Part shown: positions 1 to 64,000 of the stretch, one piece after another
Layout: the number at the start of each line of letters is the position of its first letter
Numbering within the stretch: position 1 is the stretch's first letter
Assembly: GCA_028673005.1 (NCBI GenBank)
Contig: CM054116.1
Location: 146,937,173 to 147,001,172 of the forward strand
Length of the DNA stretch: 64,000 nucleotides
Reading direction: 5' to 3'
Source: Tanypteryx hageni
Lineage: Eukaryota > Arthropoda > Insecta > Odonata > Petaluridae
Program-made: the position numbers and the translations under genes
The notes under the pieces: generated by a model
The model's input: only the letters and a program-made list of their open reading frames with translations
What the model was told of the DNA's origin: nothing
The model's database searches: none

Positions 1-1306
1 TATTAGGAATTATTGTTACTTTTGCTTACAGTGACTTGGGTTCGACTCCAGAGACCCCGGAATATCTCCCATAATTTAGCATAGGAAAACGCAATCCAAT
101 GTGTACACCGATCTAATAAGTTTAGGAAGCTGAAATTTTGCAAGTTTATAGAACTTTTCTCATAAACAACTATAAAAATCGAAAATTTTAAAATTGTAAA
201 TTTTAGGGGTTGTTTAAACCTCATTTGAACATTAAAGTTTAATAATTTTTCAGGTACTACGGGATGAGCTAGGAAGCTGCAATTTTCAAATTATTTACAG
301 AACAGTGCATTTGCACAAATAAACATTTCAATCTCTCCATATATATATATTGCGGCAATCGTTAAAAATGTTTAAATTTTAAACATATAGAAAAATATTA
401 TTTTACTTCTAGAATTGCTACAACTTTAAAATTTGGCTAAAATGTGTAGCTTTAGTACCCCATAATGAAGAAAGTGTAAAATTTTTAAAATTGCAACATT
501 TGGGGATTTTTTTAAACTATTATTTTTACATGTGGGAAAAACGAAACTCTCATCCGGCTGGCACCAACTCGATTGGAAACTCTTGGGACATTTGTGTTTG
601 AACTGCACTCTACCATTTCCACTACATCATCTTCCAGATCATCACTGCGTCATCGTGGTATTCACGCCTTGGTTGTGGGACTGTACCTACTGTACTCTAC
701 GATCAGGAAACCGCCGATGATACTCCGTGACTGCTGCTCTTGCATAACCATTACAGTAACCATACACAAAAATGATATCGGTATAATCTTCATTAGAAAA
801 TTTAGCCATTGCTATGTCTACTACGTAATTGTTGCCATTAACACTCAGTGACAGTGAAAGAAAGGAAGAGTAAGCAAACACTACGCTCATTCAATGTACA
901 ACTGACAATCACTGCTGCAGATCGGACCCATGTTAGGACTTTTTGACTCAAAATGATACCAAGAGCACATAGTTAGCTATGTACATCCTATTGTGGGACA
1001 CCCTGTATATATATGCTATATATGTAAGATACAGCTATTTATAATGATACTTTGCATATGAGAAGTAAAGATCTATCTTTCAACAACTGTAATGCACATA
1101 GCATTTCAGGACATCTGTGTATGAATAAGTAATGCTTATGGGAGTTCTTATGTTTGAAGGTCATAAGAAATTAATATCTGCCAGCATGAGTTCCATGATC
1201 TCGATATACCTTTTGATTTTTGCAATAGGGAGTTATCTATTTTAATAAGGAATTGTCTGCAACTATCATTTTGTATGTCTTTTAACTAAAGTTTATTGTT
1301 TTATAG
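1..1306. other. 5' flank or intron of TARS1, no gene recognised
   Basis: AT-rich DNA with no coding exon that I can support. Near 31-60 there is 'gggttcgactccagagacc', a motif shared with the Helitron-like repeats at 21.6, 38.05 and 56.35 kb, so the left edge is probably a Helitron remnant. Near 1000 a 'caccctgtatatata' stretch resembles the terminus of other dispersed repeats. Confidence 0.4.
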
Positions 1307-1461
1307 GATAGACTGCACTTTTGGGAAAAATTAAAAAGTTCATATGATGCTGAGTTATTGACCAAGGTCTCTTCCTCTATTGTGGTTACCCTTCCAGATG
1401 GGAAGCAGATTGACTGCCAGTCCTGGCGTACAACTCCATACGAAATAGCTAAAAACATAAG
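1307..1461 (+). CDS. TARS1: TARS1 exon: start of TGS domain
   Basis: The exon opens after the acceptor ttatag in phase 0 ([10 protein letters not shown]) and ends with two bases of a split Ser codon before gtacat. It encodes the linker and the first strands of the TGS domain ([14 protein letters not shown]). An upstream exon must exist but I could not find it in the first 1306 bases. Confidence 0.92.
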
Positions 1462-1661
1462 GTACATTTTTATTTTTAAGTTATACTGAATGTATCTGTG
1501 TAATCAATTGTTTATATCAATTTTTGTTGCTCTTTAGTCAAGGTCTTGCTGATAATACAGTCATTGCGAAAGTTAATGGAGAGCTTTGGGATCTTGATAG
1601 ACCACTTGAGAACAGCTGCTCACTTGAACTTCTTAAATTTGATCATCCAGAAGGTAATGTG

Positions 1662-1693
<32 letters not shown>

Positions 1694-4600
1694 TTATTTA
1701 ACACAAACAGATTTCTCCAAGTACATGTGTTATAATAGATATAGAACAAGCACATATGACCATGCTCTCAACAGGATTCGAACCCGCAACCCTTGTATTG
1801 GGAGCTAGACATGCGAACCACCCCTCAACCAATTATTAAGTTTACATATTAAGTAAAAATTTTGGTTAAACAATTTATGTGCTACCTATGTTTGTTTGGG
1901 CTGATGTTATGGTAAAACCTGGTTAATTCGAAATTCGGAGGGCCAAAAAATTACGTAGAATCTATAATTTGAAATAAAAAAGTGTGCTTTATCAAATTTA
2001 AAAAATGCAAATATAAATTACAGAAAAACAAATGAATATGATGCCATATTAAAATACAGAAAAGAAAAGCATGTAGTATGCATACATTCCTCAAAATATG
2101 TCGATGAATAAAATCCAAATTTACAATTACGCATATCATTAATGAGGCCAGGCTCAACTCAGTGGAATTGACTCATATTGAAAAAAGAAGAACTTTGTAT
2201 TTCCACAAAATTTTGTGGAAATACAAAGTTCTTCTTTTTTCAAAATTACAATTACTCATTTAAATATTAAAACAAGCATATATGAGCATATAATTAAAAT
2301 CCACTAAAATGTTAAAAGTTTGTCAGTCACTTATTTCAACTTAAATCTAAATAAACGAAAGGTTGTAACAAAAGATTAATTTGAACTTATTTTAAAATCA
2401 CTTTTTTCCTGTTTCAATTTCGGGGTATGCAATGTGTTGCATAATGGTGTCAATTTTTTCACATATATCTATTGGCACGTCTGGCATCCCTGACACGTAT
2501 TGAAGGGTATCCAAAGCTTTAAAAACATCCTCCTTAGATGGATATGCACATCCAACCTATCATTGACATTGTCCTCATTGTCTTCTTCGTTGCTATGACT
2601 CGCAACGGTTTTTGGTTCGTCGAGCATGGGATCATACACAGCCAGCATAGCCAAGCCATTATTGAAGGAAACAAAGTCTCTGAAACTGACAGGCCCCAAT
2701 ATATTGCTGTTGATTACTTCCTCCACTTCTGTACCTTTGAACACTTCTGCCGCCTGTGAAGATATCCTGCTTTTCCTTGTTGGCGATGGTTTGAGGTCTG
2801 AGGAATCACCAATTGCCACGCCAGTGACAAGGACCGGCATGTGTCTAAAATCATCCCATGAACACCCATTTGTAATTTGCACCAAGCATGATGACAATAG
2901 TTTTTTTTCTGTAATGGCTATTTAAATTTTAAATGATTCCCAGGTCGAATGGCTGGAGAACACTGGTTGTGTTCGGCGGCAAATACAGTAACTCAACATT
3001 GGACGTACTTATCTGAGCCACATGGTGAACAGAGCAGTCGTCTAGTGGGAAATAATTTAGAAACAGGAAAAAATTCTGCTGTGACTAGGAATCAAACCCT
3101 GGTCTTCCACTTGCCAGGCGGATATTCTACCACTGAACTACCATAGCAGATAATTTTTCCTGTTTCTGAACGTGGGTTTCCTGTTTCAAAATAATTTCCC
3201 AAAATTACAGCTGACAGGATCTTTAGATCATATTATTCTATCAATTTCTGGCTTTGGTAATCTCACCATTTGAGAGGGAGGGATTTTCTTTGACGTTCTC
3301 TTGGAGGATGTCCATTGGGGCTGGTTGATACTAGAGTTGGGGACTGTGACTTTTTTCCTGTCACAGTGACAAACTGTTCCTGTGACAAAAAATACTTGTG
3401 ACTCATACCTGTTACTTGAGTCACCGGTGACTTTTTCATTGTATTGACCTTGTGCTGGTGGAGTTGGTGACAGTGGTAATGCCATAAAACCAAGTATCGG
3501 CCGATAACGAGTACTTACTTGGTAGCCTGGTGGTAGGTAGTATGTATTACATCAGTGACTAGTGAAGTAGTGAGCAAGAAAATTAAAAAAATTAAATAGT
3601 AAAACATTAGGTATATTTCAGATAATAATTATCTCTATTATATTACACAAAGAGAAATGTTTTGTTTACAGAGTTTGTATGGTTACTAACAACAATATAC
3701 AGTTAGTAATGTTAGTAAATAAACTTTCATATTTGCAATTAAAGTTACAATGCAATGAAGTTCATTGAATCTGAAAGAGAACATAATGATTTAACTCGAT
3801 AACTGAATGTACGATTATAGAAAGATCTGATGCTTTCCTGGCGAATCGATGAGGTAAAGAGTTCCCGGGTTTCTAGCCAGGTGAATACGTTGTCTACCGA
3901 CGTTTCGGCACCTTCCTCAAGTGCCATCTTCAGGGGTCTCCTGAGTGCCGTACCATTCTTTCGTCCATGTATATATACTACTCCGGTATTGGAGGCTCGT
4001 TCCCCATTGGCTGTTGGGTCGGCCTATAGCGTTCCGTGATTTTGGGGAGTATGGGATTCCACACCTTGCTGAGTGGGAATCCCGTGTCCCTGTTAATGTT
4101 GTTTTTTTCAATTCTGATTTCAATGGCTTCTTTCACTAGCCTATCCCAAAAACCGTTGGCCTTGGCAATTACTTTGGCCTCCGTGAAGTTAATTCGATGG
4201 GCTGTGGATATGCTGTGCTCTGCGATTGCCGACTTTTCTGGCTGATTTAGGCGGATGCACCTTGAATGCTCTTTGATTCGCGTTTCTATTGTCCGTCCCG
4301 TTTGGCCGATGTACTGCTTGCCGCACGAGCAAGGGATTTTATAAACTCCGGCTGTTTTGAGGCCTAGTTGGTCCTTGTTCTGCGGTAGGAAGCTGTGGAT
4401 TTTTGGCGGCGGTTTATGTGCCACCCTGATGCCTTGTCTGCCTAGAATCCTCGAGATCCTCCCAGAAATCGTTGACAGGAAGGGTATACATGCCGTGGCT
4501 ACTGGTTTTTCTTCCGGCTTCTTCTTCGCTTTCCCGGAAACGGCCCTTTTCAGGGCACTTGAGGAAGGTGCCGAAACGTCGGTAGACAACGTATTCACCT

Positions 4601-7600
4601 GGCTAGAAACCCGGGAACTCTTCACCTCATGAATGTACGATTATTTCATTTCAATAAGAGTCACATAGTGCATTTTGATTGGAAAATATGGAAGAGAATG
4701 ATGAATGATTGATTAATTAAATGTGATAAATAATTAAATTAATTATTGGAAGTCATTACTAGTTCTATGGCTGGAATCATTCATTTTCTCCCACGTATAA
4801 AATTGAAACGTCAAATGATCCAGCAATTCCTTTTAACATGTATCCCAGACAATTCGTAATCAAACTCTTATGGCAATACAGTAAATAAATCGCAAGGCCA
4901 AACCTTAGCCAAAGTTGATATTTTTATGCCTGAACCTTGCTTTACACATGGAAATATGTGGGGTGTTCAAGACATTTTTTAATCTATACCTTACGGATAA
5001 TATAAGAGAATGGGGGAGAAATATATAGATTTTTAATTGTTGTTTGCCGAGAGAACCGTCTTAGAGATCGATGTAAACAACATATGCGATGTTTTTCTCT
5101 GGATTTTCTCGATTTTTTTTCTACGAAACCATAACTCGTAATTATGTAGCCTCGCGGACCTTGTAGTAAATGTTGTTCTCTATTCGAATAATCTTTTTAA
5201 TCTATACCTTACAGATCATATAAGAGCTAGAGAGATAAAAGTTTGCTATTTCATTGTTGCTTGACGGATGCCATTTAACGAGATACTAGTATAAGGTTAT
5301 TAAAGTAATTGTGTAAAGTGGAAGTTCTAATTGACGAATTCAGTTGAAAACCACAATTGGGCGATAAGTTTTATTAAAGATCACTCATATATAATTAAAT
5401 TAAAACTCATCCAGCGGTTTAGGAGATGAAAGTTACGACGGACCAGACGTGCCCATAAGGCGTTCCGCTATTATCGCTTTGCTGGCAAAGAACGCCTAAT
5501 AATTCATCGCTGTTTCACGCAAAAAGAATAAATAAAATAGGTATGTTTAAAATAAGTTGTATAAATACACATAGTTTTGTGGAAATCTCCAGAAAAATTC
5601 AGGTAAATCCATTAAAAAGGTGAAAAGTTATGTATTTTTAAATAACTTCGCTCCAGAATAGTCAATTTATTTAAATATCCCCCGGTCTCCCAGATGGGTC
5701 TTATTAAAATGTCGCTGCACTTGAGGGGTTAACTAAACATGACAAAAATGTTGAAGGTAATTTTAATGAGAAAATCTTACCTTTGTTTCTATTTTCACAG
5801 TTGGGTGTTTTCTGCTAAGATGTTTCCGCAAATTAGTGACAGAAGACTTGAAGCTTAACTTTGCTTTGCACAAATCACACTTGGCCAGGCCTGGGATCTA
5901 TTTCAGTAAAAAACCGCCACAGCCTGCTCGTCCTCCGCTTTCCTAGCTCCATAGTACAGCACCTCCCAACACCGTCAATAAAGAATTAAGAACTCGTGGT
6001 TTAAAACATCTCCAGAAAAATAATTAACAAAAAGTTGAACATTCATGAGAAAAGTACGAGCAAGTACGATAAATGTGGCCATGGCAATGGCTTCAAAACA
6101 AATCCTCGTGATGTAACGATTATGTATGAATCGCGAGGAAACGAATGCGACCGAACGTAGTCAATCCAAGTCACAGACTGAAGTTTGAAGTATAGAATGG
6201 TTGTGGGAAACACTGCGTAGTGCATTTCCTCTTTGATTTGTATATATATTATTTGTAACAAACAACACGTTCGGTGACACCTCTCAAGAAATGCAGGCGT
6301 TAGGAAAAATGCGTGATAAAGTGGGAAAACGAAAAATTCATGGGTAAACAAGATGGTCCTTGTGACCCCAAGAGCATTCGTAAACATCCGAGTTTCTTCG
6401 ATTTGAGTTGGATACATGTTATTTAGTTCGTTAAAGTAAACAAATTTTCGACTAAAAGTAAAGTCATAAAATTAAATTAATTCGTTTAAGCGAAGATTCG
6501 TTCAACAAACGTTCATTGAACGAGTTACCTTACTGCACTGAGGGGTCGTCCATAAATGACGGCACGCAATTTTGGCGGATTATTGACCGCCCCTTTCCTC
6601 CGTCATCATATTTCGTCACAAAAACTCAGACCCCTTCCATTTATGTCATCACAAAGCTTTAACCCCCACCCAAAACACAAATTTTCATAAAATATTATTG
6701 GTTTGAAATCACTTGTTATTTAGAAAACGCAACAAAATAATAAAATATTGCATTCTGAATTACATAATACTTTCGTAAATATCTTTGAGTAGGCTTGTTT
6801 GTGCAATGATGTCAGATAAGTGATTTTCTCTCACTCTCATTATATATTGTTCTAAAAAAATGCTGAACCAAACACTTGCCCAGGCCAGAAGACCCTTTCC
6901 CTTTCCATTCAAGTGTTGACGCATGAAAAGAACTATTCATCTCAAGAGTCAGAGACGACACAGAGCAGATAAACAGTGCCTACATCCCCTCCCTCTACAC
7001 AGTTCCTCTCTGCCGTTGGGAAGAAGTTGGGACTCGGGTGAATGGGAGTGGGAGGAGTGGGACTAGGGACTGCGCCCTTCCTGTTCCACCGAGTCAGCAG
7101 TAACAATCTGTGACGGGCGGCCGGGCGGTGACTTCCATACCTGCTACTTTCCACGCATACCTGTTACCGGTCACAGTCTCATGTTAGTCACTGTGACAAA
7201 ATAGCAGTGACTGCAAATACTCCCCAACTCTAGTTGATACTAGCTTGGCTAGCTCGGACCCAACTAAGAAAAACACCCATGTTCAGAAACAGGAAAAATT
7301 ATCTGCTATGGTAGTTAAGTGGTAGAATATCCACCCGACAAGTGGAAGACCAGGGTTTAATTCCTGGTCATATCAGAATTTTTCCTGTTTCAAAATTATT
7401 TCTCAAAATTACAGCTTATGCCTATCTGCATAGGATCTTTAGATCACATTATCCGATCAATTTCCAGTTATCTAGTGTCAAAAACTTTTTTTTATTTTTC
7501 ACCGCCATACACCTTTGCTTTCTTATTAAAAATCTTTTGAATAGGTCTCTTGTCATCCATGCCTTTTTGTTATGTTTGTAAATTATCGGCAAATTATCAT

Positions 7601-9815
7601 GGTTTATACCTTTTAAACAGCATGGCTTGGCATATTTCCCAATATTTACAAGTTTTTCTTTATCTGACCCATCCATATTGGTACAGCGCATGGTAGTGAG
7701 ACGCTCGTTACATTTGCTGTATTGACATTTTTCACCTCGGAGAGCCAAAGTATGATCAGGCAACATGTTGAAAAGTATGGCCGTTTCATCCATATTATAA
7801 ATGTCCTTGGGGGTGTACTTCTCCAAAAAATGTTTATTACTTTGCAGCCAGTTCATCACTTCATCTTCATGAATTCATTCAAGGGAAACTGATTAAGTGT
7901 GGGCAAGAGTGGACAGAAACGAAAACGTGTGAGGGATAAACCGAGGGAGGGGAAGAATGGATGGGGAAGAACCAAGGAGGGATGGCCTGAGTCCAGCGAC
8001 AATACCCAACAACCTGTCGGCATGCTCACGATCGCACGTTTGTAAACAAGCCAGCGTGGCACGGGACATATTCATAAATTTGATTTAATTTCTTTTTCTT
8101 AAGTTTTATTTAGAATTATGTCCACAAAAATGCATTGGTACTCTGAATCAGGCTAAAAATTATTTCAAATTACAAATTATAGAGGTTTTCAAATTATTGC
8201 AACATATTTGTTTGGAATTCGCTTTTTTGGTCTTTTATGTGTTAAAAAATTTTGAATTATATCGAATTTCAAAATATGGAGGTTCAAATTAACCAGGTTT
8301 TACTGTATTAGCTCGAAAAGTTTACAATCAATGTCTTTATTGTTGTAAGAATGTATTGACTGGGCAATCATTTTATGTTATGATTTTGTATGCCATCATG
8401 CATATGTTGGTTGCCTTGAGGGTCATATTTGGACCTCGTATACCTTGTTCACTCATGGATTAAGTATAAGGCCTGTTTTTCATTTACCGATTTATTTTCT
8501 AGTCAGTTATAATTTATCTCCCGTTATAATAAACTGAATCGTGTTTTCATCAGATGCTTTTCTTAAGCCAGCGTGCAACTCTGCCACGCAGCTCCTACCC
8601 ACTTCTGCTTTTGAGAACGTGACATCCTTGGTTTGATGAAAACAATGACTTTGTAAGAGAGTTTAATGCTGTGTATATTGTGACGATTATTCAGTTTGAA
8701 ACATTCATGGCATCAGGTTTTGATGTGGTTTCGTTTTGCCTTGTCTTACCCCGCTAGGGGTTATTAGCGGGGCAGAGTTGGATATGAAGGTTGCGGGGTG
8801 TTGGAGAGAGAATCAGAGAGCGAGTCTCAGAGCTGTGGTGTTTTTGCGGATTGCATCATGTTGGTGGACTTTTGTGGTTTCAGTTTGGTCTTTGTTAGGT
8901 TTCCTCTTTTATTCCCACTTTCTTTCCTTTCCCTTTCCTCTTTACGTTTCCATAAGATCCTGGCATACCTACCCCTTCCGTTCCCAGTGATGATAAAGTG
9001 GTAGTGATTGCTATGTATTTTCTGAGGGAACTAAAAAAATTAAAAACATATACATATACCCTTCCTTCTCCCCATTCCAAGTGCAAGCAGAATAATCCCC
9101 TTTCCTTCTCCCCTTTATGCTTGCACTGGCACCCAACAACCTTCTCTCCTTCTCGCCGGGCCCACGACTGAGCAGACACCCCAGGTGAAACATTGTCTCC
9201 AATCCATATTTAACTGCTACAATGTGAGAAAATGAAAGAACAAATAGAAATCAACTTACTGCATGATGTAATTCATGGATGGCAAAGCAAGCAAAATGCT
9301 CCCACTCCTCTTCCTCGGTTATAAAATCACAAGCCAAATTCTGACAAAGGCAAGGCACGAAGTATGACAATAAAAAAGTTTGGAAACTATACTCTGTATC
9401 ACAAATTGGCTCGATTCATGCGATGGAGTATTTGAAACATAATGCTATACTTTGAACAAATGCACACCATAAAATATCAATACACCATGACTAGATTACA
9501 TCTCTTTGCTAAAAATTTCCTCCCCCCTCCGAACTAAGTTGGTGCGTTAACAAATGTATTTACGTGATTTTAGTATGACTAAATACTGCAAAAAAATATA
9601 TCTCTAATAACGCCATGGAAATATTCAAGTTTTATGAACTGATTAAATCACTTGTAATTAATAAAACAAAAAATATTTAAAATTGAGTACTTGTAATGTT
9701 TGTGTTTACATCCTTTTCATTGTCGTAGATAATCCATTTCCTTATGCTAACAAAATGATGCATGTGCACATAAGGCAATTAAACGTGTTTTCATAATTAT
9801 TGCCAACTTTTATAT

Positions 9816-9892
<77 letters not shown>

Positions 9893-12363
9893 ACGCATGG
9901 ACCTGACTCTCTCCTTTCCTTCACACTTAGTCTAAAAACCAACCCTCCCAAAGAAGGCTCTCTCACATCTGCCAACCCAAAACCCCCTCCCGGCCTTTCA
10001 CCTACCTTTTCCATCTTCAAACATCCTTCCCAATACATTCCACCCACCCTTCCTTCCCTACACCCGGTCGAACAATACCTCAATTATATCCTTTCCAGAG
10101 TCTCCCAACCCAACTTTTCCGATCTTATCGACCATACAGATAATCTTACCAGACGTGAAAGGCATGCCATTTCTACACTCAAACATCTTGACCATATCAT
10201 CATCCTCCCTGCTGACAAGGGCACCACCACGGTTGTGATGGATCGCGCCAAATATAACGAGGAAGCCGAGCGCCAACTTTCTGACGAAACCTCTTACCAT
10301 CACCTTACTTCCAACCCCACAGACCACCACTCCTACCAAATTTCGTCCTATCTTCATTCCTCAGGAAAACAGGAAGGCCTTCCCGTTTCCGCCATTGCTC
10401 TAATGTTCCCCAACAAACCCCGCACACCCACTTTTTACCTTCTCACTAAAATCCATAAACCCAACATCACCGGCCGCCCCATTGTTGCCAGCTTTAATTC
10501 CCCTACAGAACGCATCTCCGCCTTCATTGACTCCCAACTACAACCTCTCATTCGTCAATTCCCTTCCTTCATCCAAGACACTAACCACTTTCTCAAACAC
10601 CTCCCCTTTCCTCTCCCACCCAATACCATTTTGGCCACTATCGATGTCTGTTCCCTCTACACAAACATCCCCCACGATGATGGACTCTCCGCCCTTAGTA
10701 AACTCCTGGACTCAAGACCACCCGATGCAAGACCTTCCTCCCATTTCTTATTAGACTTGGCAGCAATGGTGCTCAAATTGATCAACTTCTCTTTCGATGG
10801 TCGTCACTACCTTCAAATTAGAGGCACTGCGATGGGCACCCGAATGGCGCCTTCATACGCCAATTGTTACCTTGGAGAATGGGAAAGACTCTTCCTCAAC
10901 GTTCCACTCACACCACTTTTGTGACTGAGATACATCGACGATGTCTTCCTCATTTGGACGCATGGACCTGACTCTCTACTTTCCTTTCTCTCGCGTCTCT
11001 CCTCCCATCCTTCACTGTCCTTCACCCACCAATCCTATACCTCCCACATCACATTCCTGGATGTCGATCTTTACCTTCAAGACAGCCAAATCCGCACCTG
11101 TGTTCACATCAAACCCACCAACAGCCTCCAATACCTCCACTTTGATAGCTGCCATCCCCTTCATACCAAAACCTCTATCCCCTATGCCCTTGCTCGTCGA
11201 GGATGGAGGCTTTGTTCCGATAGAGCATCCCTTCTAGAGTATTACTCTGTCCTCGAGGATGCTCTTCTCAAACGTGGTTACCCTCCAGTCTTGGTCCGCA
11301 AACAGATCCATAGGGCGATGACGCCTACCCACAATGGATCTCATCCTCACACACCCACTATTCCTGCATCTACCCCTCCACTCACTCTTACGACACTTTT
11401 CCTTCCTGGTATCCACGAAGCTCTCAAAACAATCCTTCATGCTGCCCACCCAATTCTTACCTCTTCCTCCCATCAGTCCCTCTTTACCAACCTTTTTGCC
11501 AATCCTCCGTTCCTCTCCTTCTGCCGGCCCCCAAACTTGGGAAATATCTTGTGGAGGAAGGAACTTCCTACTTCTACCACGCTTCTTGCAATAGGCTCCC
11601 ACCCCTGCGGAAAACCTCGCTGCCTCACTTGCCCTATCCACCTACCATCATCTTCTTTCTCGAGTCCCTCCACCAACATCACATACCCCATCACCTCCAG
11701 AAGCAACTGCACCACCCGTAACGTCATTTACCTCCTTACCTGCACCCTTTGTCCCGCGTTTTACGTAGGCCTCACCAGCAATCCGTTAAACAACCGAATG
11801 AACGGTCACCGGAATAGCGTTTCTCTCAGACGCCCCCTCCCAGTTGCATTACACGCTAATACCCACAATGTCCCCTTCAATAGTTGCTACAATGTTAGGA
11901 TTATTCGCGCTTTACCCTATGACACTCCTGCCCCCCTTCTCCGACACTGGGAACTAGCACATATCCATCTTCTCGGCTCTTTCTCTCCGCCTGGCCTCAA
12001 CCTCTGCTAACCCTATTAACCCCCTTACAATGTCTCCTTGTTACATTGTAGTTATTCGCACTTTCCCTTACCACACTCCCTCTTTATTGGCTATCCACCC
12101 CTCCTACTCCCCACCTCCTCCAATCATCAGCCTTCCCACATCACCCTGTCATTCCCCGCCCAGTGTGTCACTTTACGTTACTCTTTCTCTGAAGAAGGGC
12201 ATAGGCCCGATAAGCTTGCGTGTGTTTTTGTGTTCGTGTGTTTTACGTGTCTCTTCGACGCCCCCAGCAGCCTGCCAGCTTGGTCCTCAACTTGGTAAGT
12301 GTCCGCTGGGCTTTCCTCAACACCTTGTTGCCACCCTCATCACTACCTTTTCTTTTCCTTTAG

Positions 12364-12424
<61 letters not shown>

Positions 12425-12551
12425 ATGTCAACAAGGTGTTGGGCCTCGCCAACCTGAAGTCGTCTGATTGGTGAGTGCTCACTGGGTTTCCTCATCCCAA
12501 CACCTTGTTGACATCCATATATTCATTTTACCTTTCCTTTTCCGTAAGTTG

Positions 12552-12609
<58 letters not shown>

Positions 12610-12629
12610 ATACACACACATGCAAACAT

Positions 12630-12688
<59 letters not shown>

Positions 12689-15600
12689 TTGGACCCCATC
12701 TAATCTGAAAAAAATCCAAAGCTGCTTGTGTAATTAAGAGTTATTTAGTCACCTCAGCCACCAATTCCTTGGGCTGTAGCTGTGATAATTGTGTATTTGA
12801 ATTCATGTGGGAAGATAGACAAGCGTCAATCATAGCAACGAGATTAAACAAACTATTGTAATTGTTGATGGTGTAAGAGAACTTTATTTTAATGTGAATT
12901 TGTGTTGATACTAGCATTCCTACGTTTTTTGAAGGGTTATTTCTGCTAATAATTCTAGGTTTTTATTTATCATAATTATTATTGATAGTAAGTTTTTATT
13001 TATCTTAAAACTTTTTTTTTATTCATTTAAGATTATTCTAAAAACTGGTTTCCCTATGAGTTTCATTAAGAAATACATTTGGAAAATCAAGGTGTATGTA
13101 AGCTTTTGATGAATTTTATTATTATTATTAAATTCTTACCGCTCCTCTTATATTATTGTTTTATTCATGTATTTTATTATTAATACATTATAATCACATT
13201 CGTATTGCAATAATATTAATAATCATTAATGCGATCTTCTCGGAATAGTTCACATTGAAAATTCATTTGAACCCTACTTTAGATGACTATTTATGTAGTT
13301 TGTGCCATGAACATAATTTTATTCTTTGGAACTGTTCACTTGGCTTATTTTTTACTTTCGATGAAATCTTTTCTAATTATAGGCCTTTAAGACCAGTTGC
13401 TCTTGCATTTTTCTAAAAGCCCTCGCATTTTAGTATCATATTCCTATTTTTCACTATTTAACATAGATAATACTGTTGTAAAGGATGTTAATTTGAACAA
13501 ATTTAAATAAAACATTTTAAAGTTTTGTGTTGTAGCTTAGCAATTCTTCAGCTAACTATACTTATACACTGGTTTTATATGGATGGTTTATGTGATTGTT
13601 AGGAAAAGAACAATTTATTATTTTTGTCATTTAAGTTAGGTGACTAAAATATGAAATATTCAACTATTTCACTCCTACTAGTATCTAAAGCTGAATTACT
13701 CTGAACTAGCAATATATTTTCATTAATTTTAAGCAATATGAATGGACAAGTCAGTATTTTCATTAATGAAACAAAAGATACTATCAAACTTCTTACTACT
13801 TATATACCAAACATTCTTACGTTTGCCAGTGAGTTCTCAACTTCTATCTACCATTCTCACAACTGTAAAAAGATTAAAGTTTAAATAGAGAAACCCCCAC
13901 ATCACTCTAGGGCTGGTAGACACTTTTGCAAATTTTTACGTCCATTTAAGCAAAAAGGTTATCATAATTATATTTCTGAGTTTATTCATATTAGAGTATT
14001 AACTATATAAAAGTTGGTTATAAAAATTCATTTTTATATCTTCACTTGTAACTTATTTACTTCACTACCTGCCAGAGATGGAAGAGTTCTGGTTCTGGAA
14101 CTAAGTACCATTCCAAAATGGTTCCTGTTCCTGGATCCAGAACTGGAATAGAAAAATTGCTTCGGAGCTGGAGCAATGTTGTCAAAATTTACATTCTAGA
14201 ATGGTTCCCTTAAAAACAGAATAATGGATTGGAAGTTGATTCTTGATATTTTAATATTATCCGTAATCCAAAGAAAGAAATCTATTAGAAGAATGTTATT
14301 AAATAACTGAATTTGTTGTTTAATTAATCAAAGATGATTTTTTAAGACAATGACTCGAGAAAACTTGATGAATTTGAAGACGAAAATATAAATCCATTAT
14401 CATGATTCAATTAACAAAATAAAACTAAATCTTAATCAACTGCCAAATAATAGATAATTAGAAGAGTAATGATTAGCGCAGTCTGATCAGAGGTTTGTTG
14501 AAAGTGAAAATAGTGGTGCTAGCTCGGCAGAAGTATGAAGGAAGAGGTAGGATGACAGTTTTTATAGCTCTACCGCGACCAAAAGAACATTATGGGTGCA
14601 TAGTGGGTGTGGCCTAATCCCTCACTCCACTTGGCACCCTCCCCTCTCGCCCTTCCTTACCACACGAGCTATCACTGTCTCAATCATTTTCTAACTACGC
14701 TGTTGCCAATTATTCGCAAAACTTCGTCTAGGCAGCCACTGTAAATAGTGATAACTGACAACCTAAGGAGGAGAAGGATGGGCTGGTAGTGGGTTGGAGG
14801 AAGTCAAGATGACCGAGGGAATTTCCCCTCCCTGACAGAGATACTTCCCCTCCGTGTGCGGCTGAAATCCGTGCATGTTCTTATCTTTGTGGCATACCTA
14901 TAGTAATTTAAAGTGAATATTGAACCCAAAACATTACATTTCACAACTTGAGTGAAATTAGTTATGTGGATCAGCCTGCACTCTCCCTTTGAGAATTAGT
15001 GTACAAATTTGAAAATCCATTATGTAGAAAAAGTGTTAGTGTATTATAGGTATAATGGTGTCAAAAGTCATCGGAATATCAAGAATCTTGCATTATTTCA
15101 CCGTATTGCCTCCATATACCGTATTTAATCGATTGTAAGGCGACTTTTTTTTTACCTTTTCACCATCTCAGAAATTGCCACTCGTCTTAGAATCGGTGTC
15201 AAATAAAATAGTAATTGAATTTATTTCTTCAGTTACATTATAATGCAAGATATAAGCATTTTAAAGAATACGCAAACTATCTACTATAAAGAAGAATAAA
15301 AATGACCGAATAACTAAGACGAAATAAATTACGTAAATAATAAGAGGCGCGTCAAAGTTGTAATAATTGTGGTGGCAGTGCACGTATTCGTAGGCTTTCA
15401 CACTCCTCCACTAACTAAAATATTTCATTGTAGTGTCACCAACTTGACGTATTTTCCGCTAAATCTAGCTTTTTATCTAGATACCGTCTGCGGATTAGAA
15501 AAATGTAAGCTAGGGGATAGCGGATTTTTCGACTTAATTTTCACCAAATTGATGTTTCAGGTTTTTTTTGAATAAATAATTTTATCGTTAAATGTAACAA

Positions 15601-18600
15601 AATAAGTACTTACAAGTTTATAATGTTAAACATGCGACGATTTCTCCCGTTTTTTCAATTAAATAACGGACGCATCATTCATCAAATAAATAGTATTCTT
15701 AAACTACCTTCCTCGTATTTTATAGTCATTGCCACTCTCCACTCATTACATTGATAAAGCTATTAAGTATTCTTTCAATACTGTTTCAAATTCGCAAACA
15801 TACATCATGTATATAAACTCCGGTGTTGACAACACTGTTTACGTGTCTTGTGAGTGTCCTGTGATTCCCGAGTGAAATATTTCGTTTCGTTGTGAACAAG
15901 TGTAAACTTCTTATTTCTTAGCGAGTTTTTCGGTTTTTAATTACCCCATGATGGGACGAACGCATTACTCTGCGAACTTTAAGAGGAACGTTATTGCCTA
16001 TGCAGAAGAGACATCTAATCTTGCAGCACAACGGCGCTTTGGGATTGATGAATCAAATGTTAGACGCTGGAGGAGAGATAAAGAGAAGTTACTTAAGTGT
16101 TCAAGCAAAAGAAAAACATTTGGAGGCCCCAAGCAAGGACGTTACCATGAATTGGAGGAGATCCTTAATAACTTTGTGATTGATCAACGAAATAACTGTT
16201 TGCCAGTGAACTCCGAGATTATACAAACAAAAGCTCGTGAAATTGCTCGAGAACATAAAATTAGTAGAAGTGAGTGTAAATTTAGTCGGCACTGGGTACA
16301 GCTGTTTATGAAACGATGGGGACTTGTTCTTCGTCGTCGTACATCAATCGCCCAAAAACTGCCAGCTGATTACGAAGAGAAACTAATTTCCTTTCAACTC
16401 GCTCGATGGCACAGAAGATGACGTTTTGTGGGATTAGGAGAGTGAAAAAGAGTCGTCGTGTGAAGATATATTTTAGTAAAAAAATATGTTAATGTTGTTG
16501 CAATTTCTGTTTTTAATCTTTATTTAATTACGAACTGAAAATCCGCCACATTCATACTTGTTGGAATATCGAGATAAATAGTCCTAATTGACCAAAAATA
16601 TTTTTTTTTCCTTGCGTGGACTTGTGAAAAGTGGGGGTCAGCTTAGAATCAGTGTCGGCTTATAATCGATTAAATACGGTACTTCTTTAATCTTTTATCT
16701 CTTCTGTTATATGAGTTACATTCCAATTTTGTCTAATTGTATGTTATTTGTTATAAGATAATCTTTTTCGTCTCGTATGCATATTGTTTCATGCAGTCTC
16801 TTACAACAATACATTTTTCACTGATATTTTTATCATTTATACAGTTGTAATCTAGACATCATAAGGTAAAATAGAAGAGAGAAATTAAATAATATTCATT
16901 TATTAGATGAAAAATTTACTCATTTAAAAATCCGTAAACTTTAAATGCATTTTATGGTGTTTTTAATAGTTGTCACTTGTCTAGTTTTCACATGGATAGC
17001 CTCAATTTACATGATGCATTTGCAATTGAAAGAAGGTTTCATATCGCTTTTTGATTTCCTGTTGGTTATACAACAACCTTGGGTCGAACTCTAGTATCAT
17101 CAGCAAGATGATGTTGGCATAGCCAGGTCTTTACGAAAGGCACTACATCCCAATCTGTTAAAGATTTCCTCAATATTTTTATAGTCATCAGATTGGACAC
17201 ACGGCTAATTATGTTTACTTCTTTCACATGTGGCTATTAACGTTTATTACACTAAAACCTTGTTCAGCTTCTGCGCTGCTGATTGCAATTGTGTTAGCTA
17301 TTTTCTTAGCTTTTGCAATAGTAGTAATGCTTGAAGTGAGAAAAAAGGAAGCGAGAAGGTTTACCGAAACTAACCTAATAAAACCAAGTTTAGGTTAGAT
17401 GAATCTACATCTAAATAAATTGATGTGTCCATCACATGACTTTCTCCATTTTTAAGTTGTAAACTAAAATCAAATAAATAACTGCCTACAACAAGGGTCA
17501 ATTCACCTTTGCCATCACTACCACGCACGCGAGTTGCCTACTAACCGTCATTAATGAAAAAATTTAATATCTCTTGAAATATTCCTTCTTGAATTATTTC
17601 AATGGCTGCAGTGGATGAATGAGGTTGAATATTGTCATGATGCACAAGAACACCTTTTGACAGCAATCCTCTGCGTTTACTGTGAATAGCACAAACTTGT
17701 GATATTTCAGGTTATTGTGCATGATTGAATATGCAGATCCATAGCTGATGTCAAACATTTCGGCAACAGCAGTAACAGTAATGTCTGTTTTCTCATATGA
17801 GAGCATTTACTCGATCAACATTGTTTGCTGTTCTTGAACTTGTCGGGTGGCCTTAACGGTCTTTGTCAAACAAACTTGTTCTGTCACTTTTGAACCTTTC
17901 CACCCATTTGTACATTTTTCTTTGACTTCTACACTTTTCACCATACTGTGCTAACATTCTCCCGTAAATCTCCAAGGGTTTGACCTCTTTCGACCACAAA
18001 AATCTGCCGACAGCACCTTGTTCACTGATGGTGCAATTGGAAAGCTGAGCTGACATATTTAGCCCTCAACTGTACAAGACACGATGAGCACCGGCTACTG
18101 GGAAGACACATTTAGACTTGTTTAACTCTATAGTAAGTTTGATGATGTAGAGGGTGTGTTCTGACATTGTGTATTATTCTCGAATGCAAATTGCCTTTAC
18201 TTTTTGATTTCCTCTAATAAACATCAGACTTGACACTGTTTTTAACAGAAGTGAATTTCGAATTGAAGAGATGATAATGTTCATAGTACTGAACGACCGC
18301 TCACATTCAGCCGTTGATATAATCAATGTATTTACAGCTGTTTTAAGTGGCTGAAGGTCTTTTGGAATATGACTGTAGTCATCATTCATTACGAATTCTC
18401 GAAAGCCCTGAACAGATGTACTTTCACAGACATTGAATGTTTCTAGCCAATTCACGAATATGTTTATCTCCAAAACATGGATTACCTTTCCTATCAACAG
18501 GCCATTCTGATGTATTAAAAATATCTAAACCATGGATAAGTTTTGCATATTTTTCTTTGTCAACGTCTTTGTACTTATGACAAATGTCAGAAGCCGTTGT

Positions 18601-21600
18601 TCTAAACAATCATTTATTTACATTTCACTTAATTTTTCAAAAACGTTTCCCTATTGATTTCTGGTACTTTCTCAGGCTTGGAACTCTGATTTATCGGCAG
18701 CATTTTGCACAACTTCATAATACTCGCCAGAATTTTGTGTCATAGATTTAAACACATGGTATTTCATGGAAATTAGTTTATGAGCCTCTGAAAGAGTTAT
18801 AGACCTGTCTTGTAATTTAATTGATAAGTATTCAAGTTCTGTCAACACATCCAACATGATTCCCATATTTAGTATAAAATTTATGTCACTTAACTTCTTT
18901 TGAAGCCCTCTGTACTGTGCTCGTTCACTTGCAGATCATTTTTGATTAAATGATGATTCATAAAAATGATGTGGCAGAACTCGATAATTATTTCAAACAG
19001 CCTTCACGGAACGTGCGCTTGATGATACCCATCGGGTACCCAAAATACGTCCTATTGAATTTAATTTGACACAACACCTGCACAACAGATTCAAGTTCAG
19101 ACTTGTTTTTAGGAGATGCACTATAAATGACATACAGTTTGTCTAAAGATATCTTCATATGGCATACTGCAGAAATTTCTTGAGGAACATCATTCAGAGC
19201 TAACTCCAGGTGATGATTGCTACAATGCCAAACTATTAAGCTAGGGAATTTATCCACAAACTTTTGAGCGGCACCAGCATGTTTTCCTAGCATCTTGGAA
19301 AGAAACCCAATTTCTTAGTAGAAAATCATCTTCAAAGCTGTGATTTTATATAACTTCCAGAAATGTTTCCACAATAGTAGTAGCTTCTGTGTTCTTCAAT
19401 TCTACAATGTCGAAAAAGAAACTACTTACATCAACTGATTCTGGCAATTTTACATGTAAGCATATCACTAGCGCGATCTTTTTGCTAATAGTGGTACATT
19501 CATCGACCATGAATCCAACCTTTTGATCATTGTCTAATATGAACTTGACCAGTTTTTTGCACATTTCAGTTGCAATATGATGAGTTATGTCTGCACAAGT
19601 ATGGGCACTTTGTAAAATCCATCCCATTTCCAGACCATTCGTTACTTGAAGGTCAATTATGCTGATAAATCTAACATAGGACGATTTGACTTTGCAATGT
19701 AATAAACAGTGCGAAATACGCGACATGTAGTTTTATAATGTGTTAACTTCATTTTTGCATTTGCGGATTCTATTGAGCTCTTCTTAGCCAGAGGAGCTAT
19801 TTTTGCAGAGTGACTGCTGCTTTTTTCTTTTGTATCTCCATATTCCTTAATTGTCCCACTCAGCTGCTAATTTTAGGCCTTGGGTTGCTATTGGTCCTAA
19901 TTTTCCTACCATTTCTAGTAATTGTCAACCACTCGTAAATTTTAAGTTTTTCATGCCACTGAACATCTGACAAGTAATCCAGAAAATGTTCTTCATATTT
20001 TCATGATAAGTATTTTGTATGTATACTGGAACATGTGCCGCCAGATCCTGCATCTTCAACAATTATCACAGATTTCGTTTTTTCTTCTTTTTTATTATCG
20101 AGTATTGAGTTTTATTTTTTAAAATTCAAGAGCCATTTATCCATTTTTATGAGGGTTTTTAGTTATATAGTTTTATAAACATCTCATGGACACACACAAT
20201 AACACACAAAGTACCAAAGTATGCACAATGTGAACAACATGAACTACCATGAACCTCGAAAACTTCGGCTCCGATTAAAGCCAAGGGGAAAGTAATTGTA
20301 TTATAAGTATTTTATCCAAAATTGTATTATTTTTTATAAAATTAATAATTTTATTCTGTTAAATTTTGGACAAGTGACCTTGATCACGCAGTAAGTTATA
20401 TGATGTGAAATTTATTGACAATGAGTCATGTAATTGATGGAAAGATATGATCCGAAGATCCTATGCAGACAGGCATAAGCTGTGAAAGATGGAACAATTT
20501 TTGAAACGAGAAAAAAGTCTGCTATGACCGGGAATTGAACCCGGGTCTTCCACTTGCCGGGCGGATATTCTACCTCTGAACTATCGTAGCAGAACATTTT
20601 CTCTCGTTTCTGAACACGGATGTTTCCCTTGGTGGGACGGGAACTAACCAAGTTAGTATCAAACTGCCCCAACAGATGTCCTCGAAGAGAATATCGAAAG
20701 AAACTCCTACCTCTCAAATGGTGAGATTGCCAAACATGAAATTGATGGAAAGATATGATCCGAAGATCCTATGCAGACAGGCATAAGCTGTGAAAGATGG
20801 AACAATTTTTGAAACGAGAAAAAAGTCTGCTATGACCGGGAATTGAACCCGGGTCTTCCACTTGCCGGGCGGATATTCTACCTCTGAACTATCGTAGCAG
20901 AACATTTTCTCTCGTTTCTGAACACGGATGTTTCCCTTGGTGGGACGGGAACTAACCAAGTTAGTATCAAACTGCCCCAACAGATGTCCTCGAAGAGAAT
21001 ATCGAAAGAAACTCCTACCTCTCAAATGGTGAGATTGCCAAACATGAAATTGATGGAAAGATATGATCCGAAGATCCTATGCAGACAGGCATAAGCTGTG
21101 AAAGATGGAACAATTTTTGAAGTCATGAGTCATGTAATGTTGCCACCTGGCATGTAGCCAAATTGCAACTCATTTAGTAAATAAATAAATAAACTGCAAA
21201 AAGCACAAGTTAATTAAACTAACTAAAATGTCAAATGTGAACATAGTTCATTTCAAAGAAAAGATATGCTATTTATTCATCAACAGTGCGAAAGATGACT
21301 TTGTCCGTGTTTATTAAAGTATACATTTTAAAATATAAATTGTATTACATTTAAAAATGAATATCGTTTCATATTTTGGCATTTAAAATGAACGTTGTTA
21401 AATATTGGTATTGAAACATCAAACACATTAATTCAGTTAGCATTGTTTATCTATATAAATAAAAGCCTTACTCTGTTTGTGTCTGATGCTGTGTGGCACT
21501 TTTAACGCGTTTTTAGCAAACTTCCCGATTAGGTGGAAGGTTGACATTTTGCAGTAATGTTTGATTCAGATATGAAAATTATATGATGAAATATAAATAC

Positions 21601-24600
21601 AAAAAAAAGACCCGGATTCAACTCCAGGAGGGCGATTTCCATTTCCAGTAAGATAACACATAAAAAGCGACTTTTTCAAGTGCAGGCTTTTATTCTTTTG
21701 GAAATTAAAATTAGAAAGAATAGACATACGATCTTCGAATTTGAACTATGTTTTAGGAAAATTAATAATGTTTCTTATTCTATTAATCTTTTTCTGCCTA
21801 CCATTCTAAATCTCTCATATTAAATATTTAAATCACATATTTTGGGAAAATATCGGCTTTTAAATGGGATGTTGTCTCACCGACCACGCCATTGTTAAAA
21901 TTCGAGAATTATTGTCTCAACATGCGTATGTGTAATATGTACAAGTGCATAGATTGCCTTATCTTATTGTATGATTTTTAGTGAAATTACATAATCCTAA
22001 TGGGACTGGGATTTAGTTAGGATTCTTTTGCTTATTTAAACGACTATATAGATGTAGAGTAAGAGGGAGGGGGGATGAGGGGGGGGAGAGATAGGAGGGA
22101 AGGGATATAGAATGGAAGGTACATAGAGTGAGGGAGGTATAGAATTAGAAAAGGATTGGAGGAAAGGGATAAAGAGGGAGATGGAGAAAAAGAGGGAGAG
22201 CTATGAATTGGGACAGGAGGGGGAATGAGAGAGGGGAGAGGTGGGAGAATAGAGGGAGAGAGGGCAGGAAATGGAGAGGAATGGAGGTTGAGAGAGGGAG
22301 GGAGAGAGGGATGACAAGAGGGAGGGAGGGAGGGAATATTATTATTGCATTATTTTTGACAATGGGCTCATCATTGGAGAAAAGAAGGAGAAATAATTTC
22401 TCCGGAATCTCTATTTTGGCAAATTTTATACAGGCTCTTACTCAATAATTACAGCTGTAATTATTTATTTCTAAGTTCCCCATTGAATTTCAATGCGAAA
22501 TTACACTAGAAACATCGAAAATTCCAAAAAGTTATATTTCAGGAGTATTTTTGACTCCGATGATCCAATTTAAACCCATAATAAAACGTAGATCTTAATT
22601 ATGTAAGATGTATGTTTTCAATCTGTCTTACAATGGGGTTTTCAACCATATAGTAACTGACACCCATCATATGATGGGCATTACACTAGTATTTTTAATA
22701 AACTGGCACACAATAACTACAAACAAACAATGACATCGCTATCGCAAACACACCTGACTGCCGCAAGAATCAGGTCAGTCGAACAGTTGTTTCCTCATAC
22801 GAAAAAACAAGTTCTAACTGGAAACTTGCATTGCAATTGTAACATACATTGCATTTATATTAAAATATGTAATGATATGTACTTGGAAGATTAACAGGAT
22901 TAAAAAATAGTACCGGGATATTTTTCAGAGGGTGAAAAGGAACTGGGATGGTTTTTGTATTTTTAAAAGGTGGTGGGATGGCATCCCGCCCCACTTGAAG
23001 CACAGAGTAGGTGGAAAAGGAACAAGCAGTTTTAATTTGAGGTTTTAGTCCACAAAATTCCTGAAATCATTAATATCGATTTTAAATTTTAAAAAGCTAT
23101 TTAGCTGCTGTAATTTTCTTTTCCCCTTTTAGCCATGGATCAAGTATTTCCTCAATGTTCCAAGAGGTTGGTTCCAACAAATCAAACTGTGCTAAAAGGT
23201 ATTCGTATTGCTTTTGATTATTTGATTCGTTCCCACATTCAGTGTACTCTGGTTTGAAAAAAGCGATTTGTCGATAAAAGTGACTCATATTATCAGTTAC
23301 ACTTTGAATTAGTTGACCTCTAGGAAGAGAGTTTATTATCTTTGATGTCCTACTTTGAAATGCTATGCATTTTTAAGTATCAGATTTAATTAACTGAAAA
23401 ACTTTTCGTGTTTTCCAATATTTTTCTTAAGAGATTGCATTGCCTTTATTGTCCGTCTTATAAGTTTGTCAGCTTTTTGTACAGTTGTTAACCGTGATTG
23501 TAAAGCATTTGATAACAAGAATATCTCTTCTAAAATATCTATCATCAGATCTAAATCACTGAGGAAATTTATATTAGACATTCTTTTTGCCATTCCTTCA
23601 AATGTTGTGTTAGGTATGTCCGTAAGTCTCTAAATTACACCTGCATTCATTAACAGAAAAACAGTAAAAATCAATATTCATCTCAAATATTGAGTAAAAA
23701 ATCTGTTATAAAATTTCTGTAAATAAAACACTAATTCATGTACTTAAAGTTCACTAAAATGACTGTGAGAGACCTGCGTCGATGGATAGGAAAATATAAA
23801 TCTTCACTTTCAGAAACGGAAGTTCGGAGAGGTAAACCACTAAGATAAGGCCCGTATTAGCGCTGCAATATACTTGCAATCTCAAGTACTATTTTAAACT
23901 TCAAAGTTCACTCTTTGTGATTGACTCTTACTTCGAACTCGTTGATGAAAATCAGTGCTGCACATTGACACCTGAGGTTTGCAGAAATTCACAAGACAAT
24001 TCACTGAATACAATTCATCGAAAGACAATTCACCGAAAGAACAAGTCACCGAATATCAATCCATTGAATGAACGATTCATCGAAAGATGAGAAAAATAAT
24101 TTTTAATTGTTATGAATTGTTTTTCGGTACCTATATTGTTCTTTCGATGAATTTTATGTATATATATCCAAATCCAAAGTGAATCGTGTAAATTCGCCTC
24201 GAGAAAAGAAAAGGCTAAAGGGATGAAACTATATATCGTTACTATATACAGGGTGATGAAAAATTTGCGGACGTGGACCCCACCATGCGATTCCTTGGCA
24301 AAAATTAAGGGGACCATGCTCTGCGAAAATTTCTGCCAACGCAAGTTTTTGCGAACAACACGGTTAAAGTGAATGCCAATGTGGCAACACTGTAATGAAG
24401 AAAACTGTCAGGGTGTCTACTAGTTCTGGAAATATACTGGATTTTTATTTTGATACTGGAAATATACTGGGATTTTGGATCAGATACTGGAAAAATAGTG
24501 TTTCTCCAACCCGGGTTCAATTCCCGGTCAAGTTTAGAATTTTTCTCCTAAAAATGACCGAGTTTCTCTGTGCCTTAAGAAAGTTCATACATGCCTGGAA

Positions 24601-27600
24601 TAACTGGAATGTTGAAAACTCTATGTTCAAATTTCTGATTTGTCCTGGAATTTCTCATTGAAATTCCAATATCGATAGTGATTATTACATCCTAGTTTTT
24701 ATATTAATAACATAATTATTGCTGGCAGTTCATACAATGTTAGGTTGGTTGGGTGATGGACAATTTTAATCTTCCCATATGTTATTGGGTTAGCTTTCTG
24801 CTGTTTTAATTTATGTTCACCCAATGCATGTGGAAAGAGTTTTCTACTATATAGGTACATGAACCTCTTTTATTCTGATGTGTACTTTGGTAGACTGATT
24901 GTTAAAACGATTAAGAACAAAATGTTCTTTAATAGTTGATTCATTAAAATGTAAAGAAATTGACATATTTTTAAAAATTTAGTATGCTTTATGAAATCCC
25001 TTGAGGTTCTTTGTAGATTCCTAAAATATGCTGATTGATCTGAACTGAATTTAACTTAACTTGTGAGTGCTGTTGAATAATAATTATTAGGGCGCAAGGA
25101 AAGAAAATAGGTTAAAACCTAAGAATCCATGCCCTAATAATTATATTAAATTACATGTGACTAAAGTTACTGTTTGTTTTTTGTTGTAGTTATAGAAAAC
25201 TGTTCATTGTGCTCCTTCAATTTTTGAGAAGATTTGAGTAAAATTAGAGAGAAAAACTTGTTCAAGAATGAGTGGTTGGACAGAACACTGTTTGCAGATT
25301 GGAATTGGTTGAAGAAAGTGGACAGTGATAAGACTAAAGGGCATTGTTCTTTGTGTAGAACTAACTTTGATGTTAGCAACATGGAAAGAAGCACATTAAA
25401 AGAGTCAAAACTGCAAGTGGATACAGTAAACCAGTTGACTAGTTGACAACAATAACGGTCTGTTAGCTGCAGGCATTGGACCTGGCCTTGTGCCTGCTGA
25501 AGTGGCACACTCCAGTGCAAATAATGGAGAAGAACTTGCTGAACATCATGCGACTAAGAATACTCTTAAGAACTTCATCACTAAAGATGAAGTTATCCGT
25601 GTGAAAATATTATGGGCTCTTAATCAAGTAATGACACATTCTTCTGCTTGAAGTTTTTCTGTTTGCAGTGATCTTTTCAAAATAATGTTTTATGACAGTG
25701 AAATTGCCAAGAAATTTAAAATGCACAAGGATAAACATGGATACTTAATAACATATGGACTAGGTCATATTTCCAAAAAGAACTGGCAGGTGTGGTTAAC
25801 GAGTGCCCCTTTTATTCTATTTCTTTTAATGAGAGCATGAATACTGTTGCTCAAAAAGGCCAGATGGATATTGTTGTTCGATTTTGAGATGAAAATGCAG
25901 TTCAGACGAGATATCTAACTTCTACCTTTTTGTGTCATGCTACTACAGAGGACCTCCTGATTGCTTTATTGCAAGCATTAAAGGACGTGGGTTTGAATGC
26001 CAAAAAAATGCTTCAGGTAGCTATGGACGGACCAAATGTGAACCTCAGATTTTTGATGGATCTAAAGAGCTACTTAAAAGATGATTCTCCATCAGATCCC
26101 GAGTTGTTGTACTTTGGTACGTGTTCCTTACATGTCCATGGTACTTATAAAACCACAAATCCCAACTTCTATTGGGATATTAACAAATTTTTGTGCTCAC
26201 TTTATTACTTGATTAAAGACTTCCCAATAAGATGTGCAGATTACCAACACAAACTGGATTGTTTCTCTTCCTAATGAAGTTTTTTTCAATGAGATGGGTA
26301 GAAAATTCTAAGGTGATAGCGAGAGCTGTGGAAATGCTGCCACATTTGAAGAAGAATGTTGATGTTATTGACAAAAATCCTCCAGTGTCTGAAAACTTGC
26401 AAACCATAAAACGTTTTGTGAGGAATGAGATGCTCCCTGCACAGCTTGGGTTCTTGCTGTCAGTTGCCCTTGAACTTGAACAATTTCTCTCCAAATACCA
26501 GAGCAATCTACCACTCCCATTTTTGTGGGCAACCTGCTTTGGCATTTAATGAGTAGAATTGTGAAACGTGAAGTAATGGATTTAGCAAACACTTCCAAGA
26601 ATTTTTTTCCCATTGATTTGAAGAAACAGGTGAACATGAAATCCATAGCATAGACATTGGGTTTGCAGCCTCAGCAACTTTGAAAGGAATAAAAGATATC
26701 AGGGTTTTTCAATTCAATGGTGACTGCGAAAAATTCCTTGTAGATGTGTGCACCAACTTGTGTTTAAGAGCCCTCTCTCCCACAAATTTATCAAAGGTGT
26801 CAGTTGTCTCACTCCTGCAGTTATGGCCAATCCATCTGTTAGGACTTACTGGATAACTTATGCATTGGAAGTTTTTGTGGAGAAAAACCAACTGTGTAGT
26901 GTGGAAGCTGTTGCTGTGAAAAGGGACTATTTAGATTTTAGCAAGAAGTGACCGAGTATCTTAAAAATTTCAGTCCAAAGAATGACCGACTCGATCAATT
27001 CCTCATGGTCATTTATTCTAAACAAAATGCTTTCAAGGAGTTGATCCACTTCATACAAAAAGTTCTTGTTTTATTTCACAGCAATGCAGCTGTTGAAAGA
27101 AGCTTTTTGGTGAACAAAGAATGTTTAGTTGAAAACTTAGATGAGAATAGTCTGATTGCTCAGCATGCAACTTATGATGCTGTTTCTGCACTTGGAGGGG
27201 TTTTGAATGTGAACGTTTCAAAGAAGATGATCCATGCTGTGAAAAATGCTTCAGGAATGGGAAATTAAGCTCTAGTAAAACAGAAGAAGACTTAATCCAG
27301 AAAAGGGAATCGGCATTACAAGAAATACGGAAGCTAGAAGTTAAATAAAGAACTTTTCTTCAGCTGGCAAAGGAAGAGGCAGAATATTAGAAAATTAAAT
27401 GAAAAGACTGAACAAAGTAGTGTCTTAAGCCGCATCCGAAATGTGCACTTCAAGATAGCATGCTTAGCCGGAAGCATGCTAGAATGTGACGTCATGATGA
27501 CGTCGAACATAGTCTGCTTAGAGATCAGGCTATGGACTTCAGATTCGGACGCTCTTGACGATAGTAGCGACATGAACGGCCTTTAAATGTATCAGGTTTG

Positions 27601-30600
27601 GAGTAAGTTCGTCAGCGTGGTCGCGTCGTCATCGTAATGGAGGAGTTGGGGATTGTGATCTTTGCGGTTAATGGGTGGAATATGCACATTGCTAGAATCT
27701 TAGCTGTAATGGCGGTATGGAGTCGTCAAAATAGGAATCGGGTAATTATAGAATGAAAATTCTGGAAAAGTGCGCATACTAATTATTATTCTTTTAATAT
27801 TTTGGCGAATGAAAATGTGACCGATTAGTATGCATTGAAAGGCTTAAATTGTTTTATATATTTAAAATTCTAGTTTAAATTTTACTAAATATTTTTCCGT
27901 AGCAAATTCGAGGCATGTATTGCAACAGCCGACTAAAAACTTTTCTGCTGCAGTTCGTTAGATGTCCACATCTGAATTTTAGAAAGCATTTTCGGTAAGA
28001 GGTACTGGTTTTATTGGATTTTATTATATTTTATTGTCTATAAGGATTTTACGACTAATTTTATTGTTTCAGAATAACGAGAAATAGTTTTGCTGAATTG
28101 CGCCGAATATTATACCCTGAGGATTATACCGGATGGAGTACAGAAATAGAACTAATGTTATTTCTATGCTGGCTAGGATCTGCTGTATCCTATAGAATGG
28201 TGTCCCTGGCATTTGGAATACCGAAATCGACAGTGTGCGATATCATTCACAGGGTGCTTGACAGAATAATTTTGGTTCTGCCAAGTATTATTTGCCATCC
28301 TGACGCCATCGACTTACAAGAAAATGGAAATAAATTTGCTGAACTTGCTGGCAATGCTGCATTCAGTCATGTTGCTGGATGCATTGATGGATGCCACATT
28401 CGTGTCTTGTGTCCCAAAGCCGTCCAAAGAGATTATTTAAATAGGAAGTTATTTTATTCAATAAGTTTACAAGGTGTTTGCGATTTTAATAAGAGATTTA
28501 TTAATGTGTTTTGTGGCTTCCCTGGTTCAGCCCATGATTCCAGGATACTGAGGAACAGTCCTCTCTATTTAAATGGAGTTTTCCCTCCAGAGGGTTATAC
28601 CTTATTGGGGGATTCAGGCTATCCCTGTTTGGAGAACCCCATAAGGATAATCACACCATATAGGGATCCACAAAATGAATCGGAAATAGAGTTTAATAGT
28701 TTGCTTTCAAAGTGTAGAATTAAAGTGGAACACACTTTTGGCATGATGAAGGTCAGGTGGAGGACTGTATTCCACAAAGCTCTGGAAGTTAATGTAAAGA
28801 CAGCAGTAAAAGTGATAGCGGCCTGCTCTGTTATGCATTATATATGCATAGCTGAAGGAGACTTGATACAGAATATCGGTAATGTACCAGCTCTGCAGCC
28901 ACGTCGAGGCCATGTTATGGAAGGGAATGGATTTGATTTAAGAAATACATTACTAGAGGAATATATATATAATAGACAGTAAAAGATTTTAATTTTAGTT
29001 TCATTTTTGGAATGAAGATTGTCATCATTGGTTATATATGCAATGAAGTGCTCCCTGGTAATATATATATGTAATACATGTTTGTCATTTTATTACACAA
29101 GCACCACTGCTCTTTGGCAGCTTGATTGTGCGTGATGCTGAAATTGCATTTACTAACATCATTAATTTAATTTCTTTTTAAATGATATGAGGAAATTACT
29201 AATAACTTAACAAGAGAGGGGATAATTTCATAAACTATTTTAATTTAAAAATAATCTTTTTGTATAAACAAGTATGAAAATTAAAAGTAAAGTACTCCTT
29301 TAGCCAAACAATTAGAGGGTTACAACACGCAATGCATTTCACCCACAAGGTGGGCATCGTCTGAAGATGCCCACCTTGTGGGCAAAATGCATGTAATCCT
29401 CTAATTGTTTGGCTAAAGGAGTACTTTACTTTTAATTTTCATACTTGTTCATACAAAAAGATTATTTTTAAATTAAAATAGTTTATGAAATTATCCCCTC
29501 TCTTGTTAAGTTATTAGTAATTTCCTCATATCATTTAAAAAGAAATTAAATTAATGTTAGTAAATGTAATTTCAGCATCGCGCACAATCAAGCCACCAAA
29601 GAGCAGTGGGGCTTGTGAGCGCCAGGTTAGGAACTCTTGTTATAGACCATCGAATAAATTGCTATGTATTACTATAGATGCAATTCATAAATAACAAATA
29701 AATAAATGACATCTGGTTTGCTAATGTATCAAGATATTGTAACATTTTTGATTTGATGTGCCAAGTTAACTGCAAAAACAATTCCATAGACAAAATTTTT
29801 TCAATTAACAGCATAATTGTTTAAATAAAAATAACTAAGTATGGCTAGATAAAAATGACTAATTTACTAACAAATTAATTTAACTACCAATTCTGGTGAA
29901 AAATATTTACAATAGAAATTTTGTGGGGCAATTCAGTTAGTTACCACCCTTGGTAAGATTGAGGTGCAAAATAACTTAGTAGTCTGAGGGTTAAACAGAA
30001 TAGCTTGGACCTAGGAAATGCCATGCCATAGGAATTCATAAACAAAAAATATTTATTTTTAATAGATTTATTTTTTTTCAATATGATGAACAAGTCTATT
30101 CAACAGCTCAAGATGAGCCCTCTCTTGGCCAACAAGCTCCTCCAACATTTCTTCCACTCCTGCCCTTTTCCTCTTTCTGGAATATGTAGTGGAGATGATA
30201 CCCCAAAAGAAGGTAAAGAGGATGAAGGGGAAACAGTGGGGTCAAAGGTTTGGGAAGATGATTGAGGAAAGGGTTGGGCAGGTGGCTGGAAAGATGGTGT
30301 AGGGGAGTCAGAGGATATAAGGAGAGGATGATGTATGATAGGTCTTTGGCCCAGGTGCTCATCCAACACCTTGAAAAAAGGCCAGGAAATTGGGGTATCA
30401 TCTCCATCTTCCCAACCCTGGCCAGTTTTGGGCCTCTTCAATTCCTGTTTGTAATAATATGAAACATTTTCACAAGCAATTTCATAAATAGTACTCATAA
30501 TTGTATCAAGACATACTTGAAATCACATACCTTATATTTCGTCAATAAATTCTGCCACTTCTTCTTAATTTGTTCCACATTCACCTTATTGACTAATTCT

Positions 30601-33600
30601 AATTCTTGTACTATCTTTCTGTAAAAAAAGAAAATAAAAAATATTTAAGATTCTCTAATTTAAAAATAAGTTTCATATTTTAGACATTTTTTAGGTTTCA
30701 TTTCCTCAACTGTTTAATTAAACTCATTATCATTATAAATAGCTTCTTCTTACATATATAAGATATATATAGGATATATCATATAAAACCAAAGGTACAT
30801 TGAGAAGTGCATCAGAGCTGAAATTTGGCATAAATATAGATCGTCGGTTACTACCTCCGGGAAAATACGAAATTTCAGAAAAAGTTATTTTTAAGGGATG
30901 TTTTTGACCCCAAGTCCAATTTTAAACACCGATAAGAAAGGCAATGAAAACTGCAATGCTATATAAATTTGCTTCTTTAAATTGTTTACAATTAAGATAT
31001 AAAGTCAGGACATACACCAAACTATGGAATAAGGTATGAAGTTTTCATTCGTTTATAGATATTTTTAGATTTTATAAACATTAGGCTTAGATTCTGAACA
31101 TTTTCCTGAAACTAACATATGACTCAACCAACGAAAAACAATTACACATGTTATTTGTAAAACGAATGAACAGGAATGTTACTTCTCTTTGATACAAATC
31201 TTATGATATAATATTAACGTTATAAAACTTATAATTATTATAAGAAAACAATAGAAATAACTGAAAAAACATTTCTATAAATTATAGCTATGGTGTTTAC
31301 TTCTGGTTGTTCTATTAATGAATGGAACTAATAAAGTTATCAACAAGTCTCAAGTGCCGTTCGGAAATACCGAAGAACTGTTTATTTTGAGATTGTTGTT
31401 TCAAATTTCACGCTATGGATTAAAATATACATAATTTACAATGTCCAACCGTACTTACTCATACGCTGCCTTCGCCACGTTTCTTTTCCCCGTGAATTTT
31501 TTGTCATCCTTAATTCTCATGGCAATAAACTTTAATGTTAAATCATCCGTCCCTGAAGAATAAATACATAGGTATTTATTTATTATATTAAAGTATTTCA
31601 TAGTTCAAGATTCGCGAGATAAACGTGGTAGTATTTTAATACTAAGTTGTAGTACGTAATTTGTATTTATTTATAATAAATGCAACGCTTTATTAGGTAA
31701 TTTGGTTCTTTAATTTAAACTTATAACTTCACAATTTAATATAATCTCATTTAAAAGATGCACAATGATTGTACTTGCATTTAAAAGTTCCCTTTCCGTC
31801 CATGACTTGAAGACTCCTATCAAGTTCACTTTCAAGACTGCACTTCCTCTGGCTACGGTCTTAGACTTCCGCTTCCGACTTCGATCTTGCATGCTACGAT
31901 TTCAGACAGACTTCGGGTATTTCCGGAAGAGGTGAAAGTCCACTACCTACAAGGCCAAGCATGCTATCTAGCCAGAAGTGTACATTTCGGACACGGCTTT
32001 AGTCTTGATTGTGACATAAACGGCTAGGGCAACTAGTGTCTCTTCAAGCTAAGTTTTTTAAATTGTTAATTTTCTTATGTATTGATAATTTTACATTAAG
32101 ACTGAAAAAAGTAGTGTTAGTCTTGATTGTATTTCGAAGACAATTGCCATTTCGAGAAATCTTAATTCAGTGGCTCAGAAAGCTCGAGAAGAGCTAATTC
32201 AAGATATAAAATCCTACATAAGTACAATAGGGGGTGGGATCATGTTGGACTTGTGAACAGATAATTACAAAAATGTCATTTATTATGGGATCACATTACA
32301 CTATGTAAAGAATGCTATGCAATGTTATGCAATCGTGTTCTGTGCACTAAACATTATGATCCTGAGGAAAAGAAAACTGGCGAGTATATAAGGGAGGAAT
32401 TCTTGCTACTTATAAAACAAAACGGTGTCTATTGTAACTTGAAGAATTTTACTTTAGTCAGTGACCATGGAGCAAATATTAAAGCTGCTTTGAAAATTTT
32501 CAATAAAATCAATTGTGCGGCACAATTAATAAATAATGTTGTAGATATTTCTATTTCTTCTAATGAAACATCATTTGCTTTAATTCAGAAGTGTAGAAAA
32601 ATTGTGAAATACTTTAAAAAATCAGGCTTACAAGGTGAGCTCAAATCTACTTTGAAAGGAGACATCAAGACACATTGGAATTCAATTCTTCGTATGATCT
32701 CTTCAATACTTGAAAATTGGGAGGTTATTTAAAATATTTTAATTGAAAAAAAGAGGAGTGATATGATTTGTGATGTTGAAAAGAAAGATTTATTAGATTT
32801 AGTAGAATACCTCAATCCATTCCAGAAAGCATTGATTGAATTGGAAGGAGAAAAATATGCAACAATATTTTTGGTTTACTTGTAGGATTTGAAAATAAAC
32901 GATCGTTAGAAATAGGTTCAACAGAATCTAACATCATGAAACTTTTAAAAACTTCAGGTAAAACTTACTATTAAGAAAATGTGGAAATTCAGCACATTCA
33001 TAAAATTTCTGTTTTTCTTCACCCACTTCTAAAGAGTTTGAAAATGTTAAAAACTGAAGAAAAGTATTAAATTTATGAGAAAGTTAAAGTAAGTATTGAT
33101 AACATAAAAAGGAGAAGGGATATGAAATCTAATCTGTTACACCAAATCCGTGTATGCTTGTAGAGCAACCGATGAAAAGATATAAAATATCAGACACCTT
33201 AGTTCAATTTATGGATACAGACACTGTAAATGATCATATTTCTCCAGACGAATTGACTGCATATATCGACTTAAAACTATCAGACGACATAACTAATAAT
33301 TTTGATTTGATGAAATGGTGGGATAAGCAAAAGAATTGTTTGCCAAATTTAAGTATTTTAGCGAATCGTATTTTTGCAATACCATCAAAGAGGTGTTTTT
33401 CATTGACGGGACATATTGTTAATGAAAGAAGAAGCAGTTAACGTCCCGAAAATGTGGATGATGTCCTATTTTTAAATAGTCATTCTAAATCTCAGGGTAC
33501 TATTAATTAATGTTTCCTTTTTTCAATTAAATTATTTTGTAAAATTTGTAATTTTTGTAAAAATAAATTTTAGATACTTTAAATACCTCTTTCAATCTTA

Positions 33601-36600
33601 AAAATTAATGTTTATGTACAACTGCATTTCATTTTAATTTATACAAAATAAATGACTGACTCAGAAATAATATCTTTATTTTTTCACCATTTCTTGCTAC
33701 GGATTTGTGTCTCGAGGACTAGACAGTTAAAAAATATGGGTCGGCTCGGACAAGTAGACCTGTGCAGGTGTGAGCCTGCAGGTACGGGTCAGGTGCGGGT
33801 TAGTATTCTGCGGGTACGGGCTAGTAGTCTGCGGGTACGGGTCCGGTACAGGTTAGTCTGCGGTGAGAAATTAGGCCAAAATCTTTTTTCTGTTTTGACA
33901 GTCTGTTAAAAGGGATTCGAGTAAATATGGTACAGTAAAATTCAGTTATAATGCGGGTCTCGGGAGATGAAGTTTACCCCCGCGTTATCGGCAACCCGCG
34001 TTATTACGGGAAGCTTTGTGGGGAATAATTAAAAACCTGTAAAACTAAATTTTATAACAAATTTATTTTCAAAATACAAAAGTAAGTGATGTTTAATGAT
34101 CCACGTGCATGCCCTACTTTAACGGGAGTTATTAAAATACTCCGATGTTTTCTTTTGGCGGAACAATTGATGGCGTTTATTTGTCACATACGTCTTAATG
34201 TTTTGCAAATGTAAAAGATGGAGATGATCGCAATCGCTCTGTCTCTCTAACCAATCCATCACTTCACTGATGTTCTCCAATACTTTTCCTATTTTCGGGA
34301 TTTCAAGCTCGCATTCGTCTTCTACTTCTTCACTATCGCTCTCATCTTCTGATAAAAAAACTGTTCTTCCGCGGCTCTGGACTGCAGCCACAATTTCTTC
34401 ATCTTTCTTATGGGCAGCTACAAGAGTTTCATTATCTTCATGCATCGAGATCATTTACTTGTAGAGTGCAATCAGCAAAAACATTTGAAGCTTCACGCTC
34501 GTCTTCTTCCGTAAAACCCAAAAACTCGTCTTCATCTTCTATGCTATCGTCCGCTGCCGCTACGCACTTCAACCAGATATTTTGAATTGCAGAAGAACTT
34601 ATGTTCTTCCATGCCAATCCGACATTGTAGGCCATATTCTTCAGAGTGACCGTTTTCAGGAATTGTTGTACTTGCAGTTCTGCGTTTATGACAGCAGTGA
34701 GCAATTCCCGCTGGTAGTAGGCTTTAAATGCTCTGATAATCCCTTGATCCAAGGGCTGGATAATGGCAGTGGTATTTTTTGGTATAAACATAGCTACAAT
34801 TTTCCATCTCTTGATTTCAAAAACTCGGAAGAAGGATGTGCAGAACAGTTATCCAGCAGAAATAGTGCTTTTTCTTCCAATTTTTTTGACTGTAAGTGAC
34901 TCTTTACCGATGGTACAAAATCTTCATTGAACCACGATATGAAAACATCGCGAGTCATCCAGGCATTCTTACTGTTTTTATAAATGACTGGTAGAGATGT
35001 CAAATTAACGTGCTTGAAACACCGAGTACTTTGGTTTTTACCAATACAGAATGGTTTTAATTTGTGACTTCCTGATTTGATAGTGCAGAGTAATAAAGTC
35101 ACCCTTTCTTTGCTCATTTTCATACCGGGTTTATTTGCCGACTTCTTAATATATAGCAACTTTGTTGGAAGCATTCTGTAGTAGAGTGTAGTTTCTTCAC
35201 AATTATACAATTGCTCTTCAGTGTACTCACCCTCATCGATCATCTTGCATAAAGTTCCACAGAACTCTCTTGCTGCTTCACTGTCATTGGAACGAGATTC
35301 TCCTATGCTGACTTGCACTATCCCGTGACAAATTTTCCACCTCAACAACCAGCCAATAGAAGCAACAAAATCATCTGCGCTGCCAATTTGCTTATTAAAT
35401 TTAACTGCCTGTGCTGGTAAAAGTGGCCCAGATAATGGAACACCTTCACTGCGCTTCTGAGCAAACCACGTAAACAAACATTCATCCACAATACTTGCAT
35501 CACTTAATCTGGCCTTTTTTCTATCGGGGCCTATTTTGTCATCCACTTGATCAACGAATGATCGTAATTTGTCTTTCTTTCATCCAACCACGAATTGTTC
35601 CTTCAGGAACACCAAACTCCCGGAATTAGCTTGCTTTTGAATCACCGCGTTTCACCCTGTTGATTATGCTCAACTTTTCTTTAATTGTGTCAGTTTTCCT
35701 TTTGGTAGGTATCGTTATAGCCCTAAAATCGACGAAAAATACGTGTAATCATGAGTCACCAACGACCGGATAGATACGATCGCTTGCAGTAGCGCCGTCG
35801 GTAGGCGCATCGAGTTAAAATTCGCTACAAAGTTACTATGTAACTACTAACGAAGAAAATAAATGGAATCATTTTGGGGGACACGGCACAACCCGCGATA
35901 TATCCAAAACCGCGGTTAAATGAGGCGCATTATAACCGAATTTTACTGTATATGTAAACTGCAGTTAAATGAGGTGCGTTATAACCGAATATTACTGTAT
36001 ATGTAAACTAGAGGAGGACGAATGCAAAATTTTCTCGAATCCTTCATATAAGAATAATAAGAAGAAAAAAGAAAAAACTTTTACTTAAAATTAACAGTTT
36101 TTAATTAAAGAAAAATTTGAAATCTGCGTTTAATGAAAAATAAATTTAAGAATACAGTTTTTAAAAATACACCTATATTTATTAAGAAGATACAAATGAA
36201 ATTTTGTTAATGAAGTACATAATTAAAACTCTTGAATCTTGAGGTTCATTTTCTCAACATAATTTGAGAAAAATATTTGAGTATCAGTTCAAATTTTTTG
36301 CATTTTTCCAAAACCTTTTTAAATCAAAGCAAGTGTAGAGGGGAGAGTATTATTTCAAGAGTTAACATAGATAAACACTAAACATGGAACACTAAATTCT
36401 CTCTAGAAAATTAAGAAAAATCAAAAACTTGTTTATTTTAATAGTTCATAAAAGTACTGAACACTGAACACTTTTAGGACAATCTAAAAGAGCAGAAATC
36501 TTCAATGGAGGTTTTTATTTAAGAAAACTAGCATTCGAACTCGCTCTGGGTCGCCACGAGGTGATATTGGTGATCCAGGTACCACTGAAATTGCAACAAT

Positions 36601-39600
36601 CGCGTTCTTTTTTAATGAACGCCTCAATTGGACGTCAGTAAAACTAATCTTTCCAAAATTTTGAGTTAAATTGTTTAACGGTTTTTTAGGTTAGGATTCG
36701 AAAGATTCGAATGACGAAAAAAGCGCGAAGATTCGAGTTTTCGAATCTCGAATCTTTTTCGCAGGATTCGAGGAATCGAATGTCCCATCCCTAATGTAAA
36801 TCATATTTATACCGAATCAGCCAAACAGGAGTGCCACAATTACAAATTAAACTCTTTCAGTAATTAAGGATTTGGAAGGAATTGGCTGAATGGATTTCAA
36901 TTAAATTTTGTATATAAGATTTGCACAACATATCATAATGAAATCAAGATATTTATAGCGGAGCTAAGGAGCAGGGCTACCACAGTAAAAAGTACAATAA
37001 TATTTATTTTACATGTATTTCTAGATAACTGACCTAACGGATTTTAAACAAATAAGGTGTATATAATTTTAATATAAATAAATAACCAAAATATTTCAAC
37101 TGGATCAACTAAACAGGGCTACCACAATATCAAGGTTAGAACTTTTCTGTAACTACAAACCGAAACAGTGGACTTGGGTTCAACCCCACTTTTTTTTTCT
37201 TTCCATGAAATGTCATGAATTTCTTTAATATGTTATTTTTTACTTTACAGACTCTACTATTATTTAAGGTTTTACACAAAAATATGCGTAATCTTTAGGA
37301 AAATTTTATTTCTCGTAAACATGGAACATTTCTGATGTAATGATTAAATGATTTATGTTTTGTATTTCCTTCCAAAATTACAAATTATTATTAACTAGTG
37401 CTACCCGCAAAACATTTTGCGAAGTCAGTCAGAAATCTGCATGTTTAAAAGTAATAATAGCCAATTTCTCCATATAAAATTGGACAACTGATATTTTGAA
37501 TGTCATGTTTATTTTTATAATTTATGTGCAATTTTAATTGTCCCTTCCATACGAAAAAGATCACATTCCAGTACTGAGATAAATAAGATTTTTTTCTTTT
37601 GGTCAATCATTAAAAATTGTCACAGTCCACACACTGTTTACTGAATGATAATCTTGAATTATTAATGTTGCAATCTATTAATGTTGACATTGCTACAACT
37701 AAAATTCTGTTGCTTCATAAACAGCGCAAAGTGGATAACACAATTATTTTGCCTATTTGAAGGCTTAATAGATGCTAATTCAATCGGAGGCAACAATGTG
37801 GGTCTCCTTGGTAACACCCGGAAAGAGTACGAGAAAGCCATAAAATTTCAAAAAGAAATGCGTTTTTCTGATAAATTATTCCGTGTAACATTAAAACTGC
37901 AAGAATAAGATATTTTATAGTTTTAACCATCAAATAAAGGAAAAATGGAGAAATTCGGTCCATATTTACATATTTTTATGAATTAAAAAAATAAACCTTG
38001 CACCTTGAAAAATCGAAACTCCTGTGTAAACATATGGAAAAATATAATCGTCTCCTGGAGTCAAATCTGGGACACTTCGGTAATTGTAAATAGTTTTCCC
38101 GGGGTCTCCAAGTTTGCAGAAACAAAATGGCGTTTACAGCATTTCTATGACAAACTGTTCAAGAGGTAAAAGGGGAGATGGATGGACAGACAGCTGGACA
38201 CACATTTAGTAATTATATATAAAGATAATAATAGTATTTTAGGATATCATTTCTTTTCATGTTATCATGCACAACTTCTGATTTAATTAAAATGGTTTAT
38301 TTAATGAATTCAAGAATGTCAATTTTACGCTTCTTTTTAGCCTTAGTTAGCAACATTACATTACGAGAAATAAAATTTTCTTGAAGATTACTCATATTTT
38401 GTGTAAAACCTTCAATATTAGTACAGTCTGTGAAGTAAAAATAACGTATTAAAGAAATTTATGACATTTCATGGAAAGAAAAAAAAGGGATTGAAACCAA
38501 GTCGGCTGTTTTGTATGCCAGGATTCTAGCCACTCACCTAAACCACATGATACAATGATTGCTCTCGTTGAATAGACTTAATGGCCAAGTGGGTTTCTTC
38601 ATTACAGTGTTGCCACATCAACGTTCACTTTAACCATGTTTTCCGCAAAATCTATGCGTTGGTGGAAATTTTTGCAAAGAGCATTAGCTCCTTAATTTTT
38701 GTCAAGTAATTGCGTGGTGGAGTCCATGTCCACGAATTTTTCATCACCCTGTATATTGCATATGTCCGATAAAGTTTAACAAAGTGCTCGTTGAATGAGT
38801 CTAAATTTAATAAAGGGCTCGCGCAAGCCCCTTCGAGCCCCCTCCAGCTCACCCCTGGACTATGACATTGAATTGTAAAATGAGGAATATATAGTTACTT
38901 CTGTATGGTGAGTTGCTCACCTAGCAGGCTTGATTTCAAAACATGGAGTGGAAGAAAAAACTTGGTCTACAAAAATTACAAACATTAGAAAGATTATAAA
39001 AAATTGCGCACTCTACCTTATGTGAATGCTGTCAAGAATAGAAAATAAGAAGTTCAAACTAGGACTAATGCAGACTGGTTTCCCAAAGTTGACATCCCAA
39101 ATTGATAACATATATTGACAGAAAATGTTTCAGTGTGTGTTATTCATTCCAAGGAATTATATGATTGGGACTGCTTTTAAAATGGTTGTCAGTTAGTTTT
39201 GAATGTTCTCAAAAGATTGCAGGACAATGCAATACCTCACATCGATTACAGCACTCCAATGTAATACTTAAAATTTCGGTCTTAACTCATAAAGAACAAT
39301 GTGTGATTATTCGATATTTGCATCTCATGGAGAAAAACTCCTATTAAAATTCATTGGGAAATATCAGAAGTGTGTCCTGAAGGCCTTATGGATGTAAAAA
39401 ATGTGCATAGCTGGGTGCATAAGTTTTGTGAAAGACAGGAGTCTTGCGAGAACGAAGCACATGAACCAAGACCTCGAAGCAGTCGTTCTGAGGCCAACAT
39501 ATGCCGGGTTGAGGAAATGGTTTTGGGTGACAGGAGATAAACAGTGGATGAAATTGCAACATCTACAGGCAATTCTGTTGGCTCTGTGCATACCATTCTT

Positions 39601-42600
39601 CATGAAGATCTCAGAATGAGCAAGATGTCTGCCAGGTGGGTTCCAAGGCAGCTTTCCCAGGAACAAAAAGACAATCATGTCAAGTTTGTGAAGCAATGCT
39701 CACACAACAAAATTGAGGTTATCTCACATCCTCCATACTCCCCTGACCTTGCACCTAATGACTTTTGGTTGTTCCCGACAATGAAGGATGCTCTTCATGG
39801 CAGAAGATTTCCTAGCCGACAAACAGCTGCCTGAGCCATTTACCAGTGGGCCAAACACACCTCCAAAGAAAGCTTGGCCACAGCTTGTAGGAGACTTTTT
39901 TAAAAAGTGACTTAAGTTTCATATCTGTATCTTGTGTACTTTTTGAGAAATAAATTTGGAGACCTTATAACTTGAATGCACCTTGTATTTTTTAAATAAA
40001 CAAATTTAATAAATGTTACTGTTTGTACGCTGATATGTCTGGAACAGCTGGCCATTGCTGAAGGGTAGTCAAGCAGAAAAGAAAATGACCCATTTGTTTA
40101 CTCATCTATGCTCATGCTGTTTGGTAATAATCATCTCCATGGCAACAATCTGATAAAATGCGATTTAAAATGCAAAAATGCTGTTTTAGTAGAAATTAGA
40201 GAAAATATGATCAATTATTGAAATTTGGTGATAAGAATTAGAATCTACATTCTTTTTCCCTTAGAACAGTACAAACCTTGCTCCAATATCACAATTTTAA
40301 GGTATTTTAAAGTATTAAAGAAAACATCTATGGATGATGGATTTGAGATTTCCTATGTAAAACAAATAGGAAAAATACATTCCTGGAATTGAACCCGAGA
40401 CTTCAATCTTCACCAAATAAAATATAGCCCGGAGGTGGGTCCTGTCAGCATGAGCCTCATATAACTCATATGTGCTACACAAAAAGACAAATGGTAAAAA
40501 GATGCACTTTGATGACTTTAGAGTGATGCTTGCAGGAAAAAATCCTGGAAAATGTAATTATGCCGGAGTACAGGAGGAGGGGTCGTCCAGTTTCTGATCT
40601 CTCACCTATGAGATTTCAAGCAGATAATTGGGATCATTTCCCAAATCACATACCACCCAACCCTGTCAAAAAGAATCCATCCCGTATCTGTGTAGTCTGC
40701 AAAGCACAGGGAAAGAAGAGTCAAAAGCAGATGGGAATGTGAGGAATGCCATGTTGCCCTTCACCTGCCACATTGCTTCAAAATATATCACACCAAATCA
40801 GTCTAAATAGTATAGTTTATGATAAAACACATAAATTACCTTAGAATGAGAATGGTTGAGTAAAATAATGTCGGTATGAGACTAAATTCTATTGCAACTA
40901 CTTATCAGTATTTTAACATTTGTTTTTAGATTGCTGACTCGTTCGATTTGGCATTTCTTGGCAACCACTTACTCCATCTCATAAAAATTTTCTAACAAGA
41001 ATGTCTGTACTAATGTATTTAAGATATAGTTTATATAATTGGTAAATCTCATATGATTGCAATTTTATACAATTTGTTTTAAAAAATTGACCTTTCACTA
41101 TTGTTGATATTATTGTTTATTTATATATTTTAAGACAACATAAACTACATAATGCAAATAATATGTATTATTCTAACAAAATGTAAACTTTCTACGTGAT
41201 TGTTTAATAAGTTTTCCAGAAATGTGTGATTATGTATTTAGCAATTAAAAAAATAAATAAATCGTAATTCAAGCACAGAAATCCACGAAAAAAATAATAA
41301 GCCAATGGCTTAACAGAGGAATCCGACGAAGTTATCACATGAATTTTAAAATAGTCTTAGCTAAATCGGTGTTGTTAAAATTTACCGGAAATGAGAAATC
41401 AAGGATAACTGTTAGGCTTGCAGTCATGGCTGACGGGTGAAAACTGACTCCCTACATAATTTAAAATCATAAAAGGATGCCTAAGGAAAAATTACCACCA
41501 GGTGTAATCTTTCACATGCAGGAGAAGGGGTGGATGAACAAGGAACTTGTGTTAGATTGGCTGAAGGTTTTTTGGGGTCGCGTTATATTCAAGGTTTAGT
41601 TTTTTCTTGAAAAACATTCCAAAAATCTTAGGTCTCATTATATTCGGGGTTGCTTTACATTTGGGACTATACTGTAATAGTGTTTGAAAACATTTGTCAT
41701 CGGTGCTACATTAGCATGAAAGAATGTTTTGCAGTAAAACATCATTACTTTGATATTGAATAGTTTGAAGTAAGGTGTAATTTTAAATTATGATATTTAC
41801 CAGACCAACCCCACAGGATTTAACATGGATATGAATATTTGTAAATTTCTCAACAATAAAATTCCAAGTCGGGTTCAGATCCAGTGACTTTGACTTTCAG
41901 AGTTTGTTTACTTTGATGATATTCCAACAAAATGTTAGCTGTTTGATGGTTTTAGTGCTGAAAATTAAATTCATTCTCTTGTTCAACTACTGACTGTAGT
42001 CCTGATATTCTATGCCTTATTGAGTGCATAAAAAGAGCCCTTGCACCATGCAAAATGGCATTGTTTCTTTAAAATGTGACATTTAGTAGTCATTCATATT
42101 ATTTCCAGCCATATACTGTTTCTCCTTAGCACTTTAGTAAATAGAAAATTTTGTGAGAATAACAAAACATGCAGTTACCACAAAACTTCCTCCATCTGCT
42201 AAAAACTTTTTCATTCACAAACACAATGGTGACATCATTAATATTCAAGCATGAGAGGTTGAAATTTCTAAGCCATTCATCTGACATCCTTCAAATTTGC
42301 TATGTTGACATGGGAAGATCTAACACAGGTAAAAATATCTAAAAGTTTCTTCTAAATGTCCCTGGTTTGGCCTGAGCTTTGAAATTCTATTTGTCCTAGA
42401 AAATATCCAGAAATATAAGCAAGCCGTTTTTTATTATCATTTTAAAATATGTTAGAATCAACCTATGGAAACATGAACAGTTGTATAAAACTCCTTCAGC
42501 CAAAAAATTGTAGGGTAAGCCCTATGCATTTCGCCCACTTAGTGGGCGAAATGCATAGGGCTTACCCTACAATTTTTTGGCTGAAGGAGTTTTATACAAC

Positions 42601-45600
42601 TGTTCAACTTGGAGCCAAAGTGCTTACGAGCTACCATCTACTGTTCTATGGAAACATACTTAAACATTCATAAGTGCAAAAGAATGAATTTTATTTTTCT
42701 CACTGAGAAAATCTAAATCCATTTTCAAATAATGTGATTGATACCCAGCTTCACATGACTGACTCGAGGGATTATTCCTCTTAACACTGATATGCATCGC
42801 ATTTATAGAAAAATGTTCCTAAGATTAAGAATCATGTATAAGCAAAAATGCATCGAGTGAACACGCATAATTCAGGGATACCTGTGCTTGTTTTGTTGTT
42901 GAGAGGGAAGTGTACTATGTTCCATTGGCTGTAGCAAACAAGCAGTGTCTGCTATGATCATCTGGGTCAAATAAGTAAAATTAACTTTTGGTTAACATTG
43001 AAAGTTGCTCCAATGATATCTGCATGAATGTTCAAATCTTTATACAAAGCTCGAGAAAATTGAGAGATTAATATTCAACATGTCTAGAGACTGAGTGAAA
43101 CTCAATAACCCCACATCTCAGCAAAGGCAGCATATTGAAGGAATTTGTTTTCCTCGATGGTTGTCACAAAATTATGCTATTATTTGGCCAAAGTTAATCA
43201 CCCAAAAGAGGCGATATAGACCATATCAGAGCAATGTGGCAACATTATATTTCTGGAAAAAATGGCTTAACTTCAAGCTGATGGCAATGTTAACCATGGG
43301 ACATGTGCATTGGTACACAATGTGTGTGAAGCACGTTAAATTAGCTGAGGTACTTGTATCACATTGACAACAATCCCTTACTCATAGAATATTAGAAAGT
43401 TTTTCAATTTACACTTGTGCCATTATTTTTTTGGCTAAAATTAATCAGTATTTTTGAACAATAAACGTGAAGGTCATTGTTGAAGTACCATATTTACCCG
43501 AATCCAAGATGAGGTTTTTTCCAAAACTTCGCCTTGCAAAATCAGGGATTGTCTTAAATTTGAGTATGAATTGGTATACCATCAATAAATTGCAGTCAAT
43601 TCGTTGCCTGTCAATTCATCACACGACAAACTCGTCATGTGTCAATACATCACAAGACAAACTCTTTGCACTTCAATTCATTGTCCGACGAATTCTTAGT
43701 GAGAAAATTTCTTTGCAAGAACAAATCGTTGTGAGACATTCGTCGCTAGACAAATTGGAAGGCCAGACACCATGATTGGTTTACGGCAGGGGGATACACT
43801 TGCTGGGTTGGGAGTTACCCTCTGCCATACACCATCCAATGGGTCTAGACTTGCTTAATTCGCAAAGAGAATTGTGATTCATTCTGGTATTATTGAAATA
43901 TAAAGAAATTTTTGTTCAGAAAAGTCTTTCCCTGCATATACCAGTTATGGTGTCTCGCTTTCCAATTTGTTGTTGAGCAATAAATTGACCCGTGATGCCG
44001 GGGTACGATTCCCGAAGGGACCAGAATTTTTTCCGATGATTTTATTTTATTTTTTCGCAATTTCCAGCATATCGTTGACAAAACTTGCACATTTAAAAAA
44101 AATTTATTTCATGCATTTTAACTACTAGTTTTTTTTTCCTACATTAATACTGTTTATTTTTTTCATTACAGCTCAGCAGGTATTTTGGCATTCCACGGCA
44201 CACATTCTGGGAGAAGCTATGGAAAGAATTTATGGTGGGTGCCTATGTTACGGGCCACCCATTGAGAATGGATTTTACTATGACATGTTTCTTGAAGATA
44301 AGCAAGTGAGAATTGTGAATGGCCATTTACAATGTCTTTGGAATTATAAAAAAACTTTCTTCTTTAATGTTTTGCTCTTGTTACAGGTAACTAATTCCGA
44401 TTTTCCAGTGATAGAAAATGTGATGAAAGGAATTGTGAAAGATAAACAGCCATTTGAGAGACTGGAAGTGAAGAAGGATGATTTGATAGAAATGTTCAAG
44501 GTGCAGTTAGAATATATCTTAGATATAGTTTGAAATTCTCTGTTTGCACTTTAGGGAAATCATGATCATCACTTTTAATTTCAGTACAATCAATTCAAAG
44601 TGAGAATATTAAATGAAAAAGTGAAAACTCCTACAACAACAATATATCGTTGTGGACCATTGATTGACCTCTGTAGAGGGCCGCATGTTAGGCATACTGG
44701 AAAAATCAAGTCTCTCAGAGTAACAAAGGTAATGTATTATTAAATTACTTTTGTCATAACTTCATTCCCATTGCTGTGATATAATTCTCCATTTAACACC
44801 TTTTTGATATATCTGTGCATCATCATCATCCCATTTAAAACTGTATCTTACCAGACATCATCATCATCATCATAGGTAGTCTGTCCGTAGACAGGTCCGT
44901 GATTATTCTTGGTTAAACCTGGTTCTCCATATACTCCTATTTTCCGCTGTCCTCTTTATATCTTGATAACTCTCTTTCCCTTTCAAATCGTCTATCAGCT
45001 GAAACCTTTTCCTACCTCTTTCCCTTTTCCCATCTAGTTTTCCTTCTAACACGTCTTTAATCATACTCTCTCTCCTCAGGTAATGTCCAACCCAGTTAGC
45101 CTTCCTCTTTCTGATAGTCTGTATAATCATTCGCTTCTCTCCTATTCTTCATAGCACTTCATCATTTTTCATCCTATCTGTCCATTTTATCTTCAACATT
45201 CTCCTCCAAGTCCACATTTCAAAGCTTTCCAAGTATTTGATGTCATTTTTCCTTAGCCTCCATGTTTCTGCCCCATACAATGCTATACTCCATATGTAGC
45301 ATTTTATCAACTTCTTGCGGATATCTTCCCTTATATTCCTTGTAAGTAGTTGTTTCTTTCTCCTGAAAGCCGCTTTTGCTTTTCCTATTCTAGTTTTGAT
45401 CTCATCCGTACATTTTGCCTCTCGTGTTATGATACTTCCAAGGTATTTATATTCTGAAACTTGTTCTAATGGCTTTCCCCCAATAGTTATGTTCAGATTC
45501 TCTTCTTTACCCGATATTCGAATGACCTTGAATTTTTCTGTATTTATTTCCATACCGTATTTTCTACCTGTTATCACTAGTCTATTTATTATTTTCTGGA

Positions 45601-48600
45601 GTTCTTCTTTTCTTGCTAGAAGTACTTGATCATCCGCGTATTTTACTGTTCTTATAATCCTTCCTTTTTGAAATCTTCTGTGCCTTCTAACGCTTCTTGC
45701 ATTAGACTTTCTCCATATATATATTGAATAGGGTTGGCGATATGCAGCAGCCCTGTCTTAATCCTCTACCAATGTTTATTCCGCAGGTGTCCGCATCCTC
45801 CAATCTGACTTTTAAAACTTGATTCACGTATAGAATCCTGATCACTCTCCTGTCTTTCCAGTCTACACCTAAATCCTTTAATATCTTCATCAACATTACC
45901 CAATTTCCTCTATCAAAGGCCTTCTGCCAGTCTACGAAACATGCGCAGATATCTTGACTGTACTCCATTGCTCTTTCTGATATGATTCTAACTATCCCTA
46001 TAGCATATCTAGTTCCTCGTCCTTTTCTGAAGCCGAATTGATCTTCCCCTAGTATTTCTTCTGCCTTTTTCTCCAGCCTTTTATTAAGAATCCTCGTGAT
46101 GATCTTCGATGTGTGTGACAGAAGGCTTATTGTTCTGTAATCTTTACACTGCATTGCCTTTGGCTTCTTCTTTAGAGGGATCATTGTTACTTCTAGGAAA
46201 TCCCGAGGCCATTCTCCTGTGTGGTAAATCTTATTAATTATTTTCGTGATTGCTTTTAGTCCTTCTGATCCTATGACTTTAAGTATCTCAGCCGGTATGC
46301 CATCGCTGCCCATGGCTTTCCCCTTCTTTAGTTCCACTATCGCCTTTTCTCCTTCGCTGTCCATAATACTTGGTCCTAAGTTGTCTTCTTCAATGTTTTC
46401 CTCATTTTCCAGTTCTATTTTTGCCGCTCCTGCCTGTTTGCTGTATAATTCCTTAATGTATTCTTCCCATACCTGTGTTACATCCTTTGATTCTGAGACT
46501 ATCTTCCCATCCGTATTCATAATTCCTTTACCACAAATTCCATTAGACTTCTTATCTTCTAATTCCAGTGCCCTAGCGTACATCATATCGTACCGCCCTA
46601 ACTTCTCCATTTGTTCTATTTCATCACATTTTCCTTTTATCCAATTTTATCTAGCTTTATCTGTTACCCTTCTCAACTCATTGTTTATACGCCTATAGTT
46701 GGCTCTACCTTCTTCACTGTTAACGTTTTTCCATTTTCGTCTCTCATCCATTTTCTCCAGCATTTCCTTCGTGATCCATGGTTTTCTGATTTTCTTCTCT
46801 TGTTTTCCAATCTCTTTATCCAAGGTATTCTTGATACTGGTTTTAATTTCATCCCATTCTATATCAACGGTCTTCGGTTTGTTTTCCAACTTTCTTAGGT
46901 TGTCTTCCAACTTCATGCTGACTACATCCTGCCTTTCTTTCAGTTTTTCTAGGTCCCAGGTCTGTCTTTCTCTTCTCGTTTTTCTTATTTGTTTGAGCTT
47001 TGTACTCACGTCAAGTACTAGAAGGCTGTGATCTGAATCAATGTCTGCTCCTTGCAATGCCTTGGCGTTCTTTGTGCTGTTCCTGAATCTTTGTTTTACA
47101 AGGATGTAATCTATTTGGCATCTCATTCTATCTCCTGGGCTTTTCCATGTGTATAACTTTCGTTTATGGTTTTTGAACCACGTATTAGTCACTACAAGGT
47201 CATTATTGATGCAGAATTCTACGAGTTTCTCCCCTCCTCGATTTCTCTTCTCAAGTCCGTATTGCCCGACAACATTTTCTTCCTGTCCTTCTCCGACTAT
47301 GCTGTTCCAATCTCCCATTATTATGCAGTTTACTTTTCCTCTTCCGTCTTCTTCGTAAATTTTATTAATTTGCTCATAGATCTCATCTATTTCTTCATCG
47401 TCATGAGCTGACGTTGGCATATATACCTGGATTATCAGCATGTCCACTGGGACTGCTTTAAGCTTTATTGCCATCAGTCTATTGTTCGTTGCTATTATCT
47501 TTGTCACACTTTTCATCATATCATTCCTAAGTACCAGAGCTACTCCCCTTTCCCCACTATTTCCTCCAGAATAAACTACCGTGAATTCTTCTGAGTCAAA
47601 CTGTCTTTCTCCCTCCCATCTAGTTTCGCTTAGTCCTATAATGTCAACTCTATTTTTTCTCATTTCTTCTTTCAAGTTCTCTAGCTTTCCTGCCTTTCTC
47701 ATAGTTCTTACGTTCCAAGTCCCTATTCGTAATTTACTTTCGACAAATGTTTTCCTCAAGGCAGTCCCCGCCCGGAGATCCGATTGGGGGACTATTTTAC
47801 CTCCGGATTGTTTTACCTCGAGAGAACTCATATTGTCCAACCATATAATCTTTACTAGGGATTGTAATGTGGTAGTTTCCCTCTTGCTTTCCACATTGCA
47901 GTACTGTAGCCGTTCAAATCGTCCTGATCACGCCTACGGCTGTATTGGATATAGACCCAACCAACATCATTTGTTTTCGGCTCTATACCATACTGACAGT
48001 ACTGCTGCCTACTGCCAGGCACTGATGATAGTTTTTTTTTAATAAAACCTCCATTCGAGGGATTTGAACCCCCGAACTTTGCAATAGAAAGCCGACACGC
48101 TAACCACTACACCACCAGTGCATATATGATGGTAAATCATCCTCATTTTGTTGGAACTTGTCAAAACAATTAGATTCAAGCTGCTATATCTAGGCATTCA
48201 AGAAAATTCTAAAATATTGCAAATTCGCGGCTTTGAGATGATGGTATGAAATGACAGGTTCTGTGAAAGCTTGGTGAAGTTCCATGAGAGAATGACAGAG
48301 AAAGGCCCAATATGTTTTGTCCTGTTGGTTAGGATTTTAGGAATAATTAATTTAAATATAAGGGTTTTGTGACTTAAGAAATTTTGAAGACCTCTGTTAT
48401 ACAGATTCCTCTTTTGTATTATATTCACATTCCTCCCAACTCTCCTGACTTAGATGGGAGACTACTGATTGTTGACCCACTCTCTCACTCTCACTTGATT
48501 AGTAGTTTTCTCCCAATTTTTATGGACTTTGAACGCATTGTTGCTGTTAAATTCTTATTAAAAAATCTGTCATTTTGTGCACAAATCTCATTGCTTGTTT

Positions 48601-51600
48601 CTAGTTCCCTATTGTCCATCACTGATCAGTGTGTGATATAATCAATTTCAATTAGTGTATGATGAGATTAGGATTTGAGTTGGATTTACTTGCGTACCAT
48701 GAGCCCTCGTGTACCACCCCTGCACCCTTACTTTTTGGCCATTTCGGAGGGAAAAAATAAATTTGTGCTGGAATAAATTGAAGTCTGGGATCTAAAAAAA
48801 GTTGGCTTCTTCATCGCTTCCCCTTCACTGAAACAAGGTTCAGATGTATACTTCGTAGAATTTTCCATCTTCTGCCAGTATAAACGTAGAAGCAAGCGTA
48901 TGGCAGTGAATTTACTATCGACACTCGTAATTTATTTAACCTGTTCAGAAATCCTCATGTAAGTTGCGCAGTCCCTTTTTTCTCACCGACATTTTGGGAA
49001 AAAGATGTGAGCAGTACACCAGTAATTACGGTACTATTGATTTTAGAAGAGTAATTGCAGGCAAGGTTTGATTGTGTCACTGGTAGTTGAATGACCTTGT
49101 ATAATAGTTCTGTGTTAGTATTGATGAGTGTACATTTATTTTAAAAATAATAATATCTCTCAAGATAGAAAAAGCTATGACACAAGTTTCAAGCAGTTCA
49201 ATTAAAGAAATCAGAAATCCCACAATAGAATACAAATAATAATTGTACACGAAAGGAAACCCTGTTTTTCGCATCATGATGTTGAAAACTGTATTTGCTT
49301 TTTCAATTTGAATATTGGTGCAATTCACTATAATATTTATAATAATATTTATAATAGTTGTCAAATATAAGTCGGAAACAGTCTCCTAGGAGTTTCAAAA
49401 CAAAAACCGAACACTGAATTGATAAAAATCTACAAACCTTGTAGGATCAGAATCAGTGAAGAAACTGTTGAGATACAATCTCCAATTACAGGAAATAACA
49501 CATTATATAATGGCAATCAGTGAAGAAACTATTGCGAGACAGTCTCAAATTATGTAAAATAACAAAAGTTCTATAGATAGTAACAATAATTTCAGAATAA
49601 AATATGAACAACGTCTGCACAAAGAAAAAGTGCTGATTTCCATAATGTACAGTAGGGTGTATCAAAAAAATCAAAAGTTTGAATTTGAATTAGGCACTAT
49701 GTGGAAGAGTTGTGGGACCATGGTAGTAACTCGTACAAAAAATTTGGGCTTGATTGAATAAATTTTGCTATCCCTGAACGAGCTTCAAAGTTTCGAGAAT
49801 TTGACTAAAATTGAGGTTTTGTATAATAAAGTTCGGATGGATTTTTCGCATGTAGATTTTGGTACATGTGCAATCTAAAGTCACTAAATACTAGAATAAG
49901 CCTAGTCAGAGACATAATGAGAGGTTTTGGGTACTTTGGGGGGTGCTCCGCCCCCTCAAAAAGTCTTAAAAATTTAGCTGTTTTTCACCCAAATGCGACA
50001 TTTGTCAGTACTGGAGAGTGCAGCTGTTCACCCGGTTCCTATAAAAATAAAGAAGAAACCGACTCAGAACTCACCACGAGAAGGTGGCTGCACATCTAGT
50101 TCCGCCCAAACCCATCCCAACCAACAAACCAATGATGGGTTTAATGCCTACAGACAATGACAATTGTATTGGTAAGTACCAAAAATGAGACTTGTGAAGG
50201 CTACTAGACAAATCGTTTGAAGAAACAATTGTTTGTTTAAGAAGTGTCACTATCAGTGTCAATGCCTCGAAACTGGTGTTTGGTGTCAAACGATGGCATT
50301 ACTTGCCTTGATCTTAAAGCATTTCGAATTAAGCCATCACGATTTTCAGCTCCGCAGACGCTTAATGAAGCTTTTGTGACCTCCTTAACTGTATGCTCCA
50401 CGGCCTGAGTATGACACGGAAAAGCATCATACAATGATACCTGGGAAGGATCGTCGATGAAGGAGCGACAGGTTGTGAGTTCTGAGTCGGTTTCTTCTTT
50501 ATTCTTATAGGAACCAGGCGAAGAGCTGCACTCTCCAGTACTGACAAATGTCACATTTGGGTGAAAAACAGCTAAATTTTTAAGACTTTTTGAGGGGGCG
50601 GAGCACCCCCCAAAGTACCCAAAACCTCTCATTATGTCTTTGACTAGGCTTATTCTAGTATTTAGTGACTTTAGATTGCACATGTACCAAAATCTACACG
50701 CGGAAAATCCATCTGAACTTTATTACACAAAACCTCAATTTTAGTCAAATTCTCGAAACTTTGAAGCTCGTTCAGGGATAGCAAAATTTATTCGATCGAG
50801 CCCATATTTTTTGTACAAGGTACTACCATGGTCCCACAACTTTTCCGCATAGTGCCTAATTCAAATTCAAACTTTCGATTTTTTCGATACATCCTGATGT
50901 ACAGTGCAGCACTATCTTAGAAAAAACGTGCAAACTAAAGGATTACCACAGAAACCTGAAAATTTTTAGCAGAAAAGGTTCCACACACATCATTCCAGCT
51001 ACTGAAGGGTTGAGGTCATAAAAAGCCAAAGGAAAAGAACCTTGTCATAAAATGTATGCCTGGGGTGTCCACAACACCCCACGCGAGTACTGGCGGGTTA
51101 AGCATGTGCAAACAAAGAAACGAGGATAATGTCAAGTGTATAGAAAGAAATCTGAAACTAGATTTCAGTTAGAAAGCTAAAGATGGCGTTGGTGAATGTT
51201 CATTCAGTCTTTGATTACTCTTCATCTTTACGAAATGTTCAATAAAATGATTGTTTCAAGTTTATGCATTTAGGACAGTTTATTTATCCAAAAACGGCAA
51301 GGACCACAATGACCAAATTTAGCATGATTGACTTTTATATGCAAAGGAAGAGAAAGGTGCATGTTTGCCTCACTTTCCACAGGCCCAAGTTTGATTTTGA
51401 TTAACTAAAATCGGAAGAGTCAAGTCGTAAAATGATTGAAAGTTTTTGCCAACCTAGAAACCAAAACATCAACAGTCATAATGCCTTGAATAAAAAGACT
51501 GTTTAGGTCAAATCTATCTTTAAAACATTGGTAACATACGGAGTAGCATAAAATTCAGAACAGAGACAAAACGGAGTACTTTGAATAAAATATTTTAAAA

Positions 51601-54600
51601 CATTTATTTGCAGTTTCCTGGGCAACGCTGAGTATATCAGCAATTATAAAACAGTAAACTCTCGTTAATCCGGAACCCGTTGATCTGGCACTCTCCTTAT
51701 TACGGCACTTTTTTGTAATGACATCGCGAAGTTCCGCATTTCGCTGCAAGATGGAAATACTGTCGGGTTGGATGAGAACTGAGGGGATTGAACCAAGTTT
51801 GAAGTACACAGGCTGTGTAAATTTCTTTTAAGTAATGGAAAAATTAAACTAATAGTTTAAAATTTGTATTTATGTTTAACTAATCGTTGAGAATCACGGC
51901 GTAGAGGACTATAGTAGGGAGCACGAACGAAGGCGGGTGTCAACTGGATGCGCAGGTCAGGAATGTCACGTGGTTTTTCCCACTACTTCACTTGGTCAAT
52001 CAGCGTTTTCAGTGGGGTGTGGTTCGTAAATTTGTGGCGTGATTTTCGTGCTTATTTGTGTGTTTTACGATTGAGATTTTAATAGTACCGTCTTGTGGTG
52101 TTCTAAAAGGAATGGTGAAGGAAGTAAACGCAAGGTTTTGCACAAAGAAGCAAGATAAATCGTATATAAAGTATGTCAATACTCACAAAGAGGGGAATTA
52201 GATTTATTACGATAAGAAGCATCCATGAAAAGTGTAATGTTTGATTGGTATTATCCACCCAATTTTGTTCTTATTTCTTATTTTTATTTTATATATTTTT
52301 GTATTTAATTTTATTTCTTGTTTGTATTTCCTGTGATGTGTTTTGTGTTACGACAACATCCATGGCGTTTGTGCTAAGTTGTTATTTTCAATTTGTGTTT
52401 AGAAGTTTAAGTAAACAAATTCTGTTAAATGATGACGATGCAGTGGTACTATAAACAAAAATGGGTAACTGCATTTATTTTTATCTAAATGGTAATATAA
52501 ATTAAAGAAAGATATTTATTTTGCTGAGAAGGTTGAATTATGTGTCGGTTTTTGTGAAACTTTGGAACCATGAACTTTAAATAGTAGCAGCTGACCAGTA
52601 TTTACATTAACTTGGTTAATTATTTCTAGTTCACGAAGAATGATAGCTGTCTCCAATAACCTCTTTCAAATGAAAACCACAGAGCCTGGTTGTTTTCGAC
52701 AACACTCTATCAAAACTGCTTCTGTTCCTTCACAAAACAAATGAGTTAATGCGGACATCTATTCCCACGTAGAATTAATGTTAATTTTACGACTGTGAGT
52801 TAAGCTACTGCAAGGAGTTAGCTAAAGTCTGTCTGAAGGAAGATCAAGAGAGACAAAACACAGACGAACTTAAAAGCATACGAAATATTTGAATGAACGA
52901 ATTTAATGTTATTCGGAATGTACAATGGAAGTGTAACAACGCACATATCTATCATTATTATAGCGTTATTTCTCCATAAATCTTCAGTCGCCGCATTTGT
53001 TATTTCTACAGAAGCCTCCCGAAGATGATTTTATAATTATTTAATTCCGCTATGGTTTGAAAATTCAGATAAGTACCTAATAAATGATGAACCTGGGAAT
53101 GAAACCTATGATATAACACCTAAATACATAAGTACGTGTCTGTATGCAGCGTGTAATTCCCTCGCACATTTAACACATGCACCGGATTTAAATTTTCATG
53201 GTCATTTTTTGTTATTTATAAATAATTTACGTAGAATTTGAGGGTGGCAAATGAAATGTATTCCTCAAGTCCGACCATTTTGGTTAATACGCGTGTTATC
53301 TCCTTGAACATATACTATAAATTTTGCCTCGCTGATCCAGCAATCCTGTTATTCCGGTACTACTCCGGTCCCAAGGGGTGCCGGATTTTCGGGAGTTTAC
53401 TGTATACACAAAAAGTGTCAACCTGTATCAAACGATAGTGAATACACCATTAGCACAGAAGCATAATGATCCTTGTTTTACAGCTAGTAAGGAAGGACTG
53501 GCAGAAGGTGAGTACAATTCACAGGGAGAAGGAAGGAATGACAGTTTATAAAATTAATGCAAACCAAAAAAATGTAACAAAAAAAATAAGCTTTCAGTTA
53601 CGTTTCGGGTTCTGAATCATTTTTTTCGGTTTGGTTTCGGTTCCACTCCAATCAAAAATATAATTTTTTTTCAGTTCAGGTTTTTGGTTTGGTTCTGGTT
53701 CGATGCCCTGGTTGAAATTAACATTGAAAAACATCAAAATTAATTAATTTTAGCCACATTCCATGATGAGATGCATTACATTTAATTAAAAATTAAAACG
53801 ATATAAAATTAATTTTATATGATTTAAAAAGGTGCTCCAAAATCGTAGTTATGCCTCTGTGTACTTCTTATACAAACGGGCGGAGATTAAAGTGTTTTTG
53901 TTATTTAAAAATCATTAGTCCTTGAATATAACACGTGCTACTTTACAACATCATTTCAGAAAAAAATCACATATTCAGGCTATACCTTAGGCCTCAAATA
54001 TAACACAAGTGATACTTTGACAATGTTATTTCTGGGGGAAAACATTGTGTTATTGTTTCTAATAAGGGAAGGAAGTAAACAAAGAACATACTCACTTAAG
54101 AGATTTCAGAAACAGCCTTCACAATATTTTCAAGAATTTTATATAAATATTTTAAAGGGCATTTTGGTGACCTCTAATATTAAATTTCAACAAAATTAAA
54201 GTAAGTTATCCAGGGACAGGAGTAATTTTGCTGCCATATGTGAATATGTTCATAGAAGTAATTGCTAATTACACTGGCTTGGGATTGTTTCTTTCTGTTA
54301 ATCATTGCCTGAAAGGACTATGAAGCTTTTTAAGAAGTATGTATTCAGATGTTAAACTAACAAACTGGTTCCCTACGAGAGAGGTTGGCTAAGGGGAGGC
54401 TTTGTGACCTTACTAGTCTTCCTCTAGTTTTGCATATGACTCCATGGTTGCAGCGGTTGCAGATTATTATAGTATGCATTTATCCATCTTGTGCCTTCTC
54501 AAGTGTCGTTGCTGGCTATCGTAACTAATGATGTAATTTCCAAAAGTCATGACGTTAAACATGATATCTGTCATGAATGAAAAGTAACATAAATTCGAAA

Positions 54601-57600
54601 ATAAGTTGAGCAGAATGAAGTTAAGTGAGGAATACCTGTATCACTCATCTGAAAACTTATGCAATACGTGGATCAGCAATAAAATAAACTGATTTCTCTT
54701 TAAGTGAATTTTTTTCTTTTAACCACCTTGTACAAAAACAAATTCTCTTTGCATGAGTGTGTAATTGCAACATTCCCAATGCTTTATTATATTGTCTTTC
54801 ACACAACCTGTGTTCTCTTCTTGAGCTGGCCATCAGCTCAGTCAAATTTTAAACATTAGAAGATGTGAGATGTAGTGTGAGAGTATCTGCTATAGAAATT
54901 ATTGTCACTTATTGCATATTTCATTTCATATAATCTTTTTTGCTAGATGATTGTTCATATTAACCTTTCCTCTGCAGAGGAATGCTTTACTATTTCCTAT
55001 ACTATCAGACATATAGTCTTTTTGTGAGGTCTCACTGAATACTGATGTGTCGTTTGCTATGTAAGGTAATGAGAAAACATTCTTTAGTCTTGTTCCAAGG
55101 AAAGGGTCTCGAATGCATCTTCACCGTTAAAGTGGTTCACTTTAAATGATTTTGATCTCCGTCACTTTTGCAAGAAATATATCCCTCATTCAAAGCAAGG
55201 AAGTACCTAATTTTACCACATGGAGCAGAAAATGCAAAGGATTTAATGAGGAAGCATTCTAAAAAAATTCTTTCCAGGAAATTAAACTTTTGTAAATTTT
55301 AGTTCACAATTTATTTTGATCAGAAGTAAGGGAACATCACAGGAAGTTGAAAGTAGATGGATATAACTTGCATGTAAGATTTGGTGGAACCCAAAAATGT
55401 TGAATAATGCAAGATATAATTGATGTTCTTTTAATAGTAAATCATTTTCCAGGAGTGACGCCTTTCTTATGAATTTGGTCTTATACATCATAGCAAAGCA
55501 CTGGTTCATTTGAAAATAGTACCATTTCTTGGTTAAATTAATGTTAAACTTTTACTTGGAAAGATGTTTTTAAATTAAAAATATTTTTCATTTTCAGAAT
55601 TCTGCTACTTACTGGGAAGGAAAGGCAGAAGCTGAGTCTTTACAAAGAATCTATGGAATTTCATTTCCAGACAGTAAGCAGTTGAAAGAATGGGAGAGAT
55701 TTCAAGAAGAGGCAGCGAAGAGAGACCATCGCAAACTTGGAAGGGTAGATTTTCATATTTATATGGTTTATTCAGCTTGAATAATGGTGGTGTTATATTT
55801 TGAAGGTTTATTCTAAATGTTTTGCTTCATTTTAGGAGCAGGAGCTTTATTTCTTCCATGAGCTAAGCCCTGGTTCATGCTTCTTTCAACCAAGAGGGGC
55901 TCACATTTACAACACTTTGATTGAATTTATACGTAGCGAATATCGGAAAAGAGGTTTTCAGGAAGTAGTAACTCCTAATATATATAATGCAAAGCTTTGG
56001 CAAACATCTGGGCATTGGGCACACTATGCTGTAAGGAAAGGAATAGAATGTTATTTGAACAAAACAGATATAAAACTGTTCTCATCACTCCTTTTCTGAC
56101 ATTTTTTTCTTTTTCACAGGAAAATATGTTCTCTTTTGAATCAGAAAAGGAAACTTTTGCTTTGAAGCCTATGAATTGCCCTGGTCATTGGTAAGCTAAA
56201 AATCTCCCCTATTATAGAATGTTATGTTGGTTGGTTGATGTCACGTTCTTAAAATGCGAATAACTTGATCAAATATGCAAATATAAACTTGAAATTTGGC
56301 AGAGATAATCTACTCAGATATAAAAATGTTGTGACACTGAAAAATGTCCAGGGTTTGACTCCAGAGAATGATTTGCATTCCCCATAAGTTAACACGTAAA
56401 AATCCACTTTTTTGACGTTCAGGCTTTTTTATTTTTGGAAATTGATATTAGAAAAAATTGACCTAAGACCTTTGGATTTAGACCATTCTAAAGAAAAAAT
56501 TATAAAGGTTCTTATTCTGTTCATCTTTTTTTTGCCTACAGTTCGAAATCCCTCATGTTAAACATTTAATTTACATAATTTGGGGAAATGGTGTCATTTC
56601 AATGGGATGTTGCCTTGCCTACCAATTACATTGTTAAAGCTGGAAATCCTATTATTATTTCAATCCTTATGGTTTTAAGCATGTTTTGAAGGCTTTTAAT
56701 ACGAGAAGGAGATAAAGACAAAAGGAGAGGGAAGTGATTTTCATAGCAATCAATGTAAACAACATTTGTTGCATTATTTACGAGAAGGAATACCTAAAAA
56801 GCTGTAATACTATTAAAAAAGATAAAAAATTGTAATAATGAGCTAAATTCAATATTAATGAAATAGAAATTGTATGGAAATCTGAAACAAACCAAGCATG
56901 TAAAAAATGTATTAAGGATTGGGCAACAGGTTATGGAAGTTATATAGAAGAATGGAGGACTTGAGGAAGGTTTGGCAAATAGGGAGAGAAAGAGAGATTT
57001 AAAAGAATCACAAAAATAATAATAATAAAAGGTTATTTTGTCCGTCCGTTGTTCTGAGTGTAAAGCTATTAAAGCGTGAATAACTCAATCAAGGATGTGG
57101 ATAAAAAATTGAAATTTGGCATAAATTCAGAATTAGTTTATTTAGCGTTGACATGGTAATTTAAGAAATAAATGTCCGTTTGTGGTGCTATTTTGAGGGG
57201 GTTATATTGCATTTCCTCCAAATAAAACTAATAAATTTTAATTTAATGAAACAATATTTTATGTGGGCTGAAAATTAAAAAAATATATAATTCATAGCTA
57301 CATTTTTGAGGGGAGATTGAAAAGGAGAATTTGAGGGAGGATGGGAAGAAGAGAGGGTGAAGAATAGGAAGGAGAGAGAGAATAGGTGGGAGAAAGAGAA
57401 TGGGATAGGGAAGGAAGAGAATGGGAGGGAGGCAAGGAGAAAGAGAAAAATAATGGGAAGTACCTTAATTTTAATAGATAACCTGCGCATATCCCTCATA
57501 TTTAATGGGTAATTACGCTAGTTAACATATATAAACACTGTAATAAAGTAATCTGAAAATTTCAATTTATGTAGTACCACAAATGTAAGATATTTCCTGG

Positions 57601-60600
57601 AGAGTTTTTCTGTTGCGATGTTTTTTTAATTTCCTAGTAGTCTGTGGGAGGATGCCTAATTCCTTGGGAATGTTGTGGTATCTCTTGTTTTTTGATAATA
57701 AGAGGTTGCATCTTTTAAGGCAGGCATTTACTAATGTTAGAAAATCATAAAAACAACTTTTATCCCAGAAGTAAGTGTTCTTTCGCATGTAATTTTCACT
57801 AAATTGGTTTGATACTTAATTGGCATGCACAGGCTTCCCTCTCTTTATGTAGGGGTTGCATTCCAGGAAAGTGACACATAAAGCGAAGTCGCATATACAA
57901 GCCATATTTACAAAAAAAAACGGCATCAAACCGGAACCGAAACAAAAAAAAACATTATTTTAGCTGGAGTGAAACCGAACCTGAACCAAAAAAAAATATT
58001 TTTCTGAACCCGAAATGAAACCGAAAACCGTTATTTATTTTGTTCCATTTTTTCGGTTCCCATAAACAGTGGAAGCGAAAAAAAGGTTTTTCCTTTTGCT
58101 TTAATATGAGTCTTTTTTGAAAGCCTCACTTTTCAACACCGAATAAGGCAAAGGCTAATGGTTTTCTTGAGAAGACATGCTGACATGCTCCTTAAGCCTT
58201 TGGATAGATGCATCTTTGTGATAATATCTGTCGGTTCAGTGGGGGAATTTTCCATGGGCATCTCAATACATAGAGAGAGGGTCAAGGATACGTCCTGCTC
58301 AGGTTTCCCAGAACTCTGTTAACCCTGCGGTACTCGCGTGGGGTGCTGTTGATACCCCAGGCATAGGTTTAATGACAGGGTTCCATTCTCTTGGCCTTTA
58401 ATGACCCAGACCCTTCAGTAGCTGGAATGACATGTGTTTGGAACCTTTTCTGCTAACAATTTTCATTCCTCTGTGGTATTCCTTTGAGTTTGTATGTTTT
58501 TCTAAGAGAGTGCTGCATTGTACCTTACGGAAATCAGCACTTTTTTCTTTGTGCGGTTGTTGTTCGTATTTTATTCTGAAATTATTGTTACTCTCTACAG
58601 AACTTTTATTATTTCACATAATTTGAGATTGTCTCTCAATAGTTTCGTTTCTTCACTTATTGTCATCATTTAATGTGTTACCCTTAATTGGAGATAGTAT
58701 CTCAACAGTTTATTCACCGACTCTGATCCTGCAAGTTTTGTAGATTTTTATTATTTCAATGTTAAGTTTCTGTTTTGAAGCTCCCTATAGACTGTTTCTT
58801 ACTGATATATGACAACTATTATAAAAATTATAGTGAGTTACATGAATATTCAAACTGAAAAAGTAAAGCAAATACAGTTTTCAAGGCCATGATGTGGAAA
58901 ACGGTTTTTCCTCATGTACAATTCTTATTTGTGTTCTGTTGTGGGATTTCTGATTTCTATAATTGAACCAACGATATTATAAGTATATTCCTAAAAACTG
59001 TCAGCTGACTCATAGATTGACATCCGAAAATATTCACGAAAGCATACCTTAAGACTTTTTCTTTTCAAAATAGATAAATAGTGAAAAATCATGTGGAACT
59101 TCTCAAAATTCACTTATAAATAGAACAAAATAAAGAGTTAATTGAATAATAGTGATAATTTTCTTATAACAAAAAAAATTGTGGGATGTTAGGAGCACTT
59201 CATGTGAGTACCTACTGGCAGTTGAAAAGTTAACGTGAGTACCGCAGGGTTAAACAAGGCTAGTGGAAAGGAACTTAGTGATACTTTAAAGACAGCCACT
59301 AATTGTCTTGGTACCCTACCCTTGTGGAGTGTTCTGGGTAAAAATGTTTCATGATTCTTAATTTGGATTTTGCTTCAAGTTGGTGTCCTCGTAAACTGTC
59401 ATCCTTTCTCTATATGCAGTGAACCCTTATATTCTGGTAGTCTTTCTCTAAAACTTATCCAGGAAGGATCGCTCGGCAGTTGTGCTTTTGAGGCATTCAT
59501 ATTTCTGTTAAATGTTACTGTGTACACATATGTCGTCTTAAGAAAATTTATGTAATTACGTATTGTATGGTATTTGTAATATTAACATCTAAATTATTGT
59601 ATTGAAAAAATAGTTAAGTAGCTATTCTTTGAAAAACTCTCGATGAATTACATTCTACATACAAATGTGAATTAATATTATTGTACCTGTTCAAGTACGT
59701 GCATGAGTACTGTTGGCGTAAAGTCATTATGATAGCTAATACAAAAGCCCGTCAATATGACGGTATGCGTGGCTTAAATATTAAATTTAAGGCACTTCCC
59801 ATTCTTCATGCTTTTCTCTCTTCCATTCACCTCCCTCATATTTTAAGTTTATATTACATTTTTTCCGATTTTTCGACATCTCATAAAGAGGTTGCAGTGA
59901 AACAAAATCATGAAGGACAAAAACCGATTGAAAATTTGTGAAAAGTTTCATTTAAATTTAAAACAAACACGTCGTGTAAAAACTTTGTCAGAAACCACTC
60001 CAATGCATTGTAATGATGGACAACTCAACATTTCAATTAGGAAGATACTTCACTCGTACGTTGAAAATATCTTTTCGTTTGCAAATTTTATTGAGTAGTT
60101 TAAAGCAAATTATTATATTGACAATGATTATGATTCATTTCTTTTGATAATTAAGGAAGATATCTGATGCATGGCCGGTGCATTTATAGTGATTACAAAA
60201 AATTTGTGAATTAAAAAAGCTACTTACTAAGTTCTTTCGTCGTCAAGGTAAACAAAACAAAAAGCTAATTAAAATATTTGTGGTCGTATGTTTGTTCGCA
60301 TTTCTTCCACGCCTTAGAAATGGCACTACAGTAAACAAACCTATCATTTTAGTTAATGGTTTCAGGCGTCACTTGGTGGAATTTCTTCATAATGTAAAAT
60401 AAAGAGTCTTGTTGTAATTCCACATAAATTTATTTAAAACGACCTAGGTTTCATTGCAATGCAACATCGTCAGGTGAATAAATTCAAAGCCGGCAGCAAT
60501 TTATAGTAATAGGTAAAATGGGTAAGTGTGGGAGGGTGAGTTGGGGAGAATAAAGAAAGGAATTGTGGAGCGAACATCATTGGAGGAAAGAAGTGAATGT

Positions 60601-63600
60601 ATGTTCGTGGGAAGGGGAGGGGGAGAAAACGGTTGAGCTTAGTGATGTCCAGTACGTTGGATAATGAGAAGACAATGGGGATAATTTGCTGTAGGAATAA
60701 TTAGATTAGTGGGAGGTCGAGAAGTGGAAAATGAAAAGGATACAAAATATGATTTTAAAATTCAGTTTTTTGAAGCCACACACTGTACGAGGTGCTACCC
60801 AAAAGTTCCGGGAATTTGAATAGCGCACGCGAACCGCTTGTAATACGGACACTCGCCACTAGGTAGTACTAGCAGTATCCTTTGTGAATAAGTGTGCAAC
60901 GTGGCAGCTAGCTGAGTGCACGTGTTCACAGGTTCTGTGCATTTTTGTAACGTCGTGTATGAGTGGTTACTTGAATTCGTTTCGAGCTGAAATGGCTGAT
61001 GTTAAGGAGCAAAGAATTTGCATCAAATTTTGCTTCAAACTCGGCAAAATAAAATTTTTAATCGCATTTATATGCGCTAACAAGGAAAAAATAAATATTA
61101 AATTTCTATAGAAGATTATTAGACGGATTGGTTTAAAATTGAATAACGAAAAATGTAACAATGGAATTCATACAATGTTTTACTGTTCGTTACATGATGG
61201 GAGGGGACGCTTTTGCAATGTTACATGCAGATATATATTTCTGTCTTCTTGACTTGTGATAATTAAGACGTATTTGGTTTAAATAAAAAAAACATTAAAT
61301 AATAAAGATTATTTAGGAATTCTCTAGAAATAGTCTAAAAAAAAGTCAGAGCAAAAAAAACCGGTTCGAATCGATTCAATGTTGGCTGCTGGAGCGAAAC
61401 CAGTACCGAACCGAAATTTTTTGTTTTGTGTGAACCAGAAAGAAAACCGGAGTGAAAAAAATTTTGGTTCGATGCCCTGGTTTAAAATAGGGATACAAAC
61501 CACATGCAATCCTAACTCCACTCCAAGACGCTCTTCTTTCACTCCATAACGACTTCTTATGCGCTAAATGCAAACTTAAAACAATTAACACTGTAAATTA
61601 TACTCGCCAATAAAAGGAAGCAGACGAGCACAAGTGGTGGTTGTTGTAAGTGACAATAGTGGAGGTTTAAAGTGCTGGAGGGTTGTCTTGGCACAACGCA
61701 AGCTCTGCGGGCAAGGAGACAAAACTTATCAAGTGTGCTCAAACAGTATCACACGAAATCTCCATCTCATCTCTTTTAATTTAGTACTAATACGCACAGC
61801 ATAAGGGATAATGTGAGGCTGAATGCTTTCCTTGCGGTGTAGTGGAGAACTTGCTTTCATTTGTATTGCACTGGCAACCACATAAGAGTGAATCAAAGAC
61901 GCATTAACAGAAATCCCGGCAGCAATAAGTTTGTCATCCAGTAGCGAATTTGCAGAAAGTGAAGCCGCATAAAGAGAGAGAAACCTGTATCAGCAGCTAA
62001 GGTGTCTTTGGAAGCCATGAGCAATTAGTACACTGACAGCCTCTGGTTTACATGAGATGTTTGCATAACAGTTCTGTTAAATTAATTTATGTTTTATGCC
62101 CTGTTACTTGATTTATGTGGGCTTGGCGCACAAATCGGAAACAATTTTCTATTCTGGTGCTAGCAGTTGATTTCATAACTCTCCCTCATGTTTGCTGCAG
62201 TGGAATTGTTGCCTTATTGGGAGTATTGGTTTTTTTGAGGGCTTTCTAGGAATTGACTTTGTGGAGTTTCATTATCCCAAGCTGCCTGCTAAGAGTTATT
62301 TAGTCTGCGAAAACATATCAGTGGTCCAGGACACATCCCCTCTTTTGTTATGTTTTATTAAGTCCCATTTATTTATATCTTACCATGCAAGGTCATCCAA
62401 GAACGCATCCTAATTTTAAATCAGGAGCTGCCTGTATACCATACAACTTTTGGAAATGCTGAAGACATCATTTTAAACTCTTAAAATCAGATTACATCTT
62501 AAACTATAGCTTATGTGCCATTTTGTTCATAAAAGTGCTACAAATCAGAATATTATCATCCCTGGCCTCAATACAACTTCAGCACTTACTTTTGTTTTGA
62601 TTCTGGATATTTCTTTCTCTCATTCTCTTTTATTCATTTATGTTTTCCCTTCTGTTGATGCTGCTATTATTGTCTCCCAATTTTTCGCAAAAGTAAACAA
62701 TCTTGATTATGAAAATACCAAGTTTCTTAGTTGTCTCAGTTTTTACTTTCTTCGCTACAGGCAGAAACTTGAGCTTCTCTGTTGCAGGTGATCCCCCAAG
62801 GAATGAAAAGTGCATTCGAAATCCTTCAGTTTCTCAAGTCATTAAATGGTTCCTTCCCAAATACAGAGATAGCATATAGGATTTTTTTTAACAATTCCGG
62901 TCACAGTGGCATCAGTGGAGTGAAGTTTTTTGAAACTTAAAATAATAATAAACTATCCTCAGGACAGCAATGTCCCAAGAAGGATTGAGTGGATTGGCTA
63001 TTCTGTCTATCGGGAGAGAAATAGCCTCAGATTTGGATAACAATGATCTGATGTCAGAGTTTGCTGCAAGAAAGTCGAGGAAGTTGAATTTCTGAAAGTA
63101 GGCAGAGCAATAAACAGTGAGTTTTTATTCTACTTGAGTATTAAGTTCACCGCATGTATTGTATGTTGCCATTCATTTGAGATATCTATATATTTCATAT
63201 CCAAATTGCAGGTAGACATGCAGTTTTTCAGAGCCATTTGCAACAGAATAAAGAGCATAGATCATTATGAATTAGGCGTAAATGATCAAATTATTGTTGG
63301 TTTTCCTAACGAAGGGCTTGTTTTAGTTCTTGAACTCCAGAAGCGATTCATCATTTAAAAACAAAATAAGAAATATGTATTTTTAAATTATACAATAAAA
63401 TATACATATTTAAAAATTAACAATATTTTTTACAATTATTTTTAGTGCATGATTTATACCTTGATGATTTTAGATCAGCAAATGCTGATCGCTCCAAGCC
63501 CCATCCTCCCCTATGGGTGGCCCTGCCGGTATTGATCTTTGAAATACTGGTATTTTTTTGGTAGCTATTTTTCGTATGGTACCTTAGTATCTGGTATATC

Positions 63601-63938
63601 GGGATTGCAATCCCTAACCAGAATGTATCCTCCACATTTTATGGAGGTTACCTGTATTTATTTGATATTTTACTTTTGTAGTTACACTTTAAATTACCAC
63701 ATTGGAATCCATTGTACTTTATACCCGTAATTGTGGATTTTATAATTCTGTCATTTCCTCATTTTTCATTACAAGTCTGATTTTTGATCACCGTCCCCGC
63801 TCTTGGCGTGAACTTCCTCTGCGCCTGGCTGACTTTGGGGTGCTGCATCGCAATGAATTGTCTGGTGCATTGACTGGGCTCACAAGGGTTAGACGCTTCC
63901 AGCAAGATGATGCTCATATCTTTTGTGCAGTAGAACAG
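1307..63938 (+). CDS. TARS1: threonyl-tRNA synthetase, cytosolic (partial, 9 exons visible)
   Basis: The product charges tRNA-Thr with threonine in the cytosol. Nine exons join without a frame break into 413 codons. Seen in order are the TGS domain (VTLPDGKQ, exons 1-2), the editing domain with its HxxxH motif (WHSTAH, exon 3) and the CRGPH motif (exon 5), and the class II catalytic core from [10 protein letters not shown] (exon 7) through MNCPGH (exon 8) to motif 2 with LHRNE and QDDAHIFC (exon 9). The Cys of MNCPGH and the His of DDAH match two of the three zinc ligands known in the family; the third lies outside the window. The N-terminal start, the rest of the core and the anticodon-binding domain are absent because the gene continues past both ends. 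Introns are 76, 42518, 81, 84, 10869, 91, 89 and 7585 bp. Sequence such as [18 protein letters not shown] favours the cytosolic over the mitochondrial paralogue. Splice sites are all GT-AG. Confidence 0.95.
1538..1653 (+). CDS. TARS1: TARS1 exon: rest of TGS domain
   Basis: Acceptor ctttag, donor gtaatg. It encodes [20 protein letters not shown] and the LELLKF strand and ends with one base of a split Gly/Ala codon. The preceding intron is 76 bp; the following one is about 42.5 kb, with a SINE tail starting within 10 bp of the donor. Confidence 0.95.
1660..1835 (-). repeat. tRNA-derived SINE with (TTA)n tail
   Basis: Read on the minus strand, a tRNA-like head carries a good B box (ggttcgaatcc, around 1778-1788) and is followed by a body and a (TTA)n tail (plus-strand (ATA)n at about 1662-1693). 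The head lies at about 1750-1835. The SINE sits immediately inside intron 2 of TARS1. No clear target-site duplication was found. Confidence 0.6.
2404..3036 (-). pseudogene. Tigger transposase, C-terminal half
   Basis: The frame resumes after the insertion with [20 protein letters not shown], then [15 protein letters not shown], where the Asp is the third catalytic residue, and HYRKK. Downstream an acidic stretch ([11 protein letters not shown]) and the tail [20 protein letters not shown] match the organisation of Tigger C-termini. Several stops and frameshifts make it non-functional. It is the other half of the copy at 7468-7859. Confidence 0.8.
3077..3147 (-). other. 71-nt tRNA-like cloverleaf module, copy 1
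   Basis: The complement can fold as a tRNA with 7-bp acceptor, D arm (GTTC..GAAT), anticodon arm and T arm with loop TTTGATT. The acceptor is extended by a further helix of about 17 bp (gaaacaggaaaaa pairing with tttttcctgtttc). It resembles tRNA-Gly in the D and T arms but is part of a dispersed repeat, so it is probably not a working tRNA gene. Confidence 0.65.
3902..3933 (-). other. hammerhead-like core at PLE terminus
   Basis: Minus strand: CTGAAGA, one T, a 5-bp hairpin GGCAC/GTGCC with a 9-nt loop, then GAAAC. This is the layout of a hammerhead ribozyme core, which PLEs are known to carry. The extra T between core and helix II, and lack of an obvious helix I, mean cleavage is not shown. 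The opposite end of the element (about 4553-4580, plus strand) keeps hairpin and GAAAC but lacks CTGAAGA. Confidence 0.5.
3978..4625 (-). pseudogene. PLE GIY-YIG endonuclease domain (fragment)
   Basis: A 215-residue open frame. The GIY-YIG nuclease signature is visible as [20 protein letters not shown] followed by [20 protein letters not shown]. In full PLEs this domain lies C-terminal to the reverse transcriptase and nicks the target. Here the RT is missing and the first ~25 residues are read from the inverted terminal repeat, so this is a truncated copy although the frame is open. Confidence 0.85.
4970..5235 (+). repeat. direct repeat pair inside composite
   Basis: A motif of about 34 bp beginning ttttttaatctatacctta occurs at about 4974 and again at about 5197, separated by unrelated AT-rich sequence. 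Its origin is unknown. The remaining DNA from 4645 to 5780 shows no coding potential that I can support. Confidence 0.45.
5781..5890 (-). pseudogene. orphan BED-type zinc finger exon
   Basis: On the minus strand, after acceptor tcccag, the frame reads [20 protein letters not shown] then [16 protein letters not shown] and ends at a consensus donor gtaaga. The C-x2-C ... H-x4-H spacing is the BED zinc finger found at the N-terminus of hAT transposases and ZBED proteins. No partner exon or hAT catalytic domain was found within the composite. At 6540-6570 'ggggtcgtccataaatgacg' resembles a hAT terminus, which would fit a degraded hAT here. Confidence 0.6.
5891..7020. other. unassigned interior of the composite
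   Basis: No coding region supported. Includes the possible hAT-like terminus near 6540-6570 and AT-rich sequence with no evident repeats. Confidence 0.4.
7305..7375 (+). other. 71-nt tRNA-like cloverleaf module, copy 2
   Basis: Same module as at 3077-3147 but on the plus strand, at the opposite end of the composite. The helix extension is gaaacaggaaaaatt with aatttttcctgtttc. The acceptor stem has one mismatch and the T arm reads ccagggtttaattcctgg. Confidence 0.65.
7468..7859 (-). pseudogene. Tigger transposase, N-terminal half of DDE core
   Basis: The frame reads [37 protein letters not shown] and ends FLTLDN. The Asp of NMDET is the first catalytic residue of the DDE family and the Asp of LTLDN is the second. 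The frame is cut right after LDN by the 4.4-kb insertion and resumes at 3036 on the far side. The usual N-terminal helix-turn-helix DNA-binding region is not seen between here and the 5' inverted repeat, so that part seems deleted. Confidence 0.85.
8308..9820. other. unassigned intron DNA
   Basis: No gene or repeat family recognised. One short perfect palindrome (ccccgcta/tagcgggg, about 8749-8775) is present. Open frames near 8736-9200 are pyrimidine-rich and lack domain signatures. Confidence 0.4.
9821..9890. repeat. (AT)35 microsatellite
   Basis: An uninterrupted run of 35 AT units directly abuts the 5' end of the PLE copy at 9891. Confidence 0.98.
9893..12010 (+). pseudogene. PLE reverse transcriptase with GIY-YIG endonuclease
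   Basis: One reading frame runs about 705 codons with a single in-frame TGA at 10922-10924. RT blocks seen in order are [75 protein letters not shown], the catalytic [10 protein letters not shown] just after the stop, and [13 protein letters not shown]-rich linker (CGKPRCLTC) and the GIY-YIG nuclease ([20 protein letters not shown] then NRMNGHR) follow, as usual for PLEs. The TGA lies three codons before the YIDD box. The 5' end lacks an N-terminal start: its first ~31 bases duplicate the segment after YIDD (10956-10986) instead of true upstream sequence. Base composition is C-rich compared with its AT-rich surroundings, which suggests recent arrival. Confidence 0.9.
12189..12214 (+). other. 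hammerhead-like core, degenerate, in PLE tail
   Basis: CTGAAGA, one A, hairpin GGGC/GCCC, then GATAAG in place of GAAA. It holds the same position, downstream of the PLE coding region, as the core in the PLE at 3.9 kb. The changed GAAA would be expected to spoil activity. Confidence 0.4.
12240..12685 (+). repeat. duplicated PLE tail with TA/CA microsatellites and hairpin
   Basis: Two related tail copies (about 12293-12370 and 12468-12560, spaced about 175 bp) each run from ggtragtg through a pyrimidine-rich stretch into (TA)n (12367-12422 and 12553-12600). Between them a perfect 21-bp inverted repeat, ggatgtcaacaaggtgttgg at 12423-12442 and its complement ending at 12516, can form a hairpin. 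From 12601 to 12685 the run becomes CA/TA mixed repeats. Confidence 0.8.
12690..15116. other. unassigned intron DNA
   Basis: AT-rich with no coding region supported. A degenerate run of ggttc/ggaac-type words lies at about 14080-14230, similar in style to the repeats at 53.6, 57.9 and 61.4 kb. Confidence 0.4.
15119..16679 (+). mobile_element. pogo-type transposon, internal-deletion derivative
   Basis: Terminal inverted repeats ccgtatttaatcgattgtaa (15119) and its near-complement ending cgattaaatacgg (16679) are flanked by TA on both sides (15117-15118, 16680-16681). The element is 1561 bp. It keeps an open frame for the DNA-binding part of the transposase and a remnant of the acidic C-terminal tail, but no DDE catalytic domain. 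Subterminal copies of cttagaatcrgtgtc occur near both ends. Confidence 0.85.
15948..16421 (+). CDS. pogo-like transposase DNA-binding fragment, 157 aa
   Basis: Residues about 5-55 form a psq/HTH-like DNA-binding domain ([36 protein letters not shown]). Residues about 60-150 form the CENP-B-type second helix-turn-helix ([18 protein letters not shown]). The frame ends HRR-stop where the DDE domain should start. In another frame just downstream (about 16405-16473) [10 protein letters not shown], a stop, then [10 protein letters not shown] is the expected acidic C-terminal tail, so an internal deletion joined the two ends out of frame. If expressed, the product would bind element ends without catalysis. 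Confidence 0.75.
   Translation: MMGRTHYSANFKRNVIAYAEETSNLAAQRRFGIDESNVRRWRRDKEKLLKCSSKRKTFGGPKQGRYHELEEILNNFVIDQRNNCLPVNSEIIQTKAREIAREHKISRSECKFSRHWVQLFMKRWGLVLRRRTSIAQKLPADYEEKLISFQLARWHRR
16682..17560. other. unassigned intron DNA
   Basis: No coding region or repeat family recognised. Confidence 0.4.
17590..18062 (-). pseudogene. mariner transposase remnant with internal deletion
   Basis: Minus strand: [40 protein letters not shown] and [13 protein letters not shown] are the N-terminal helix-turn-helix of mariner transposases. [20 protein letters not shown] is the second helix-turn-helix. It then jumps to a piece resembling the catalytic block with HHDN (here [10 protein letters not shown]). 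Most of the DDE domain is deleted and stops are present. Confidence 0.8.
18174..19740 (-). pseudogene. hAT transposase remnant (KIAA1586/ZNF862-like)
   Basis: Broken minus-strand frames in collinear order: [20 protein letters not shown] (about 19600-19480), the [20 protein letters not shown] block (about 19240-19190), [20 protein letters not shown] (about 18860) and the C-terminal dimerisation motif [20 protein letters not shown] (about 18300-18240). These blocks are typical of hAT transposases and their domesticated relatives. Several frameshifts and stops show it is dead. Confidence 0.8.
19741..20420. other. unassigned, possibly upstream part of the hAT copy
   Basis: No domain recognised. 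Its position upstream of the hAT remnant would fit a degraded zinc finger region. Confidence 0.3.
20520..20590 (-). other. 71-nt tRNA-like cloverleaf module, copy 3
   Basis: Complement: acceptor GCTACGA/TCATAGC (6 of 7 pairs), D arm GTTC-AGAGGTA-GAAT, anticodon stem TCCGC/GTGGA with loop CCGGCAA, variable AGAC, T arm CCGGG-TTCAATT-CCCGG, then A. The D and T arms resemble tRNA-Gly. Loop position 33 is C instead of the near-universal U, and the triplet at the anticodon position reads GGC. The acceptor is extended by gaaacgaga pairing with tctcgtttc. Confidence 0.7.
20828..20898 (-). other. 71-nt tRNA-like cloverleaf module, copy 4
   Basis: Identical to the copy at 20520-20590, exactly 308 bp downstream. 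Confidence 0.7.
21139..21449. other. unassigned intron DNA
   Basis: AT-rich, nothing recognised. Confidence 0.4.
21450..22689 (+). mobile_element. non-autonomous Helitron
   Basis: It begins TCTATATAAATAAAAG after an A and ends with a 16-nt perfect hairpin (CCCATCAT/ATGATGGG, 22663-22678), a 7-nt spacer and CTAG followed by T. These are the hallmarks of Helitrons: 5' TC, 3' hairpin then CTRR, insertion between A and T, no duplication. No Rep/helicase is encoded. A purine-rich tract lies inside. Confidence 0.8.
22060..22345 (+). repeat. purine-rich (G/A) low-complexity tract
   Basis: Almost only G and A on the plus strand (gagagggaggggggatgagg type), inside the Helitron. A similar tract occurs in the related repeat at 57300-57470, so it belongs to the family. 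Confidence 0.9.
23097..23593 (-). pseudogene. hAT transposase fragment (middle part)
   Basis: Minus strand blocks [20 protein letters not shown] and [20 protein letters not shown], then [17 protein letters not shown] and [15 protein letters not shown]. They resemble the segment of the hAT copy at 18672-18866 ([20 protein letters not shown]) and precede where the dimerisation domain would be. Catalytic blocks are missing. Confidence 0.55.
23990..24090 (+). repeat. degenerate short tandem repeat (caattcatcgaaaga type)
   Basis: About six imperfect copies of a 14-17-bp unit such as gacaattcaccgaaagaaca. A similar degenerate array is at about 43590-43750. No function known. Confidence 0.6.
24247..24403 (+). 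repeat. dispersed repeat family X, copy 1
   Basis: It runs from acagggtgatgaaaaattt to gtggcaacactgtaatgaa. A clearly related copy lies in reverse at 38583-38757, with matching ends. No coding content or known class recognised. Confidence 0.75.
24505..24560 (+). repeat. half copy of the tRNA-like module
   Basis: Contains acccgggttcaattcccggt followed by an agaatttttctcct stretch: the T arm and 3' extension of the tRNA-like family. The 5' half is missing. Confidence 0.5.
25081..25143. repeat. short inverted repeat
   Basis: A perfect 13-bp inverted repeat, taattattagggc and gccctaataatta, with a 37-bp loop, just upstream of the hAT copy. It may be a small foldback or the mark of an old insertion. 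Confidence 0.6.
25230..27375 (+). pseudogene. hAT-type transposase, degraded
   Basis: Collinear broken frames: a BED-like finger region with [15 protein letters not shown] (about 25335), [20 protein letters not shown] (about 26010-26070), [37 protein letters not shown] (about 26280) and the C-terminal [20 protein letters not shown] (about 27070-27130), a hAT dimerisation motif. Multiple stops and frameshifts. The Harbinger element at 27428 lies just after its 3' end. Confidence 0.75.
27637..28982 (+). CDS. Harbinger transposase (HARBI1-like nuclease), 3 exons, intact
   Basis: The nuclease cuts and joins element ends. Proposed exons 27637-27741, 27903-27994 and 28073-28982 join with matching phases into 368 residues without a stop; splice sites are gtaatt/cgtag and gtaaga/ttcag. 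The third exon holds the DDE_4 nuclease fold: the first Asp in [16 protein letters not shown], the conserved [12 protein letters not shown], the second Asp in [13 protein letters not shown], and the Glu in [14 protein letters not shown]. Upstream, [20 protein letters not shown] is the usual N-terminal helical region. The exon 1 start (ATG at 27637, MEELGIVIF) is inferred from frame and splice phase only. Partner gene: the Myb-like protein at 30100-31892. Confidence 0.88.
29096..29617. repeat. 522-bp foldback (inverted repeat) inside Harbinger
   Basis: Two arms of about 255 bp are near-perfect complements, meeting at about 29358-29366 (cccacaaggtgggcatc ... gatgcccaccttgtggg). Each arm next to the centre holds a hammerhead-like word set. 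The sequence around the centre (ctcctttagccaaacaatta, atgcatttcacccac) matches the hairpin at 42475-42605, so the two are one family. It lies between the two convergent Harbinger genes. Confidence 0.9.
29361..29391 (+). other. hammerhead-like core in the foldback
   Basis: CTGAAGA, one T, hairpin GCCCAC-CTT-GTGGGC, then AAAATGCAT where GAAA would be expected. The opposite arm, read on the minus strand, has CAGACGA, T, the hairpin, then GAAATGCAT. Each arm therefore keeps one half of the expected core intact. Confidence 0.45.
30100..31892 (-). CDS. Harbinger Myb/SANT-like accessory protein, 4 exons, intact
   Basis: In Harbinger elements this second protein binds the element ends and helps the nuclease enter the nucleus. 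Proposed minus-strand exons are 31892-31775, 31552-31459, 30618-30531 and 30444-30100, with donors gtacaa, gtaagt and gtatgt and AG acceptors, all in matching phase, giving 214 residues. The trihelix Myb/SANT/MADF-like region is [51 protein letters not shown] and [16 protein letters not shown]. The middle has [18 protein letters not shown]; the tail is Pro/Ser-rich and ends with a basic [19 protein letters not shown]. The gene was assembled by eye from splice signals, so small boundary errors are possible. Confidence 0.82.
32110..33500 (+). pseudogene. hAT (ZBED-like) transposase remnant
   Basis: Broken plus-strand frames: [40 protein letters not shown] (the first catalytic region, about 32450), [20 protein letters not shown] (about 32655) and the C-terminal [20 protein letters not shown] then VNERRSS (about 33355-33440), a hAT dimerisation motif. 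Stops interrupt it in several places. It lies just past the right end of Harbinger. Confidence 0.82.
33501..33930. repeat. unassigned, with short GC-rich repeats
   Basis: Mostly AT-rich. At 33765-33865 imperfect copies of tctgcgggtacgggt type words form a GC-rich patch. Origin unknown. Confidence 0.55.
33933..35948 (-). mobile_element. Tigger-type transposon, nearly full length
   Basis: The 2016-bp element has inverted repeats cagtaaaattcagttataat at 33933 and cagtaaaattcggttataat (complement) at 35948, each flanked by TA (33931-33932, 35949-35950). It carries a frameshifted transposase on the minus strand. Confidence 0.9.
34119..35720 (-). pseudogene. Tigger transposase, frameshifted
   Basis: From the right: an HTH region with a stop and frameshift ([20 protein letters not shown], about 35640-35700), then a 250-residue frame (35546-34794) with the CENP-B-type domain ([20 protein letters not shown]) and the DDE core. 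The first catalytic motif reads [13 protein letters not shown]: the canonical Asp of DET is Glu. The second motif, [11 protein letters not shown], is intact. A 1-nt frameshift near 34800 is followed by [20 protein letters not shown] with the third Asp. Another frame break near 34440 precedes the acidic tail ending about 34119. At least three lesions plus the Asp-to-Glu change argue it is inactive. Confidence 0.88.
35951..36001 (+). repeat. extra copy of a Tigger terminus
   Basis: Just outside the TA of the Tigger above, tgtaaactgcagttaaatga followed by ggtgcgttataaccgaatattactgta repeats the last ~45 bp of the element with about 10% changes. It is either a duplicated end or the stump of a related element. 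Confidence 0.7.
36002..37149. other. unassigned intron DNA
   Basis: No coding region. At 36690-36785 gattcga/tcgaatc words are repeated imperfectly. Confidence 0.4.
37150..37325 (+). repeat. SINE family B, copy 1 (5'-truncated)
   Basis: It begins near a B-box-like gggttcaacccc and continues tttctttccatgaaatgtca to ttttatttctcgtaa. The reverse copy at 38350-38560 matches it over about 160 bp. Confidence 0.7.
37395..38225 (-). mobile_element. non-autonomous Helitron, minus orientation
   Basis: Read on the minus strand it starts TCTTTATATATAATTAC after an A (38225) and ends with a hairpin (CGCAAAATGTTTTGCG, 37406-37421), a short spacer, CTAG and T. The interior has gtcaaatctgggaca, related to the motif in the Helitron at 21.6 kb. 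It sits between two inverted SINE copies. Confidence 0.75.
38350..38560 (-). repeat. SINE family B, copy 2 with tRNA-like head
   Basis: Minus strand: a tRNA-like head with A-box-like tggtttaggtgagtgg and B box ggtttcaatcc, then the same body as 37150-37325. It forms an inverted pair around the Helitron. Confidence 0.72.
38583..38757 (-). repeat. dispersed repeat family X, copy 2
   Basis: Reverse copy of the repeat at 24247-24403; both run between gtggcaacactgtaatgaa and acagggtgatgaaaaatt. It lies directly beside SINE copy 2. Confidence 0.75.
39360..39915 (+). pseudogene. mariner transposase remnant with internal deletion
   Basis: Plus strand: [40 protein letters not shown] and [15 protein letters not shown] are the N-terminal and linker regions of mariner transposase. 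The frame then jumps to [20 protein letters not shown], the block with the third catalytic Asp, and [12 protein letters not shown]. The first two catalytic regions are deleted and stops are present. Confidence 0.85.
40530..40800 (+). pseudogene. piggyBac transposase C-terminal fragment
   Basis: [40 protein letters not shown] and [14 protein letters not shown] match the end of piggyBac transposases: the HFP..IPP linker followed by the Cys-rich domain (CxxC). The remainder of the Cys-rich domain is frameshifted. Confidence 0.75.
40801..41369. other. unassigned intron DNA
   Basis: AT-rich, nothing recognised. The stretches 39985-40520 and 41680-42460 are likewise without recognisable content. 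Confidence 0.4.
41370..41674 (+). pseudogene. pogo-type transposase fragment with one terminus
   Basis: With two in-frame stops the frame reads [46 protein letters not shown] and [17 protein letters not shown], the central DDE region of pogo/CENP-B-like transposases. It runs straight into a terminal repeat ending gggactatactg at 41674, followed by TA. The C-terminal half is deleted. Confidence 0.75.
42475..42645 (+). mobile_element. 171-bp insertion with a perfect 65-bp-arm hairpin
   Basis: Positions 42475-42605 are a perfect inverted repeat with 65-bp arms and a single T at the centre (42540), followed by a 40-bp tail. The insert is flanked by a perfect 12-bp duplication, ctatggaaacat at 42463-42474 and 42646-42657. 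Words such as gtgggcgaaatgcat and ctccttcagccaaaaaattg match the foldback at 29096-29617. It encodes nothing. Confidence 0.9.
42658..44171. other. end of intron 2, unassigned with short repeats
   Basis: At about 43490 accatatttacccgaatccaa resembles a pogo terminus. 43590-43750 is a degenerate array of gacaaattc/caattcat words related to that at 23990. Around 43990-44030 a tRNA T-arm-like ggggtacgattcccga is seen. No gene. Confidence 0.45.
44172..44305 (+). CDS. TARS1: TARS1 exon: editing domain, HxxxH
   Basis: Acceptor ttacag, donor gtgaga. It encodes [20 protein letters not shown] followed by [24 protein letters not shown] supplies the two conserved histidines of the ThrRS editing site. 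It joins exon 2 in frame across the 42.5-kb intron. Confidence 0.95.
44387..44500 (+). CDS. TARS1: TARS1 exon: editing domain, middle
   Basis: Acceptor ttacag, donor gtgcag, 38 codons in phase 0. It encodes [20 protein letters not shown] and [16 protein letters not shown]. It is preceded by an 81-bp intron. Confidence 0.93.
44585..44728 (+). CDS. TARS1: TARS1 exon: editing domain, CRGPH motif
   Basis: Acceptor tttcag, donor gtaatg, 48 codons in phase 0. It contains [19 protein letters not shown], whose Cys and His belong to the known editing pocket. The next intron holds the RTE LINE. Confidence 0.95.
44857..47920 (-). mobile_element. RTE-type LINE, nearly full length
   Basis: Minus-strand endonuclease-reverse transcriptase with a short 3' end finishing in an (ATG)n run (plus-strand atcatcatc at 44857-44873), as usual for RTE elements. 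The 5' end is near 47920-48040. It lies in intron 5 of TARS1, opposite in strand to the gene. Confidence 0.85.
44903..47894 (-). pseudogene. RTE endonuclease-reverse transcriptase, few lesions
   Basis: Starting near 47894, an apurinic-type endonuclease is shown by [42 protein letters not shown] and [11 protein letters not shown]. After an in-frame TAA (46647-46649) RT follows: [82 protein letters not shown], then two small frameshifts (about 45665-45710) before the catalytic [18 protein letters not shown]. The C-terminal region ([40 protein letters not shown]) continues past an in-frame TGA at 45149-45151 to RTFNQE-like residues ending at 44903. The same type of sequence is found in BovB-like elements and CFDP2-like proteins. 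Four lesions only, so it is a fairly young copy. Confidence 0.9.
48050..48122 (-). repeat. tRNA-like sequence, probably a SINE head
   Basis: Complement: tggtgtagtggttagcgtg (A-box region) and gggggttcaaatccctcg (T arm). The acceptor ends do not pair well and the anticodon arm is poor, so it is unlikely to be a functional tRNA. It lies just beyond the LINE 5' end. Confidence 0.5.
48130..49179. other. unassigned intron DNA
   Basis: No coding region recognised. The left boundary of the following TTAA-type element is unclear and may lie within 49080-49180. Confidence 0.4.
49651..50898. mobile_element. 1248-bp foldback transposon with 4-bp GTAC duplication
   Basis: Arms of about 430 bp (49651-50077 and about 50470-50898) are near-perfect inverted repeats starting agtagggtgtatcaaaaaaa and atcaggatgtatcgaaaaaa. 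GTAC flanks it on both sides (49647-49650, 50899-50902). The related host repeat at 58.3 kb has a single GTAC (58520-58523) at the same place without the insert, which confirms boundaries and duplication. The 4-bp duplication would fit Sola-like elements, but no transposase core is present to prove it. Confidence 0.88.
50237..50683 (-). CDS. 148-aa open frame in the foldback, uncharacterised
   Basis: The first ~75 residues come from the right arm; the left arm encodes a near-identical N-terminal part ([34 protein letters not shown]). The unique centre adds [40 protein letters not shown] and [20 protein letters not shown]. The phrase pattern CHTQAVE..VKEVT.AS..VCG..NRDG.IR recalls the C-terminal part of uncharacterised transposon-borne insect proteins. 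I infer it is the 3' end of a transposase gene kept in a deletion derivative. Confidence 0.55.
   Translation of the reverse strand: MCNLKSLNTRISLVKDIMRGFGYFGGCSAPSKSLKNLAVFHPNVTFVSTGECSSSPGSYKNKEETDSELTTCRSFIDDPSQVSLYDAFPCHTQAVEHTVKEVTKASLSVCGAENRDGLIRNALRSRQVMPSFDTKHQFRGIDTDSDTS
51652..53402. mobile_element. Tigger/pogo-derived element without transposase
   Basis: Terminal inverted repeats cagtaaactctcgttaatcc at 51652 and cagtaaactcccgaaaatcc (complement) at 53402, with TA after the right end; the left TA is not preserved. About 1750 bp. Possible remains of a transposase N-terminus ([11 protein letters not shown], about 52125) are too weak to call. Confidence 0.7.
53590..53716 (+). repeat. 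cryptic ggtttcggtt repeat, copy 1
   Basis: Imperfect tandem ggttt/cggtt words ending ggttcgatgccctggtt. Related patches at 57900-58075 (reverse) and 61340-61485; the last ends with the same phrase. Confidence 0.65.
53720..55597. other. unassigned end of intron 5
   Basis: AT-rich, no gene or repeat family recognised. Confidence 0.4.
55598..55744 (+). CDS. TARS1: TARS1 exon: linker to catalytic core
   Basis: Acceptor tttcag, donor gtagat, 49 codons in phase 0. It encodes [20 protein letters not shown] through DHRKLGR, the usual junction between editing and catalytic domains. Confidence 0.95.
55836..56030 (+). CDS. TARS1: TARS1 exon: catalytic motif 1 region
   Basis: Acceptor tttag, donor gtaagg, 65 codons in phase 0. 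It encodes [17 protein letters not shown], the [20 protein letters not shown] helix and TSGHWAHY. At 'FFQPRG' many relatives have Leu where Gln is seen here; I read this as divergence, not damage. Confidence 0.95.
56120..56190 (+). CDS. TARS1: TARS1 exon: zinc-ligand MNCPGH
   Basis: Acceptor cacag, donor gtaagc. It encodes [20 protein letters not shown] followed by PGH and ends with two bases of a split Cys codon that the next exon completes. Confidence 0.94.
56220..57521 (+). mobile_element. Helitron-like non-autonomous repeat, possibly two joined copies
   Basis: 56340-56660 matches the interior of the Helitron at 21600-21910 (the gactccag motif, dggaaattgatattagaaa and ccctcatgttaaa blocks). 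A second partial unit begins near 57010 and ends with a degenerate hairpin (ccctcat/aatggg), a spacer and CTAG then T (57518-57522). A purine-rich tract at 57300-57470 parallels that of the first Helitron. The 5' end is not clear. Confidence 0.6.
57522..58318. repeat. unassigned, with cryptic cggttt repeat copy 2
   Basis: 57900-58075 is a reverse relative of the ggtttcggtt patch at 53590 (aaccgaacctgaaccaaaaa type). Otherwise nothing recognised. Confidence 0.5.
58323..59249 (+). mobile_element. TTAA-type non-autonomous element (piggyBac-like), copy 2, uninterrupted
   Basis: Ends ccctgcggtactcgcgt and its near-complement acgtgagtaccgcaggg are flanked by TTAA on both sides (58319-58322, 59250-59253). 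TTAA duplication and CCCT ends fit piggyBac-type non-autonomous elements. 927 bp, no transposase. A single GTAC at 58520-58523 marks where copy 1 received the foldback. Confidence 0.85.
59254..60405. other. unassigned intron DNA
   Basis: AT-rich with no supported gene. Confidence 0.4.
60406..60490 (-). other. PLE-type terminus with hammerhead-like core
   Basis: Minus strand: CTGACGA (60473-60467), T, a short hairpin GTTGC/GCAAT, then GAAAC (60452-60448) followed by ctaggtcgttttaaataaat. This ordering matches the PLE end at 3.9 kb with a different hairpin sequence. No coding part of a PLE is adjacent, so it is a solitary terminus. Confidence 0.5.
60788..61057 (+). pseudogene. mariner 5' end and first codons of transposase
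   Basis: After TA, cgaggtgctacccaaaagtt resembles mariner inverted repeats. The transposase start [19 protein letters not shown] is at about 60991-61048, after which similarity stops. The rest is deleted. Confidence 0.72.
61058..62787. repeat. unassigned, with cryptic repeat copy 3
   Basis: 61340-61485 has the aaccggttcgaatcg style degenerate repeat ending ggttcgatgccctggtt, as at 53.7 kb. Otherwise nothing recognised. Confidence 0.5.
62788..63095 (+). pseudogene. hAT transposase C-terminus (ZMYM1-like)
   Basis: [20 protein letters not shown] and [12 protein letters not shown] in one frame, a damaged stretch where the AERSFSKL motif should be, then [20 protein letters not shown] and [20 protein letters not shown] in another frame ending at TGA (63093-63095). 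This is the dimerisation tail of ZMYM1-like hAT transposases. Confidence 0.82.
63096..63775. other. end of intron 8, unassigned
   Basis: A short open stretch (63212-63358, [20 protein letters not shown] then [16 protein letters not shown]) follows an AG and precedes an aataaa-like motif. I do not recognise it and it may be chance. Nothing else is seen before the last exon. Confidence 0.35.
63776..63938 (+). CDS. TARS1: TARS1 exon: class II motif 2
   Basis: Acceptor acaag, donor gtgaag. It encodes [40 protein letters not shown] and [14 protein letters not shown]: class II motif 2 and the His zinc ligand. This is the last exon before the window ends. Confidence 0.95.
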
Positions 63939-64000
63939 GTGAAGGTTTTTCTTTTGGTTAGAACATATGCCATAAGAAACTTACTTAATCAGCTTCATTT

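What the first reader, a model, noticed from the sequence alone, without database searches (positions are those of the whole stretch)
3077..20898. A 71-nt tRNA-like cloverleaf on an extended, covarying helix, in four copies
Copies at 3077-3147 (-), 7305-7375 (+), 20520-20590 (-) and 20828-20898 (-) can all be folded as a 71-nt tRNA-like cloverleaf, each with an added helix of about 17-20 bp below the acceptor stem. In the 20-kb copies this helix reads gaaacgaga/tctcgtttc; in the 3- and 7-kb copies gaaacagga/tcctgtttc. Two base pairs therefore changed on both strands, which suggests selection on RNA structure. The module lies in the middle of its repeat unit, not at a 5' end as in usual tRNA-type SINEs.
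Basis: partly seen in the sequence, partly recalled or inferred. Interest (0 to 1): 0.75.

Follow-up and report, generated by a model that had tools for sequence, protein, structure and literature searches.

The report
tRNA-bearing Penelope-type mobile repeat
The four tRNA-like folds are the centre of a 308-base jumping repeat that an animal genome carries in many near-identical copies; its insertions have the ends of Penelope-type retrotransposons, which suggests that a Penelope enzyme copies a small, repeatedly read RNA with a tRNA inside it.

Summary
In detail: four 71-nt tRNA folds sit at the stated places on extended helices. In the 1.68-Gb genome the module is phases 151-221 of a 308-bp unit in dispersed arrays of about 1-10 units. 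I mapped 40 young insertions. Of 29 two-armed (head-to-head) ones, 28 have one outer end at site P1 and the other at P2, about 60 nt apart; 28 of 29 carry exact 12-17-bp target duplications. In older copies 9 of 16 two-armed are P1/P2, 1 P2/P2, 6 unclear. This is the anatomy of Penelope-like elements (PLEs): two internal RT start sites, both strands primed. Seven variants in six insertions are in every unit, on both arms in the three testable cases; two exceptions. So one monomer, perhaps a circle, was read repeatedly. RT stops pile up at the 3' edge of the tRNA fold (23 of 69, expected 3.6). The claimed covariation is one subfamily split, not above shuffles. No hammerhead was found. Best reading: a non-autonomous, PLE-mobilised, retrozyme-like repeat with a tRNA domain. 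The partner PLE was not found: the genome search did not complete.

The parts
20427..21121 (-). young insertion: tandem array of about 2.3 units of 308 bp, one-armed; outer end at P2 (phase 6), 5' end at phase 236
   Evidence: locus L009
20421..20434 (.). target-site duplication, left copy (ATGAGTCATGTAAT), overlapping the P2 end
21125..21138 (.). target-site duplication, right copy (ATGAGTCATGTAAT)
20520..20590 (-). tRNA-like domain (phases 151-221), 61.2 bits
20828..20898 (-). tRNA-like domain of the next unit, 61.2 bits
20597..20610 (-). 5' arm of outer helix (phases 131-144); same arm of the next unit at 20905-20918
20503..20516 (-). 3' arm of outer helix with T6 (phases 225-238); same arm of the next unit at 20811-20824
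3052..3334 (-). older, rearranged insertion: '-' piece 3052-3179 with P1 end, joined to an inverted '+' piece 3177-3334
   Evidence: locus L005
3077..3147 (-). tRNA-like domain, 50.7 bits
3060..3073 (-). 3' arm of outer helix (5' arm at 3154-3166)
7230..7464 (+). older one-armed insertion, P2 end at 7464
   Evidence: locus L001
7305..7375 (+). tRNA-like domain, 41.8 bits, missed by ARAGORN
7286..7298 (+). 5' arm of outer helix (3' arm at 7379-7391)

Best explanation
[not shown]
For: 28 of 29 two-armed young insertions are P1/P2, none P1/P1 or P2/P2, one is P2/other; 11 are one-armed (9 P2, 2 P1). Exact TSD of 12 bp or more in 28 of 29 two-armed and 3 of 11 one-armed insertions; random flank pairs reached 10 or more in 2 of 400. 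Older copies, found with the hairpin alone: 16 of 28 two-armed, of which 9 P1/P2, 1 P2/P2, 6 with an end elsewhere. Changes in all units: L070 10/10 (both arms), L072 4/4 (both), L073 3/3 (both), L065 4/4, L078 6/6, L074 2/2 twice. 23 of 69 5' ends in phases 223-238, binomial P 3e-13, interval chosen afterwards. Inner junctions share 1-6 nt in 15 of 29, abut in 2, and have inserted bases in 12 (read). Same anatomy in print: head-to-head inverted pLTRs, a 31-bp tail optionally at one of them, TSD, partial tandems (PMC3846280, passages); a purified PLE that cuts and extends both strands and starts RT at two adjacent internal sites that bound the tail (PMC11167929, parts 1-2 of 4). PLEs occur in this genome: the ORF at 9797-12010 has relatives that carry PF00078 and PF01541. 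Pol III A and B box matches in the young tRNA domain (consensus recalled).
Against: No partner PLE with a matching RT start region was found; the search did not complete. The unit shows no blastn match (E 1e-4) to the two PLE remnants of the window, and those remnants themselves gave 0 Pfam families at E 1e-3. No RNA evidence at all. Two insertions break the one-monomer rule (L019 3/4, L077 2/4). Eight of 11 one-armed insertions lack a clear TSD. A T6 run directly after the tRNA should stop Pol III, so the template may not be a Pol III product. The tail is longer (about 60 against 31 bp) and TSDs are longer (12-17 against 8-10 bp) than in the A. vaga passages read; the Anolis work saw no strand difference in start site.
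Confidence: 0.78

Rival explanations
1. Same PLE-type element, but the template is a linear multimer transcribed from a genomic array (or a terminally redundant linear RNA with strand transfer), with no circle.
For: Tandem genomic arrays exist to be transcribed; Frangieh et al. propose an mRNA of several copies as PLE template; L077 (2/4) and L019 (3/4) are not what one circle gives.
Against: Seven variants are in every unit of six insertions, on both arms in the three where both arms cover the site. Two P1 arms end at P1 after 616 and 925 nt, i.e. 2 x 308 and 3 x 308 + 1. An already uniform parent array would also give this, so the case is not closed.
Confidence: 0.4
2. Ordinary tRNA-derived SINE moved by a LINE, later arranged in tandem and inverted by recombination.
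For: tRNA-Gly-like domain with A and B box matches (51 of 71 positions shared with a recalled tRNA-Gly-GCC); TSDs of SINE-like length.
Against: tRNA is central, there is no fixed 5' end, no A-rich tail is in the printed junctions (LINE similarity was not searched), and two different outer 3' sites lie on opposite arms in 28 of 29 insertions.
Confidence: 0.06
3. Foldback or MITE-like DNA transposon, the hairpin arms being terminal inverted repeats.
For: Near-perfect inverted arms around the module; arms changed together between subfamilies.
Against: 68 of 69 outer ends lie at P1 or P2, the two ends of an insertion differ from each other, and copies are multimeric with variable inner ends.
Confidence: 0.03
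4. Compensatory changes show selection on a functional host or element RNA.
For: Two adjacent pairs changed on both sides between subfamilies; 94.9% of cells paired, reached by 4 of 500 shuffles; 5' ends at the fold.
Against: Pairs changed on both sides are not above shuffles (219 of 500), nor clearly the covariation score (67 of 500), and they reflect one split; arms of a DNA palindrome can be co-converted; position 231 is an aligned gap in 20 of 43 copies.
Confidence: 0.2

Closest known systems
Penelope-like elements (PLE; Penelope/Poseidon), pLTR arrays and solo pLTRs
   Same: Head-to-head inverted terminal repeats, tail at one end (two RT start sites), TSD, partial tandems, palindromes in the pLTR (PMC3846280 and PMC11167929, passages and parts seen)
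   Different: No ORF; 308-bp unit only; a tRNA-like domain inside the palindrome; tail about 60 nt; no hammerhead found
Metazoan retrozymes (small tandem repeats with type I hammerheads, circRNAs)
   Same: Small (150-450 bp) non-autonomous tandem repeats, TSDs longer than 4 bp (PMC7229834, part 2 and passages seen); here one monomer seems to be read repeatedly
   Different: No hammerhead or other Rfam ribozyme; tRNA-like domain instead; RNA not tested
tRNA-derived SINEs
   Same: tRNA-related part with Pol III box matches, TSDs
   Different: tRNA central, multimeric, inverted arms, two alternative outer ends
Helenus (TRIM with a tRNA-like sequence in its LTR; Kojima 2024, PMC10886601, abstract and outline seen)
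   Same: tRNA-like sequence placed inside the terminal repeat of a non-SINE retroelement
   Different: Helenus has LTRs, PBS, PPT and 4-5-bp TSDs; here 12-17-bp TSDs and PLE-type ends
Short non-autonomous Penelope elements of heliconiine butterflies (PMC6685494, two passages seen)
   Same: Short non-autonomous PLE
   Different: No tRNA domain or circle mentioned in the two passages seen

Membership tests
Non-autonomous Penelope-like element | Head-to-head inverted repeats with outward 3' ends | tested here: met
   29 of 40 young insertions two-armed, with '-' left and '+' right
Non-autonomous Penelope-like element | Tail at one of the two ends (two adjacent RT start sites) | tested here: met
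   28 of 29 two-armed young insertions P1/P2; older: 9 of 16, 1 P2/P2, 6 unclear
Non-autonomous Penelope-like element | Target-site duplication | tested here: met
   12 bp or more in 28 of 29 two-armed and 3 of 11 one-armed
Non-autonomous Penelope-like element | Sequence shared with an autonomous PLE of the same genome | not tested
   protein search of G000 did not complete (31 attempts); no blastn match to the two remnants in the window
Autonomous Penelope-like element | ORF with RT and GIY-YIG | tested here: not met
   308-bp unit; none of the 15 ORFs of 150 aa or more in the window overlaps the three insertions
Metazoan retrozyme | Small tandem repeat of 150-450 bp with TSD | tested here: met
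   308 bp, about 1-10 units, TSD 12-17 bp
Metazoan retrozyme | Self-cleaving type I hammerhead | tested here: not met
   no ribozyme family among the 21 Rfam matches at E<=1 (window) or the 48 at E<=10 (1001 bases of L070)
Metazoan retrozyme | Circular RNA in vivo | not testable with these tools
   no RNA data; indirect support from variants shared by all units
tRNA SINE (LINE-mobilised) | tRNA-derived head at the 5' end and LINE-like or A-rich 3' tail | tested here: not met
   tRNA at phases 151-221, variable 5' ends, two 3' sites; LINE similarity not searched
tRNA SINE (LINE-mobilised) | Pol III A and B boxes | tested here: met
   pattern match at positions 8 and 50 of the young domain (consensus recalled); transcription not tested
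Helenus / TRIM | 4-5-bp TSD, two LTRs, PBS, PPT | tested here: not met
   TSD 12-17 bp, no LTR pair in the mapped insertions; PBS and PPT not searched

The most novel reading that the evidence does not exclude
A tRNA-bearing counterpart of retrozymes: a 308-nt RNA circle made without a ribozyme, by host tRNA-processing or ligation acting on the tRNA-on-a-clamp fold, and read round by a PLE enzyme that primes one DNA strand at P1 and the other at P2 of the same circle.
Probability: 0.25. Interest if true: 0.82.

Novelty: new variant of a known kind. Interest (0 to 1): 0.6.

Why it matters
How PLEs complete an insertion is largely open: Frangieh et al. [quoted passage not shown] This family gives a large, young, natural set of products. 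It indicates that the two DNA strands are primed at two different sites, one each, and that a single monomer can be read many times. If a partner PLE is found, both points can be tested in vitro. It would also add a tRNA-based kind to the small tandem retroelements that are known from hammerhead retrozymes, and it shows that some of what tRNA finders call tRNA genes in such genomes (here 3 ARAGORN calls) is mobile-element DNA.

Tried and rejected
Rejected: SINE, MITE or foldback element, TRIM (see membership test). Twin priming by a LINE would fix one outer 3' end only (recalled); here both outer ends are fixed. Hairpin arms as the place where the two antisense cDNAs anneal: an early, rough mapping suggested it for L011, L064, L074 and L031; exact mapping leaves at most L031, so I dropped it. 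Stops at the second meeting with the hairpin (8 of 28 P2 arms are 382-399 nt long) are explained by the choice of sample: the 40 young insertions are those that best match a 311-base query and so hold a full unit. Covariation as proof of selection: rejected. A first hairpin alignment (A1) was cut at the ends and was not used for counts. Viral contigs and genome contigs hold no exact match to the tRNA core pattern. Paper searches for a tRNA-bearing or non-autonomous PLE: among the titles and abstract starts listed none describes one with a tRNA domain; the lists were capped, the papers behind them mostly unread, and subscription journals mostly not held.
Full report
What is there. The four 71-nt folds are real. 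The two at 20 kb are neighbouring units of one tandem array, 20427-21121, period 308 bp, 2.3 copies. I number the unit by phase 1-308 on the strand that carries the tRNA: tRNA 151-221, outer arms 131-144 and 225-238, a T6 run at 225-230. The leader TCT (148-150) pairs with AGA (221-223), so the acceptor stem is extended by 3 bp. An internal loop of 3 against 1 nt follows in the young copy, then 14 bp. The minimum-energy fold shows all four tRNA arms only in the 20-kb copies.

Which tRNA. The fold scores up to 61.2 bits as a tRNA. Over its 71 positions it shares 51, without gaps, with a tRNA-Gly-GCC that I recalled from memory. The loop reads CCGGCAA, so ARAGORN names it Ala(GGC); position 33 is C, not U, which speaks against a decoding tRNA (general knowledge). 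Matches to the Pol III A and B box consensus are intact in the young copy (consensus recalled).

The genome. The window lies in an assembly of 1.678 Gb in 1022 contigs. It is unnamed. The best relative of a Penelope ORF of the window is an unnamed protein; the best named ones (44-46% class, P0002 at 46%, P0006 at 42%) are from Schistocerca, which does not name the host. A search with the hairpin of the 7-kb copy gave 3552 candidates, of which 40 were scored. A search with the 20-kb unit gave 1764 candidates, of which 40 were scored, with 176 matches, many at 99-100% identity. These are lower bounds.

Forty young insertions. They are the 40 insertion places in the listing, whose weakest lines were cut (loci L009-L038 and L059-L082, fetched; the window's 20-kb array is one of them), mapped base by base. 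The query was 311 bases, so they hold a full unit; this bears on arm lengths but not on which site an arm ends at. Twenty-nine are two-armed: the left flank is reached by a '-' piece and the right flank by a '+' piece, so RNA 3' sides face outward on both sides. Outer ends fall at phases 243-258 (P1) or 307-8 (P2), apart from one at phase 51. Of the 29, 28 have one P1 and one P2 end, one has P2 and another place (L014), and none has P1/P1 or P2/P2. Eleven are one-armed, 9 P2 and 2 P1. L020 also holds an extra '-' piece beyond about 330 bp of other sequence and was counted by its outer ends; it could be two neighbouring insertions.

Target sites. The longest exact flank repeat is 12-17 bp in 28 of 29 two-armed insertions (the other, L013, has 8) and 12-14 bp in 3 of 11 one-armed ones; 400 random flank pairs reached 10 or more twice. 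So two arms go with a duplication, and one-armed insertions mostly lack it, as if the second strand had not been primed (inference). The base composition of the targets was not tested. Inner junctions share 1-6 nt in 15 of 29, abut in 2 and have 1-25 (L020 apart) inserted bases in 12 (read), as in end joining.

Older copies. Twenty-eight of the about 40 places found with the hairpin alone, 73-88% identical to the young unit by piece, were mapped to a unit of their own subfamily with somewhat wider end classes. Sixteen are two-armed: 9 P1/P2, 1 P2/P2, 6 with at least one end elsewhere. Twelve are one-armed: 7 P1, 5 P2. The pattern is thus older than the young burst, though less exact. The window's 3-kb copy (P1/other) and 7-kb copy (P2, one-armed) belong here.

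One template per insertion. Private changes found in no other mapped insertion were classed by the number of units that carry them (exclusions under Tried and rejected). Six are in all units (L065 4/4, L072 4/4, L073 3/3, L078 6/6, L074 2/2 at two neighbouring sites). To these I add L070, 10/10, left out only because the same change is also seen in one unit of L065. In L070, L072 and L073 both arms carry the change; in the other three only one arm covers the site. Two are intermediate (L019 3/4, L077 2/4). Thirty-one are in one unit only, as expected of later mutation or copying error. So a monomer was the bottleneck for these six arrays, and in three the same template served both arms. A circle is the simplest account. 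Not excluded: a linear RNA with repeated ends and strand transfer, or a parent array already uniform.

The fold in the template. Of 69 cDNA 5' ends, 23 lie in phases 223-238 (expected 3.6; P 3e-13) and 17 in 222-230 (expected 2.0); the intervals were chosen after seeing the ends. That is where an enzyme coming from P1 or P2 has entered or passed the AU-rich outer helix and meets the extended acceptor stem. Units with a longer T run (L011, L060, L062, L073) suggest slippage there. Folded as a circle the unit has -83.5 kcal/mol against -70.4 +/- 4.6 for 100 mononucleotide shuffles, a weak control. A second cluster of 5' ends lies at 253-260, next to P1 (8 of 69, read from the list), also noticed after the fact.

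Covariation. On 32 hairpins, 94.9% of cells pair (shuffled mean 94.5; 4 of 500 reach it), and far fewer pair when partners are slid (39-54%). But only 3 pairs change on both sides against 2.4 in shuffles (219 of 500 reach it), cells changed on both sides are reached by 48 of 500 and the covariation score by 67 of 500. Position 231, the partner of 138, is an aligned gap in 20 of 43, in three of which a T rather than the C seems lost.

Comparison with what is known. In A. [quoted passage not shown] The Anolis PLE protein cuts and extends both strands and starts RT at two adjacent internal sites whose interval is the tail (PMC11167929, parts 1-2 of 4); that paper saw no difference in start site between top and bottom strand in vitro, whereas here one arm uses P1 and the other P2. 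Metazoan retrozymes are 150-450-bp tandem repeats with hammerheads and circRNAs (PMC7229834, part 2 of 6 and passages). The present unit fits the size, tandem form and TSD but has no ribozyme that Rfam reports.

PLEs in the window. The ORF at 9797-12010 has relatives with PF00078 and PF01541 (RT and GIY-YIG by recall), and the fragment at 3978-4640 matches one of these weakly (32% over 84 aa), but neither gives a Pfam family itself. They show no blastn match to the unit.

Mechanism. Shown: ends, duplications, uniform arrays, 5' ends at the fold. Inferred: PLE enzyme, RNA circle, promoter role of the tRNA, clamp against RNase P and RNase Z. The T6 run right after the tRNA should end Pol III transcripts, so the long template may come from read-through or Pol II; this is the weakest point. 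The decisive search for the partner PLE did not answer in 31 attempts.

Noticed in passing
window 9797-12010 (+): Penelope-type ORF in two stretches split by one in-frame stop; 44 relatives found, several with PF00078, PF01541 and PF26215, though the ORF itself gave no Pfam match.
   Followed up: partly
window 3978-4640 (-), with inverted repeat 3849-3925 / 4554-4630: Fragment of a second, probably Penelope-type ORF with a 77-bp, 98.7% inverted repeat beside it, perhaps itself a PLE insertion scar (label partly recalled).
   Followed up: partly
window 2175-2246: Near-perfect palindrome of 72 bp (97%) that draws chance miRNA-like matches in Rfam.
   Followed up: no
window 3331-3342 (-) and 7222-7233 (+): The 3-kb and 7-kb copies share CCCCAACTCTAG at one edge of the unit although their pieces point opposite ways; cause unknown.
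   Followed up: no
window 28059-28982 (+), 15906-16421 (+), 34794-35579 (-), 2469-2921 (-), 45149-47927 (-): Long ORFs that look like Harbinger-type and pogo/Tigger-type transposases and a LINE (labels recalled, not searched).
   Followed up: no
L011, L060, L062, L073: Units with an expanded T run at phases 225-230 inside otherwise uniform arrays, as if RT slipped where it stalls.
   Followed up: partly
L019 and L077: Arrays with a private change in 3 of 4 and 2 of 4 units, against a simple one-circle template.
   Followed up: partly
L064 and L074: Two separate insertions share the same inner junction (phases 111 and 253 with 3 nt in common); independent microhomology or copying of an already inverted RNA.
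   Followed up: no
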